From Magnolia sinica (lineage: Eukaryota > Streptophyta > Magnoliopsida > Magnoliales > Magnoliaceae), in contig NC_080579.1 in assembly GCF_029962835.1 (NCBI RefSeq), positions 85,081,959 through 85,145,958 on the forward strand: a stretch of DNA of 64,000 nt, given 5' to 3'. Of the stretch, positions 1 through 64,000 are shown one piece after another. The notes below the pieces were generated by a model, which was not told the DNA's origin, did not search any database, and saw nothing but the letters and a program-made list of their open reading frames with translations. Position numbers and translations under genes: made by a program. Position 1 is the stretch's first letter; every line of letters begins with the position of its first letter.

Positions 1-120
1 ATTTTAACCTTCAATTTACTTTGTACCTTATGGCCCACTTCAAAGGTGAAATCATCTGCTTTTTCGGAAGAAGATCCAACCATGATTTCCAAGCTTATGG
101 AAAGCTCATATCTCAGATGT

Positions 121-122
<2 letters not shown>

Positions 123-162
<40 letters not shown>
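123..162. repeat. (TA)n microsatellite
   Basis: A run of about 20 TA dinucleotides. It creates artificial Ile-Tyr open frames on the plus strand. Confidence 0.95.
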
Positions 163-164
<2 letters not shown>

Positions 165-284
165 CCTACAAGTGGATGTATACGGCTCCACGCCTGAGTA
201 GAATTAGCATTCTTGAATTGACTGTGTCACTAAAAATGGGGACTGTTATCCTCTGCAACACATGTTGTACAAGGCCACACAACA

Positions 285-690
285 ATGGAGTTCTGTGGGC
301 CCACCATATTGTAAGCGTGAAATCCACTCTGGACATCAGGTGTACCGGTCCATTGCAGTCCCTTTTGCCAACATTCATCCTGATCCACAACTGAGGTGGG
401 CCAGACTACAGGGAAGAATGGAGAGGAGTTGTATGCGGGGAACATTATATATATTTAAACTAATCTGCTCATCAACTTTGCCCACAGGATGAACTACTAC
501 TCCAAAAATCAGCTGGATTAAAAAACTCAGGCGTGATTTTACATTATTGCTTGTGGTGTAGCTCACTTGAGTTTTTACAGGGCTGATTTTTGTATTGTGT
601 GGTAGAGATGAAATGCTTACCTGCTGGACGGAGAGGATGTCACACGCAGAATATGGTGGTATAGCAAGTGCTGTCGAGAATTCCGTTCCA
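285..690. mobile_element. Foldback (palindromic) MITE, degraded
   Basis: The left end reads TTCTGTGGGCCCACCATATT and the right end, near 650-690, carries the reverse-complement-like CAGAATATGGTGG. The interior has the usual family words (GGTGTAGCTCACTTGAG, GATGAACTACTA) in diverged form. It resembles the copy at 17337-17776. There is no coding potential and the boundaries are approximate. Confidence 0.5.
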
Positions 691-805
691 CACAGGGTTA
701 AGGTGATCTGCATATTAATCAATACGGAGATCACCTCGGAAAGACCCACGTCACCCACCAATGGAATGATGGGACCTAGAAGAGTGCAAATAGGTCCCAT
801 CATTC

Positions 806-915
806 TGGACCTTACTCTTGCCCCGGTGGTAGACTTACAACACTAGGTAAGGGTTCGACTACCCATAGGTGGTGAAATCCCCCTACGGCGTGAGTGTGTG
901 GGCATATGTGCGCGT
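806..915 (+). mobile_element. tRNA-derived SINE, family S1
   Basis: A box-A-like segment (CTTACTCTTGCCCCGGTGGT) is followed by a box-B-like GGGTTCGACTACC and the family tail CCATAGGTGGTGAAAT then GTGAGTGTGTGGG. The same unit occurs at 3059, 22240 and, inverted, at 19497. Spacing and motifs match a Pol III internal promoter, but no cloverleaf can be drawn, so it is a SINE and not a tRNA gene. Confidence 0.7.
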
Positions 916-1344
916 GAAAATCCCATTGGAGCACGCGTAGCAACTGGCCATGGCAGTCCGTAGAATACCAACCAGAAAGCTTTGGCTTTCCGGCAAAAAG
1001 TGAACTTTTACAATAGTTAGATGAGAGATGAGGCTATCTGTCAAGCGTTAACGGTGTCTTGCGGTTTTGCAGACACACGTCCGAACCGGAAACGACGATC
1101 TACCAGAATGCATACGGGTACGAATCTCGACGAGCCAAGCTCGTCCCTAGGGCTATTTTGTAATTTCATTTGTCGTAGAGGGGTGTTTCTTTCCGATTCC
1201 TTTGCTTTCCCTTCTTAAACTGCCACATTTTCAGTTATAACTGGTGCAAACGATGGGACCCACCCGTCTACGTCCCTCATTTATTGGGTGGGACCCATTG
1301 GTTTGGCAATCCGGGAGCGGCTTCGGTGGATCCCTGACTGTGAG
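916..1344. other. Intergenic, no gene seen
   Basis: Short open frames only (longest about 65 codons), with no recognisable domain. The end of the stretch (from about 1250) has GGGACCCACC-type words related to the foldback family. Confidence 0.6.
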
Positions 1345-1890
1345 GCCTGCCGTGATGTATGTTCCTTACATCCACGCCGTCCATCCATTTTGACAGTTGA
1401 TTTTAGAGCAGCATGACCACATGTTAGGTGGATCACACCGTAGGAAAATGTGGTGACTCAATACCCATCATTGATCACTTCTTGAGGGCCACCGGAATGT
1501 TTATTGCCATACTACATGTTGATTAGGGCTATCAACGGGCCGGGCCTGGAGTTGGTCTCGGCCTGGATTTTGAACTGTTTCCAGCTGGGCCGTTGGGCCA
1601 GCCATATTCAAAATTCTGCTTTTAATAGGCCAGAGCCCGGCCCATTGACACCCCTACCGTTGTAAAGGTCGCAAAGACCTGGACGAAGGAACAATACAAA
1701 TATCAGTTGGATACAAAACTTTTGAGGACTATAAAAAGTTTTAATGGTCAATCACCACTGTTTCCTGTAGTGTGGTCCACCTAAAATTTAAATCTGCTTC
1801 ATTTTTTGCATTACGTAGAAAAAAAAAAAAAACTATTAAAATGGATGGACGACGTGGATATAAGGCGGATACATGGTGGGCGCTGCACTC
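1345..1890. mobile_element. Foldback MITE interrupted by a second MITE
   Basis: The left arm has GTGATGTATGTTCC, CACGCCGTCCATCCATTTTG and TGGATCACACCG. The right arm has the complements (TGTGGTCCACC, AAAATGGATGGACG, GATACATGGTGGGC). The arms would pair into a long hairpin. The element is split at about 1519-1656 by a different, GC-rich MITE. Confidence 0.75.
1519..1656. mobile_element. hAT-like MITE nested in the foldback element
   Basis: Terminal inverted repeats TAGGGCTATCAACGGGCC and (reverse) GGCCCATTGACACCCCTA bound a segment rich in GGCCGGGCC-type words. The flanks ATGTTGAT and CCGTTGTA look like an eroded 8-bp target duplication, the size expected for hAT elements. Related GGGCTGGGCC/GGCCTGGGCC debris lies at about 3625-3730, 6955-7075 and 24240-24300. 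Confidence 0.55.
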
Positions 1891-3058
1891 AGGATCCAAG
1901 CCGCGCCCCCGTGGATTACCATAACTATGAAAGGCAATGGGAGGGCTGGGCCAGGTTCTTGGGCTTCGAATGGCCCCATTTCTATTTGGGCATACAAATA
2001 CGGCTTTCAATTTCATGACCAAGGCCCATCAAAGTCTAAATTAAACATGCACGATCCCGGTCTCAGGACTCAGATCCACCCATAAACCTATATCGGGCTG
2101 AGACCGTAAACCCGAGAGCCTGTGGGTCCATTTCTACCTTTTAAACATAAAACCTCGTTGGATCGTATAATTGAGCCTGATGTCGTACCCTTGCAGGGCC
2201 TGGAGTGGTTGGTGAAGTACGTTTGCTAGAGAAAAACCGTCAATCGTCGCATCAGAGCCGTCCAATTTCAAGCCAAGATGAGGTGAGATAACAGATTACA
2301 CCGGTAGGACCTTTATTCTTTCTCGTATGAATTTTAGCAATTTGTAACATGTTCCTCTCAATTCTTCAAATGTATTAAAAAAATAATAAAAATGATAGGA
2401 TAGAACAATGCGTAGTTGTTGTACAAGTGGGAAGATAGTCCCAGCTAACAGCATCTCTCTTCTTTAACAATTTGTTGTAATCACCAAACTAGTCGGACTA
2501 AAACTTGGCCTATGGCCTTGAATACAGAATCCTCACTGTTTAAAAATCCCATTCATTGTTGATGGTTGATCTTGCATGTCCCACATTGATTAAGCTCAGC
2601 AGACTGATGATGCAGCACAGCCCATTGACAGCCCTAGATATGGCTGCATTCTCGGTAAGAGGATGAGCGCCAAAAGCAATGAGTATTTGAGGATGTAACC
2701 TGTTATTACAGGCTTTGGCAGAAGGCCCCACGCGTGAATTGATGATACATGTCATGCCAGTGCAACACATCGATCCATCCTCCGTGGGAATTGATGACAC
2801 GTATCATGCCAGTTAAAAAAATCGATCCATACTACACCCACTGTAACTTAAAATTGGTTGCCATACCTTGAATTCTAACACGTGTCTGGCTCCTGTCAGC
2901 ATCTCAACAACACCGCCAACCCCAAACCTCATCATTTGTGTGGCCCACCTGTGGACCTCTGTCGCCTCAGCTGCCTTCCCATAGTGGATTTGCTACTGCT
3001 GAGATGCAGTTAGATTGGTACCGTTGTTGGAAACTTAAAGCAGAGCCTTTAGAGCATT
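1891..3058. other. Intergenic, repeat debris only
   Basis: No coding signal. There are pieces of 'GATCGATCCAT' and 'GTGGCCCACC' dispersed repeats and two near-identical 40-bp segments at about 2735-2785 and 2785-2830 (GAATTGATGA and ACATGTCATGCCAGT versus CGTATCATGCCAGT). Confidence 0.5.
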
Positions 3059-3222
3059 TGGGTCCTTACTCTTGCTCGGGTGGTGGACTCCCACGAGTTT
3101 CAACTCCCGGTCAAGGGTTCGAGTACCCATAGGTGGTGAAATTCCACTAGGGTGAGCGTGTGGGGTGTGTGTGCGTGTGTTAAAAAAAAGAAGAAAAAAG
3201 AAGAAAAAAAAAAAGAAAAAGA
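3059..3222 (+). mobile_element. tRNA-derived SINE, family S1, near full length
   Basis: It begins GGTCCTTACTCTTGCTCGGG (box A region), has box B GGGTTCGAGTACCC, then CATAGGTGGTGAAATTCCAC and GTGTGTGTGCG, and ends in an A-rich tail (AAAAAAAAGAAGAAAAAAG). This is the best single copy of the family in the window. The flanks AGAGCATTTG and AGAGCAGTAC may be an eroded target duplication. Confidence 0.8.
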
Positions 3223-3729
3223 GCAGTACTTAATCTAGCATGTAACACAGCAGGCTCAAACCCTAGCCCTGTAGAAATTGGTTCGGATAGGGACCTGACC
3301 TGTCCTGGCCTGAAAATTGATCAAATCCTTGTTTCCCACAGTAAATATTCCTAATCCATCCTTGATCAGGTGAGCTGCACATGCAAGCATAAATGGGCCA
3401 CGGTCGACATTCGAGATGCATGTTTCTTTCCTAATGGCATATTTGTAGAATAGAACGCATGCACACATGAAGTCCGGTCCGGTGAGGCTGGGCCTATCCG
3501 GGCGAAAATGACATAAGCCTAAGCTCAGCCCAAAATTTTATTTGTCCATACTTGCGATGCTCAAGCCCAGCCGATTAGGCCATCGTTGATCCAGAGTACG
3601 CCCGTTCGGGCGCTGGGGCTTTCAAGAGGCTGGGCCTGGATTTGAAACTGTTGGAACTCGGCCTATTCAAAAAATTAATTTTTCCTGGCCCCTATGACGT
3701 GCCGCCTGCCATTGCCACCCCTATTATGA

Positions 3730-4155
3730 ACGGACATAGATTTTATCCACACCGTTCATCCATTTTGATACGTCATATTTTAAACTATGAGCCCAAAAAT
3801 GAAACAGATCCAAAATTCAAGTGGACCACACCACAGGAAGAAACCTTCCCACCGTGAGTTTTATTTGCCGTCCAACCTGTTCATAAGGTCATAGAGATCT
3901 GGATGAAATAAAAACACGAATATCAATTTGATCCAAAACTTCTGTGGCCCCCAAGAAGTTTTCACGGTAAGCATTTAATCCATATTTTGTAGTCCACTTA
4001 AGCCCTGGATCTACCTCTTTTTTGGGATCATAAACTAAAATGACATGGAAAAATGGATGGACGGTGAGGATAAAACGCATACATCAAGGTGGCGTCTCAA
4101 AGGCCCAGCCTGTCCCGAGCTCGAGACAGGCGGGGAAGTACCCAATCCGCGTCCA
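3730..4155. mobile_element. Foldback MITE
   Basis: Complementary arms: CACACCGTTCATCCATTTTG and AAAATGGATGGACGGTGAGG; CAAGTGGACCACACCACAGG and TTGTAGTCCACTTAAG. The right end carries the terminal motif CCCAATCCGCGTCC. The left end is replaced by GC-rich hAT-MITE-like debris at 3600-3730. Confidence 0.7.
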
Positions 4156-5232
4156 TTATGAACAACAGTAAAATTTCTCTGAGGGTCACACTCTAGATGG
4201 TTTGGTAATTTCGAACCGAACTGTTGTGGGACCCAGTCAATCAACAGTCCGGATCATGTAGACCTCGTCGAGTGGAACCAAATAAAAAATTCTTACGAGT
4301 TGGGAGCTTTTCACAGTATCGTTTCCGGGGGTTACTCGTCAGAGCTTTGCTAGGCCCACCTGCGTATGAAGATTGAAGGCAGGCAGGTTGTGTACACGCA
4401 ACAAGTGTCTCCATATCATTGGAACTCAATCCAATTCATTCATCAACGGCATAACACTATAGATGTTCTTGCCAAAAAAAAAATTCAGGTAAGTCAGCTT
4501 GTCAGGTGGGCATGTTTGGGATCGTGGATTTGGAATCCACTCGTTGTGTTTGGCACCTTGGATTCGGAATCCCTGTGATACAAAAGTAGCTGTGTGTAAT
4601 ATATATTTATAGAGATTTGAATTTAATTACTAAACAATTTTAACATCTTTAATTAGTATGCATATGTAATGTTTAACACAATGGTTGAAATTTCAAGTCT
4701 TAAATGGGCCACAAGCACAAGATCACATTTGAGTAACTACCCAGTGATTTTTAACCATGGATTCATATAGACAATGTTTGAATGACGTGGATCATCCTAT
4801 TAAAGTAATTATAGTGATGCAGTTGATAATCTGATTTTTATTTTTTATTTTTTGATACACACATGTTACACATGGAGCTATTGGGATGATTTTAGATGTA
4901 ATTAAAGCTTTTACTTTGGATTTTAAATCTCCTGGATTTGAAACCCCCATTACTTTATGGTGCCAAATATATTTTAGGGGAGTTGAAATCCCTCCAAATC
5001 TACGGTGCCAGACAATCCCTTATGAAACAAGTATATGATTGATAAAAATCGGCCGCACTATTACCAGGTGAGCTGTTTCTGACATCCTGGTCAAATTGCT
5101 GGATGGATCATGTTTATTTCAAGGATAGAACTTGTACAACTTAAGATAGCTGATGGACGGCTAAGATACCCACTTCAGCACCTATAGCGGCGTGTACACA
5201 AACTGCCAGCTTAGTGGGGTGTTACCCTTAAC
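4156..5232. other. Intergenic, no gene seen
   Basis: Diffuse AT-rich DNA with repeated words (GGATTTGGAATCCACTC, GGATTCGGAATCCC, GGATTTGAAACCCCC) suggesting small decayed repeats at 4535-4580 and 4915-5020. No supported coding region. Confidence 0.5.
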
Positions 5233-5243
5233 GTAGAGTCTAT

Positions 5244-5390
5244 TTTTCTTTCTTTTTTTCTTTTTTTTCTTTTTTCGGGTTAGCTTGTTAGTACACACCC
5301 ATGTCATTACACACACTCCATGTTAGCCACCCCCACTAGGGATCGATACCAAGACCTCAAGTGCTCAAACGAGGTATCTCCACTCCGAAT
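5244..5390 (-). mobile_element. tRNA-derived SINE, family S2, with perfect target duplication
   Basis: Read on the minus strand it has a box-B-like GGTATCGATCCCTAG and ends in an A-rich tail (seen as TTTTTCTTTCTTTTTTTC on the plus strand). It is bounded by a perfect 11-bp direct repeat GTAGAGTCTAT at 5233-5243 and 5391-5401, as expected for LINE-mobilised insertion. It differs from family S1. Confidence 0.8.
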
Positions 5391-5419
5391 GTAGAGTCTA
5401 TCTTGATCATATGTTATCA

Positions 5420-5825
5420 TATGTTATATATCCATTCCCACCATCCGTTTTTACAGCTCACTTTAGCACATGGCCCTGAAATTTAAGCCTATCCAAATCT
5501 TAGGTTAACCACACCACAAGAAACAGTGATGATTAAACACTCACCATTAAAAACTTTCAAAGGCCCACTGTAAGTAGATATGTAATGTCTATTTTCCATT
5601 CAATCCGTTGAGGGTCAACCAGGACTGGATGATTGGAAAATACAAAAATTAACTTGATCCAGTACTTTTATGGCTTATAAAAAACTTTTGATGGTTATTC
5701 AACACTTTTTCTAGTATTGTGGTCTATCAGAGATTTGGATATGCTTAATCTTTGAAATAACGTCTAAAATGAGCTAATAAAATAGGTAGGAAACACATTC
5801 ATCAGGAAGGTCCCACATGCCAAAC
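5420..5825. mobile_element. Foldback MITE
   Basis: Arms pair: TTAACCACACCACAAGAAAC with TTTTTCTAGTATTGTGGTC; CACCATTAAAAACTTTCAA with AAAAACTTTTGATGG; CATCCGTTTTTACAGCTCAC with AAAATGAGCTAATAAAATAG. Terminal repeats are eroded. Confidence 0.65.
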
Positions 5826-5837
5826 AGTAGATGGGCG

Positions 5838-6303
5838 TACTCCGGTTTCCTGCCAAAGCCTTTTGGAGGAAGTTCCTGCCCAAGAATGCTGGATAGGGCC
5901 AGTGAGATGTTTGTGGAAAATCCATCCCGTCCATCCGTTTTTTAACTCATTTTAGGACATACAACTTTAAATGAGGTGGATCCAAAACTTAATTGGTCCC
6001 CGTGAGAGGAAACAATAGCGATTCAGTGAGCACGGTCGAAACATTCTTATGGCAATAAAAGTTTTGTATCGTAGTAATTTTGTCTGTGTCTTCACTTCAT
6101 CCCATTGGGAATGACCTTATAAACGGTTTGGATGTCATATAAACATAAGGTAGAGCGAGTAAGGTTTCAATGGTAGACATTTCTTTCCTGAGCTCGCAAA
6201 ACAGATGAACGGTTTGTATTTCTCACAAACATTGCGGTAGCCCCCACCCATCCTTGCGCAGGAACTTCCTACAAAGGACTTTGGCAGGAAATCCACGTCC
6301 GGC
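5838..6303. mobile_element. Foldback MITE, subfamily with TTCCTGCCAAAG ends
   Basis: Terminal inverted repeats: GGTTTCCTGCCAAAGCC and GGAGGAAGTTCCTG on the left, CAGGAACTTCCTAC and GGACTTTGGCAGGAAATCC on the right. The flanks GCGTACTCC and GCATACTCA may be an eroded 9-bp target duplication. The interior right arm is partly deleted. Confidence 0.65.
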
Positions 6304-6409
6304 ATACTCAAGGTTTAGAAAACCCTAATAACCGCCGAGTCTGACAGTAACAGTTCCATGACAGGTACCGTAAACACACAAGGGGCCACGCGACAGGAAG
6401 CAGGGATGG

Positions 6410-6690
6410 AATCGCCTACCGATGAAACCTTCCTCGGCCCACTGTGATGTTTATATGTCATCCAAACCGTTCATGAGATTAATTGGGATGAAATGAAAAC
6501 ACAAATATTAGCCTCATCCAAAACTCCTGTGGCCCTATGAAGGTTTCAATGGTGTGTGTCTCACTCTTGAGGTTTGGATCTGCCTCATTCTTGGAATCAT
6601 GTCCTGACATGAACTGGGGGAACTGATGAACGTGTTGATTTCTCACGGACATTGCAGCGGGTCCCACGTAACTTCTGCCAACTGGAACTG
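6410..6690. mobile_element. Foldback MITE, right half only
   Basis: Contains the central and right-arm words (TCATCCAAACCGTTCATGAG, CATCCAAAACTCCTGTGGCC, GGATCTGCCTCATTC), but the matching left arm is absent, so this is a truncated copy. Confidence 0.55.
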
Positions 6691-7124
6691 TATGTTGGCA
6701 GAATACACTGATTGGGCTTTCTTGTTGCACCAGGGATCTTCCTATGGATGGGTTTAAAATTTTGAGGAAAAAGAAAGCAGCGGTCTGATTTCAATGGGGG
6801 AAGAAGTACAGCGAGTGGATGGTTAGAATCAGCCGATCATGATGTTTTTTGATCTACGGTCACAATACATTCGAACTTAAAATATCTTATTCAGGCCCAA
6901 GCCATCCTCAGGCCCTGGGCCGATTAGCCAAAACCAGGGGCCCCCACCTGGCTGTTGCTTGGGGTGGCAATGGGCCAGGCTAAGCCCAGGCCAGGTTGGC
7001 CTGCCCTAATCCCTTAAAGCGCTGGCCCTAACAGGATCAAAAGGCCAGGGCCAGGCCTGGGCCTATTAAGGAAAAGAGTTAAGAAATCAATGGTTATTTT
7101 ATAGGCTTAACTTCAGAAAAGCAA

Positions 7125-7560
7125 TTTGGATGTCGGCCCATCGATGTGTTTCTGAGAAATCCACCCCGTCCATCTGTTTTTCCAGATCATTTTAGGATGT
7201 GAGACCAAAAATTAGGTGTATCCATCACTCAAGAGGGCCACACGAGAGGAAACGGTGGGAATTCAGTGAGCACTGTTGAAACATTGTTATGGCCATGAAA
7301 GTTTTGTATCAGGCTATCTTTCTAGTGTTTTCACTTCATCCCATTGGTAATGACCTTATAAACGGTTTGTATAGCATATAAACACCAAGGTGGAGCCCAG
7401 GAAGATTTCAACGGTAGGAATTTCTTTCCCCAATTTTCCCTCTCGTGTGACCTACTTGATTTTTTTTTATCCACCTCATTTTTCGTTACACGTCCTAAAA
7501 TGAGCTTAAAAAACGGATGGACGGAATGGATTTATCACATATAGGCCCACTCAACATGGT
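7125..7560. mobile_element. Foldback MITE
   Basis: Left arm CCACCCCGTCCATCTG and AGATCATTTTAGGATGTGAG; right arm ACACGTCCTAAAATGAGC and ACGGATGGACGGAATGG. The two halves are complementary around a centre near 7330. Confidence 0.65.
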
Positions 7561-7633
7561 TGCACGGGAACTTCCCGCGGAAGCCTTTCACAGGACATCC
7601 GCGTACGGGTCACCGACTCACCGGGTCAGCTGC

Positions 7634-8147
7634 GGACGCGGATGAGCTACTGGCAGATTGAGCAGTTAGAGTCGCTACTGAATTGACGTCACCAAGTTCT
7701 GTGGGGCCCACCAAGATGTATGTGTTGTATCCACACCGTCCATCCATTTGGAGAGATCATTTTAGGTATGTGTCAAAGAATGAGGTAGATCGAAAGCCCG
7801 AGTGGACTCACCACAGAAAACAGTGGGGAGAGTGATGCCCACCGTTGTAACCTTTTAATGTCCACCATGATGTTTATTTGAGATCCAACCTGTTCATAAG
7901 TTAACACACGGACATGCAAGAAGGGAAAACACAAATATCAAACTTTTGTAGCCGTTAGAAGTTTTTAACGGTGGGCGTCATTCTCCCCACTGTTTTCTGT
8001 GGTGGGGTCCACTCGAGCTTTGGATCTGACTCTTTGTCTCACGTCCTAAAATGATCTCTCCAAATGGATGGGCGGTGTCACTAATCAAACCTGTCACTTC
8101 AGTAGGCAGTCTCACTGCTCAAACCTCCCAGTAGCTAATCCGTGTCC
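7634..8147. mobile_element. Foldback MITE with GGACGCGGAT ends, near complete
   Basis: Terminal inverted repeats are GGACGCGGATGAGCTACTGG on the left and CCAGTAGCTAATCCGTGTCC on the right. Inner arms also match closely: AATGGATGGGCGGTGTC with CACACCGTCCATCCATTTGG; TCCCCACTGTTTTCTGTGG with CCACAGAAAACAGTGGGGAG. This is one of the best preserved members. Confidence 0.75.
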
Positions 8148-8687
8148 GTCCCACTGCCACCCTTTCCATTGCAATCCTCGATAACAGCAAATGCCCCTAG
8201 CCTGAGCCAGACTGGATCATGACCCAAAACCCGGTCATCAAGATAGATATTTGAAATTGGTCAGTATCATTATCATGATGGTCGACCCAAATCAGCTGGA
8301 CAAGCTCATGGGACCACGTCGCATTAAAAATGGAATATCAAGAAGATAATGTGAAACACCCAGCAGTAGATTGGCCTGAAAGCTACAACACATCACGCTT
8401 GCCAATGTATGTAAAATCTGTACAACATCGGGGCCGTGCACAAGGCAGGCTTCTCACCATTAAGACCACCAAACGAAAAATTCCGGGCCCACACAATCAT
8501 CATCAGGAGGGTCACCATCACCAGGCCACATTTAAACCGTCCATTGCCTTTGCCTAAGGTGGCCCGGTTTACAGATGGGCTGCCCTAACTTTTGCGCCTG
8601 GAGAGCTTCATGGCAGCACACAGCCGGTTGTAGTCCTGTAGCCGATCATGACATACTTATTGTAGAAAGTTATCCCAAAAAGGGCAC
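8148..8687. other. Intergenic, no supported gene
   Basis: The plus-strand open frame at 8330-8557 (75 codons) has no recognisable domain and is His-rich only because of a CATCA repeat. Otherwise unremarkable. Confidence 0.5.
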
Positions 8688-9061
8688 CGGGCAGATGTGG
8701 GGCCCATGTGATGTATATATCACATCCAACCAAGCCACTGCATCGATAACAAGGTCGGAGGGAATGCCCACCCTTGATTTTCAACTGGCCCACCCAAGTA
8801 ACCAAACTACCAGATTTTTTGTCTGATCCTTCATTCAGGCAAGGTGAAGGGTCCAAATAGCCTGAATTCCATATAAACAACACAATTGGCCCCTCACACA
8901 AATCAAGGGTGGGCATCTCCTCCCAGATTGTTCCCTGTGCTGTGTCTCATCTGAGTTTTGGATATGCTTTTTTTTTCTGGGCCTTGGATATTTTGGTGTG
9001 AATTGTCTGATGGACGGGTTGGATGTTGTGAAAACAACATGTGGGTCCTACATCTGCCCGG
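8688..9061. mobile_element. Foldback MITE with CCGGGCAGATGTGG ends
   Basis: Left end CCGGGCAGATGTGGGGCCCA and right end GGGTCCTACATCTGCCCGG form terminal inverted repeats. Inner arms (GGGAATGCCCACCCTTGATT and AATCAAGGGTGGGCATCTCC) are also inverted. It sits between the repeat field and the 3' end of the BPA1-like gene. Confidence 0.7.
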
Positions 9062-9315
9062 TTGGCTTACAGTGGTACCTGTACCACTGGACCACTCGCG
9101 GGGGTGTGGGAACACAGCTTACAGGTACCAACTGCCTTTATATGTAGAAGATCAACTGAAACTTTCCATCTGAGAAGCCACACAATCAATCACATAATTC
9201 TAGAGTAGACTGATTTTGGAATAAATGCAGAAATTTCATATATATCCAATTGAATTAGAATATGCGTGAATTAATCATTGAAAAGCCAAGTCCAATGAAA
9301 TAATGCATATCAATG

Positions 9316-9371
9316 CTAGATCAACCCGGACCGGCCTGACTTGTGAATCAACGATACAGAAGAATGGAGAT
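9316..9371 (-). CDS. BPA1-like gene, last coding exon
   Basis: Acceptor CCTTGTAG at 9379-9372; the phase-1 G from exon 5 completes GAT (Asp), then 17 codons and a TAG, ending in SGRSGLI. Without this splice the frame would run 6 codons past the exon 5 donor and stop at 9479, so the choice rests on phase and on the family C-terminus. Confidence 0.65.
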
Positions 9372-12300
9372 CTACAAGGAATAATCGGAGCCACAACCAA
9401 CTGATAGAACAAGGATAACAGGAGAAATCATACAAGAGGAGAAGAGATATGGAATGTAACAATTCCAAGCAACAACATTCATATGATCTCGAGCTTACCT
9501 TCTTCAGTAGCAGAATTGATTGGAACCATGGGAAGTTCACCAGCTTCCACCAGCTCATCTTCGAGATGAATCTGAGCAAAATTGCTGACGATAGCTGTCC
9601 TCTCCCTATAAATGCTCTCATTCTTCTCCTCTTCAGCCCGCTCAACCTTCTCCTTAGTCAACAAGCTCACGTCCTCGGCTGCCTTGGTGACCGCAGTCAA
9701 TGCACTCGACAGCCATGATGCCCCAACCGACACATAGTGGTTGCTCATGAGGGCCGACCCGGCACTGCTCGCCACCGTGAGGGCTGACCTTGTCTTCTCA
9801 TAGACTTGGAACCGCTCATCTACCTCTCTTGCTTTCTCGTGGACCACGGCAGTCCCCATACTTAGCTTCTCTCTCAGGCCCATCTTCTGGTCCAGGGACG
9901 TAACCGTGGCGGATGCGGTCGATATCAAGTGGTGCCGCTCATCCAAGGCCTTGGCCTTGCTGAGGGCATCTTTCCCCAGGACAAAACCCTTGGCAAGCAT
10001 GCTGCTCACCACATCCTCTGCCTTCTTTACCACTGAATCGCCACCTGAGAGCGTCCCCTGCTTTACAGCAGTGGAAGAAATATCAGCATTACCAACACAA
10101 ATACATGGATTGAATCATATGAGGCTATCATTGACTACAAAGATGGGCATTTTGAATGGGGAAAAAACTGCAGCTTATATGGGTGGGCATCTTGGGGTGC
10201 CATCTGAAAATGGATTTACTGAGTTTTTCTCTGCATGTCAGACAAAATTTGAACCTATGACTGAGTTGCGCCATGACTGCGGCCCACCTGTTCATCTAAC
10301 GGGCTTGATTTTTTCAGGGAGGCCCTTTCTTCTTATGGCATGTGCTGTGGACAGTTTGGATCTCAGACACGTGGTACACATTCACGCATATGCGAGTGGA
10401 GAAAGGAGAATGGCAGTTTTTCTTGACAAATGCGCCAGTGGAGAGAGAGGAAGCAGTTTGCAAGACATGGGGGAGGGGACGGAGAAGTGGTTATTTTAAA
10501 AAAAAAAAAAAGTGGGTTACTTCTGTGATGGCTCACCACCATTGTAAAATGGCAGTGACTCATCACTTCACACGTGGCATTCATGAGCATCCATCCAGAC
10601 CATCCAAATTGGGAGACATTGTGGACAGATCATCAGATGGTTAGGATCATAGTAGGCATGATTTTGCACCAAGGTTTGTCCCTGGTAGTATGAATGAATG
10701 GATGGTCCAAATCTGTGATTAGGCATCCCACTTGTAACTTAAAAGCTTTGGGAACATCGTTAACATCCCCATGACAGTAGGGACATTAGCATTACCTACA
10801 TACACAGAGGCACATAGGGGAATGGCCAAATACTTGTATGATAATTACCATATGTTGGGGGCATGTGGGCCCCACCATAATGTATGAGTGCCATCTAACC
10901 CATACATGATCCATTAGATGAGGGTTCCCATGTTAAGCCTAGATCCCACAATCCAGCTCAATCTAAAACTAAAGTGAGCCGTGCAAAAGGATCAGTGAGG
11001 GACAATGGGGAGGGTGACACCCATCACAGAAATTTCAAGATGGAATGTGGGCACCACTGTGTTTTACATATGCAATCCAATCCATTCATTAGGCATACCC
11101 CACCATGATGAAGGGACACATAAAAAACTCTAGCCATTCCAAAACTCAAGTGGGTCACACCAAGAGTTTGTTTGGATGCACGCAAAGTCATGTGCTGCAC
11201 ATGCTATACTACTGCAATGCTTCACTGACAGCATGTGCAGGTTTGTCAAGCACTTGCACAACATGTATAACCGATATGACCTTTACTCAAGGATAGCCTG
11301 CCCTTGCTCAATGGTCAGATGGCCCATACAAGCTAAAAGCCTTGCGCGATATATCCAAGAAAATACTGTTCCATGCACATGCATCACACGTGTCAAAGGT
11401 TCTGCATGTGAGATCATCCATGTTTAAGCGCCCACATGTGCCACCATCAATCATCAAGTATCTCACATGTGCCATACGTGTTAATCAGTGTGCACACGCC
11501 ATAATGCTACATGTGTCACGAATCATCTTAAGCTCCTCACATATTCCACCACCTCATGTCTCAAGTTCTTGACAAACAAGGCACAGTACAAATAGTCCTG
11601 CATGGCGAGTGCAAGACAGCAATTGCAAGAGAGCATGTGCAGAAAATGACTTTGCATGCATCCACAAAGCCCTCAAGTGAATATATAGGTCTCACTGTGA
11701 TGTATCCCACTAGACACTACAGTGTTTTTCCACCACAATTTACTAAATTGTGGCAACTCATCCATGGTGAATGTCACATCAAGGCATGCCAATACAGAAT
11801 GCTAATATCACGGGGACAATTATGGCTATAGAATGTCCCAGAAGTCACACTGATCAGAGGATCATAACCATATGATATCTCCCATTGAACTTGGACCCAT
11901 GACCATTTCCTTTTAACCATCCATTTGATGGCCACCAGTCAAGAGATTAGGAAATTTTGCTCAGTGTAATTTTTGGGTTTGTGATTCATTGACAACGGGG
12001 CCCGCAATTTGTAGTCTTGATTGATGAGCACATGATACATGTACCATGGATAGTTGCCATGATTTAGTGAATAGCAGCAAACTCTCGTTCAAGTATGCCT
12101 CTTCTTGAAAACCAACAGATAATAACACCATTTTCATGTGCAATACTTACTTTTCCTCGTTAACGAACAATGACAAGTGGCTTAAGATCATAACAACAAG
12201 CCCCACTTACATATGCAATATTCAAATCTTTTTACAAGATAAGTTCCAGGAATTACCGAAGGTGGTGAAAAAGCCAAAGGAGGCAACTGGTAACCCTCCA

Positions 12301-15300
12301 CACGAGTTATATTGACAGAAAGATTAATTATTACTGCCCCCTGAAACAATATATAAATGAGAATGCTCATTAAACTCCAGATAAGAGAAGTGGGCCATGC
12401 ATGCAGGGAAATAAGAAAAAGAGCGCACCGACAGAAGTGTTGCCGTGTCTGCTCCTTGTGGATCCTTGAAAGTAACATATGCGAGCTGAGAACTTTCAGA
12501 TTCACTGCAAGGAGTGAAGGTCCAAGCTTATCAGCAATAGTTTCCATCATAATAATCAAGAAACAGGAATTAGATGAAAGAAAGCTAACCCTCGCATTTC
12601 AATATATATGATATCGCCTGCAAAGGAGAAGAATTCTTTGATGTCCTGCTTAGTTGCAGCTAGAGAAATGTTGCTAACTTTCACCGTCCTTATCTATAGC
12701 AGGAGAAACAAGAGAATAGATGAATATTGTAATGTTCTAACAAACAACTACATAGAAAATGCCCATGAAATCATATGGTATTTCAGCATACAACTACAAG
12801 GAATACAGAAGTACTGGTGAAAATTAAATTGACTAGGAATGGATATCACATGGTCAACGGGGAAACATGCTCCATGTTCAAAATCTGTACCATTCATCCA
12901 GCTGGCACCACCGTGGATGGGCCACCCCAAAAAGTCACACCAGTCAAATAATCCTCAATGCTTGAATGGAGGACTTCTACCCATTCAATGTGAACCATTG
13001 ATCGACTTTTTTTAGCCGTCCCTTTTTTTCCCTCAAACAGTTACAATCATCCAGTTGATATGGTTAATGAGGCATGTCTCATCCATACTTGGGTAGCCAT
13101 GTGTCCCTCCGGAAGTGTGTCATGTGTGTGACAATTGCATGAGATATTAGCCATCCTTCTTACTCTAACTTCCAAACATAAAAGCAAATAAGCATTTTCA
13201 TCCAACATAATGCACATAAAAATCCCCTAAGGTTATATCAATTACACAGTTTTTTTTTTTTTTTTTTGCACAATTCCAAGAGACGAACAATATTGCATGA
13301 GAATTAGATAGAATCTCAGACAATTTTTTTTCAGTGGGTTTCATTTTCTCCATATCCTATTTTTCATCAAGACAGGAACCTCAAAATGTTTACAAATGCA
13401 TCCGCATCATTTCAACTAAACAAGAATTGTGGTTAATGCAAACCATGTCACATCAACTAGAAAACCCCATCTTGGAGATAGAGAAAAATCATCATATGAC
13501 CCATTAACAAATACCAAATTTTAACTCTCACATCTGAAACATCGATTGTCCAATTCGGTGTAACAGCTGACTGTGTGTCCATTCCTGTCTTTGGGCTGCA
13601 GTGATCCATGGGAGCCTGCGCATGACATGGTCAATCAGAAGTCTCTCATAGAGGAGAAAGAGAAAAGCATTATACTGATGGATCAGGTATTTCACAATGA
13701 CATAGTACAAATATCCATTCCACCTCCAACTTACTAATGCGAACTAATCACATGACATCCAGGGCCTAATGAGAAAGAACGGAAGGCAAAGACAGATCAG
13801 TGCTTCAATGTAATAAGGGGGTGGGGGTTTGGGTTAGCTATTTCTGTGGGCTCGGCACAAAATGGGCATTCATAGAGGAGTAAGCTAATGCAGCAACATA
13901 GTAGAACACCAATAAATTTGAATAAGGAATTCCACAAGCTACACCAACCTATATAAATGTTGTTATTACATGCGAACCTGGCACAATGTGGAACATCCAA
14001 GTTGCACATTAGGAGGGCCCCACTGTGTAAATGACCATTATGAAAAATCAGGCAGGTCACTCATATAGGTCCCACACATGCTATGCATAAATCAAAGCAT
14101 ACTTTTCTACACTGTACAAATTCATCAACACTAATATTGTCAATAATGTCAGATCGGCAAAAAAATAGCAATCCAGATTGCCAATGACCAATAATCTGGA
14201 TCGTGCGATTCAAAACAGAAAATGTAGGGGACTGGTGACTCGGGTAACATGTTCTAGATCCCTTTGGTTTGACTCTAGCGGTACCGTGTGATGCTACATA
14301 TTTATCCCTCTTTTTTTTCTCTGTTCTACTTTTTTCTGCAAGTGAAGATCTGATCAAATTTGTAATTATGGGAGGAAACTGTTATGACCAAAGTGGTACA
14401 TGCACTTTCGTCTTCAAATAGGTCCAATTGCCTTCACTTTGCTACATCATTGCCACTAATTCAAATTCAAGAGAAGAGGCAACCTTGACACCTAAATCTT
14501 AGCTAATAGAATAATTGCACATAAGACACTGGGTGACATGGGGCATCACAGATTGATTGCATTGGTTAGTACTAAGTTCTTTGTCCAAAAGGGAGTCAAG
14601 ACAGGGAAAATTCTTTAGCTTGTTCCTGCAGATTCCTTTCAAGCAATGCATGTCGCAGATGTTATCATACATCAAGTAAAAAATAAATAAAAAATGAAAG
14701 GAACTAGGCATGAAGTATCTGACATGGATTGACTGAACCAAAAAGAAGAAGGAAAAAGGAAAGGAAACAAACAAGAAAGAAAGAAAAGAAAAGAAAACAT
14801 CTGACATGGCACAAATGTTTCAATCCATGCAGAGAGTTCGTCCAAGGAAGCCATTTTGCATTTAACAATTTGGAAGTCCTCGAAGTGCAACTGAGTTAAA
14901 GTCTTGTGAACAAACCAAATATTCACCACATTAACCTGCACAATTCAAAAATTTACCCTGGGAAAATTGCAATTCTTTCTTCTTAGTGAATTATTTGGAT
15001 TCAGAAAAAGAAAAGATTAAGGTAGGGGCAGAGATTGCCTATACATAAAGAAGATGGATTAACCCCTTATCTTGCAAAAGGCCACGACATCATTTGCCTC
15101 AATATAACTCTATCTCGATAAAGGAAGCATGGTCCCTTCTCTCTTAAACAACAAAATAAGCCATCATATCATGGCCTCGGATTTCTCTTCCTTGGCCAAG
15201 AAATAGCATGTGTCGAATCCTCCGACATTTTAAGACATTTAACACTATCTTGATATATGAAGCAAGGTCCCTACATCTCTTCGACACCACAATAAGACCA

Positions 15301-16888
15301 CCATTGGCCTTGGATTTTTCTTCATTGCTCAAGAAATAGCATGTGTTGAATCCCCCTCCATTTTAAGACATCCTCACAAAGAATCCTTGAACAATTTCAA
15401 GCACTACCAATGCCTTTGCCTTAGCCTCATGGGAATATTTAACACCAATCAGACTCAGGAAAACAAGTGCACCCACTTCACCTCTGAAGGCTTCCCCAGA
15501 GTCGATGGACCCCGAGGAACCCATCAAGCAACCAAATTCTGAATTTTTAAACCTTATCATCCGGCAAGGTTACACCATTCAAGTAAATAAAAGAGGGTGC
15601 CTCCCAAATCCTTCCTTATGGGAGACCCCCTCTATGAAAGTACTCAACCATCGATATAGGACAAACTGGACCCCAACCAAGGTCGTCTACTACAATTATT
15701 TAATTTAATCCAGTTAGATTCCAAAACATGACAACATTCAGATTCTACCCTTTGATATAAGACGCATTTCCATACAAACCAGGCGAAGTGACGCTCCTAC
15801 TTTCTAGCCCTGCTTTTGACGTGGCCTGAAATAGGGATTTTCCTGGATTCAATGTTGAAAAAATTGCAACATCAACATACCGTAATTCTAACTTAAGAAA
15901 GTGCTGGACCCACCCAAATTAGAAATAGGGATTTTCCTGGATTCAATGTTGAAAAAATTGCAACATCAACATACCGTAATTCTAACTTAAGAAAGTGCTG
16001 GACCCACCCAAATCTTAATTTGGGTGGAGACCCAAACAGTCACTGACAAAACAACATAAACCCAAGAATGTACCTAAGCCAAATTACTGAGCAATGCTAT
16101 CATCTAAGCCTTAACCCAACTAATTGGGGTGGGCTACACAAACCCATGCTGCCATTCCGCTCTACAGATCAATGTTTAAATGGATTTTTATTTCTATTTT
16201 TTCAATAGTTTCCTATCGCTAAAATTGCTTCCAAATTCAAACGCAAATCAACATATGAAAATGTGACATTCTCTTACAATACCTCAAACCAAATAAAAAT
16301 CTCAATAGGCCGACAGACACAAGCACCGTCCCATTTATATATGGACCTTAAACCAGGCCCACCCCTAGCCCATGGTCCTCAAATTCAGGTCCTAGACCCA
16401 GGTTCGCAAGCTGGGCCTCAAAATCTTCCAATTTCAATCCATACCCTTCATACACCAGCCATGCATTTTAGATCCTGGCCCAGCCCATTGGACCGATGTC
16501 CCAACCCTACCAACAATGCAGATTCAAATAACAAGGTACAATCTAATCCAACTACAACCCATAATTCACAACCATCAATGGAAGAAAACAACAACATTTT
16601 ACAATCTCATTATTCTCAACGGATCTAAGACATTCCACCCCCTAAAATTGACAAGTCCACCCTCCTACAGGGGTAATTTCGTCACGCCATATTTCTCCAT
16701 GAGTGCTTGTTAAAACTCACATTAATCACCAAAATTCCCTTTGAGGGTGGGATTAACAAATTTTGGGAGTGAAAACCGACAAATCCACCCCCAAAAAAGG
16801 GGGGAAACGACGAAAACGAATCCAAGAGCTTCAAATCTCACTAGAAAAATAAATCAAATGTCGAAGAGAAAATCAAACGCACCGACAT
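9316..16888 (-). CDS. BPA1-like RRM protein (binding partner of ACD11), six coding exons
   Basis: Joining 16888-16883, 12693-12590, 12504-12429, 12340-12257, 10057-9499 and 9371-9316 with GT-AG introns gives one uninterrupted frame of 294 codons plus stop. Residues 5-80 form an RRM: an RNP2-like strand TVKVSNI, then DIKEFFSFAGDI, then an RNP1-like SQLAYVTF and QGADTATLLSGAVI. Residues 100-265 are a long helical region containing KKAEDVVSSMLAKGFVLGKD and KAKALDE, the hallmark of the plant BPA1/BPL family. The protein ends in GLI, like family members I recall. Arabidopsis BPA1 binds the lipid-transfer protein ACD11 and moderates cell death and defence; function here is by homology. Length fits (family about 260-300 residues). 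The first coding exon (M-S) is inferred from donor GTGCG and phase; exon 6 is inferred from a phase-consistent acceptor. It is divergent from the WASH-like gene. Confidence 0.88.
9499..10057 (-). CDS. BPA1-like gene, coding exon 5 (helical domain)
   Basis: Acceptor TAAAGCAG (a CAG further upstream, 3 nt off, is an alternative), donor GTAAGC, 559 nt. It encodes 186 codons of charged, helix-rich sequence including AEDVVSSMLAKGFVLGKDAL. This exon is clearly more GC-rich and codon-biased than the surrounding DNA. Confidence 0.9.
10058..12256 (-). other. BPA1-like gene, intron 4 (2.2 kb), repeat content
   Basis: No coding signal. 10858-11165 holds half of a foldback-like repeat (GTGGGCCCCACCATAATGTA, ATCCATTCATTAGGC). 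11170-11560 repeats words such as CACATGTG and CATGTGCCA. Poly-A at 10497-10512. The plus-strand frames here are antisense or noise. Confidence 0.6.
12257..12340 (-). CDS. BPA1-like gene, coding exon 4
   Basis: Acceptor TGTTTCAG, donor GTAATT, 84 nt, phase 0 at both ends. It encodes GAVIINLSVNITRVEGYQLP and the start of a Pro/Ser linker. Confidence 0.82.
12429..12504 (-). CDS. BPA1-like gene, coding exon 3
   Basis: Acceptor TTGCAG, donor GTGCGC, 76 nt. It encodes the RNP1-like strand SQLAYVTF and DPQGADTATLLS. Confidence 0.85.
12590..12693 (-). CDS. BPA1-like gene, coding exon 2
   Basis: Acceptor GCTATAG, donor GTTAGC, 104 nt. It encodes the RRM beta-1 strand and first helix (TVKVSNISLAATKQDIKEFF, then SFAGDI). 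Confidence 0.85.
15165..15365. repeat. Two-copy imperfect tandem repeat
   Basis: GGCCTCGGATTTCTCTTCC then CAAGAAATAGCATGTGTCGA at 15172-15220 recurs as GGCCTTGGATTTTTCTTC then CAAGAAATAGCATGTGTTGA at 15307-15350, a period of about 135 bp. Both lie in intron 1 of the BPA1-like gene. Confidence 0.75.
15828..16015. repeat. 94-bp near-perfect tandem duplication
   Basis: The unit starting GAAATAGGGATTTTCCTGG at 15828 is repeated at 15922 with almost no differences across 94 bp, up to CACCCAAAT. The near identity indicates a recent duplication. Confidence 0.95.
16883..16888 (-). CDS. BPA1-like gene, coding exon 1 (ATG-TCG)
   Basis: On the minus strand CAAATGTCG is followed by the donor GTGCG. Only Met-Ser is encoded, phase 0, which joins cleanly to exon 2 (I-R-T-V-K-V). 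An in-frame upstream ATG at 17077 exists but lies in a CT-rich leader, and this start gives the family-typical short N-terminus. Confidence 0.65.
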
Positions 16889-17150
16889 TTGAAGAATCTC
16901 TCTTGAATCTGCAGAATCGATGGCGATATCTGGATGAAAATCCAAATCAAGGAGACAGACCGAGAGAGAAGAGAGAAAGAGGCTATGTTTTTTCGAATGA
17001 CGGAGGATGTTCGTATTTTGACATTCTGTAACTGACGCCACGTCATCAGCTCTTCCGTCGAGGGCCGACGAATCCAAAATTCATGCACGCGCGCGTCTTC
17101 GATTCTGAGGCGATCTGCCACACACCTATCTGACATCTTGGCCGTTTATA
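16889..17150 (-). promoter_or_regulatory. Presumed 5' leader and proximal promoter of the BPA1-like gene
   Basis: The minus strand upstream of the ATG is CT-rich (TCTTCTCTCTCGGTCTGTC), typical of a plant 5' UTR. No convincing TATA box was found, and the transcription start cannot be placed from sequence alone. Confidence 0.4.
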
Positions 17151-17336
17151 AGACTGGGCCCACCGTCATCATGCTCTTGTAGGGAAATCAAACTGTTTCG
17201 TTGAGGTGTACTGCACGTGCGTGAGAAAATGGACTGTTAGGAAAAGATCAACGGTCAAATCCATAAACGTGTGGGGCCTCGGGTGCTTGGACCGGTTTCC
17301 TCCGCCACAGCTGTTTCACACGGTGAGGAAAACCCA

Positions 17337-17776
17337 CAAGCTCTGTGGGCCCACCATATTGTATACGTAAAATCCAATCCATTCATCATATCCTAAACTC
17401 AATTCTAGATATCTGGGAGAAAAATCAACGAGACCCAGATCTTAGATGGGACACACCATGGGGAAATATGCGGATGGAAGTTCAACCATAGATTTACTTT
17501 TGGAGCCACCATGGTCTTTATATTTCATCAAAACCGTTAATCATGTGTAAATCACTAGATTGAAGTAGTGAAAATTAACAAATATGACTGAAACAAAACT
17601 CAGATGGACCACACCGATTAGACCTGTAGGTTTAGTACCAATTTTACACCGTTCCAATTAGTGTGGTCTATATAATTATTTTATTGGTTTGATATTTAAT
17701 ATGTACGGTTAAAATAAATATTCTGACTTGATGGATGGAATGGATTTACGATATGATGAGCCACACGGAGCTTTTG
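17337..17776. mobile_element. Foldback MITE with AGCTCTGTGGGCCC ends
   Basis: Left end AAGCTCTGTGGGCCCACCAT; right end GATGAGCCACACGGAGCTTT is its inverted counterpart. Inner arms match too (AAAATCCAATCCATTCATCA and TGATGGATGGAATGGATTT). It lies just upstream of the BPA1-like promoter. Confidence 0.75.
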
Positions 17777-18726
17777 CGTTTTACGCACCTAACCCTTTTC
17801 AGGCTTCACGGGAGAAGATTCGGTGGTTCTGGAAGAACCGGATTACGGTATAGCCATCTTGTGACAATACACGTGGCATGTATATGTCAATCGAGACTGT
17901 CCATCTAGTAGGTCCTTCTATGGATGGCAGTAGATTCAAAACACAGAGGGACGGGATGATCCTAGCCATCCGAACAATGGATTTTAAAGTGACGGTGGAG
18001 AAAAATAGTTAGTGATCAAGATTAAGTGCGGGAAAGTAAAGAAAAGGGATGACTGGCATGGTCTGATAAGTGAGAAAGAATGGCTTCGTAGTTAGGCCCA
18101 TTGTATGGACGGTCTAGATTGATCCATCAACCCATCACATGTGCTGCAGAGAGGTGGCTCCGCCACGTGTAACAGATCGCATTTCTCGTGGAATAACGAG
18201 CGCCCACGACTCACTAGCGCTCACGTCGTTCACAAATCATGGGGTTTTCAACTTTTCATACGGTTACGCGGTAAGAACCTTAAAATATGGTAGAGCAATC
18301 TCTATACGGACACGTGGCAGGATGATGTAGAAATCAGCTACGGACGTATTAAGGATCCTCGCATAGATGGTTTACATCTCAGAAATCACTACTATTAGAT
18401 AATCCTGTCCATCTGATCTATGGCCATTAAAGCGACGGCAGAAAACAAAACAGTCAACGGTCAAATTTTCAATGGGATAAATTCTATAGTAAGCAATTGA
18501 TAGGACTGGTTTGTATTCTTAAAAAACGGATGCTATCTTCCTACTGACAGTATTTGGGTGGACCTGATACATCACCTGCCACGTGTCGTTGGAGATCTGA
18601 TTGCTCTGCCATTGTACGTTTCTTCCGGCTCCACCGTATCACTTTATTCACGAAGTTCGATCCAATCTTATCATTTGACCCCTTTTTAGTGAGAACCAGC
18701 TTTTCCTTAGTTTACGGGGATTGTGT
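17777..18726. other. Intergenic dispersed repeat field
   Basis: CACGTGGCATG/CACGTGGCAGG modules followed by a 'dispersed GTCCATC' word occur at about 17870 and 18310, and inverted (CCACGTGTCG) at 18580. The same module type recurs at 26475, 27160 and 28070. No gene seen. Confidence 0.5.
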
Positions 18727-19243
18727 AGTCGGAAACGGATTGGCTACTCCCCTGCCACCCCCCCGGTGGCTGATGATCGGTGCTCTGTGGGTGCCACTTC
18801 ATGTATTTGTTTCATTTATTTGGTTCATCCATTTTTACCTATTATTTTAGGGTTTGATCCAAAAATTAAGAGTGATATGAATCTCGGAAAGACTACACCA
18901 TAGAAAAACAAGAGTAATTGAATATCCACCATTAAAATCCTCCTAAGGCTTAGTATATTGTTTAATTGACATTCAGTCTGTTTATTAGGCCACACAGCCC
19001 CCATGAAGGCGAAACACAAAGACCAACCTGATCCAAAACTTTTATGCCCCTCAATAAGCTTCTAATGGTTTCTACTCTTTCAACACAGTTTCTGGTAATG
19101 TGGCTCACTTGAGATTGGGATATATCTAATTTTTGGCCGGGTACCATAAAATGATCCGGAAAAATAGATGGGCAGTATATATATGAAACACATACATCAT
19201 AGTGAGCCCACATAGCATTGGCTGGTAAAGGAGAGTAGTCTAT
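18727..19243. mobile_element. Foldback MITE with GGATTGGCTACTCCCCTGCC end
   Basis: The left end GGATTGGCTACTCCCCTGCC recurs at about 36065. Left GATCGGTGCTCTGTGGG pairs with right CCCACATAGCATTGGCTGG. Inner arms (TTGATCCAAAAATTAAGAG, AAAATGATCCGGAAAAATAG) are family-typical. Confidence 0.7.
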
Positions 19244-19496
19244 ACATTTCTCGGGCGCTCACCACCCTTTACCTTTGTAGGGCTCACCCCATGATGTACA
19301 TGTTTTATCTATGTCATTCATATATTTTTTTAATCATCTCAAATATTCAAAACCAAAGTAGACCATGCTAAAGGAAGCACTTTTTAATCATTTCAAATAT
19401 TCAAAACTAAAGAAAGCACTGGGACAGTTGAAACTTTCCCAGAGCCTATAGTGATTAATATTTGTATCCAAATTGTTCATAAGGTCACATGTTTAT

Positions 19497-19592
19497 TTAT
19501 TTATTTATTTATTTACACGCATGCGCACACACACCCCACACACTCACACCATAGTAATTCCCCACTTATGGGTACTTGAACCCATAAAACAC
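19497..19592 (-). mobile_element. SINE S1, 3' fragment, inverted, inside foldback debris
   Basis: TTTATTTATTTA then CACACACACCCCACACACTC and CACTTATGGGTACTTGAACC is the reverse complement of the S1 tail and box B. The 5' part is missing. Flanking 19265-19690 is a damaged foldback copy (CCCATGATGTACATGTTTTA). Confidence 0.65.
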
Positions 19593-19950
19593 AAATATAA
19601 TTTTGATCCAAAGCTTCATTAGCTTCAGTATGCTTTCACTCATAGTTGCTCAATTCTCAATAGTCTTTTACACCGCATTCTGCGCATTGAATGGCAACTT
19701 TTTTGTGTTTGCCGGTGTTGGAATTGGAGGTAATCAAAGTTAGAAGTATTTCAAATCTATATATTTAGTGTTTTTTGAAATCTTAATAAAATACTAATAT
19801 TTGAGTATAATCTAAAAGCAATGCCTTTTTTGTTACTTTTTAAGGGTAAAATAGTTCCTTACTTAACAAAGGTGTCCATATGCTACTAATTCACTCGACA
19901 TATGGCATGCTAATGATACTTCCAATTATCTATTGCAACACTAAAGTCAC

Positions 19951-20245
19951 ATCGATAGGATAGTTTGAACCATCTGACATTTACATGGATGGCTAAAAAT
20001 CAATGGTGAGTCGGTCACAACAGTCACGTCGATAGGATGGTTTGAACCATCTGACATTTACATGGATGGCTAAAAATTAATGCTGAGTCGCTCGTTTGTG
20101 ACCATTGCATTTGTAGCCTACCTTGTTTGGGATAGTTTGAACCATCTGACATTTACATGGATGGCTAAAAATTAATGCTGAGTCGCTCGTTTGTGACCAT
20201 TGCATTTGTAGCCTACCTTGTTTGTGATCCTTGCATTTGTGGCCC
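19951..20245. repeat. Three-copy tandem/segmental repeat
   Basis: GATAGTTTGAACCATCTGAC then ATTTACATGGATGGCTAAAA occurs at about 19960, 20035 and 20131. The second and third copies also share GCTGAGTCGCTCGTTTGTG and GTAGCCTACCTTGTTTG, so the last step duplicated about 115 bp with almost no change. Confidence 0.9.
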
Positions 20246-21504
20246 ACCCAAGCCTCATCATTTACTCTCTTTTATCTTTTTCTTTTTGTCAATATAGACA
20301 CACACACACACGGAAACGCTCACATGCGTACCAGTTCGTACGTACTACATATGAACTTTTTTGAGAACCCATCATATGCGCTTGAGCTGATGGTACCATC
20401 CCATGAGGTCGAGTTGTGTGGGCCCCACCATGATGCATTCCGAATCCGAGTTCCCATACAAACGTGATCCGTTAGAGTTCTGTATATGCTAAATACTTCA
20501 ATTTTAGTTTCATGCACCGCATGGACAAAGCACGTGCATTACAGTGGGACCCACGGAGTCTTCACACCGCACCATGGTAGTAAAGGGTGGTGAGCGTCTC
20601 ACTATTCAATAGGCATCCGTCTGAAAATTGTTGATTTGGTGGACCCCATAATGCTACAGGCCACGCACACTCCAGACTCCGTCTACTAGGAGGAAATCTC
20701 GGCCGTTCTTTTGATCACTTGAGAATGACAACTCCACTAATGGTTTGCAGTTAAACACGAGAGGAACATTAGATCATCCAATGCGGACCCCCACGTGAAC
20801 GGTTTGGATCAGCAAAAGGTGGGCCCGGATGTACATTTTTCTGGGCCAATTTATTAAACGAACTAAAGGTTGTAGGTTTTTCTTTCCATCCAAATAAAAG
20901 GAGGAAATATCTTGTAGAGAAGTATTTACGGTACAATTGATAGGCTTTTAACCGTTGATTGAGAAGGATTGATCATCTTGGTTTCTAGCCGTCCATTTTA
21001 AGGCATCGATCCATGAGAAGATGCGATTGGTGGCATCGAGTACAGTATTATTTATATCTGCTGATTCATGGCAGATGCCAACCAGGTGGACAGTCTTGAC
21101 CATCCAAACATGCAATTCGCGGATGAAAATGTTCTGTTTTTGGGTGGTGGAGATTTGTTAATAGTGTCGGTGTCTTGCTTTCCAAAGATACATTCTAGGT
21201 AAGACTTGGTTTTCTACGTATGTTTGACCAGTGGGTCCCACATGAATAGACGTTAGAATGATCCGATCTGTCCACCTTCTGTGTGGTACCATGGATGGCC
21301 TACGTTCCAAAATTCACGCTGGTGTGGGTGATCTTGACGTTCGATTGGTATATAGTTGAATGTGAACCATCCATCCAGTGAATGCTTCCAATTGACGGTG
21401 ACTGGTACGCCTGCTCACGTTTCAAATAAGTAATGACCTGTTTGATTTTCCAGCTCAAGCGTAATTACCATTACTTTTGGAACACTTACGTCCAGAATTT
21501 TACA
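20246..21504. other. Intergenic, no gene seen
   Basis: A short (CA)n at 20298-20311 and dispersed-repeat pieces (GTGGGCCCCACCATGATGCA at 20420; CCACGTGAACGGTTTGGATC at 20791). No open frame above 78 codons and none with a recognisable domain. Confidence 0.5.
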
Positions 21505-21995
21505 ACATCAATGGGGAACCTATTGAGATGTATGTTTCTTATCCACACGGCTCATTTGTCATGCTAACTGAATTTTTGGCATGAAAAAAAAAAAGAGCAG
21601 ATCCAAAGCTCAACTGGACCGCATGAAAAAAAAAAAGAGCAGATCCAAAGCTCAACTGGACCACATCAGAGGAAATAGTGGGAATCGAACGCCTGCCATT
21701 AAAAACTTCTTGGGCCCTTAAAAGTTTTGGATCAAGCTGATATTTGTGTTTTCCCTTTATCCATGTCTATGTGGCCCTATCAACAGGTTAGATGATGAAA
21801 AAACCTCAATGTGGGCTCAGTTGTGAAAATAACTTTCAATTGTGGATGAATTAAGACTGCTGTTTCCTTTCGTGTGGGCCATTTAAGTGTTGGATCTGCC
21901 TCGTTTTTGCGTTATGTTCCAAAATGTTCTAATAAAATAGATGAACCGTGCTGATATATCATCTACATTATGGTGGGGTTCACATGTTTAAGTCA
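21505..21995. mobile_element. Foldback MITE with an internal 45-bp tandem duplication
   Basis: Left arm CACACGGCTCATTTGTC, right arm ATAGATGAACCGTGCTGATA. GCATGAAAAAAAAAAAGAGC then AGATCCAAAGCTCAACTGG is present twice in a row (21577-21665), so the left arm is longer than the right. The duplicated unit differs at one base (GACCGC/GACCAC). Confidence 0.75.
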
Positions 21996-22239
21996 GCACT
22001 TTTGTTTCGATTTTTAAGGTGGAATTATTCTCATATTTTCAAATAAGGTGAAAAAAGAAATGATTACTTATTTACCATGATTGTCATGTATCATGGAAAA
22101 TCAAATAAGCCAGGAAAAAGAAAGTGGGTGTAGTTTTCTAGACAAAGTGCGCCACCTTGGTGCAAATTTAAGATTAAATGGCTTGAAAAAGCCCTCATCG
22201 AAGGGACTAGATCGCGTAGCATAGAACATAACATAGGTG

Positions 22240-22903
22240 GGTCCTTACTCTTGCTCCAGTGGTAGACTCTTAGGAGTTTCGAACGCCTGCTCAAGGGTTC
22301 GAGGATGCAAATTGCGTCCTACCCTCGCCCACATGGTAATCCGTCCGAGCAAGGGTCTATGGGGCCCACCTTGATGTGAGTATTTTTATCAATGTTGTTC
22401 ATCGCTTTTCTCATATCACTTTAACTTATGAGCCAAAATATAAGGCAGGTACAAGGCTTAAGTGGACCACAAAGTGAGGATTGAACTTCCACCATTAAAA
22501 ACTTCTTGGGAGCTCGAGAAGTTTTAGATCAAGCTGATATTTGTTTTTTCACTTCATCCACACCTACATGAGCGTATGAATAGGTTGGATGGTAATAACC
22601 ATCACAATGGCCCTTAAAAAGGTTTCAATTATGAGTTTCATTATCACTAAAGTTTTCTTTGGTGTGGTCCCTTGGAGTTGTGGACATGCTTCATTTTTTG
22701 AGTTATACCATAAAATGATATAAGAAAAGCGATGAATGGCGTGGATAAGATACTTACATCAAGGTCGGCCCCACAGAGCCCTACCCAGGTGGATTTCTGT
22801 CTGGGCGAGGGTAAGACGCAATCTACGTCCAGGGTTCGAGTACCCATAGGTGGTGAAATGCCACTCGATGTGAGTGTGTGGGGGTATTTAAAAAAAAAAA
22901 AAA
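22240..22903 (+). mobile_element. SINE S1 split by a foldback element
   Basis: The box-A half (GGTCCTTACTCTTGCTCCAG) lies at 22240-22303 and the box-B/tail half (AGGGTTCGAGTACCCATAGG, then GGTGGTGAAATGCC and poly-A) at 22831-22903. The 527-bp insert between them is a foldback MITE, and AGGGTTCGAG is duplicated at the junctions. Confidence 0.85.
22304..22830. mobile_element. Foldback MITE with 10-bp target duplication (MULE-like)
   Basis: Terminal inverted repeats: GATGCAAATTGCGTCCTAC on the left and GTAAGACGCAATCTACGTC on the right. It is flanked by a perfect 10-bp direct repeat AGGGTTCGAG at 22294-22303 and 22831-22840. A 9-10 bp duplication is the signature of Mutator-like transposases. 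The interior shows the full family structure (CACCATTAAAAACTTCTTGG, GATCAAGCTGATATTTG). Confidence 0.88.
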
Positions 22904-22944
22904 CACCAGCGATAAGATATACACAGCAATTCAAACGGCAACTG

Positions 22945-23584
22945 GTGCGATCTAGTGGCCCGACCTCCATCTCCTCAACTAAGGAGAAAGGTGGAGCTTG
23001 ACCTCCTTGAACAAGTATGAAGAAAAGGCCAAGCTCGACCTCTAAGCACAAGGTCGAGACAATTATTAATCAATTGCGGTATGAAGGAAGCGAGCCTACT
23101 CACCTTAAGTCAGCAAGACCTGTCCTTAGACGAACGCAACACCGACCTCGGTTGCGAACCAGGTCAGACTACTTCAGGACAGCTGAATTTGCTCTCAGTG
23201 GGATCCAACCTAACTTTAATCAGGTATATCCATGTTCTCAATCAAAGATCACGAAAACCAACTCCCACACAGATCACCCCAAGATTTTAGCAAAGGATTT
23301 AAAAAGATCCGCTGCGCAACGAGTCCAAATCTTACTATAATCGGTTTCTGCCAAATAGAGATAAGTGCTCTCTAAAACAACGCCTCTCCTTATCTATAAA
23401 TAAGAAAGCCCCCAAAGGTGAAAGACACGAACAATTTCTGGCCCTAAATCCTTAATATTTAGCTAGATCTAGATTCCTTTCCCGATATAGGCATCAGAGG
23501 GTCTCCTATACAGACCAGGGTCTTCCTTGTCTGTCCTTTGTGCAGGTTCGTTGGTCCAAGAACGGCTAACCAAGTTTCTATAAC
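22945..23584 (+). mobile_element. LTR fragment or solo LTR (approximate ends)
   Basis: A promoter-like TATCTATAAATAAG at about 23391-23404 is followed by AAAGCCCCC and, downstream, GGCATCAGAGGGTCTCC and GTCCTTTGTGCAGG, an arrangement I recognise from 3' parts of plant Ty3/Gypsy LTRs. Upstream is AAGGTCGAGACA/AAGCTCGACCTC repeat sequence. No internal retrotransposon sequence is adjacent. The ends are uncertain. Confidence 0.5.
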
Positions 23585-24015
23585 AACATTTTATCTACAC
23601 TGTCCATCCATTTTAACATATCTTTATAGCATGCTTAAAAAATGAGGCAGATACATGGCTCAAGTAGACCATGCCATGGGGAACATATGAAATTGAACAC
23701 CCACTATCCAAAACTTCTTGGGGCCACAAATGTTTTGGATAAAGCTGATATTTGTTAATTTGTTAATTTGTTTTTCTTCGTTATTCATGTCTGCATGATC
23801 TTGTGAATGGGTTGGATAGAAAATAGCCATGATGGTGGACCCTAAAGAGGTGGGCATCATTATCTGCATGTGGTGTGGTCCACTCAAACTTTATACCTGC
23901 TTCAGTTTTGAGCTCATGCTTTAAAATGTTCAAGCAAAATGAATGGACTGCATAGATAAAACACATACACATCATGCTGTACGGTCGTCCGTGGTGTGTT
24001 CCACACCAGGCAATC
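23585..24015. mobile_element. Foldback MITE
   Basis: Left arm TTTTATCTACACTGTCCATC, right arm ATGGACTGCATAGATAAAAC. Inner arms CTCAAGTAGACCATGCCATG and GTGTGGTCCACTCAAAC pair. Contains the direct stutter TTTGTTAATTTGTTAATTTG near 23750. Confidence 0.7.
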
Positions 24016-24328
24016 CGAGTCCCATTTAACACCTGTGGTCCCATTAAAAAAATGTGGCCCCACTTCAAAGGCCAAAAAAAGGGACGGTTCAAGAGAAAGA
24101 CATCAACTACCTAAGTTTCGTGTACACGTGTGGCCAGCATGTTGAGTGAATGGCGTGGTTTGGGGTTTCCTCACGTTGGGCTACCCTCAGTGAACACCAC
24201 CATGTCCAGGTACACAACTTCTAGGTGTATGAATGGGCTGGGCCCGTAGCTGCTGGGCTTATCTTTATCAACCCCGGCCTGCACAGTAGAGTGAAGGCTG
24301 GAGCCCAGCCAGGGCTATGATATCTCAA

Positions 24329-24793
24329 AACATGACTAGTGGTCGGTGCTCTGTGAGCCCCTCCATGATGTATGTGTTTTATCTACACCATCCATTCATT
24401 TTTCTAGATCATTTTAATGCTTGATCCAAAAAATGAAGTATATGGAAATCTAAGGTAGACCACACCATAGGAAAACAGATTGAATATCCACCATTAAATG
24501 CCCACTGCAATGTTTCTTTGACATCTAACCTGTTGATTAGTTCACACAGACCACAGACCTGAATAAAGGGAAAAATACAAGTATCAGCTTGATCTAAAAC
24601 TTTTGGCCCCCAATAAGTTTTGAATGATGGGCATTCAATCAACACTATTCCCTGTAATGTGGTCCACTTGAGATTTGGGTCTGTCTCATTTTTTTTATCA
24701 TGCCATAAAATGATAGGGAAAAATGGATAGACGGCATGGATGAAACACATACACCATGTGGGGCACACAGAGCATCGAGCACTAGCCATTAGG
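24329..24793. mobile_element. Foldback MITE with CTAGTGGTCGGTGCTCTGTG ends
   Basis: The left end CTAGTGGTCGGTGCTCTGTG and right end CACAGAGCATCGAGCACTAG are inverted repeats. Inner arms (GTTTTATCTACACCATCCAT and GATAGACGGCATGGATGAAA) also pair. Just beyond lies an isolated CCCAATCCGCGTCC end motif at about 24801. Confidence 0.75.
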
Positions 24794-24975
24794 ATCACTA
24801 CCCAATCCGCGTCCTTTTTGCATGGCCTGAGCTAGAGTCCTGGACGATGTGGAGCCCCACCACTCACTTGTGCAAGATCTGGCCTGTTCATCGGGTATTT
24901 CCAACATGCATTATATTCAGACCCAGCTCGGCCCGATTAATCCCCGGGCTAGGGCAGAAGGTTGCGCCATGTGCC

Positions 24976-24995
24976 ACTTGGACACGTGTGCCGCG
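24976..24995. promoter_or_regulatory. G-box-like CACGTG upstream of the WASH-like gene
   Basis: GGACACGTGTGCC contains the palindromic CACGTG core at 24983-24988, about 175 bp upstream of the ATG. Such sites bind bZIP/bHLH factors; use here is untested. No TATA box was recognised. Confidence 0.3.
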
Positions 24996-25159
24996 ATTCA
25001 CATCTTCGATTTATCCTCGCGCGAATCACGCTACCGTTTCCATCGTCTCGACTAGAAGTATACCATCCTTCTGCCGCCCCTCTCGTCGATCCGCCATTTC
25101 CATCCAACGGCAAGTCGCCGCGAAACCCCACTTAAAAGAAGAAGAAACAAGAAGCGAAA

Positions 25160-25288
25160 ATGCTCCGCGTCTCTGAGGACGGGAACCGTCGCCGCGATGT
25201 ATCCGTCGCGAAGTACAGTCAGCTCCGTCAATCGCTTCTTGATCTCCAGCAAGCTGCTGATCGAATCTTCGACACCATCTCTGAAAGA
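25160..25288 (+). CDS. WASH1-like, coding exon 1
   Basis: The ATG sits in GCGAAAATGCTCC; donor GTACGG. 43 codons ending FDTISER. GC-rich relative to the surroundings. Confidence 0.82.
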
Positions 25289-28200
25289 GTACGGTCGAAA
25301 AACCGCCCGGCGATATATCCCCTCAATTTCTCGTTTCCCTCACACTCCATTCTCCTCCTCTCTGTATCTACAGGCTGCAGAGGAGCGAGAGAAGCTGGAG
25401 AATATACTGACGAGAATTTCAAAAGTAAAGGTAATTTCTCGAAGGGAGCCGCTATTTACACCGATTTGTAGTGCTTCAGTTCCCATAAATCGTAAATAGG
25501 TGTCGTCCAATCAGTTGGGTGGGTGTAAATGCCAATTCCTTTTCCTGAAACTTCCGGCTCTGTTGGTATTAGATGTTGGAATATTTGGTTGAATCAAATA
25601 GACCATTTAAAATCGAAAACGAAAAAGAAAATAAAAGAAATGAGAAAAAAGATTTATAGAGTTTAGTTGAGGCGTGACTTGAGTCACTCGGCTTGAAATC
25701 GAATTTGTTCCCCCTTGACAGCTTCTCAAGTGCAACAGGTTTCCAGAGCAAATGACCCCTCCCAGATACAACGACTATAACCCGGTCCCAACCGTGCACT
25801 CATTGTTCGTGGGCTTGAACCACTTGCAATTTTACTCGAAAGTGCTGAGTTAACTCAGCGACGAACTCAGTAACCAAAATTTGTAAAACAGAAAAGGAAC
25901 AGAGAGAGCAGAAAGATTTTTCATAAAATTTGAAGCAGAATGGCAGTCCTTATATAGACAGGTTTGGTCCATTGGATTTAAAGCCAATAGGTGCGACCAA
26001 TCGACCGGCCACATCTCTCTGGTTTAAAACGAAGGGCGCAAGTGCGAGTATACTCGCACGAATAAAGTCCTGCGAGTACCCACACACACACCCCCCCGCG
26101 TGAGTATACCTGCACCCGCACCTGCATCTGCATCTGCATACAGATACAGACTTGGACTCGGCCTGGCACGCGCGCGTGTAGTCAATGACATAGATTAGAT
26201 CTATTGGCATAGCCTCCCCCACAGGACCAAATTCACATGTCCCTTGAATTGGGCTCAAGATCCAAGGTAAAAAGCCTACCCTATATACAAGAAAACTTGC
26301 TTGGGCAAATCCGATGTGGGACTAAACCCACAACTCAAAAGCAACGGAAATTTCAAAGAGGGAAACTGAAATATTTGATTTTTTTTTTTTTTTGAAACAA
26401 AATACAACATTTGAGATTACATGAAAATACTCTGGCAGAGTATGGTTTCTTGTACTCATGTGGGCAACCATTGTACACGTGGCATGCATGTAGTCAATCC
26501 AGACCTTCCAAACAGTGGGTCCACTGCAGATGGAGTATAGCCTGAAAGTAAAGTTGTTTGAAAGTTCTCACAATCCTTACATGGAGATGTTCCAATGAGT
26601 TTGGATCCTTGATCATTTCAATGGCCGTCCAATTGGTTGTTACCATTCTAACAGTTGAATTTTTCTGATTAGTTTTATTTCCAGATTGTACCCCATCCAC
26701 ATTGTCGGAAACCTCTTGGATGGTCCTGATTTTTGTGATTGAAATGAATGGTTCGGATCGAGTACATGAATGTGATTATGTGCATGCCAGTATGGTCCAT
26801 CGGAGAGTATGGATGACTATATTCATGCACGCACCATTCTGTGTGGGATCACTTTGGGTGGTGCATAACCTGAAAGATAATGTATGACAATTCTTACTAT
26901 CTGTAAATGGACAATTTTTAAATTAATTTTGGACCTTTGATCATTCCTTATTTCCGCCATCTTTTTGTTTGTTAGCTGTCTATTTGATTGCCACCATTGC
27001 TAACATTTAGACTTAGGTAATTAATGTTATTTCCAATCAATCCATAATGCATGCCACCATTTGGATGGTCCAGATTGATAATTGAATACTATCATGTGTA
27101 TATATGATCCATCAACAGAGTATGGTTGATTGTACTCATGCATGTGTCAATTTTACATGTGACATGTGTTGTGGTTCGATTTCAAATTTGGCCACGTGAT
27201 TAATGCGGGTGTGCTAGAATTGAATGTGTGGCTCAATTCAAACCGAACAACTACGACCCCAATCGCCAAGATAGGCAGATATGTCGGAAATCGACCGTAT
27301 ATGACTGAGTTCTAATAAGATCGGTCGCCTATTCAGTCACTTGCATGGCATTGCTTAAGATGATCAAGCGATAGTCAGATGGTGGGGTTCGTCCTTTGAA
27401 AATGGGTCACACCTTTGCCTTCCGTACGAAAGAACTTTTTCTCTTCAATACAAATAAAACAAAAATGAAATCCTTACAGTTGGCCGCAGAGAACAACTGC
27501 AGAATGCCTTTTTGGATGGAGAACTTGCTTGATACTCGAACTGTATCCAGCTTATGAGCGTAGACTCGAATTACAAGTAAAGTTAACAACTACTTGATTA
27601 CTATTATGGATTACATTAAGGAATGTAAATACCAGGTAAAGGCGAAGGTTACACTAAGGAATGTAAGTGACTGATGAAGATATGGATTACACTAAGGAAT
27701 GTAAATGACTGATAATTGAAATATAAGATAATTTTTCTTGTTGAATTCCTTTGCTATTTATAGCCTTAACCTGACCATCTGGTTGCTTCCCACGTTTTCA
27801 TGGTTGCTATAACCGTTCTAGCACTACTTGCTTTCATTGCTTTTAATCCAGCCATCTGTCTCGAATCTGCTTCAGCACGACCACTTTTCGCTCGACTGCT
27901 TTCTCTTAATGGATGACGTCGTGCTGCGTGATAAACACCAGCTGTATTGCCACAAAATCCTCTTCGCATACCTCTAAAGATCTTTAAATACATTACGCAA
28001 CTCCCTAATGATTACATGCAACCTTCCTTGATTGGCTCTGGTATGAATTGTCAGAAATAGGGACGAACAACATGCATGTATTGAATCTAGACCGTCTAAA
28101 TTTTGGGCTCACCACAGATGGAGCGTAGCTTGAAAGTCACAATATTTGATGAGCCTTACAGTTTCATAAATGACAATTGCCCATTGAATTTGGACCCTAG

Positions 28201-31200
28201 ACCAATCTTTATTTCATGTGTGTGTGTGTGTGTGTGTGTGTGTATTATTTTTTTTGGTAGTTGTCCATTGATTGCTACCCCTTTTGCAGTGGGGCCACTA
28301 TTTGGTTGGCCTGGATCAACTACAATAAGTGCTCCCGTGTGTACATTCACTGCATACATGAGTATGATCCAACATAATTTATTGCATAATGCTTCAAAGG
28401 ATTAAATTTTTGCAGAGACAAAATTGATGCTACAATGAGAACTGTTCATAAATGCGTGAAAAATCTTTTGTTCTTTTGTACTTTATGCATGCATGCATGT
28501 GTTATAACGGAACCTAAGATCTGTGTTGGACATAGCTAATTATAATGTGCTCCCACAAAAATTTGGCACAATAGATCCAGGCCATTAATCTTGTGGGCCC
28601 CACAGTGGGTCATGGCCTAGAAGCCAGTTGGATGATCCCAACTGCCCAAAGAATATCTTCAATGTTCCACATTCAACAGAAGAAGTCCATTTTATGGAAG
28701 GTAAGATTGTCCAATTCTTGCAAATCCTTAGACCGTGGCCCATCAACAGTTGGTGACGTCAGATGAATGGTCCAAATCATTGAACCATCACGCCGCTAAT
28801 TTTTGCAGGAGTACATGATAATTAGCACTGTGCATGGTGCATTGGATCGACAATATTTATGCCATACTACAATATTTAAGTGCCAATCTTTGTTTTACTC
28901 TATAATTTGTTTGTTCTTTTCCATCTCATACCTCCATTTTTTGGTGTCTTTATGTGAGTGTTATGGCAAATTCGTGTCATTTTGGTGGATACCATAAGTA
29001 GTTGTAGCTCACTGTCATGGTCAAAATTTGAGCTCACATGGTCTACATGAATACTGGCTGTTCAAATTGTGGGCCCTAACATCGGTGGGTGCATACCCTC
29101 TAATAAACTGATTGGATGATCATAGATTTCCAATTTATGTACTTTTGCCTGTTGAATGTGTGGATCATTACCCAAGTTTCTTTTAACCATCCATTCATAG
29201 GCATTGATCGGATGATATGGATTACTAATTGGAGTACTTTTTCAACCATAGGTGATCGAACCCAAGGGTTGATAACCCCAAGTGCAAGGCTGCGATGTAG
29301 CAATAACTTGGTGAGACAGAGGTCAAATTCTTTGGGAATGGGGAACACAACCTAGAACTAATCTAAAGGTAAATGGTTGGTCTAGGTTTTTAATCAAGTG
29401 AATAGGTTAAAGGGTTTTAAAATAATAAATAAAAGATGTAAGGATCCATGAATCCACTTATAGCAATCACAATATCTCATTCATTGATTCAATATATGTT
29501 CTCACCCATATAATAATCATGCATTGTCTTCTTGACCAGTGGAACATCATATCTTGGTCATTCTTAATCATAGTTCCAGATAATTTATGAGACATATTGC
29601 ATTTCCTAACATGATGATCTGACAACCCTTCAACCAATATCTTGTTTCTTAGAAGTTGATTGTAGTATTCTCATGTCTACTCCTGCATGAACATGATAAA
29701 ACCCTAATCCTGAACTTAAAAAAATGTCCTATAGAAAATAAAATCCTGCAGCAATATGGAAAGCAAGTTACCAGAAGAGAGGATTAGACTTGAAGATCCC
29801 ATAAAATAAAAATAAATAAACAATGTTGGTGATGTTAGAAGATCTAAAACAAAACCTTAGAAAATTCTGAAATTAGAAAACCCAAAAACCCTAGGTTAGA
29901 AAAATTCAGGAAAATAGAGAAATCTAACCTAAAATAATAATCAAACCTATAAAACCCAAACCTTATTGTGTTCAACTCCACTTTCTGGCAATGGCGCCAA
30001 AAACTTGATTGAATCCAAGGGTTGACAACCCTAAGTGCAGGGCTGTGATGCAGTAATAACTTGGTGAGACTGAGGTTGAATCCTCAGGGAATGGAGAACG
30101 CAACCTAGATTTAATTTAAAGGTAAATGGTTGGTCTGAGTTTTTAATCCAACGAATAGGTTAAAGGGTTTCAAAACAATAAATAAAAGGCTAAGGATGCA
30201 GGAATCCACTTATAACAGTCACAATATCTCATTCATTGATTCAATATATAACTCAATTGGAAACTCAGTCCTATCCTATCCTATTTAATCGAAAGATAAT
30301 TCTGTTAAACCAATTATCAACACCAATAAGAATATGATTTCGATTGAACGATTCTCTCATGAAGCACTCGGATCTCAATCGCAGGGAATAAAAAATGTCT
30401 AATGCACCCTTAGGCAACAATAGATCAATTAATTATACAGATTGAATTCTTGTTTAATTTAGGCTAAACAATTGTTAAATCAAAGCATTCACTGTATCCG
30501 TAGTGCACAACAAATTCAGAAATAAACAACTCAAAGACTTTAAAGTAAATCCAAATCTATTTCAATATACTATTATTATTCAAACCATTGTTATTAAATC
30601 AAATAAACTAAATATCTTAATTAACTACAAGCTTCATCCCGTAGCCTTAGCCAAGAGATTAGCCTAACATGGCTAACATCTTAGAAAGAAAAACAAAAGA
30701 AAAACTAAAAAGAATATTTGAGGGTTTGAAGAACAAGGATGGCTCCATGGAAGCTCCGCCACCCCTAGGTCTTTCTCCCAAGCCCTAATTCGTACTTAGG
30801 AAAGCTTAAAACACTCATTTAAATAGGAAAAATCCGCACCGACTTGGAATCGACTTTAAATTTACGCACTTATGTTACGCTTCGGTTACATCAACAATAA
30901 CCTTTGGCCACACCGAAGTTGCACCGAGTCCAGCCGAATTTCTCCAAAATATGTCTAGAGTCTGTCTCTCTCAGTTTGCTCCAAACCTCACTTTGATGGC
31001 ACCAATCATGGCTTTGGTCGAACCTAAGTGTCAAGCTGAATTATCTTTGAAAATTACAGTTTCTTGTTGGACTGTTCTGTGCACATTCGGTCAGATCAAA
31101 CCAACTTCTGGTGGGACCAAACAATCTGTTATTTATGTTGTTGCACTTTGTAAATTTTCAGTCTTTTGTCCTTGGTTTTTTAGATCTTTGACACTTGAGT

Positions 31201-34200
31201 TCTTTATTAATGACCTCCAAATCTCCAATTCTTCATCATCTTCAAACTGATCTCTTTTTGAGCTTTAAATTCATCTTTCAAGTATGTATTCATCTTTAGT
31301 TCCAAAATCACCTTGTATGAAGAAAATATATATAATTAAATCAATTTGGCACTTAAATAATAGGAAAGCTAATGTAATTGAGAGGATAAATATATAATAT
31401 TTAGGCGTTATCAATAGTTCTTGGTCATCTTAAGTTGGGGCACTTGATTTGAACAGTTTCAGCATTGCACATGTAGTTGTATTTTATGTTCATTCAGGGT
31501 TCGATAGGAACTACGGGAATCACTTGAGTATGCTACCATTCCTTACTGTTGAGATTGTCGATGCTGATATTATCGTCTTGAAAGTTCGTATTGCTTCATG
31601 ATTTTGCTTAGGTATGCTGGGTGCTTTAAGTTCCATGGATGTGTTAAATACTAGAAATCTTGTTTTGTAGTTTATCTATGTAGGAGGCTTCTTCCTGCCG
31701 ACAGTGTTTGTTGCAATTTTTGTTTCTTTGCAGTTTTTGTTCTCCAAATGCTTGGTGGTTATGGGAGTGTATTTGTTGTTTAATTGTTTTTTAACACGTA
31801 ATTTTATGAAGAGAAATCATGCTAGAGTTGGATTTCAATTCCTAGTCTGGCGTTCAAGATCTGGCCCAATGTATGTGCCATGGCCTAAGAGCCAGGCTGC
31901 CTGGTCATCAGGTGGCTCAACACATATGAAAAATGTACGGTTGTAAAAAAGAGTACAAACAGCTATTATTCAACATGCACATTTGGCCCACTTGACTGCC
32001 AGACTAGCTTGATTTTCAGCCCATGGCCCGTGCAGTGGGGCTTAGCGGATGAACATCCTGGATCTTGCAGACATGTGCCAAATTGGCACATGTGGGAGAA
32101 AGCAAGATTTGAAATCCTATTTCCTCGGGTAGCTTTAGCAGGACGCCTTTATAAAATAAATAATCCTCTCTTTCATCTAATGCATTGGAAAGATATGGAT
32201 GAGCTTTGTTGATTAGTGTCGTGTAACTTTTGCTTATGTGCAGGGTAAGATTGATGCAATGTCACATTCAAATCAGTCAATGACAGTCAAATCTCCCTCA
32301 AGGTATCCATCAAAGTCTGCTGGTGAGGAGGATTACCAAGCTTTATTCAGCTATAAGGATGGATCTGCCAGTGCAGGCTTCCCAGTAGGAAAGTTGTTGC
32401 TGAATGGAGGATTGCATAGGGTATGCATTGATTTGCCTTTGTGACTCTCCTTTTTTCTGCAGACAAGCTTTTGCGGGTTCCATTTCAACTGGCATAATAC
32501 TTACACTACTGCTTTGGCAGGAATTCGGAATAGATGGCACGCTCGAGCTATTTCAGTTCTTTTCAGAAACAGCCTGCGAATCTCTTCCGAAGGAGGTCCA
32601 TTCAAAGGTAAATATTGGAAACACCCATGTTTGTAAATCTTAGGTTGCATGTGGAGAAGTGCTGGTACTGGTTCTGCACACAACTCTGACGGCACTCAAT
32701 GCCATTTTCTTTCTCGTGGCATTAGGGAAATACCAAGCTCATTGGGCAGTTGTATTGAATAGGTTTCTTCCATCAAACCCTAGAGAATTTGTCATCATGG
32801 CCGTTTCTTTTAGTTGAGGTGTATGGCCAATATGCCAATGTGAATTTAAGTATTCCATTGGTAATGGATAAGCAAATAAATAAAGGTTTTACTAACGTTC
32901 CTACCATCATGGGGATGCTAGCAACGTCCCCAAACCTTGTGACAAATGGGATACCCAATTGCCAATTTGAAATGTCCATTCTTTCGTACAGCTGGGGACA
33001 AACCATGGTGCGAAATCATGGAACTGGATGCTTTTAAGAAACTAATCAATAACATGGAAAACGGATAGTCAAGATTGAGTGGATAAACAAAATAGGCCCA
33101 ATCATCATCTTGAACCTTCTCATTGATAAATCCCACTTTGTATTGCATATAATTCCGAAGTTGCATGTTGCTATGATGATTCTAACAATGAGATCTATGG
33201 CTTGTAAGAAACAGATGGTGGTAACAAATTGGCCTAAGTGATTGGGTTAGCATCATTTGATTGTCATGATTCTTGCACCATGGCTTGCTTCTGATGGTAC
33301 TATTGAGCGAACCGTCATGATTGATGATTGTGCATCCCAAGAATCATTCAATAGTTTTGGGGACGTTACAAACATCCCCATGAAGGTGGGGAGGGACATT
33401 ACCAAATCCCAATAAATAAATACTTGGTGCTAGTGTTCCATCTTGTTTGTGATTTTATTGTGTTTGGATGTACAATTAATTTAGATTGTGATAATCTATA
33501 AAGAAGATTGTGATAGTTGAGTTACAACAAAGTGAAATGTGAGTGATTGGCTTAGTACTACTTTATCTATTGTTTAACCAGTCTAAATTTGTGATTACAT
33601 TCAATTCAGTTGGACATTAAACCAAAACCAATTGCATTAACATCGAGAGAAGCAATGTTTCTAATTGAAAAAAAAAACTGATCTCTCTCTTCCACTTTAT
33701 TGTAACTTAGGCCCCGTTTGTTAAATCTGAAGTCTACACACCGAATCTGAAATCTAAAGCCTGAATCTGAAATCTGAAGTAAAAAAACTTGTTTGATAAT
33801 TATGGCTGAAGTCTAAAAATTAAGTACTGAATTTGAAACAAACTGTTTGTTAACAAACATCTTAAATGTCTGAAATATGTTAATTTGACACATTTGCCCC
33901 TATCTTTTGTTGGAAATGTTTTACTGAAGAAAGGTTACCGAAGAGCCCTGCTAAAAGCCTAAAATGGGCTAGCCATTGCATAAGATGAATCTTGTTGATA
34001 TTTGGAAACTTGGACATCTCTTTGAAGAGTTCAGTGGTCGTTTCCGAAATAGAAGCGATACGGGCGGGCGAAGAGAGAAAGGCTAATTCGTCGTTGGTGG
34101 GGACAAATTCATCGAAGAATTTTCCGGTTATCGGCAGACCAACAATCCTATGAATATTCCAGAGCGTAATGCTCATTTCGCCTTCAGGTAGATGGAAAGA

Positions 34201-37200
34201 ATTGGTGGAAGGGCACCAGTAATTGAGAAGGGCACTAGTAATTGTTAACAAACATCTTAAATGTCTGAAATATGTTAATTTGACACATTTGCCCCTATCT
34301 CTCATTTGGAAATGTTTTACATTATAAAGAATTTTTTTTTATTAAATGAAAATATAATCATTATATTTGATTCAAATAAACTAAATACTTAATAAAAAAC
34401 TAAAATATCATCATATTTAATTCAAATAAACTAAAATACTTAATAAAAAACTAAAATATCCTCATAAGGCCTTCAATTCCTCTTAGTGGGAAGATTGTCA
34501 CTATGTGTTGTATAGGATTGAACACCAGTAGCAACAAAACCTTCAAAATAAATATATTTATATGCTATCCAAACTGTTTATAAAGTCATTCCCAATTGGA
34601 TGAAGTGAAAACATATTGATTCAAAACTTCCGTGGGGTATTTAAGTTTATTTTTCATCCAACATGTTCACAAGGTCACAAATACCTGTATGAAGAGGAAA
34701 AAAATAAAAATAAAAATCATATTGATCCAAAACTTCTGTGACCCCAAAAAGGGTTTCAATGGATGGACGGTTTGGATATAACACATACCTCATGATGAGA
34801 CTCGCAGAACTTGTTGACATCAATACAACATCTATATAGCTGGTGTGAGGTACACCAACCAATCTGCATCCTACTTGGACGCGGATTAACTATTGACAGG
34901 TTGAATAGGGAAGCGGATTGGCTGGTGTACCTCGCACCAGCTGTATAGTTGCTGTATTGATGTCAGCAAGTTCTGTGGGTCTAATCATGAGGTATGTGTT
35001 ATATCCAAACTGACCATCCATTTTGCGAGATAGTCTTAAGGCTTGAGACAAAAATGAGACAGATATAACTATCAAGTGGACCACACTACAAAAAGCAATG
35101 GGGGATTGAACGCATACCATTGAAAACCTTTTTTGGGTCAAAGAAGTTTTGGATCAATATGAAATTTGTTTTTCCTCTTCATTCATGTCTTTGTGACCTT
35201 ATGAACAGATTGGATGGAAAATAAACGTTATGGTGGGCCATAAGAATTTTTTAATGGTGAAAATCATTGTCTCTGGTGCTATTTGTGGTGTGGTCCAGAT
35301 GATATTTGGATATGATTCGTTTTTCGAATAATGCTCTAAAATGATCTCTAAAAATAGATGAACGGTGTAGATATGATAAATACATCAATGTGGGTCCATG
35401 TGTCTTTGATCTCCTTTGAACCGTTCGTACAACTCGGAGCTCGAGGAGCGTCAATGCTCGTCTTCGCACGACACGTTACTACAGCAGCTATATAGCTGGT
35501 GTGAGGTACACCAGCCAATCCGCTTCCGCTGAATAGCGAGATTCACTACCGAAGTGACGTCATCAAGTTCCATGGGCCCACTATGATGTATGTGCTTTAT
35601 CTACACCGTCCATCTATTTGGAGATTTAATTTTAGAGCATGAGTTAAAGAATGAGGCAGATCCAAATATGTAGTTGACCCCACCACAAAAAACAATGGCG
35701 AGATTGATGCCTACCTTTGAAACCTTTCTAAGGCTCACGGTGATTTTTGTTTGAAATCCAATCTGTTCACAAGTTAACACAGACATGAAAGAAGAGAAAA
35801 AGTAAATATCAGCTTGATTAAAAAACTTTTGTGGCCTATTTAAGTTTTTAATGGTGAGCATCACTCTCCCCATTGTTTTCTGTGGCGAGGTCCACTGGAA
35901 CTTTGGATTTGACTCATTCTTTGGATCTGTACTAAAAATTTTATTTCCAAATGGATGGATGGCGTGGATACAAAACATACATCATGATGGGCCCACACAA
36001 CTTGGTGACGTGGCGAGTGTCGCTACTCAACCTGTCAGTATCCAATCCGCGTATGTGGAAACAGATTGGCTACTCCCCTGCCACCAGCCAATGGCCGATG
36101 GTCGGTGCTATGTGGGCCCCACCATGATGTATGTGTTTCATCCATGTCGTCCATCTATGTTTCTAGATCATTTTATGGAATGAGACCAAAAACGAGGTAT
36201 ATACCAATCTCAAGTGGACCACATTACAGGAAAACAGTGTTGAATGAACGTCGACCATTAAAAACTTTTTAGGGGCCATAAAAGTTTTGGATCAAGCTGG
36301 TCTTTGTTTTTTTCCATTCATCTAGGTCTATATGACCTAATCAATAGATTGGATGTCAAATAAACAGTATAGTGAGCCTTAGGATGATTTTAATGGTGGA
36401 TATCCAATCAGTATTGGTTTCCTGTGGTGTGGTCCACCTGAGATTTATATTCCTCTCATTTTTTAGATCAAGCCCTAAAATGATCATTAAAAATGGATGA
36501 ATGGAATGGATGAAACACAGACATCATGGTGAGGCATAAAGAAATTTCACAGGTTAAAAGTTAATTTTGTATTGCGCAAACAATTTAAAGAGAAAAAATT
36601 GCCGTAATAACTTGAAAAGGGGTAATTTTGGAAGCAAAAATTTTTGTTTAATGAAAAATTCACTGAGCGCATTCCGCATTCACCATTAAGCCAGACTCCT
36701 GTCACGGAAAGAATTCAGTGAAAAACCACTTAGCGTTTTCCTTCTTCCGCATTAACGACGCATTAACAAACACCACTAAATACGGAACATTTTCCCAATT
36801 CAGCGTTAAGTGCAAAAATTCAGCGTTAGCAAACAGGCCCTTAGTTGTTGCAACTTTAAGTCAATTGCACATCCAAACACAACTCTCATCGTGATCACTC
36901 TTTTGTTAAATGGTAAATGCTTTACATATCAGGGAAATAGTTATGTTAAACCTTTTTGGTTTTAGAATCTTTTTTATCTGTGGTTATTTTATTCATGTTG
37001 ATTTGGGTAGGCCTGGCAATGTGATGCAGGACATGAAAATTAACTATGATATGCAAGATCTCAGGCTTTAGATTATACTAATTCAGAAACAATCACATAA
37101 AATTCTACATCCCACACAAAAGTTCAAACATTCAAGCAAGGGGAATCTGTGCGGGTCCAGGCCTACACAGGCTAGGGCTGGATCAGTAAAATTATGGACT

Positions 37201-40200
37201 AAACGATACTCAAAGGGAAGTAAAAATCATCCACACATGCACAACAATCAGTCCCTAATCCAAAGGATTCACCAATTCCAATTCAGAGAACTCTAGGGTA
37301 AGAAAATGGGCAAATAAATTGAAAGTAATGCAATCTAGGGTTAGGGTTAGGGAGAATAGGTATGAGAGGAGTAAAATAGGCGGAAATCTGAACCTAGAGA
37401 TAGTCCCCGCGCGCGGATAGTGGGCCAGGCCTGTCGCACTTGTGAAGGGGTCTGGCCGCACGTGCAAGGGGGCGCCAAATGCGGAAAGCGCCTCCTTGGC
37501 TCTGGTCAGCCAGGGAAGGGCTTCAAAAACTCCAAGTTTCGTGTCGATCGGATGCGCGGTCTGTGCGTGGTGCTCTGCTGAAGTTTCAGCCCTTCTGCAG
37601 GGCCAGAATATGGAATTCTGTTGTAAAGAGGAAAACTGTTGCAATAAATGATAGATTTGAAGCGCGGATGACAGTAGGAGATGAGAAATAGAGATGCTGG
37701 AAGATGGGGGCGAATCGGGATCGATGTGGTTTCGCACGACAGTACTTAGCCCTTCGATGAAGGGAGGGCTTCTCACCCAATTGGATTTCCAGAACTTGAG
37801 AACTCAGAGGAGCAGAAAAACGCAGAATATTTATTAAGCTTCAACGGAAAAAACTTACAAGGGGTGCTTATTTATAAGAAAACCTTATATCCCTTAAACT
37901 CACGCCATGTGCGCAACCTTTTACTTGACGATGAAATAAACACAAATAATAACTAATCAAAGTAATCTAAACCATCCATGATATTCTAAATAACATTAAT
38001 AAGCAAAACCTAAAATATGAGATTAATCTGACTAGTGGGCCACAATCATGAGATCCTATGATGGGCTTTACTTGACTACCGGTCCCACTCCAAAGAACCA
38101 AAACTCAGTCTTCTAGCTAGGAAGCCTTCTCTGGATGTTGTCACCTATCCAAATTGACGGTGGGGCCCTCCTCCTCCTTGCGTACGTACGTAGGGGGCGG
38201 CGTGCGTGTGCGTGCCCGTGTGATGTCCCCATCAACTCTCCCCGACTGCGAAGATTTCGCCACTGGCGAAATAAAACTCCTGAACCGCTTTGAGATGTAA
38301 GGATCAAGTCTCTGAAGCTCCTCCTCAGCGAGCCACGTACTGTATGAAGCTGGACGTGACTTCCACTTGACCAAGAACTTCTGAAACCTGCCGTCTGATG
38401 TGAATATTATCTGATGGTCTAGAATATCCTCTATTTTCTATTTAGCTGTAGGAAGGGTAGGTATGAGAGGTAGAGGCGGGGAAGATGGGTCGGGATGAGT
38501 AGGTATAAGAGGTAGAGGCTGAGAAAATGGGTCGGGAAGGGTAGGTATGGGATGTAGTGACTGAGAAGATGGGTTAGAACGAGGAGGTATGAGAGGTAAA
38601 GGTTGGGAAAATGGGTCGGGAAGGGTAGGTATGAGACGTAGAGGTTGGGAAGATGGGTCGGGAGGGGGCCATGGATCAAGAGAAAGGTCTGGGGAATCAT
38701 GATGGTTAGGTGATAGGCAGGATAATGTATCAGTGGTCTCCTGAAATGCAACTAGATCTTTCACATTGAATGTGGACTAATTCTCATAGAAGGAGGAAGA
38801 TGTACCACATACGCATTGAGACCGTTTCGTTTTATAATTTTGAATGGTCCAGTGCCATGCACATGTAATTTACAAACGGCTCCTTGAGGGTACCGCTTTG
38901 GCCTGATGTGGACTATCACAGTCCCTTACATTGAATTCCTTGAAACATTTATGTTGGTCTGCAGAAAGTGTGTAATGTTCATTACTAGTCATGGTCTTCT
39001 GCCTGATTTCTTGATGCCATGAATGAATGTGATGCGCAAAAAATTCTGCAGGCTCTGACGGCCTATGGGACAATGACATAGGGACAAGATCAATAGGTTT
39101 CCTAGGTTTATAACCGGTAACGACTTCACAAGGACTTAGACCTGTGGACCTATCGACAGAACTATTAAATGCACACTCGACTATAGGTAGTATGGTGTCC
39201 CATGTTCTGGTGTACCTTATATCCCTCACAAGGGGAAACTCATTTGGTAGATTATTAAGAAAGACGTCACGAAACTCATCCACTACCGGAATGGCCTCAG
39301 TGGGTAACTCTACACTAGCCTCTGGTGCATTCTCTCTAGCCACAAGGTCGTACATGTTGTACCACTCAAAATAGTGGTCTTGATGTCCCTCATGGGGTGG
39401 GTGCACGGGTGCACGCCCATAACTGATTCCTTGGCCACCTCCATTCATTGGTCTATCCTCCTGGCCACCTGCCTGAGATTAGACATCTTCCCTAATGGTG
39501 GGGTTTGTCGCGACGGAGGCCTCTAATTGGGTAATGCGCACATCAAATTGTTCAAAGCATTGGTCTATATGTTGTTCCCAGCGCTTACCCAAAGACTCAA
39601 ATTGTTGGGTCAACTTGTTTAATGACTCTTGCAATTGCTCCATGTTTAGTGTAGGGTGCAAACCAAAACCATGACTTGTACGTGTGAGCATACAACTGCT
39701 AACTCAATCTAAGGACCTTCTACTGTGACTATATATAACTAAATATGACTAAATGATCTTATGAGACTTTATATGAGGGAAACTACGCAGTGCTACCAAA
39801 ATTCAGAAATATAGTTGTCAAAATATAAGAAAGTATTTTTTTTATTTTTTTTTTCCTTTGTTTTTTTTTTTTAAAGAAACAACCTAGTTTTTAAAAACGA
39901 AAAAGGAAAGTTTCTAAAAAAATAAATTAATCAGGAAAGTTTCTAAAAAAAAAGCAACCTAGTTTCTAAAAATGAAAAAGAAAAGTTTCTAAAAACAGAT
40001 TAAGAAAGTTTCTAAAAAAAAAAAATTAGGAAAGTTTCTAAAAAAATAACCTAGTTTCTAAAAAAAGAAAAAAGGAAGTTTCTAAAAATAGAAAGTTAAT
40101 TTCTAAAATAATTCAAATAAGGGGATAATAGAAAATTTTAGCAGCTTATGTCAGGGTTTATGGATCTCTAAACAGCCATATATGATGAGAATTGATGCGT

Positions 40201-43200
40201 AATGGACATAAACAACTAAACCCTAAACATGTAATGCATTCTCTTATAAGAACCCTAAGCTCTAATACCAAATTTGATGCAGGACATGAAAATTAAATAT
40301 GATATGCAAGATCTCAGGCTTTAGATTATATTAATTCAGAAACAATCATATAAAATTCCACATCCCACACAAAAGTTCATACATTCAAGCAAGGGGAATC
40401 TATGCGGGTCCAGGCGTACACAGGCTAGGGCTGGATCAGTAAAATTATGGACCAAACGATACTCAAAGGGAAGTAAAAATCATCCACACATGCACAACAA
40501 TCAGTCCCTAATATAAGGGATTCACCAATTTCAATTCAGAGAACCCTAGGGTAAGAAAATGGGCAAATAAATTGAAAGTAATACAATCTAGGGTTAGGTT
40601 AGGGAGAATAGGTATGAGATGAGTAAAATAGGCGGAAATCTGAACTTGGAGATAGTCCCCGACCGCGGACAGCGGGCCAGTCCCGAATGCGGAAAGCGCT
40701 TCTTTGGCTCTGGTTGGCTAGGGGAGGGCTTTAAAACCCCCAAGTTTCGTGTCGATCGGATGCGCGGTCTGTGCGTGGTGCTCTGCTGAAGTTTCAGCCT
40801 TCCTGCAGGGCCAAAATTTGGAATTCTACTGTAAAGAGGAAAACTGTTGTAATAAAGGATAAATTTGAAGCGCGAATGGTGGTAGAAGATGAGAAATAGA
40901 AATGGTAGAGGATGGGGGCGAATCGGGATCAATGTGGCTTCGCACCACGGTAGTTAGCCCTTCGATGAAGGGAGGGCTTTGCACCCAATTGGATTTCCAC
41001 AACTCGAGAACTCAGAGGAGTAGAAAAACGCAGAATTTTATTAAGCTTCAACAAAAAAAAAGGCCTCCAAGGGGTGCTTATTTATAAGAAAACCCTATAT
41101 CCCTAAAACTTGCGCTATGTGCGCAACCTATTACTTGACGATGAAGTAAACACAAATAATAACTAATCAAAGTAATCTAAACCGTCCATGATATTCTAAA
41201 TAACATTAATAAGGAAAACCTAAAATATGAGACTAATCAGACTAGTGGGCCACGATCACGAGATCCAATGATGGGCTTTACTAGACTACCGGGCCCACTC
41301 CAACGAACCAAAACTCAGTCTTCTAACTAGGAGGCCCTTCCTGGACGTCGTCATCGATCCAGATCGATGGTGTGACCCTCCGTCTTCTTGCGTACGTGTG
41401 TGTGTGGGGGGCATGTGCGCGAGATGTCCCCATCACAATGGTTTAGGTTCAGCCCAAGCTTGACCCATTTAATAAATTGGTTAAGAAATCTAGCCCTAAC
41501 ACGATTCGCTACCCATTACTGGGTGATCCTATTCCTACCTTACCTGCTTAAAATTGTTAGAGCTCGAACCTGACCCGAATAGACCCATTTAAGTGCAGTC
41601 AGGTTAGGCTCAACCGACTTGCCTAACCTGACCCACTTACTAATTGTAATCTCTCATGTTAGCAAGTTGTTCTGTATCCGTTACGATACGTCCATAAAGG
41701 CTAATACGAATAGGTAACGGCCGTGGCCATTATATGATACAGGGTGAAACGGGCGGTTGGTTTTTTGGGACTGTATCGGCTGTTACGGCCATTATGGGGC
41801 ATAACGACCGTTACCCCTGTAATAGTCGAAAAACGACCACTTTTTCTGTTTAAATCCATTATTTCTCTTCTTTTTTCCATTTTTCCCATTCCAAAAACTT
41901 CCCTTAGATTATTTTATAGTAGATTTTGACCACTCTTGCTATAGTTTTTAGGATTAAAACTGTAAATTGAAGTGATTTGGGCGAATAGAAGCTTCGAGGG
42001 CCTTTTTTTTCAAGAAATCGAAAAAAGATATATTTATGCCTTTTTTCCAATTTCTAGTTCTAATGCTTGATTGTGATATGTAAATATTAGAGACACATAA
42101 CCATGTTCATAAATTCACCAGACAACTAGATACAACACTCTTACCAAAGAGTGGACCATTACGCTACCATAAACATGTTCAAAACAAAAAAAAAATGAAT
42201 ACATATTTGGAATATTTACATTATTCCGGATTTCGTAAATATTTTTCTAGAATTTTTAGAGCAAATAAAATAAAATAAAACAATCAACCGTTATGGCCCC
42301 GTATCGGCCATTACGGCCAATACCCATATTGGTAACGATGGTGTTGCTATGGCTATCATTACCAATACGGAATACCTTGCATGTTAGGCTTCTTAGTTCT
42401 TCTTAGCTCCATGGGCTCACATGAATTCTTTAATATTCATTAGTAATTTTTAATCAAAGAAAACAAAATAGACACAATGTCAACAACATTTGTTGTGGTG
42501 CAAGGGTAAGCGAATTTCTAAAATGTCTAAGAGATTAGGGATCAAAACTGTAGGAAGTATATTTTTTGTCTCGGATTTATTGGTTGGGTCAGTTCGAGTC
42601 ATTTGGCTTGGCTCATTGATTCAATATATGGGTGGGATGGGTTGGGTTGCCCTAAACCCGAGTCCAACCCATTATTCTGAATGGGCTACTTTTTTTTTTT
42701 TTGGGCCTAAGCCTAACCCACCCATTTAGATATAATTGCATATAATTCCACTGCTTTTGTCGAACAATGCATGGTTTGGGCCCCTATAGAATGGAAATAC
42801 ATTATGTATAGTTATTTTTGGCAATATTTTGATTCCTAAGTGAGTAATCATGTCTTTTATTGTCTCCCGAAGAATCACTGAAAAATTCCACCATTTTCCT
42901 TACGTTTACCCAATGTCCTCTTAAATGGTGATGCATTTCCTAGCATGTGCAATATCATAGATGATGCAAATGCATGTTTCAGTATCCCAAGGGTGCGATA
43001 CATGTTACGATAAGGATACATAAAACCTTGGTGAAAATGTGCATAGTCGTTTTAAGGAATTGGTTGCGTGGGACCCTAAAATATGTTCTGATGGCCTAGA
43101 GGTGAACTTACTGCGGTCATAGGTATTGTAGGAATGTCTAGACTGGCGGTGTATTGATTAGCCTCAACTTACAAATGTTTGGGAGTCTGTGTAGTGGGGG

Positions 43201-46200
43201 ATGGCTCCTAAGAGGCATTCCCTGGTTTTGTTCACCTAAAAATAGGCTGGTCTGGTGACCAGGTGGGTTATGCATGTACATATTCAGTTGTGGACTGCTT
43301 GCCAATCTTTTATAACTGTTATTTTTCCTTTTTTTAGATCCATTGCCTACCTGATAATTGGACTGGCCTGATTCATAGCACATCCACGGTGGGCCCACCT
43401 GATGAATGACACATATATCTCATAGGTGACACATCAGCATGTAGGGAGAGGAAGATCTGACATCTACTCTCGTGTGAGCGGCCATTGCTTGTCTGTCTTT
43501 TTTCCCCCCAATATGCCATATTCTAACATGAAAGTTTGGAGACATTACTCTGCTTCCTAAATATAATCACTGTCGTCTTTACAGTTGAGTGGATTTCAGC
43601 AAAAAAAGAAAAAAGAAACAGAAAATAAATAAATAAAATAAAATAAAAAGGAAAAAAGGTACGAGTTCAGATGCTCAGATAAATGGAGAGAAATTATATT
43701 CTGACTTTTCTTCTGACTTGTTTTAGGCCAGTGATGGTTTTACCCATTCAAGAGGAAATGCATACTCCGAGTATCTTATCGAACCTCCAAAATTTCCCAA
43801 TAGCAGGTAATTATTGTTTCAGGCTGAGCCGAATGTATTATTTTCTTTCCTGATCCAACATTAGCTTTTGAATTGGAATTCCATCAATCATGTAGGTGTA
43901 GCTATCTCCTGGTTTGAGATCTTGTTGAGTCGAATGACTTATGCCAACTTGGAAACTCAGCTTATCTACAGCCCCAATAAGAAACTGGGTGCACTTGATT
44001 TCTGACTTTAGGAAAGACCTGGCCACCTGTTTGGATATTTTGCCCTTTATTTGGATTATTTTGAAATGGAATCTTGGAAGAGTTTGTTGTATGAAGGTTT
44101 TCCCAATATATAATGCTTGTATTTTGGAACTTTGTGTTAACAATATCATCTTGTGGTGTCTAGCTGCCTAGCGGAGGATCGTACTGCATTGGATTCTTCA
44201 TTCAAACCTAAACACCAGTCCCTGCCACCTCCACCTCCGAGTTTACTTCTGCATAATTCGCGAGTAAGAGTTGGATTCTAATAAAGTTTCTCTCCTGTTA
44301 ATGAGGGGTTATAGGTTCCTGATGCGCTGGGATGCATGGTCTGGATGCTTCTAATCCCCAGTTTTTCTGACCGTTCATCTGATTGACCCACCATGGATGG
44401 GGAATGCTCCAGATTGCATGATTTTAGCAGTCCAATCTTTGTGTTATCTTTCCGACTGTTGTAGAATTTTTTATTAACTATCTATTTTTAAGCTATGAAT
44501 GGATATGGAACAGTTGGGATATTCCAATCAGGTTGATTTTGGGGAATCCCTGTTCTACTTTGGCTCCTATCTGATCAACAGTTTGAGAGATTGAACTATG
44601 GACCCAATTGTACAGGCTGGGCACATCAGGATACTATGTCCTGTTCCATCAGGCTCCTTTTTTTTTTCCTGATAGTTCTTCTGTAAACTAGACCCTTTGA
44701 AAGCAATCAAATGTGCGTTTTTCATGGATTACCACTAGTCTATCAGTTTCTTCCCCTTTAATTTGTGTCCAGCAACAATAGCTGCTGCCATTCATGTCCA
44801 GAATTTCGATGCATTACTTTGGTATTTTGTAGTCACTTCCAGGACCGGAAAGTTTCAGCTTTAAACCTGCTGTAAAGCAATTGCAGTCTTTGAAGTTGCC
44901 AGTCATCCTTCCCGACCTTCCCATGGTTTCTAACACAGCCTTTGGTGGTGAGCTATCTTTTTTATTGGCATTCTCTTGGTCTTATTTTACATAAGCATGC
45001 CATCTTTCTCTAAGTAGATCCTTGCTTTGGTATACATAGTTTACGGAACTTGATGTCAATGAAAACAAAGCTTGGTAATTTTTGAGTTTCTTTGGTTTGC
45101 CACACAAGATCAACCCTTCACAAGAATGCTTTGCATTTATGGGAGCTTTAAAAGAATCCGTCCCATGATTGCTGAATTACCAACACGTTGTGAAATTCAG
45201 CTTTAGATTTGTTCATCATAGCCTTCTAACGTCTTTTTAATTAAGCCTCGGCAAATGAAGGGTCCAGATCCCATAATTGTGTGCCACGCATATGGAAACT
45301 GATTGCTCAATAACTGACTTGGATAAAAGTGATAGCACCTAATGCTTTTATAGTTCTTCTTCCGTGCATCACATGTGGCTTTTGCATGATACACATGATT
45401 CGATTTCCTTTGTGATTACTTACATAATGCCTTGGTACAAGTACTTGATGTTAACTACTTTTGTTATGTTTTCAAAGCCATCAATTCACTATCTAAAACA
45501 TCTGAACATCGTTCGCCTGAAACTAGTAGTTCTACTTTGGTGGCCGGCAAGGTTGTGATTCATCCATCTTCAGGTATGCTTTTAAGATAAATTGCTTTTG
45601 ATATTGTGATTGCTTGTTATAGCCATCTGCATTCAGCATCTTGAACTTGGACTAGGATTTACCAATCATGATGGTTCTAAGGTCTCCATGGTGGTTGTGA
45701 GCAAGAAGAGAAAATGGATTCCACAGTCAGATCTGGTGAAGCAATACCATGTTTGCGAATCTTACCAACACCACCTCCATTACCACCTTCATTAGCTGCG
45801 ACGTCATCACCAACCCAAAAGCTGCATTCGAGTGGAAATTCAGGATCTACAAGCACACAAGTTGATAACTCACAGTTAATTCCATCACTGCCCATTGTTG
45901 GTATGGATTCTGCCTCTATCTTTGTGCGTGCATGAATACCGCATACATTCATAGCTAATGGGACATGTCTAAAATCATTGGATTTTTTATTGCATTAATT
46001 TTCAAAAGGAGGTATTATAGGATGCTTGGTTGAAAGAAACAACATACTTCTGTTGGACTAATCAGTGATATGGGTGGACCCCTCCTTCTGGTGACCTTAT
46101 ATTTTGATCTAGTGGGATATATCATGGGTGTGGCATGTCCTAACATTTCCCTTTTCAGTTGATCTTAGCTGTTCGATGAAGAAAAGGGTATTTAGAATCA

Positions 46201-49200
46201 GTGATCCAAATTCAGTGGTGGCCCATTGAGGAACATGCACACACACACACAAACTATGAGCACCATGACCGGACCCATCACACTCCCACAAATGAGCAGC
46301 AATCTTCATTTGTTCACCAATGTAAAGTTTCTCAGGTTGGACAGCACTTTATCAAATGTTATATGATACACCTTTCAAAAGTACCATGTTTGCTTTGTTT
46401 TGATTGCATACGATTAACTGAAGAAAAGGATCAATCCAGCATCTATGTCAAGTTCATCTTCATCATCATTGAAGCCTCATCCTAACTAAGTGGGGCCAGC
46501 TATCTATGTCAAGCTACTTGAAAATTTCAAATTATATTAATGAATATTATGTCTATGGTAGCAATGGGTGGATGTCAGAATGAAAGATGTGTTTGTAAAT
46601 GACTCTTTTTTTTTTTTTTTCCTTTTTCTTTTCTTTTCACACAGACTTGTCGAATGCCAATGTTCATATTGAATAAGCACAGATCCATACAATCAGAATA
46701 TGCTGGTCCTGAAACTGGACTAACCGTTCAGCACTAGGGGTGGCCATGGCGGGGTCTGGATATTATTTAGGGTCGCCTTTTTGTTACTCTTTAAATCTGT
46801 CAGCTTCTTGTTTTAGTACTTTCTCCTGTTTTGCATATGCTTGTCATTCCTCAGATCTGGCTACTGGTTCATAATTGCTTTGTTTCTTCTCAAAAGTGAA
46901 TGATAAAACCCTTCTGATTTGATTTGTCGTTTTAGGACCGTTTCCTCTCTTCAACATTTCTCCTTATCATGGTACATGAGTTCTTTCATGACTTGTTAGT
47001 TTTCTGGGAATTTTTTTTTTTTTTTCTGTAAACAGTTCCCACTTCTTCCCAGAAAAAAAGTGTTTTATTACTCCCTTCCTGAAATTTTCCCCAATGCCCC
47101 ATTCTCCTGGCTTTTGATGGGAATTATTTCCCTAACAAAAATGCTGGGGAAATAATGTGCCTGAAAAGCTGGGGAAATTTTGGCATATATGCCATGGGAC
47201 ATTTTCTTTTAACATCACTGATCGAAAGGTTATGATCATCCAATGAAAGAGTATTTTTGAGAGGGTTAGTCAATCAAAGCTAGACCCCACATGATATAAT
47301 CAATAAGGACAGTCCGGTCCATTCTTCAAGCGATTGCATGGATGATTAATGCGAAATGACCAAGATAATTTTTGAGAGATATTGGTGATTAAAGGTGAGC
47401 CCCACATGATGGACAATGATGAGCCACTTTCCAATAATAAGTATGGATCATCCATTTTCTAGCTGTTGATCAAATGATTAAGATGATTCAATCAAAGTGA
47501 TTTTTGAGAGATGGGCAATCAAAAGTGGTCCACACATTGTATATGGTCCATATCAATGATCAAACCCTTTCCAGTAAAACAATTAAGGGCTGTCCATTTC
47601 CCATCTAGTTGTTGGATGGTTAGGATAAGTAGATCAAAATAATTTTTGGGAGGGATGGACAATCAAAGATTGGCCCACGTGAGCAACAATGATCATGCCT
47701 TTTCTACTATAATAATATGGGGAGGTTTTGACATATTGAACCATGACATTTCTTTTTCATATTCCTGGATAATCCATTCCATTTTCCAAATAAGGTAAAA
47801 AAACCACCATGTGGTTAGCTTTTGTTGCCAACTCATGATAGAACTATGACAGAGCCGTTATAGTCAACTGTTGACCATTTAGAAAGACATTTTTATCTTA
47901 TGCTGCATACCGAAGAGGAATGTGGCTTTTTTTATCCTTACAAACTATAGGTGCTTGTCAAAATCGTGCGAGTAACTTTCAATTTTTGGGCCTTGTTGCA
48001 CATGCATGTGAGAATATAAAAGTTTTAAAATTTGTATACGGAATGCAATTTTAGTAACAATAGGAGTGGAGTTGTTAAGATTGTTGACGAAGAAGTACCC
48101 AAAGACGGCTATTTTCAATGTTGGTTGATAGTTCGTAAGAGTGGAAAGACTGGGAAGGATGTTGCTCATTGAACTAGAGATGGGTAGATGAAGTGGAGAT
48201 GTGCTTCTGGAGGTTTTTTTTTTTTTGTTTGTGAATTCTGCATACCAATCAAACTAAAGGGGGGATTTCTAGGATAGCTATAAGACGAATCATGCTTTAT
48301 GGGAAAAAATGTTGGGCAGTTAAGGAACAACATGTTCATAGGATGTGTAGTTGAAATGGATGAGTGGCTAGACAAGGAAGGATAGAGTCAAAGTTGTGCG
48401 AGTGACCTCCAATTTTTGGGCCTTGCTACACATGTATGTGATATTAGACTCTAAAGATTTTAAAATTAGTTGGACTAAAAGAAAGTATATGGTATGCAAT
48501 TTTAGTAACAATAGGAGTGGAGTAGTTAAGATTGTTCATGAAGAATTACCTAACAATGGCAATTTTCAATGTCATGGGTAGATAGTAGTTCATGAGAGCG
48601 GAAAGATTGAGGTGGATGTTGCTCATTGAACTAGGACGTTGCATACCAATCAAACTAATGGGTATTTTTTTTTGAGATATCTATAAGACCAATCGTGCTT
48701 TATGGGACAAAATATTGGGCAGTTAGGGAACAACATGTTCATAGGATGAGCGTGGTTGTAACGAGTATGTTGAGATGGATGAGTAGCAAGACAAAGGATA
48801 GAGTTAGAAACGAATGCATTAGATAGAAGTTAGGAGTAGAACTAATGGGTAATAAGATGAGGGAAATTAGACTTTAAATGGTTCGGTCACTCACGATGAA
48901 TATGATTTGTTCAACATAAATATATGATTTTGATTTGTTCATAACATGGACAAACCAATTTTGTTCAACATAGACAAATCTAATCCGTACAACATGCATA
49001 TGAAAATCTGATCCATTCATCATGCATAGACGGATCTGATCCATTCAACATATATAGACAAATCTGATGCATGCAAAACAAAGACAAATATGTTCTGTTG
49101 AATGCACAGAGACATGATCCGTACAACATACATACACGACTATGAGCTATTCAACGTACATAGATGAATCTGATCCATTCATTGTACACAGATGAATCTA

Positions 49201-52200
49201 ATCCATTCAACAATTAGCGATAAATCTGACCCATTTAACATACCATAACAGTTCTTATGCATTCAACATACAAACAAATATGATCCATTCAACATATGTA
49301 GACAAATCTAATATGTTCAATATACATAGAAAAATATGATCTGTTCAACATAGATAAAAAGATTTGATCCGTTCATCATACATAGTCCAATATGATCTAT
49401 TCAACATAGATGAATGTGATTTGTTCAATGCACATAGACAAATTTGATCCGTTCAACATGCAAACAAATTTGATCCCTTCATAAGACCAGTGTTCGTAAT
49501 ATTGATACTATCGGCTGATATATTGGCCGATATTATCATTATCGGTCCTCAGCGGCATGAAACCCCCTAGAAATTATAAAAAAAATCCCCGATTTTTGGA
49601 TATCGTGCGATATATCGCACAATATCTCAATTTATCGTGCAATATCGCCGATAAATGCATGATATTATTAAATATAGAAAAAAAAAATCTCGTACCTATT
49701 TTGTCTGCCTGAGGGAGCCTCAATCGATTGGATTTGGTGGGTTGCGGTGGACATTGCCGGATCATGTAAGAAAACCCTAAACCCCTTGTTTTTCTTCGAA
49801 GAGAATTGTTTTGGAAGGAAACCAAGTTTCCACCGATGATTATGGGGATTTGAAAAAAAACAAAATTTAGGAGAGATTTTTGGGATAATTAAGGAATTTG
49901 AAGTTGCCGAGGCTCGTGTGTTGTAGGTTTAATAGAGAAGAAGACAGGAAGTTGTGGAGGCACGTTTACACTTGCGAAATTACCGTATACGGGTTCTTAA
50001 TTTATAATATCATGATATATATCATTTTTCATTATCCATATTGATGGAAAATGGATGATTTTTTAGTTTTTTTTTTCTAATTATTTATTTTTCAGAGTTT
50101 CCCCTTTTTAAGATGATTAGAAAAAATCTTACAATTTACAGTACAACTTCTAGTGAGATATGATTGGACCCTTATAACAACTCACGATACAATTGCTGTT
50201 TTGACAACATTGCTTACATGAATAACATCACATTCTCAAGACCATCACCTATTCTAGACATTGCCTGTTGAAAGTAAATGAAACAAACAAACTCATGCTT
50301 AGATTTAAACCAACAAACGTAATGCAATTGAGCATCACCTAGGGGCCGTTTGGCATCTCTACTAATTAGAGGTTATTTGCTTATTCTAGAAAATTAAGTT
50401 CTTATTTTGAAAATAGACTATTTAGTTTCTAAAAAATTAAGTGATGGAGATGTCACTTTTTTTTAAAGAGCTTATTTGGCTTAAGCGGGTGTAGACACCT
50501 TACCCTGCATGGGATGACCAATTCCAGCAAGATTCGAACCATTGATGACACTTCTAAAATTCTGAATCCATCCAACCCAAAAAAACTCCAAAACCAAGCC
50601 CAATTCCATACCCAAATCAAGCCCAAGCCAAATTCTAAGCCAAGCCAAGTCAAATCCTAAGCCAAGCCAAGTCTAATCCTAAGCCAAATCATAAGCCAAG
50701 CGAAGTCCAATCTTAAGCCAAATTCAAGCCAAATGTGAGCCAAATTGAAGCTAAATCCAAGAGGTGCATCAAGGGGAGGCTTACCCAATGGAGAACACAT
50801 CCAAAAGTCAACTCCCCCCAAAATGCTATTGAATTTCTTTTTAATTACACTCTCTACCGCTCCAAAAGCAAATGAGGGGATGCCATAGGCACCAAGCTCC
50901 TCTTAGCCAATTATAACATTCCATGTGTTATTTGTAACCCTTAACCTTTAATTACACCCTTGCCATTCCTCTAACTATAAAAAAAAGGGGTCCCCCCTCT
51001 CATTCTCTACACACTAAAGAGAGGGAGAGGAGGGAGCTTACCCACACCCTTCTTCTCTTTAAGCACTTAACCTAGCCACCTAACCTAGCCCAACCTATCC
51101 TAACCTAGTCACCCAACCTAGTCACCCAACCTAGCCCAACCTATCTCAACCTAGCTACCTAACCTAGCCCAAACTGTCTCAACTTGGCATATATAGTCTT
51201 TCCAAACCATCCAAACCCTTCAACCAATCTACTCAATCCAAGCTGCTCGTTCAAAGCCCAGCTCATATTTAAGCCAATCCAGTCCGTTTGAAGCCATCAT
51301 CCAACTCATATAAGTCATCTCAATGGTTTAAATCTTGCGGAGTAGGGTCATGGTTGAAAATATCTGATCATCTCTTCTATGAAGAATATTGGGTCTCTTC
51401 TTCCCTCTCTCACATTTCCGTTTTGTCGGTCACCTCACGTGGTACATTACTGTTTTTTATTATTATTTTACTTTGCTTATATCTACTCGCAACACCCACT
51501 TCCTACTCAAATCTCATGCTTTCTCAATTTATCTAGGTGTATGCTCTGCGACTTGTTGGAAGCCCAGATCCTGTCCATCAGAAATCTGGATTGATTGAGA
51601 TGAGTAAGGCCCACCTTTGATGTCCCTCATCCATCATGTGGGTCCCACCTTTGATGTGGACCATCCATCAAGTGGAGCCACACTTTGTTGCGGGCCATCC
51701 ATCATGTGGGGCCCACCTTTGATGTGAGCATCCATTATGTGGGTCCACCTTGATGTGGACCATTCATCATGCGGAGCCCCACCTTCAATATGGGTTGTTT
51801 AGCATGTTCTCCCACCTTAGAGAGATTGTAAAGAGCAGAAAAGAGGGCAAGATGGGAATGACTTCAAAAAGTTTTAGGACAAACTTGTCAAAAAATTAGC
51901 CAAAAATGTCTACCTGTTGCAGACACCCCACCCTACACGGGATGACCAATTGCAGCAATATCCGAACTATTGATGACTTTCGAAATCTTGAAGTTGTCCA
52001 CCCTAAAATACTCCAAAACCAAGCCTAATTACATACCCAAATCAAGCCCAAAATCAAGATCAAGCTAAATTCTAAGCCAAGCCAAGTCCAATTCTAAGCC
52101 AAACCCTAATCCAATTTCAAGCCAAATTCAAGCTAAATCCAAGAGGTGCATCAAGGAGATGCTTATTCAAGGGAAAACACATCCAAAAGTCAACTTTTTC

Positions 52201-55200
52201 CCTCTCAAAATGTCATTAGATTTCTTCTTAATTACACCCTCTACCACTTCCGCAGTAAATGAGGGGATGCCTTGTGGCACCAAGCCTCTCTTAGCTAATG
52301 AGAACATTTCATGTGTTATTTTTAACCCTTACGTAACTTTTAATTACACCATTGCCATCCCTCCAACTGTAAAAATGGATTTTCTCTCTTATTCTCTATG
52401 CACCAAAGTGAGGGAGAGAGGAGGGAGTCATCCACACCTTTCTTCTCTTTAAACACTTAGCCTAACCACCCAACCTAGCCCAACCTATCTCAACCTAACC
52501 CATCTAGCCCATCCAAACCATTTAAACCCTTCAACTAATCTAGTCAATCCAAGCCAATCATCCAAAGCCTAGCTCATATCTAAGTCAATCTAATCCGTTC
52601 GAAGTTATCATCCAAACCATATAAGTCATCTCAATGGTCTAGATCTTGTGGAGTAGGGTTGGGGTTGAAGATATTTGATAATCTCTTCTGTGAAGAGTAT
52701 CAGGTCTCTTCCACCCTCTCCCATAACTCCGTTTTGTTGGTCACCTCACGTGGTATATTACTACTTTATTTTACTTATAGCTACTCACAACACTTAGAGA
52801 AGCAGTCAAAATTCAATTGATCTGAGTTTTTGATGGGCAGGATCTGGTATCCTGGCAAGCCATAGAGCATACACTCGGATAGACTAGCGTGGTGGATTCA
52901 AGGTATATGGATGTATGGAATGCAAGGATGATGCAAGTGTAATGTCTGACTCAAGATAGTAAAAAATATAAAATCTTAGTCGATCCGGGTTTCTGATGGA
53001 CAAGATCCGGGATTCCAACAAGTTGCAGAGCATACACTTGTATAGATTGCGAAAGCAGGGGGTTTGAAAAGGGAGTGAGTGTTGCGAGTAACTATAAGAA
53101 AAGTAGAAGAAAGCAGTAATGTACCATGTGAGGTGACCGACAAAACGAAGTTGTAGGAGAGGGAAGAAGAGAACCGATATTCTTCGCAAAAGAGATGATT
53201 TGATATCTTCAATCCATACCCTACTTTGTAAGATCTAGACCATTGAGATGACTTATTTAGTTTGGATGATAGCTTTGAATGGATTGACTTAGATATGAGA
53301 TAGGCTTTGGATGAGTGGCTTGGATTGACTGGATTGGTTTGAGTGTTTGGATGAGATAGATGGGCTAGGTTGAGATAGGTTGGTTTAGGTTGGGTGGCTA
53401 GGTTGGGCTAGGTTGGGTGGCTAGGCTAAGTGCTTAAGGAGAAGAAGGATGTGGGTGAGCCCCCTCCTCTCTCCCTCTTTGGTGTGTAGAGAATGAGAGG
53501 GGAAATCCATTTTTATACTTTGAGGGATAGTAAGGGTGTAATTAAATGTTATGTAAGGGTTAAAAATAACACATGGAATGTTCTCATTGTCTAAGAGGGG
53601 CTTGGTGATATATGTCATTTCCTCATTTGCTTTGAAAGTGGTAGATGGTGTTATTAAGAAGGAATCCAAGGGTAATTTGGGAGGGGGAAAGTTAACTTTT
53701 GGATGTGTTCTCCTTTGGATAAGCCTCCTATTGATGTACCTCTTGGATTTGACTCACATTTGACTTGAATTTGGCTTAGGATTGGACTTGTCTTAGAATT
53801 TAGCTTGGGCTTGGTTTGGGTAGGGAATTGGAATTGGTTTTAAAGTTTTTTTAAGATGGACAGATTCGGCATTTTGGAAGTCATCAATGCTTCGGATTTT
53901 GCTGCAATTGGTCATCCCACGCAATCTGGGGAATCTATTGTGGGTAGACATTTTTGGCTAATTTTTTGACAAGTTTGTCCTTAAAACTTATTAAAGTAAT
54001 TCCTATTTTGCCCTCTTTTCTTATCTTTCCAATCTCTCTAAGGTGGGCCAACTTGATGAACAACTCATATAGAAGGCAGGGCTTTGCATGATGAATGGTC
54101 CATGTCAAGGTGGGCTCACATAATGGACAGGTACATCAAAGGTGATGGATGGCCTGCATCAAAAGTGTGGCCCCACTTGATGGATGATCCATATCAAAGG
54201 TGGGACCTACATGATGGATGGTGGACATTAAAGGTATGGCCCACATGATGGACCATCCACCTCAAAGGTGGGACCCACATGATCGACATTTGACATCAAA
54301 GGTGGGCCAACATGATGAATGGCCCATATCGAAGTTGGCCCCCCACATCATTAATGGTCCACATTAAGGCGGGCCAACATAATGGACAGAGTGGGCCTCA
54401 CATGATGGATGTCCTGCATCAAAGTGTGGCTCCTCGTGATGGACAGTCCACATCAAGTGGGTCCCACCTAATGGATGGTCCACATCCAAGGTCTCGCATG
54501 ATGGATGACCCATATTCAAAGTGGCCCAACGTGATAGATGATCCATGTAGAAGGTGCGCCCCACATGATGGATGGTGGACATAAAAAGTGGGCCCACATA
54601 ATGATCCACATAGAAGGTGCGCCCCATACAAGTCTACAAACAGTCCAAGAACTTTCTACAAGACTATGCACATACAGTCCAAAAACATTTCCCAATCTGA
54701 ATAACTCGATTTACCCATCTCAGCCGAAGTCATTCTATCCAACATTCCAAACCAATAGAGGGTTTCAAATGTTAATATGTACTCTAGTTCAATACAATTT
54801 TGAATATTATTGAATTGCCAGGATAAGGAGTTACCTATCCATCTTGTTGATTGAATGGGTCATATTCATCTATGTATGTTGAACGGATAAGATTTGTTTA
54901 CGCGTGTTCAACGTATTATATTCTTTTGTGTTTTGATTGGATTAGATTTGTCTATATGTTGAATGGATCAGATGTTTGTATGAATTAACGGATTATATGT
55001 CTATGTATAACAAATGAATAGAGTTTGTTTATGTATATTCAGCAGATCAAATTCCTCTATGCATATTAATGACTTAGATTAGTTTGTGTTTTGAATGGAT
55101 TATCATGTATTTTTTTAATGGATCATATTTGTGTGTGTATGTTGACAGGGATCATATTCGTTTACATATGAATGAACAGATCATATCCATCTATTTATAT

Positions 55201-57055
55201 TAAACAGATCATATTTGTCTATATATGTTGAGCAATTCATATTTGTCTGTATTTTGAATTGATCAGGTTTGCCTGTGTTATCAAAGGATGAGATTCATCT
55301 CTATATGCTGAACGAATCGGATGTCTATATGAATGAACAAATAAGACTCCGTCTATATATGTTGAAAGGATCCAATTTGTCCATGTATGTTGAACAATTT
55401 GGACACACCTGTATGTTGAACGAATTTGATATTGTTGAAACCCACATAATGAATGGTTGAAATCTCACCTTAGCCATACGAAGGTTCAGATCATTTGACA
55501 TTGGTTGGGCCCATGTTATAAGCGGTTCGACCTCGCATGCACGTGCGACAAGGCCCAAAAATTGGAAGTCGGTTACATGATTTTGAAAGATTCTATAGTT
55601 TATAGGGGCGGAAAGTCATTTTCCTCTTCTTTATATAGCACAGAGGCAAAACTATTTTTTTTATATGTTCAACAGATGACTATAATGGCTCTGTCATGGT
55701 TTTTTCATGGGTTGGCAATGGAAGCTAACCACAAGGAGGTTTTTGACCATATATAGAAAATGGAAGGAGTTATCTGAGAATGCGAAAAAGGAAGGGAGTT
55801 ATTTGGGGTATCACAAAGGGGGGAGGGTGCTACATGTCAAAACCTATAATATTCTATTTTCTAGTTGATGGTCAAATGGTTAGAATGACCTAATCAAAGT
55901 TCCTTTTTGGGAAGTATGAGTAAGGTGGACTGCTCATGATGTATGGTCTAGATCACAACTTGTACCTTGTTTCTACGATAATGAATATCAGCCATATATT
56001 TTCATCGCCATTGATAGGTTGCTTATGATCATCTAATCAAAGTAATTTTTGAGGCGGACATGCAATGAAAGGTGGGCACATGATGGACGGTCTAGATCAA
56101 TGAGTAGGCCTCTAATATAGCCCATAGCCATTGGTTGGAGGGTTAGAATCATCGGATCAAAATGATTTTTGAGAGAGATGTGCAATTAAAGGTGGATGAT
56201 GAATGCATGATGGACAATCAATGATCAAATGCTGTCATTATGATCAATCAGGACTGATTGCTTTCTTTGGCATTGATTAATTGCATTAACTTTAGGATGA
56301 TCCATGCATTATATGGTCCACTTGATGAATGGATGGATCCATCACACATGTTCTTTATGTCAAATTTGATTCTAGAATGACCTATGCATTATGTGGCACA
56401 TTTATTTGAATGACTCAGATTTGTCACACATTTTCAATGCAAAAATGGTAAACCCTGAATGGTAGACCGGTCCATGCATTATGTGGCCAACTTGATGAAT
56501 GAATAGGATTTATTGTGCCATTAGTCTCACAGATACAATACATGCACTTTCAAATATGGCATATTCCTTCAAACGGTTGTTGAGGTTTGAAGTGACACCA
56601 CTCATTTGCCAAAGGCTTTAGTGTCTCCATTTTTTAAAAGGCTTTAAGTTTAGCATCTCCATGTTGGGAAGATTATTTCATTTACAAAATCAGGCATTAC
56701 TGTTACCAATAAAAAACTCTTCTCTAACTTATATTTGCTCTTTTTGTTTCTGGATGTGCCGGTTTAAATTAGCCTTGCACCATCACCATCTTAGCCTCAC
56801 ATCCATAGAAGAAAAGCTCAAATGCTAGAATAACATTCCTAATGCCACGGTCACAGTCTTTAAGACATGTAAACTAGTGGTCCTCAAATATCAGAATAAC
56901 TTCCTTTTATCTTGTACTCATTCTTGTTAGTTTCATCCCAATTTATGTGTTAATTGTTGTTACACCATTGTATATTCCTTGAATTCGTACCTACAGATTC
57001 TAAGAGAGCTGCCCTTCTCGCTTCCATTCGTGACCCTGGAATAGTTCTAAGAAAG
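25160..57055 (+). CDS. WASH1-like protein (WASH complex subunit 1), 5' ten coding exons, 3' end not seen
   Basis: Ten exons (25160-25288, 25374-25430, 32244-32420, 32521-32607, 43727-43806, 44164-44263, 44833-44947, 45478-45573, 45706-45900, 56997-57055) join in phase with GT-AG introns into 365 open codons. Residues 16-65 are an amphipathic helix pair like the WAHD1 domain (QSLLDLQQAADRIFDTISE, then NILTRISKVKGKID), followed by a SRYPS...YQALFS stretch that aligns with the animal WASH1 'KYPAPGRLQEYGSIF' region. Residues 230-241 (KLPVILPDLPM) match WASH1 'DVPSYLPDLPG'. Residues 198-202 and 301-308 are proline-rich. Residues 346-365 (RAALLASIRDPGIVLRK) are a WH2-like actin-binding motif. WASH1 activates Arp2/3 on endosomes. 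The central-acidic C-terminus that should follow was not found. Function is by homology. Confidence 0.8.
25374..25430 (+). CDS. WASH1-like, coding exon 2
   Basis: Acceptor TATCTACAG, donor GTAATT, 19 codons AAEEREKLENILTRISKVK, continuing the charged helix of exon 1. Phase 0 at both ends. Confidence 0.82.
25574..26409 (-). mobile_element. Probable solo LTR in WASH intron 2
   Basis: Ends TGTTGGAATA...AATACAACA; flanks TTAGA (25569-25573) and TTTGA (26410-26414) are a 4/5 target duplication. On the minus strand it contains GGGTTTAGTCCCACATCGG, a TATA-like CTATATAAGG at about 25951-25960 and a CT-rich leader, as in plant LTR promoters. There is no internal coding region, hence solo. A (TGCATC)n tract lies at about 26120-26140. 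Confidence 0.6.
26415..27161. other. WASH intron 2, dispersed repeat field
   Basis: Repeated modules GAGTATGGTTTCTTGTACTC, CACGTGGCATGCATG and TGGATCCTTGATCATTTC occur here and again at 27110-27165 and 28070-28200. No gene. Confidence 0.5.
27167..28069 (-). mobile_element. Solo LTR with perfect 5-bp target duplication
   Basis: Begins TGTTGTGGTTCG and ends GGGACGAACA (TG...CA on the minus strand). ACATG flanks it on both sides (27162-27166, 28070-28074). Removing it restores the module GACATGCATGTA seen intact at 26485. The minus strand has a TATA box CTATAAATAG at 27763-27754. It contains three near copies of TTACACTAAGGAATGTAA (27610-27710). Confidence 0.85.
28075..29252. other. WASH intron 2, dispersed repeats and (TG)n
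   Basis: A (TG)n tract spans about 28218-28243 and CATGCATGCATG is at 28488-28500. Dispersed modules (CTTGTGGGCCCCACAGTGGG, TGGATCATTACCCAAG) are present. No supported coding sequence. Confidence 0.5.
29984..30002 (-). other. Primer binding site, tRNA-Asp type
   Basis: On the minus strand TTTTTGGCGCCATTGCCAGA adjoins the LTR end. TGGCGCC(A/G)TTGCC is the complement of the tRNA-Asp 3' end used by Athila-type Ty3/Gypsy elements. Confidence 0.65.
30006..31413 (-). repeat. LTR of the Athila/Tat-like element
   Basis: TG at 30006 and CA at 31413. The first about 250 bp are repeated at 29253-29513 (AAGGGTTGACAACCCTAAGT versus AAGGGTTGATAACCCCAAGT; TAATAACTTGGTGAGAC versus CAATAACTTGGTGAGAC), with about 12 percent difference by eye. 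Confidence 0.72.
31414..32243. other. WASH intron 2, 3' part
   Basis: Unique-looking intron sequence with one dispersed-repeat island (about 31850-32090: TGCCATGGCCTAAGAGCC, CAGTGGGGCTTAGCGGATG). The 80-codon frame at 31704 has no recognisable domain. Confidence 0.5.
32244..32420 (+). CDS. WASH1-like, coding exon 3
   Basis: Acceptor TATGTGCAG, donor GTATGC, 59 codons including GKIDAMSHSNQSMTVKSPS and RYPSKSAGEEDYQALFSY. Phase 0. Confidence 0.82.
32521..32607 (+). CDS. WASH1-like, coding exon 4
   Basis: Acceptor GCTTTGGCAG, donor GTAAAT, 29 codons EFGIDGTLELFQFFSETACE and onwards. Phase 0. The next intron is 11.1 kb long. Confidence 0.78.
32608..33706. other. WASH intron 4, 5' part
   Basis: Words such as GGGGATGCTAGCAACGTCCC recur in altered form at about 33358-33410 (GGGGACGTTACAAACATCCC). 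Open frames overlap on both strands without codon bias; no gene supported. Confidence 0.5.
33849..33924. repeat. 76-bp direct repeat, copy 1
   Basis: GTTAACAAACATCTTAAATG through GGAAATGTTTTAC. Almost identical to 34244-34320; together they bracket the PMD fragment. Confidence 0.92.
33880..34305 (-). pseudogene. Plant mobile domain (PMD/MAIN-like) fragment
   Basis: The minus-strand frame contains LLNYWCPSTNSFHLPEGEMS, then ITLWNIHRIVGLPITGKFFD, the conserved core of PMD proteins (MAIN/MAIL, 'serine/threonine phosphatase 7 long form'-like), where a W-x-P-x-T-x-x-F-x-x-P-x-G-E-M pattern leads into LGLP. Only about 105 residues are present of a domain usually over 300, and both ends run into the flanking direct repeats. 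It is a captured exon fragment, not a gene. Confidence 0.72.
34244..34320. repeat. 76-bp direct repeat, copy 2
   Basis: Same as 33849-33924 except TATCTTTTGTTGG versus TATCTCTCATTTGG. Confidence 0.92.
34560..34872. mobile_element. Foldback MITE, right part
   Basis: Ends in GCTGGTGTGAGGTACACCAA then CCAATCTGCATCC, the same terminal sequence as the next element's right end. The left end is missing or degraded. Center words ATCCAACATGTTCACAAGG and TGATCCAAAACTTCTGTG are family-typical. Confidence 0.6.
34878..36053. mobile_element. Foldback MITE interrupted near its left end by another foldback
   Basis: Left end ACGCGGATTAACTATTGACA then GGTTGAATAG, resumed after the insertion as CGAGATTCACTACC. 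The right end (36000-36053) reads ACTCAACCTGTCAGTATCCA then ATCCGCGT, its inverted counterpart. Removing 34909-35536 restores a simple palindromic element. Confidence 0.78.
34909..35527. mobile_element. Foldback MITE with 9-bp target duplication, inserted in a foldback
   Basis: Terminal inverted repeats GGAAGCGGATTGGCTGGTGT and ACACCAGCCAATCCGCTTCC are perfect over 20 bp, continuing into GTACCTCGCACCAGCT/AGCTGGTGTGAGGT. Flanks GTTGAATAG (34900-34908) and GCTGAATAG (35528-35536) form a 9-bp duplication with one change, as for Mutator-like elements. Confidence 0.85.
36058..36545. mobile_element. Foldback MITE with GGCTACTCCCCTGCC end
   Basis: Left GATTGGCTACTCCCCTGCCA (same as 18733), GGTCGGTGCTATGTGGGCCC; arms CAAGTGGACCACATTACAGG and TGTGGTGTGGTCCACCTGAG pair. 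The right terminal repeat is missing after CATCATGGTGAGGC. Confidence 0.68.
37022..38234 (-). repeat. 3' LTR of the deleted Gypsy element
   Basis: TGATGCAGGACATGAAAATT to GATGTCCCCATCA. Carries a short region at 37440-37480 (GAAGGGGTCTGGCCGCACG, GTGCAAGGGGGCGC) absent from the other LTR, which explains most of the length difference. Confidence 0.88.
38141..38437 (-). pseudogene. Chromodomain at the polyprotein C-terminus
   Basis: IEDILDHQIIF then GRFQKFLVKWKSRPASYSTW and LAEEELQRLDPYI match the Ty3/Gypsy integrase chromodomain pattern (ILDxR...YLVKWKG...TWxxEEdLq). The reading frame ends inside the 3' LTR at 38141, as is usual for such elements. Confidence 0.82.
38235..38248 (-). other. Polypurine tract
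   Basis: GTCGGGGAGAGT on the minus strand directly precedes the 3' LTR (TGATGGGGACATC). Confidence 0.65.
38438..38764 (-). pseudogene. Proline-rich repeat region of the polyprotein tail
   Basis: Five 45-bp tandem repeats (38450-38660) encode variants of LPLIPTLPDPFSQP. The frame ends in TAG at 38438, and the next codons in the same frame begin the chromodomain (KIEDIL), so one stop codon separates the two. Confidence 0.75.
38870..39448 (-). pseudogene. Fused RT-start / integrase-end remnant
   Basis: The frame contains the conserved N-terminal RT segment PVVDEFRDVFLNNLPNEFP followed within about 10 residues by late integrase sequence (TWDTILPIVECAFNSSVDRS, TGLSPCEVVTGYKP). In an intact element these are about 700 residues apart, so a large internal deletion fused them, keeping frame. 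The frame is then lost near 38925 (expected V-x-I-R-P-K-R-Y-P-x-G continues in another frame). Confidence 0.82.
39479..39691 (-). pseudogene. Gag N-terminal fragment
   Basis: 70 codons of acidic, coiled-coil-like sequence (MEQLQESLNKLTQQFESLGK) ending in TAA. The pol remnant downstream is in the same frame, so a single stop separates them. Full-length gag is several hundred residues; the rest is deleted. Confidence 0.65.
39840..40125. repeat. A-rich tandem repeat in the Gypsy leader
   Basis: AAGTTTCTAAAAA repeats about ten times, alternating with CAACCTAGTTTCTAAAAA. It lies in the untranslated leader of the deleted element. Confidence 0.85.
40259..40270 (-). other. Primer binding site, tRNA-Met(i) type
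   Basis: TGGTATTAGAGC on the minus strand, 4 bases inside the 5' LTR. The canonical plant site is TGGTATCAGAGC, so there is one change. Confidence 0.85.
40275..41435 (-). repeat. 5' LTR of the deleted Gypsy element
   Basis: TGATGCAGGACATGAAAATT to GATGTCCCCATCA. By eye roughly 95 percent identical to the other LTR apart from indels, so the insertion is relatively young. Confidence 0.88.
41677..42380. repeat. Degenerate inverted repeat element of the TTACGGCC/TATCGGCC type
   Basis: Left: CCGTTACGATACGTCC, GTAACGGCCGTGGCC, GGCTGTTACGGCCATTATGG. Right: AACCGTTATGGCCCCGTATC, GGCCATTACGGCCAATACCC, ACCAATACGGAATACC. The ends are inverted copies of one another. Related sequences are at 49497-49650, 59240-59440 and 60050-60240. 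Confidence 0.55.
42381..43726. other. WASH intron 4, 3' part
   Basis: Contains 'GGGTTGGGTTGCCCTAAACC' and 'CCTAAGCCTAACCCACCC' low-complexity debris at 42600-42725 and a (AAATA)n tract at 43620-43650. No gene supported. Confidence 0.5.
43727..43806 (+). CDS. WASH1-like, coding exon 5
   Basis: Acceptor CTTGTTTTAG, donor GTAATT, 80 nt ending in phase 2. Encodes ASDGFTHSRGNAYSEYLIEP and PKFPNS. Confidence 0.78.
44164..44263 (+). CDS. WASH1-like, coding exon 6
   Basis: Acceptor GGTGTCTAG, donor GTAAGA, 100 nt. With the phase-2 AG it reads SCLAEDRTALDSSFKPKHQS then LPPPPPSLLLHNSR. A second AG 6 nt downstream would also keep phase. Confidence 0.75.
44833..44947 (+). CDS. WASH1-like, coding exon 7
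   Basis: Acceptor TATTTTGTAG, donor GTGAGC, 115 nt. Encodes SLPGPESFSFKPAVKQLQSL and KLPVILPDLPMVSNTAFG, the segment most diagnostic of WASH1. Confidence 0.85.
45478..45573 (+). CDS. WASH1-like, coding exon 8
   Basis: Acceptor TTTTCAAAG, donor GTATGC, 96 nt, phase 1 in and out. Ser/Thr-rich: INSLSKTSEHRSPETSSSTL. Confidence 0.72.
45706..45900 (+). CDS. WASH1-like, coding exon 9
   Basis: Acceptor TGAGCAAG, donor GTATGG, 195 nt, phase 1 in and out. Contains the poly-proline LPTPPPLPPS and a Ser/Gln-rich tail. An alternative AG 4 nt upstream breaks phase. Confidence 0.72.
45901..47224. other. WASH intron 9, 5' part
   Basis: (CA)n at 46237-46250, poly-T at 46607-46622 and 47010-47025, and a short RTE/SINE-tail-like segment CCTCATCCTAACTAAGTGGG then GCCAGCTA at 46472-46503. 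No coding region recognised. Confidence 0.5.
47225..47727. repeat. Diverged tandem array, left of the giant foldback
   Basis: Four units of about 120-130 bp, each with AATCAAAGTGATTTTTGAGA-like text, a GGGCAATCAAAAGTGG-like segment and a 'cacatgatgnacaatgatga' segment. The same array, in the same orientation, resumes at 55855-56560 after the giant element. Confidence 0.7.
48010..48390 (+). pseudogene. RTE-type LINE reverse transcriptase remnant, copy 1
   Basis: Broken frames give GMQF..NNRSGV, then GWMKWRCASGG and RRIMLYGKKCWAVKEQHVHR. The LYGTECWAVK and WMKWRCASG motifs belong to the C-terminal part of plant RTE reverse transcriptases. Many frameshifts. Confidence 0.65.
48392..48900 (+). 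pseudogene. RTE-type LINE reverse transcriptase remnant, copy 2
   Basis: Readable pieces: CNFSNNRSGVVKIVHEELP, IRPIVLYGTKYWAVREQHVH, MLRWMSSKTKDRVRNECIR, LGVELMGNKMREIRL. Stops interrupt every segment. It repeats copy 1 including the leading TGTGCGAGTGACCTCCAATT module (compare 47964), so the remnant and part of the foldback arm were duplicated together. Confidence 0.7.
48905..49485. repeat. 28-bp satellite, left arm
   Basis: About 20 degenerate units of the form ACATACATAGACAAATCTGA then TCCATTCA. The reverse-complement array is at 54845-55440. Confidence 0.85.
49490..50489. other. Interruption of the left arm, no counterpart on the right
   Basis: 49497-49650 is a TATCGGCCGATATTATC-type repeat. 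50340-50489 looks like the end of a GGGGCCGTTTGGC MITE. No coding region; it makes the left arm longer than the right. Confidence 0.5.
50490..51600 (+). repeat. LTR-like unit A
   Basis: Starts TGTAGACACC, contains AAGCCAAGCCAAGTC tandem text, a TATA-like AACTATAAAAAAAAGG at about 50975-50990 followed by a CT-rich leader (CTCATTCTCTACACAC), and CCTAACCTAGCCCAACC repeats. Unit B (plus) and unit C (minus) are diverged copies. The promoter layout suggests a solo LTR or terminal-repeat retrotransposon in miniature. No primer site or internal region seen. Confidence 0.5.
51600..51830. repeat. About 40-bp satellite, left arm
   Basis: Five to six units like CACCTTTGATGTGGACCATC then CATCATGTGGG. Inverted counterpart at 54050-54640. 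Confidence 0.88.
51905..52796 (+). repeat. LTR-like unit B
   Basis: TGTCTACCTGTTGCAGACAC to CTACTCACAACACTT, collinear with unit A (GGGATGACCAATTGCAGC; CAAGAGGTGCATCAAGGAG; TCTTATTCTCTATGCACC). Confidence 0.7.
52797..52984. other. Axis (loop) region of the palindrome
   Basis: A minus-strand fragment of the LTR-like end (TTTTTGATGGGCAGGATCTG, GAGCATACACTCGGATAG) plus about 80 bp of apparently unique sequence separates units B and C. Confidence 0.55.
52985..53960 (-). repeat. LTR-like unit C (inverted)
   Basis: Reverse complement of unit B/A: GAGGTGACCGACAAAACGAA, TTGGTGTGTAGAGAATGAG, CGGATTTTGCTGCAATTGG then TCATCCC. It forms the innermost part of the right arm. Confidence 0.75.
54050..54640. 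repeat. About 40-bp satellite, right arm
   Basis: About 14 units like CACATGATGGATGGTCCACA then TCAAAGGTGGGC. Much expanded compared with the left-arm array. Open frames here on both strands are products of the repeat. Confidence 0.9.
54845..55440. repeat. 28-bp satellite, right arm
   Basis: About 20 units like TGTTGAATGGATCAGATTTG then TCTATGTA. Reverse complement of the array at 48905-49485. Confidence 0.85.
55855..56560. repeat. Diverged tandem array, right of the giant foldback
   Basis: Units with AATCAAAGTAATTTTTGAGG, GTGCAATTAAAGGTGG and CATGATGGACAATCAATGA, the same orientation as 47225-47727. 56270-56530 continues with a 'CCATGCATTATGTGGCC' repeat seen three to four times. Confidence 0.68.
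56997..57055 (+). CDS. WASH1-like, coding exon 10 (WH2-like motif)
   Basis: Acceptor ACCTACAG, donor GTAGAG, 59 nt. With the phase-1 G it reads DSKRAALLASIRDPGIVLRK, matching the WH2 pattern (LLxSIR...LRK). It is separated from exon 9 by an 11.1-kb intron that holds the giant foldback element. Confidence 0.82.
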
Positions 57056-58599
57056 GTAGAGTTCAGTTCACTGGTTTCCAAATACGCGTGCTATGCAGCT
57101 AGAAATTTTGATTGCTGGAACTTGTGCTTCACGCGTGCTTTTTTATTTAATTGAAAAATGTCTAGTAACTTGTCTTCAAAACTTGGAGGCTTCTTCGTCT
57201 TCCATGCGTGAACTACTACTTGAAGTCTAATTTGTTTCAACTATCACTTTTAAATCCTTTGATTTATACTCATATTTTACCACTCTGTTCAATGCTTCTA
57301 TTATCATAAAAGATGAGTTGCAGCTGGAATCCCATTTAACTAAAATCGTGTATGAACCTTTCAAAAAAAAAAAGAAGAAAAGGTTGTATGATTCACTCAA
57401 AATAAAAGAGTGTGGTGCCTATCACTGTCAAATCTTTTTATTCTTCTTATGGATTGAATGCAGTTGAATGGAGTTCGATTACTGCCAAGATTGGCTTCTT
57501 TCCAATGGCTAATTGGATATGATGCTTATATCATTATTACATAGAAAATTCCATGACATGATATTAATTGACCAAAACTTTGTGGAAGTTAGAACTTAGA
57601 ATGCCAACCTGATCATATCTTCCTATCTATACGTTTTAAGAATTCATTCCATTATTTTCTAGGAAAAAAAAAATTGAAGGAAATCTTCCAATGTATAAGT
57701 TGATTTTGTCCTATTCCCACCCTTCAAATTTACAATATGACTCAATATAGAAGACATGTTTGAAACAGTAGCTTGTTCCCGTTGCTGTTCCATACAAGCA
57801 ACTGTCTTTAATTTTCTCAATGGTTCTTTCAACCATCATGAGAGAATCACGAAGGGATGGCCAGACATTATAATTTCGTGTTTGTACCTACTGAGAACAT
57901 GCATCTTGAGGCACTATGAGAACACCGCCTACTTAGATGTTCTATCAAGAAGGAAAAATTAGAGAATTGAGCTACATCAGAGAGAATTCATCCAATAGTC
58001 TGTAAGGACACTTCTGTTCTGTTCTCTGTGTCCATCAATCTTGATTTTGGAAGCATTGCTTCTTTGTTTCCTGGTATCCTTCCCTCGCCATGTCAATCTT
58101 CAAAATTGCTTAATAGTTGCCGCATTTCATTTTCTCAGAAAGATGCTCTTTCCAATGGCATTTCCCCCTTATAATATATATAGATCCTCTCTTTGTATTG
58201 GCTGTCAAACAAGCTAAAGCAAGAGAAAATACAATAGATGTATATGAAGAAAAGAGCCAGGGCACTCTTCCTAGCTTAGAGCTCCCAGGTGCACAAGGTG
58301 CTACATTGCGTACACACTCACTCCTTTGAGTAGAAAACTTGAGCCCATTTTGTGGCTGGGTGTGACAACCCACATTCCTAACTATCCGATGTGGAACAAA
58401 AATAAATAAACATAAAGGTTGAGTTTGTATTGTCAACAACTCAACATGGTTGGATTTGCGATCTTTGGTTGCAAATTGCCTTTAAATTGATCTTTTGATG
58501 TCCACTGAATCTTCTCTTGAAATTGTAGGCCATAGCTGAAATTGACAATCATCGAGCCATCAAACTATCATTAGCCATGTCATGTTGGGTGAGAATTAC
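57056..58599. other. Downstream of WASH exon 10; no further exon recognised
   Basis: Expected WASH C-terminal sequence (basic central helix and acidic tail) was not found. 58205-58310 is a partial third copy of the 850-bp duplicated unit that follows. The open frames at 57756, 58110 and 58117 show no domain. Confidence 0.45.
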
Positions 58600-59449
58600 A
58601 TCAAACAATTTGCACGCGTCAAAACAATAACCAACTGTACAATTTTTACTCCGCTTACCAACAGAGGCAAAGGCAAGAGCAAAAATGACAAAGAGGCAAT
58701 CGTTACAAAAATTACTTGGATTTGTCATTTCTCAAGCATTACCATGAGCATCATCAGAGGCTCCACCTCCACCTTGACAACGAGTACTACACCACTACCG
58801 CCAACAAACAACCCTTGTTGACTGTGGAGACATGTTGGCACATAATGATAGCGCTCGTTGAACTTCGAGATACATCAACATTCGACACAAAACAAAATCC
58901 CTTGCCAAGCTATGAAACATGGCGAAATCAAGCTTGGAGATATGCCGGCACGGAATGACACCCGACAACATCAAGAAAGCTTGAGCAAGGAACATGAGGG
59001 CCAACTTATGGGCAAGCCACCTAGTGTTTGGAGATCGCAAACCATCAACAAATGGATGAAGAACAAACCTATAGACAAAATCAACATGATCTAACCTACT
59101 TTGATACTATGTTAAACAAACTAAAGCAAGAAGAAAAACATGAGTTTTGTATTAAGAGATGGGCCGGGGGCACTCTTACTAGTTTACAGGCTACAACTCC
59201 CAAGGGCACAAGGTGCTGCATTCATGAATTGAAATATTCATATTGTATAAGCTGAGATAGGTGTATCGTATCCATATCGGCTCGATACGATATGCGATAC
59301 AGAGCTATGTCAACCCCTGTTAAAAAAATGGGCTGTATTGGGCCGTATCAAGCTGTATCAGCTGATTCGTGGTGTATCAGCGCCAATATAGGTCCAATAT
59401 GGCTGATATGGCCATAAAGGTCCAAATTTGAAAACTTAAAACCCTTCAT
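58600..59449. repeat. About 850-bp tandem duplication, copy 1
   Basis: Runs from ATCAAACAATTTGCACGCG to CATAAAGGTCCAAATTTG. Shares GGCAAAGGCAAGAGCAAAAA, TTACCATGAGCATCATCAGA and CAACAAATGGATGAAGAACA with copy 2. It ends in a TATCGGCTCGATACGATATG segment. No protein family recognised. Confidence 0.85.
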
Positions 59450-60240
59450 ATCAAACAATTGGCACACATCAAAACAATAATCAGTTGTACAATGTCTACT
59501 CCACAACCTAATGAAGGCAAAGGCAAGAGCAAAAATGGTAGAGAGGAAACTGTTGCCAAAAATAGTTGGATTTATCTTTTCTCGAGCATTACCATGAGCA
59601 TCATTAGAGGCTCCACCTCCACCTCGACAACAAGTACTACACCACTACCATCAACAACCCTTGCTGATTGTGGAGACATACTGGCACAAAATGATAGTGC
59701 TCGTTGAGCTTGGAGATACATTGACATGTAACGAAAGCCCTCATTGAGCTATGAGACATGCCGAAATCGAGCTTGGAGACATGCTGGCACGAAATCACAC
59801 TCGACAATATCAAGAAAGCTTGAGCAAGGAACGTAAGGGCCAACTTATGGGCAAGCCACGTGTTTGGAGATCTCAAACCATCAACAAATGGATGAAGAAC
59901 AAACCTATAGACAAAATCAACGTGATGTAACCCTCTCTGAGACTATGTTAAGCAAACTAGAGCAAGAGGAAAAACGTCAGGGCACTCTTACTAGCTTATA
60001 TCTCCCAAGTGCACAAGGCGCTACATTCATGAATTGAAATTTCCATGTTGGAATTAGCCGAGATAGGCATATCGTATCCCTATCGGCTTAATGCGATATG
60101 CGATACAGAGCTATCTTGGCCCCTGTTAAAAAAAAATGGGCCGCCAATATCGAGCTATATCGGCCAATTCCTGGTGCATTGGTGCTAATATAGGCCCAAT
60201 GTGTCAAATACAACCATAAAGGTCCAAATTTGAAAATGTT
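59450..60240. repeat. About 850-bp tandem duplication, copy 2
   Basis: Runs from TATCAAACAATTGGCACAC to CATAAAGGTCCAAATTTG. Slightly shorter than copy 1 through indels. Divergence by eye is roughly 10 percent. Confidence 0.85.
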
Positions 60241-60586
60241 TCTCTATTTTTCCTGTTCTTTTTTCATTTAAACTATTGAGGAAGCTTATAAAATCATTTA
60301 AGACTAGATTTAGGCCTATTTTGGGGTTTAGAACAAAAATTTGAGTGGGATTTGACAAATCGAAGCGAAATGGACCATCATGGGGAAAATCATAAAAAGG
60401 GCAAACCATCACCTTTTTTCTTATTCTTATTATTATTATTTTTTTTTGCCTCATGTTTTTATCTTCTTTTTATTGTATTTCAATGTAACGGGCCCTAGTT
60501 CACCAAATCATGTTTGATTTGTGAGTTCAATTAGGGCCCATTTGGTTGACTTCAAACATGTCAAGGCAAAAACCAACATTCTTATC
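60241..60586. other. AT-rich spacer
   Basis: Includes (TTA)n and poly-T at 60425-60448. The reverse frame at 60185-60454 has no recognisable domain. Confidence 0.5.
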
Positions 60587-61621
60587 TGATGTAGGATGGC
60601 CTAATCCAACCTTCAAACGAACATGGTATTTGAAAGGGGCAGATTTATGCAATCTTTATATATATATATATCAGCCTTATACATCATAAACACAAGAAAG
60701 AAACAAGGTTAATATGCATTGATTATGGCCATCCATCACAAACACAAAATATTATATCTTAAAATATGATTTTAGTTGGATCCGGCGAAAGATAGAACTT
60801 TCGTCTTACAATAGGTCCGTCTAACGATCCAAGTGGATTTTCTAATCTAGAAAAATAGGAATTTCCTGGATTGAGAAATGTGAAAAATTCAGAAAAGAAG
60901 TTGTGGTTCTTCAAATTTAGATTTGAGTGATGGATTTAATGTGGGCTGAAAATCTATTGATATCTAATGATTTAGATAAAAAGAAACAAGATCGGCTTCT
61001 AGTTTTAAAGATTTTAGGAGAAAAGGAAGAGAATAGGGTTAAAGAAAAAGAGTACCTTAAGAAAAGAAAGAAGGAGAAAGAAGTAGGGGATGAGAAATCA
61101 CTTCCCTGGGCCTCACGTCCTCTTCCAATCACTGGAAGTCGAAGACGAAATCATCGAAAGCAAAAAACTCTCCCTTTTCTTTCATAAATATACCATACTA
61201 TAGGTTTAGGGTTACCCTTATAAATTCGTAATTACATGAAATACCAAAATACCCCAACTCAAAAAAGTTTCAAAAAAAGAAAAAAGAAATTTGTACAAAA
61301 TTGTGCGCAAACTGTCTCAAAACTTAAATAAATCAAATGTTCATAAATTAAATGCAAATTTAAGCTGCCCGATGGGCCTCGATGATAGTGCCATGAAGGT
61401 GGTGTAATGAAGGTGGGCCGTGATGATCCAACGTTCTGATTACACCATCCTCGCAATCCAATGGTTTAAATATCTCCTTTAGGCAACTTACACATGTCAT
61501 GAACACGTGTAAGGTCTTCAACTTCTAGAGACCTGACCCATACTCGTCATCTAACCACATTGACACGGGTAACGCATGCTTCCCGCGTTGATATACTTTG
61601 AATGGCCTGGTGTCCGCATCA
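60587..61621 (-). repeat. Probable 3' LTR of the second Gypsy element
   Basis: The right edge is set by the minus-strand junction CCGATAGGAGT then TGATGCGGACACC (polypurine-like tract followed by TG). The left edge is proposed at TGATGTAGGATGG (60587), giving a TG...CA unit of about 1.0 kb. A (TA)n stretch lies at 60656-60672. The partner LTR is outside the window, so the left edge cannot be verified. Confidence 0.5.
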
Positions 61622-61719
61622 ACTCCTATCGGCTGAGAAGATCTCGACGCCGGCGAGATAAAACTCTTGTGCTTTTCTAACAAATCTGGATCTAGTCTCT
61701 ACAACTCCGCTTCCATTAG

Positions 61720-62103
61720 CTATGTACAGTCGGATGATTGTCTTTTCTTCCACTTCACTAAGTACCTTTGAAATCCACCGTCCCGAGTGGAAACAATTTG
61801 CTCATCCACAATTCCTTCAATTTTTTCTCTTTTCTCAGGTATGGTAGGCATAGGTGGTGTGAGTTGGGAAGAAAATTCAGAAATTGACCAATGGTTTGGA
61901 ACAAAATTAGCGTCTATGGGATGGCTTGAACAAGGCATTAGATCCTCCACATTGAATGTTGAACTAATCCCCATACGAGGTGGAAGAGCTATCACATATG
62001 CATTGGACCCAATCGTTTTCAGAATCTTAAATGGTCCAACACTGCGTGCTTGTAACTTCTTAATGGTACCTTGTGGGAACCGTTCTGGCCTCATCCTAGC
62101 CAT
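61720..62103 (-). pseudogene. Gypsy integrase C-terminus and chromodomain
   Basis: RPERFPQGTIKKLQARSVGP then FKILKTIGSNAYVIALPP (GPF/Y module) followed by a proline-rich linker and IEGIVDEQIVSTRDGGFQRY, LVKWKKRQ (chromodomain). A stop at 61720 truncates the domain before its TW...E motif. Confidence 0.85.
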
Positions 62104-62252
62104 TACATAATCACCCTCATTAAATTCTTGAATTCTACGATGTAAGTTAGTTGAAATTTTGTATTGTTCATTACTAGCATTTATCGCCTCCTAATCTCTG
62201 CATGCAACTCATGAATGTGATGGGAAAATGCATCAGCTGATTCTGAGGTCCG

Positions 62253-62447
62253 CTAGGTGACTGACATAGATAACAAATCTATGGGTAGTCTAGGTTTGTA
62301 ACCACTAACAATCTTGAATGAACTCATACCCATGGACCTATTAACTAAACTGTTATATGCAAACTTGGCGACTGGCAGGATTAAGTCCCAAGTTTTAGTG
62401 TGTTCACCCACCAAACATCGTAGTAGATTTTCGAGACTTAGATTCAC
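62253..62447 (-). pseudogene. Gypsy integrase, end of core
   Basis: TKTWDLILPVAKFAYNSLVN and GYKPRLPIDLLSM are typical of the post-Glu part of Ty3/Gypsy integrases. The same segment is present in the deleted element at 38870-39448. Confidence 0.82.
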
Positions 62448-62516
62448 AACCTCAGTTTAGCCATCAGTTTGAGGATAGTAGGCAGACGAGAACTAGAGTC
62501 TCGTACCCATCATATG

Positions 62517-63119
62517 TCATAATGTCTTCAAAAAATAACTAGTAAACCGGACATCCTTGTTAGACACTATGGTCTGAGGCAAACCATGTAATCGAACCAC
62601 CCCCTCAAAGAAAATTTTGGCTTTGTTGGACAAATCTGAGGTTTTAGAACAAGGGAGAAAGTGGGCCATTTTTGAAAAATGGTCCACGACCACAAAAATG
62701 GAATTGCGCCTTTTAAGTGTCTTAGGAAATCCAAGCACGAAATCCATACTAATGTCTTGCCACGGTGCATGTGGCACTGGCAATGGCGTGTACAATCCAG
62801 TATTTTGCTTCTTCTGTTTTGCAAATTGACATGTTCGACATTGCCCTAAAATTTTGGCTACATCTCGCTTGAGACTTGGCCAATAAAATCGATCCTCCAC
62901 TAGGGCGATGGTTTTGTCTCGACCAGAATGGCCAACAATAACTCCAACATAAAGCTCCCAAATAAGGAAATCCCGGAGGGAAGTGCGGGGAATACAAAGT
63001 CGGTCTCCTTTGAAAAGGAAACCATCTTTCAACACAAACTTACCCGAACTATGCTGGGCACCTAAGAGTGACACGTATGTTCCCCCAAAATCCGGACACA
63101 TGGGATACTCGTCTTCCAA
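62517..63119 (-). pseudogene. Gypsy integrase, zinc finger and catalytic core
   Basis: 200 open codons. The H-x-GRDKT...C-x-x-C zinc-binding region (GHSGRDKTIAL, CRTCQFAK) is followed by the core, with one catalytic Asp in DISMDFV and another in SNKDVRFTS. The frame stops right after FLKTL, before the catalytic Glu, so this segment alone is not functional. Confidence 0.88.
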
Positions 63120-63460
63120 TTGCTAAAACCCGACTACTTCTACACTCAAGGAGTTGAGCAATGTCACTCTCTTACTAAGGGCATCGGCTGGTTTGTTATC
63201 GATCTCGGCTTTATGTTTTAGGATAAATGAATATTCCTAAAGAAACGCTGCCCACTTGGCATGCCTTGGGTTAAGCTTCTTTTGGGAATTCAAATACCTC
63301 AAAGCCTTGTGATAAGAAAACAAATAATTTCTCTCAGTGGAAGATAATGACGCCAATGACGTAGCGACTGCACTACCGCATAAAATTCTTTGTCATAAGT
63401 GGAATACTTTTGTTTTGCCTCATTCAGTTTCTCACTAAAATAGGCAACTGGATGACCCTC

Positions 63461-63706
63461 TTAGCTTAGTACTCCAATACCTATGCCTGAAGCATCACAC
63501 GCTACTTCAAAGACTTTAGAAAAATCTGGAAGACACATGACGGGAGCCTCTATCATCTTGCCCTTAATATCTTTGAATGCTTTAGCTGCGGCCTTAAACC
63601 ATATGAACTCCCCCTTTTTAATGCAATCAGTAACAGGAGCCATAATAGTACTAAATCCTCGAATGAACCGACAATAAAATGTAGCTAAGCCATGAAAGCT
63701 TCTCAC
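63461..63706 (-). pseudogene. Gypsy RT thumb / RNase H start
   Basis: [20 protein letters not shown] and [14 protein letters not shown] mark the RT-RNase H connection; [20 protein letters not shown] carries the first RNase H aspartate (CDAS). A stop follows at 63461. Remaining RNase H sequence continues in broken frames to about 63130. Confidence 0.82.
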
Positions 63707-63746
63707 ATCATGTATGTTCCGCGGTTCAGGCTAGTCAACCATGACT

Positions 63747-63995
63747 TTAACTTTTTCTAGATCTACTCGCATTCCTATAGACGACACTATGGACCCTGAA
63801 CGAATATTTCTTAAGGTTTCCACATAATCTCCCCACCCTCAGGACACTACAGACCTGCCTCAAGTGGTTGAGATGTAGCTCTTTAGTGGTACTATATATG
63901 ATTATGTCATCAAAATAAACCACTAAGAACTTCCCCATAAAGGGTCTTAAAACCTGGGTCATCACACGCATAAAAGTATTGGGTACATTAGTCAA
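63747..63995 (-). pseudogene. Gypsy reverse transcriptase fragment
   Basis: Contains [13 protein letters not shown] with the catalytic YFDD box and HLNHLRQV downstream. The frame shifts after about residue 50 (expected L-x-x-N-x-x-K-C-x-F region is garbled) and then stops. The N-terminal RT part is outside the window. Confidence 0.85.
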
Positions 63996-64000
63996 GCTAA

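Follow-up and report, generated by a model that had tools for sequence, protein, structure and literature searches.

An apparent 8.1-kb insertion with inverted ends and mirrored satellites in Magnolia sinica, likely a nesting of known kinds of repeat and not a novel type of element

In several foldback-like transposable elements the terminal inverted repeats are long and are accompanied by tandem repeats. Tm1 of Meloidogyne is described with long composite terminal inverted repeats containing tandem repeats of variable number (PMC3169594), and some copies of Galileo in Drosophila with long terminal inverted repeats and variable tandem repeats (PMC3573991). FB of Drosophila and FARE of Arabidopsis are cited as foldback-like elements in the same papers (PMC3169594, PMC3573991). 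According to the authors of Tm1, both P-type and Mutator-like (MULE-type) transposases occur among such elements (PMC3169594), and the foldback form therefore does not name a family in the present case. MULEs of plants whose terminal repeats are long or multiple are described as mostly non-autonomous, some with captured sequence, and all 61 of 61 tomato MULEs with additional repeats had a distinguishable target duplication (PMC3310237). In Tat elements, Ogre among them, tandem repeats are reported as a common feature of the 3'UTR (PMC7004042), and in soybean Gmr9/GmOgre minisatellites lie between the coding region and the LTR (PMC3305785).

The locus described here resembles FB, Galileo, FARE and Tm1, as far as these are characterised in the papers cited, in its composite terminal inverted repeats and the tandem repeats within its arms. 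It differs from them in the unmatched sequence between repeat and satellite, in the retroelement-like pieces of its interior and in having no recognised transposase. It lies in a stretch of 64,000 nucleotides of M. sinica (contig NC_080579.1, positions 85,081,959 to 85,145,958), hereafter the window, in which all coordinates are counted. A preliminary description had reported a single giant palindromic element at 47728-55848, inside the presumed intron 9 of a WASH gene; Pfam gave no match for the two candidate exon pieces of that gene. From left to right, the features are as follows.

47247-47722, plus strand: host tandem array left of the insertion (repeat families D6 and D11)
47723-48012, plus strand: left terminal inverted repeat, beginning AGGTTTTGACAT (alignment to 55532-55845 reversed)
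47957-48804, plus strand: local tandem duplication, two copies of about 430 bp, of the inner repeat end and sequence we take to be LINE-like (direct matches)
48892-49482, plus strand: 28-bp satellite of the left arm, 22 near-complete units (tandem-repeat detection)
49490-50489, no strand: left-arm stretch without a partner on the right arm, whose matches in the 65-row self-comparison are limited to short palindromes of its own
50490-51496, plus strand: retroelement-like unit A, LTR-like, TG...CA, then about 107 bp common to unit C (self-comparison)
51610-51790, plus strand: 34-bp satellite of the left arm, about 5 copies (tandem-repeat detection)
51918-52795, plus strand: retroelement-like unit B (self-comparison)
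52796-53078, minus strand: centre, the sequence following unit C, with a 76-bp piece present twice, 163 bp apart (repeat family D18)
53079-53946, minus strand: retroelement-like unit C (self-comparison)
54037-54626, minus strand: 34-bp satellite of the right arm (tandem-repeat detection and self-comparison)
54841-55435, minus strand: 28-bp satellite of the right arm, 22 near-complete units (tandem-repeat detection)
55532-55845, minus strand: right terminal inverted repeat (alignment to the left repeat)
55846-56207, plus strand: host tandem array right of the insertion (families D6, D11 and D16; joined unit tested)

The described split of a host array by an insertion, the array being direct on either side, was well supported. 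Copies of a host repeat of about 134 bp lie at 47328, 47460 and 47602 to the left of the element and at 55862, 56005 and 56125 to its right, all direct. Removal of 8,121 bp leaves 139 bp between the copies at 47602 and 55862, the other spacings being 132, 142, 143 and 120 bp, and the array resumes in phase. The host unit joined in this way aligned to all four intact units with scores of 104, 86, 57 and 41, compared to maxima of 27, 25, 31 and 16 from 500 mononucleotide shuffles per unit. With the ends placed 4 bases off, the scores were nearly equal (103, 87, 57 and 42), and the extent of the insertion is therefore approximate, its ends not being fixed to the base. The insertion of about 8.1 kb with inverted ends into a continuous host array is thus supported by the sequence. 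Candidates for a target duplication of 7-12 bases appeared only with shifted ends; of 300 randomly chosen pairs of places, 11 scored as well or better. When the two flank halves were aligned to the individual host units, they overlapped by about 10 bases on unit u1 and about 5 on u4, with no overlap on u2 and u5.

The outermost 12 bases, AGGTTTTGACAT, are exact inverses of each other at 47723-47734 and 55834-55845. This places the ends of the element at 47723/47724 and 55844/55845, 3-5 bases away from those first proposed. The inverted ends themselves were confirmed: the exact ends continue into a terminal inverted repeat of about 0.29 kb, which aligned with 73.8 % identity over 286 ungapped columns, poorly near 47740-47790, and in the self-comparison of 46-58 kb the inverted match between 47749-48012 and 55793-55532 had 75.6 % identity. 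With at most one mismatch allowed, the window contains the 12-base end two times, on both occasions at the ends of the element. Two or more such matches also arose in 20 of 100 shuffles, so that the short ends are no proof on their own, the long repeat that follows them being required. Both arms combine a long terminal inverted repeat with tandem repeats, as in foldback-like elements, the two being separated by sequence without a partner (about 0.88 kb on the left, about 0.1 kb on the right). The longest stop-to-stop frame wholly within the element is 143 aa. Pfam gave no match, transposase domains included, for 10 open pieces of the element, and neither Rfam families nor tRNAs were found in the window.

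Within 47728-55848, 25 inverted pairs were found (E ≤ 1e-3, self-centred palindromes excluded), covering 5,688 of the 8,121 bases and reaching 1,024 bits at best. None of 100 dinucleotide shuffles gave any inverted pair. Among 23 tiles of the same length, the 16 that are clear of the element peaked at 137 bits; such tiles do contain ordinary inverted repeats, at most 19 pairs and 2,102 bases. In the self-comparison of 46-58 kb, of which all 65 rows were used, the inverted matches are nested one within another, as they are among the 25 of 88 pairs listed from a separate comparison, and the earlier count of four or more block pairs mirrored in their order was borne out. The blocks run, from left to right, through the terminal repeat, the tandem duplication of about 430 bp, the 28-bp satellite, about 1 kb of unmatched sequence, unit A, the 34-bp satellite and unit B to the centre of 283 bp. 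They then continue through unit C reversed, the 34-bp satellite reversed, about 0.2 kb unmatched, the 28-bp satellite reversed, about 0.1 kb unmatched and the terminal repeat reversed.

The term giant palindrome thus describes the mirrored blocks correctly, but the arms are not continuous mirrors: the stretches between the blocks had no cross-arm match among all 65 self-comparison rows at E ≤ 1e-3. The left arm alone contains the additional unit A and a local duplication of about 0.85 kb, which have no partner on the right side. The duplication is seen as direct matches of 47957-48177 to 48387-48634 and of 48239-48388 to 48640-48804, with K 0.20. Part of the duplicated sequence is presumably LINE-like, judged from its translated frames; Pfam had no match there. 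The partnerless stretch of the left arm holds short palindromes at 49499-49542 (82 %) and 49599-49626 (93 % self-complementary).

Two different satellites do occur on both arms in opposite orientation, as had been described. Of the periods given for them, 28 bp was right, and the second was found to be 34 bp instead of 40 bp. The 28-bp arrays match each other in inverted orientation, for example 49121-49404 to 55395-55114 with 70.6 % identity, and the mean identity of the units is 71.2 % within the left array, 68.9 % within the right and 70.3 % between them. The order of the units along the two arms was compared using 22 units per arm, one incomplete row per arm being dropped. A path in mirror order was no better than 2,000 permutations (p 0.83, with low power at this divergence), whereas a path in direct order beat them (p 0.0075, one of two tests, likewise of low power). 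A coarser segmentation into 14 units per arm (p 0.90 for mirror and 0.13 for direct order) was discarded, as it skipped units. Each 34-bp array precedes a unit, B or C, in the assumed direction of that unit. The 34-bp satellite and the host array share stretches of 26-30 bp with 87-92 % identity (51698-51723, 54227-54256, 47388-47417), and they may therefore draw on one dispersed motif of the genome.

The unit of about 0.9 kb is present three times, A and B forward and C reversed. The inverted self-match of 51613-52794 to 54235-53078 has 78.8 % identity over 1,205 columns and includes both B and C. Unit A starts with TGTAGACACC and B with TGCAGACACC, while the start of C is degenerate. The preceding flank is unrelated in A and consists of about 100 bp and the 34-bp satellite in both B and C, a difference expected between a 5' and a 3' LTR. 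On the far side, B ends in ...CAACA, and a further 107 bp are common to A and C (76.6 %). The homology breakpoints carry TG...CA termini, with TG at the start of A and CA at the end of B, and a TATA-like box lies at base 487 of A and 430 of C, with TGTAAAAA at base 451 of B. The breakpoints are as expected from LTRs, having TG/CA ends, one foreign flank and otherwise apparent element interior. Unit C has element-type sequence on both sides, unlike a simple 3' LTR.

With the Tat/Ogre and Gmr9/GmOgre elements, as described, the locus shares a satellite placed before an LTR-like unit, here the 34-bp satellite in two copies. Unlike the Tat/Ogre elements, it has no recognised coding region, and beside units A-C neither a primer site nor, in the assumed direction, a polypurine tract was recognised by eye. 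A purine-rich stretch does adjoin the end of the unit in A and C when read in the opposite direction, so that the direction of the unit, and hence the reading of the satellite as part of a 3'UTR, is assumed. The 5 bases preceding A (GCGGG) differ from those following B (CTTAG), so that A and B taken as one element show no 5-bp target duplication. For these reasons, namely the missing duplication and primer site and the assumed direction, we call the unit LTR-like and do not class it as an LTR retrotransposon of Tat/Ogre type.

Over 835 common columns the three units are equidistant, with K 0.204 for A-B, 0.204 for A-C and 0.217 for B-C, and with 73, 72 and 64 shared sites, respectively. This disfavours mirror copying of B into C after A had split off, in which case B and C would be expected to be closest. 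The B-C flank between satellite and unit is closer than the unit itself, with 88.6 % identity over 114 columns and K 0.124 (0.064-0.201).

Other sequences of the window were also noted. Minus-strand frames at 61720-63122 matched Integrase_H2C2 and Tf2-1-like SH3 of Pfam above the cut-offs, and rve and Chromo below them; by these matches the stretch is probably a Ty3/gypsy-type retrotransposon. A minus-strand frame of 152 aa at 33880-34338 matched the Plant mobile domain (PF10536, E 5.2e-11), in keeping with a plant host. At 15828-16013 a 94-bp unit is present in two tandem copies of 100 % identity; compared to the diverged repeats nearby, this duplication looks recent. At 38451-38663 about 5 copies of a 42-bp tandem repeat translate, in a 112-aa frame of the minus strand, into a recurring proline-rich peptide.

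The reading we favour, with a probability of roughly 0.55, is a nested composite in which an old foldback-like element holds head-to-head pieces of one retrotransposon-like family. Instead of a novel type of element, the locus is likely a nesting of known kinds of repeat, and the element a decayed member of such a kind. In this reading a transposase from elsewhere would have inserted a foldback-type, non-autonomous DNA transposon, bearing a terminal inverted repeat of about 0.29 kb and an inner 28-bp minisatellite, into the host array of about 134-bp repeats. Its interior would then have come to contain pieces of one LTR-retrotransposon-like family, A and B forward and C reversed. In both B and C the LTR-like unit is preceded by a 34-bp minisatellite, an arrangement like that in the 3'UTRs of Tat/Ogre elements; these pieces would form the inner mirror, and the tandem repeats of such 3'UTRs offer a ready origin for the 34-bp arrays. 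The stretch of about 430 bp was duplicated locally in the left arm, as its direct matches indicate, and the matching parts have diverged. The element looks inert at present and we propose no working function for it.

The matching parts differ by roughly 11-30 %. The full outer repeat has K 0.352 and 0.335 in two estimates, compared to 0.21 for the inner units, with its outer stretch aligning poorly; its well-aligned inner part has K 0.295 (0.217-0.397) and an 87-bp core K 0.183 (0.099-0.295). The arms of B and C have K 0.208 (0.177-0.245). As the intervals of the inner repeat part and the B/C arms overlap, age gives no proof of the order of nesting, and the age gap was dropped as such a proof. 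From these values the outer element may nevertheless be older than the inner units.

It is possible, although unlikely, that the stretch is one foldback element, whose whole arms, together with their satellites and retroelement pieces, arose by inverted duplication, with template switching at the centre, and which moved as a unit of 8.1 kb. At least four blocks lie in mirror order around the 283-bp centre, the divergence of the outer repeat and the inner arms agrees within error, the entire stretch sits within one split host unit, and the B-C flank is closely alike, all of which would suit such an origin. However, B and C are each as distant from A as from one another, the 28-bp units showed no mirror order (at low power) and the sequences between the blocks are unmatched. 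A single inverted duplication of the whole arm was not our first choice in view of the equidistant units and, at low power, the missing mirror order. Of the single palindromic element first described, the insertion with inverted ends is retained, while the rest is not well supported in view of the equidistance of A, B and C, the extra sequence of the left arm, the unmatched stretches and the target-duplication candidates, which need shifted ends. That a foldback transposon built its arms from retrotransposon ends and moved all 8.1 kb as one, making a palindromic family with two satellites, appears very doubtful.

The outer element could instead be a non-autonomous MULE with long terminal repeats that had captured LINE-like and retrotransposon-like fragments, a reading we regard as quite improbable. 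MULEs make target duplications of 9-11 bp. The long terminal repeat and foreign interior would fit, as would TATAATAAT/TATAATATT, a candidate 9-bp duplication that has one mismatch, and the overlap of the flank halves on u1 and u4, which is not seen on u2 and u5. This duplication, however, requires the left end to be moved out by 7 bases which the host-unit alignment weakly suggests to be host DNA, random places match it equally well in the proportion given above (11 of 300), and none of the 10 open pieces gave a match to a mudrA-type or other transposase in Pfam. Compared to the tomato MULEs with additional repeats, as these are described (PMC3310237), the element here has duplication candidates only with shifted ends.

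A chance pile-up of repeats without a single insertion, with two separate copies of a small repeat as the outer ends, is hardly probable. In its favour, much of the interior is without a match, the end motif by itself might arise repeatedly by chance, and shifting the ends by 4 bases gives an equally good join of the host unit. Against it, the alignment of the outer repeats starts at their exact ends and extends over about 0.29 kb, and beyond the element the host array continues in phase.

If the favoured nested reading is true, mirror-image satellites from two unrelated sources, the satellites inside the arms of a DNA transposon and the minisatellites of head-to-head retroelement pieces, would mimic one design. 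If the locus were a single element after all, it would represent a foldback family of unusual size in which minisatellites of retroelements become palindromic arms, which would be relevant to the origin of satellites and to the rise of hairpin-prone introns.
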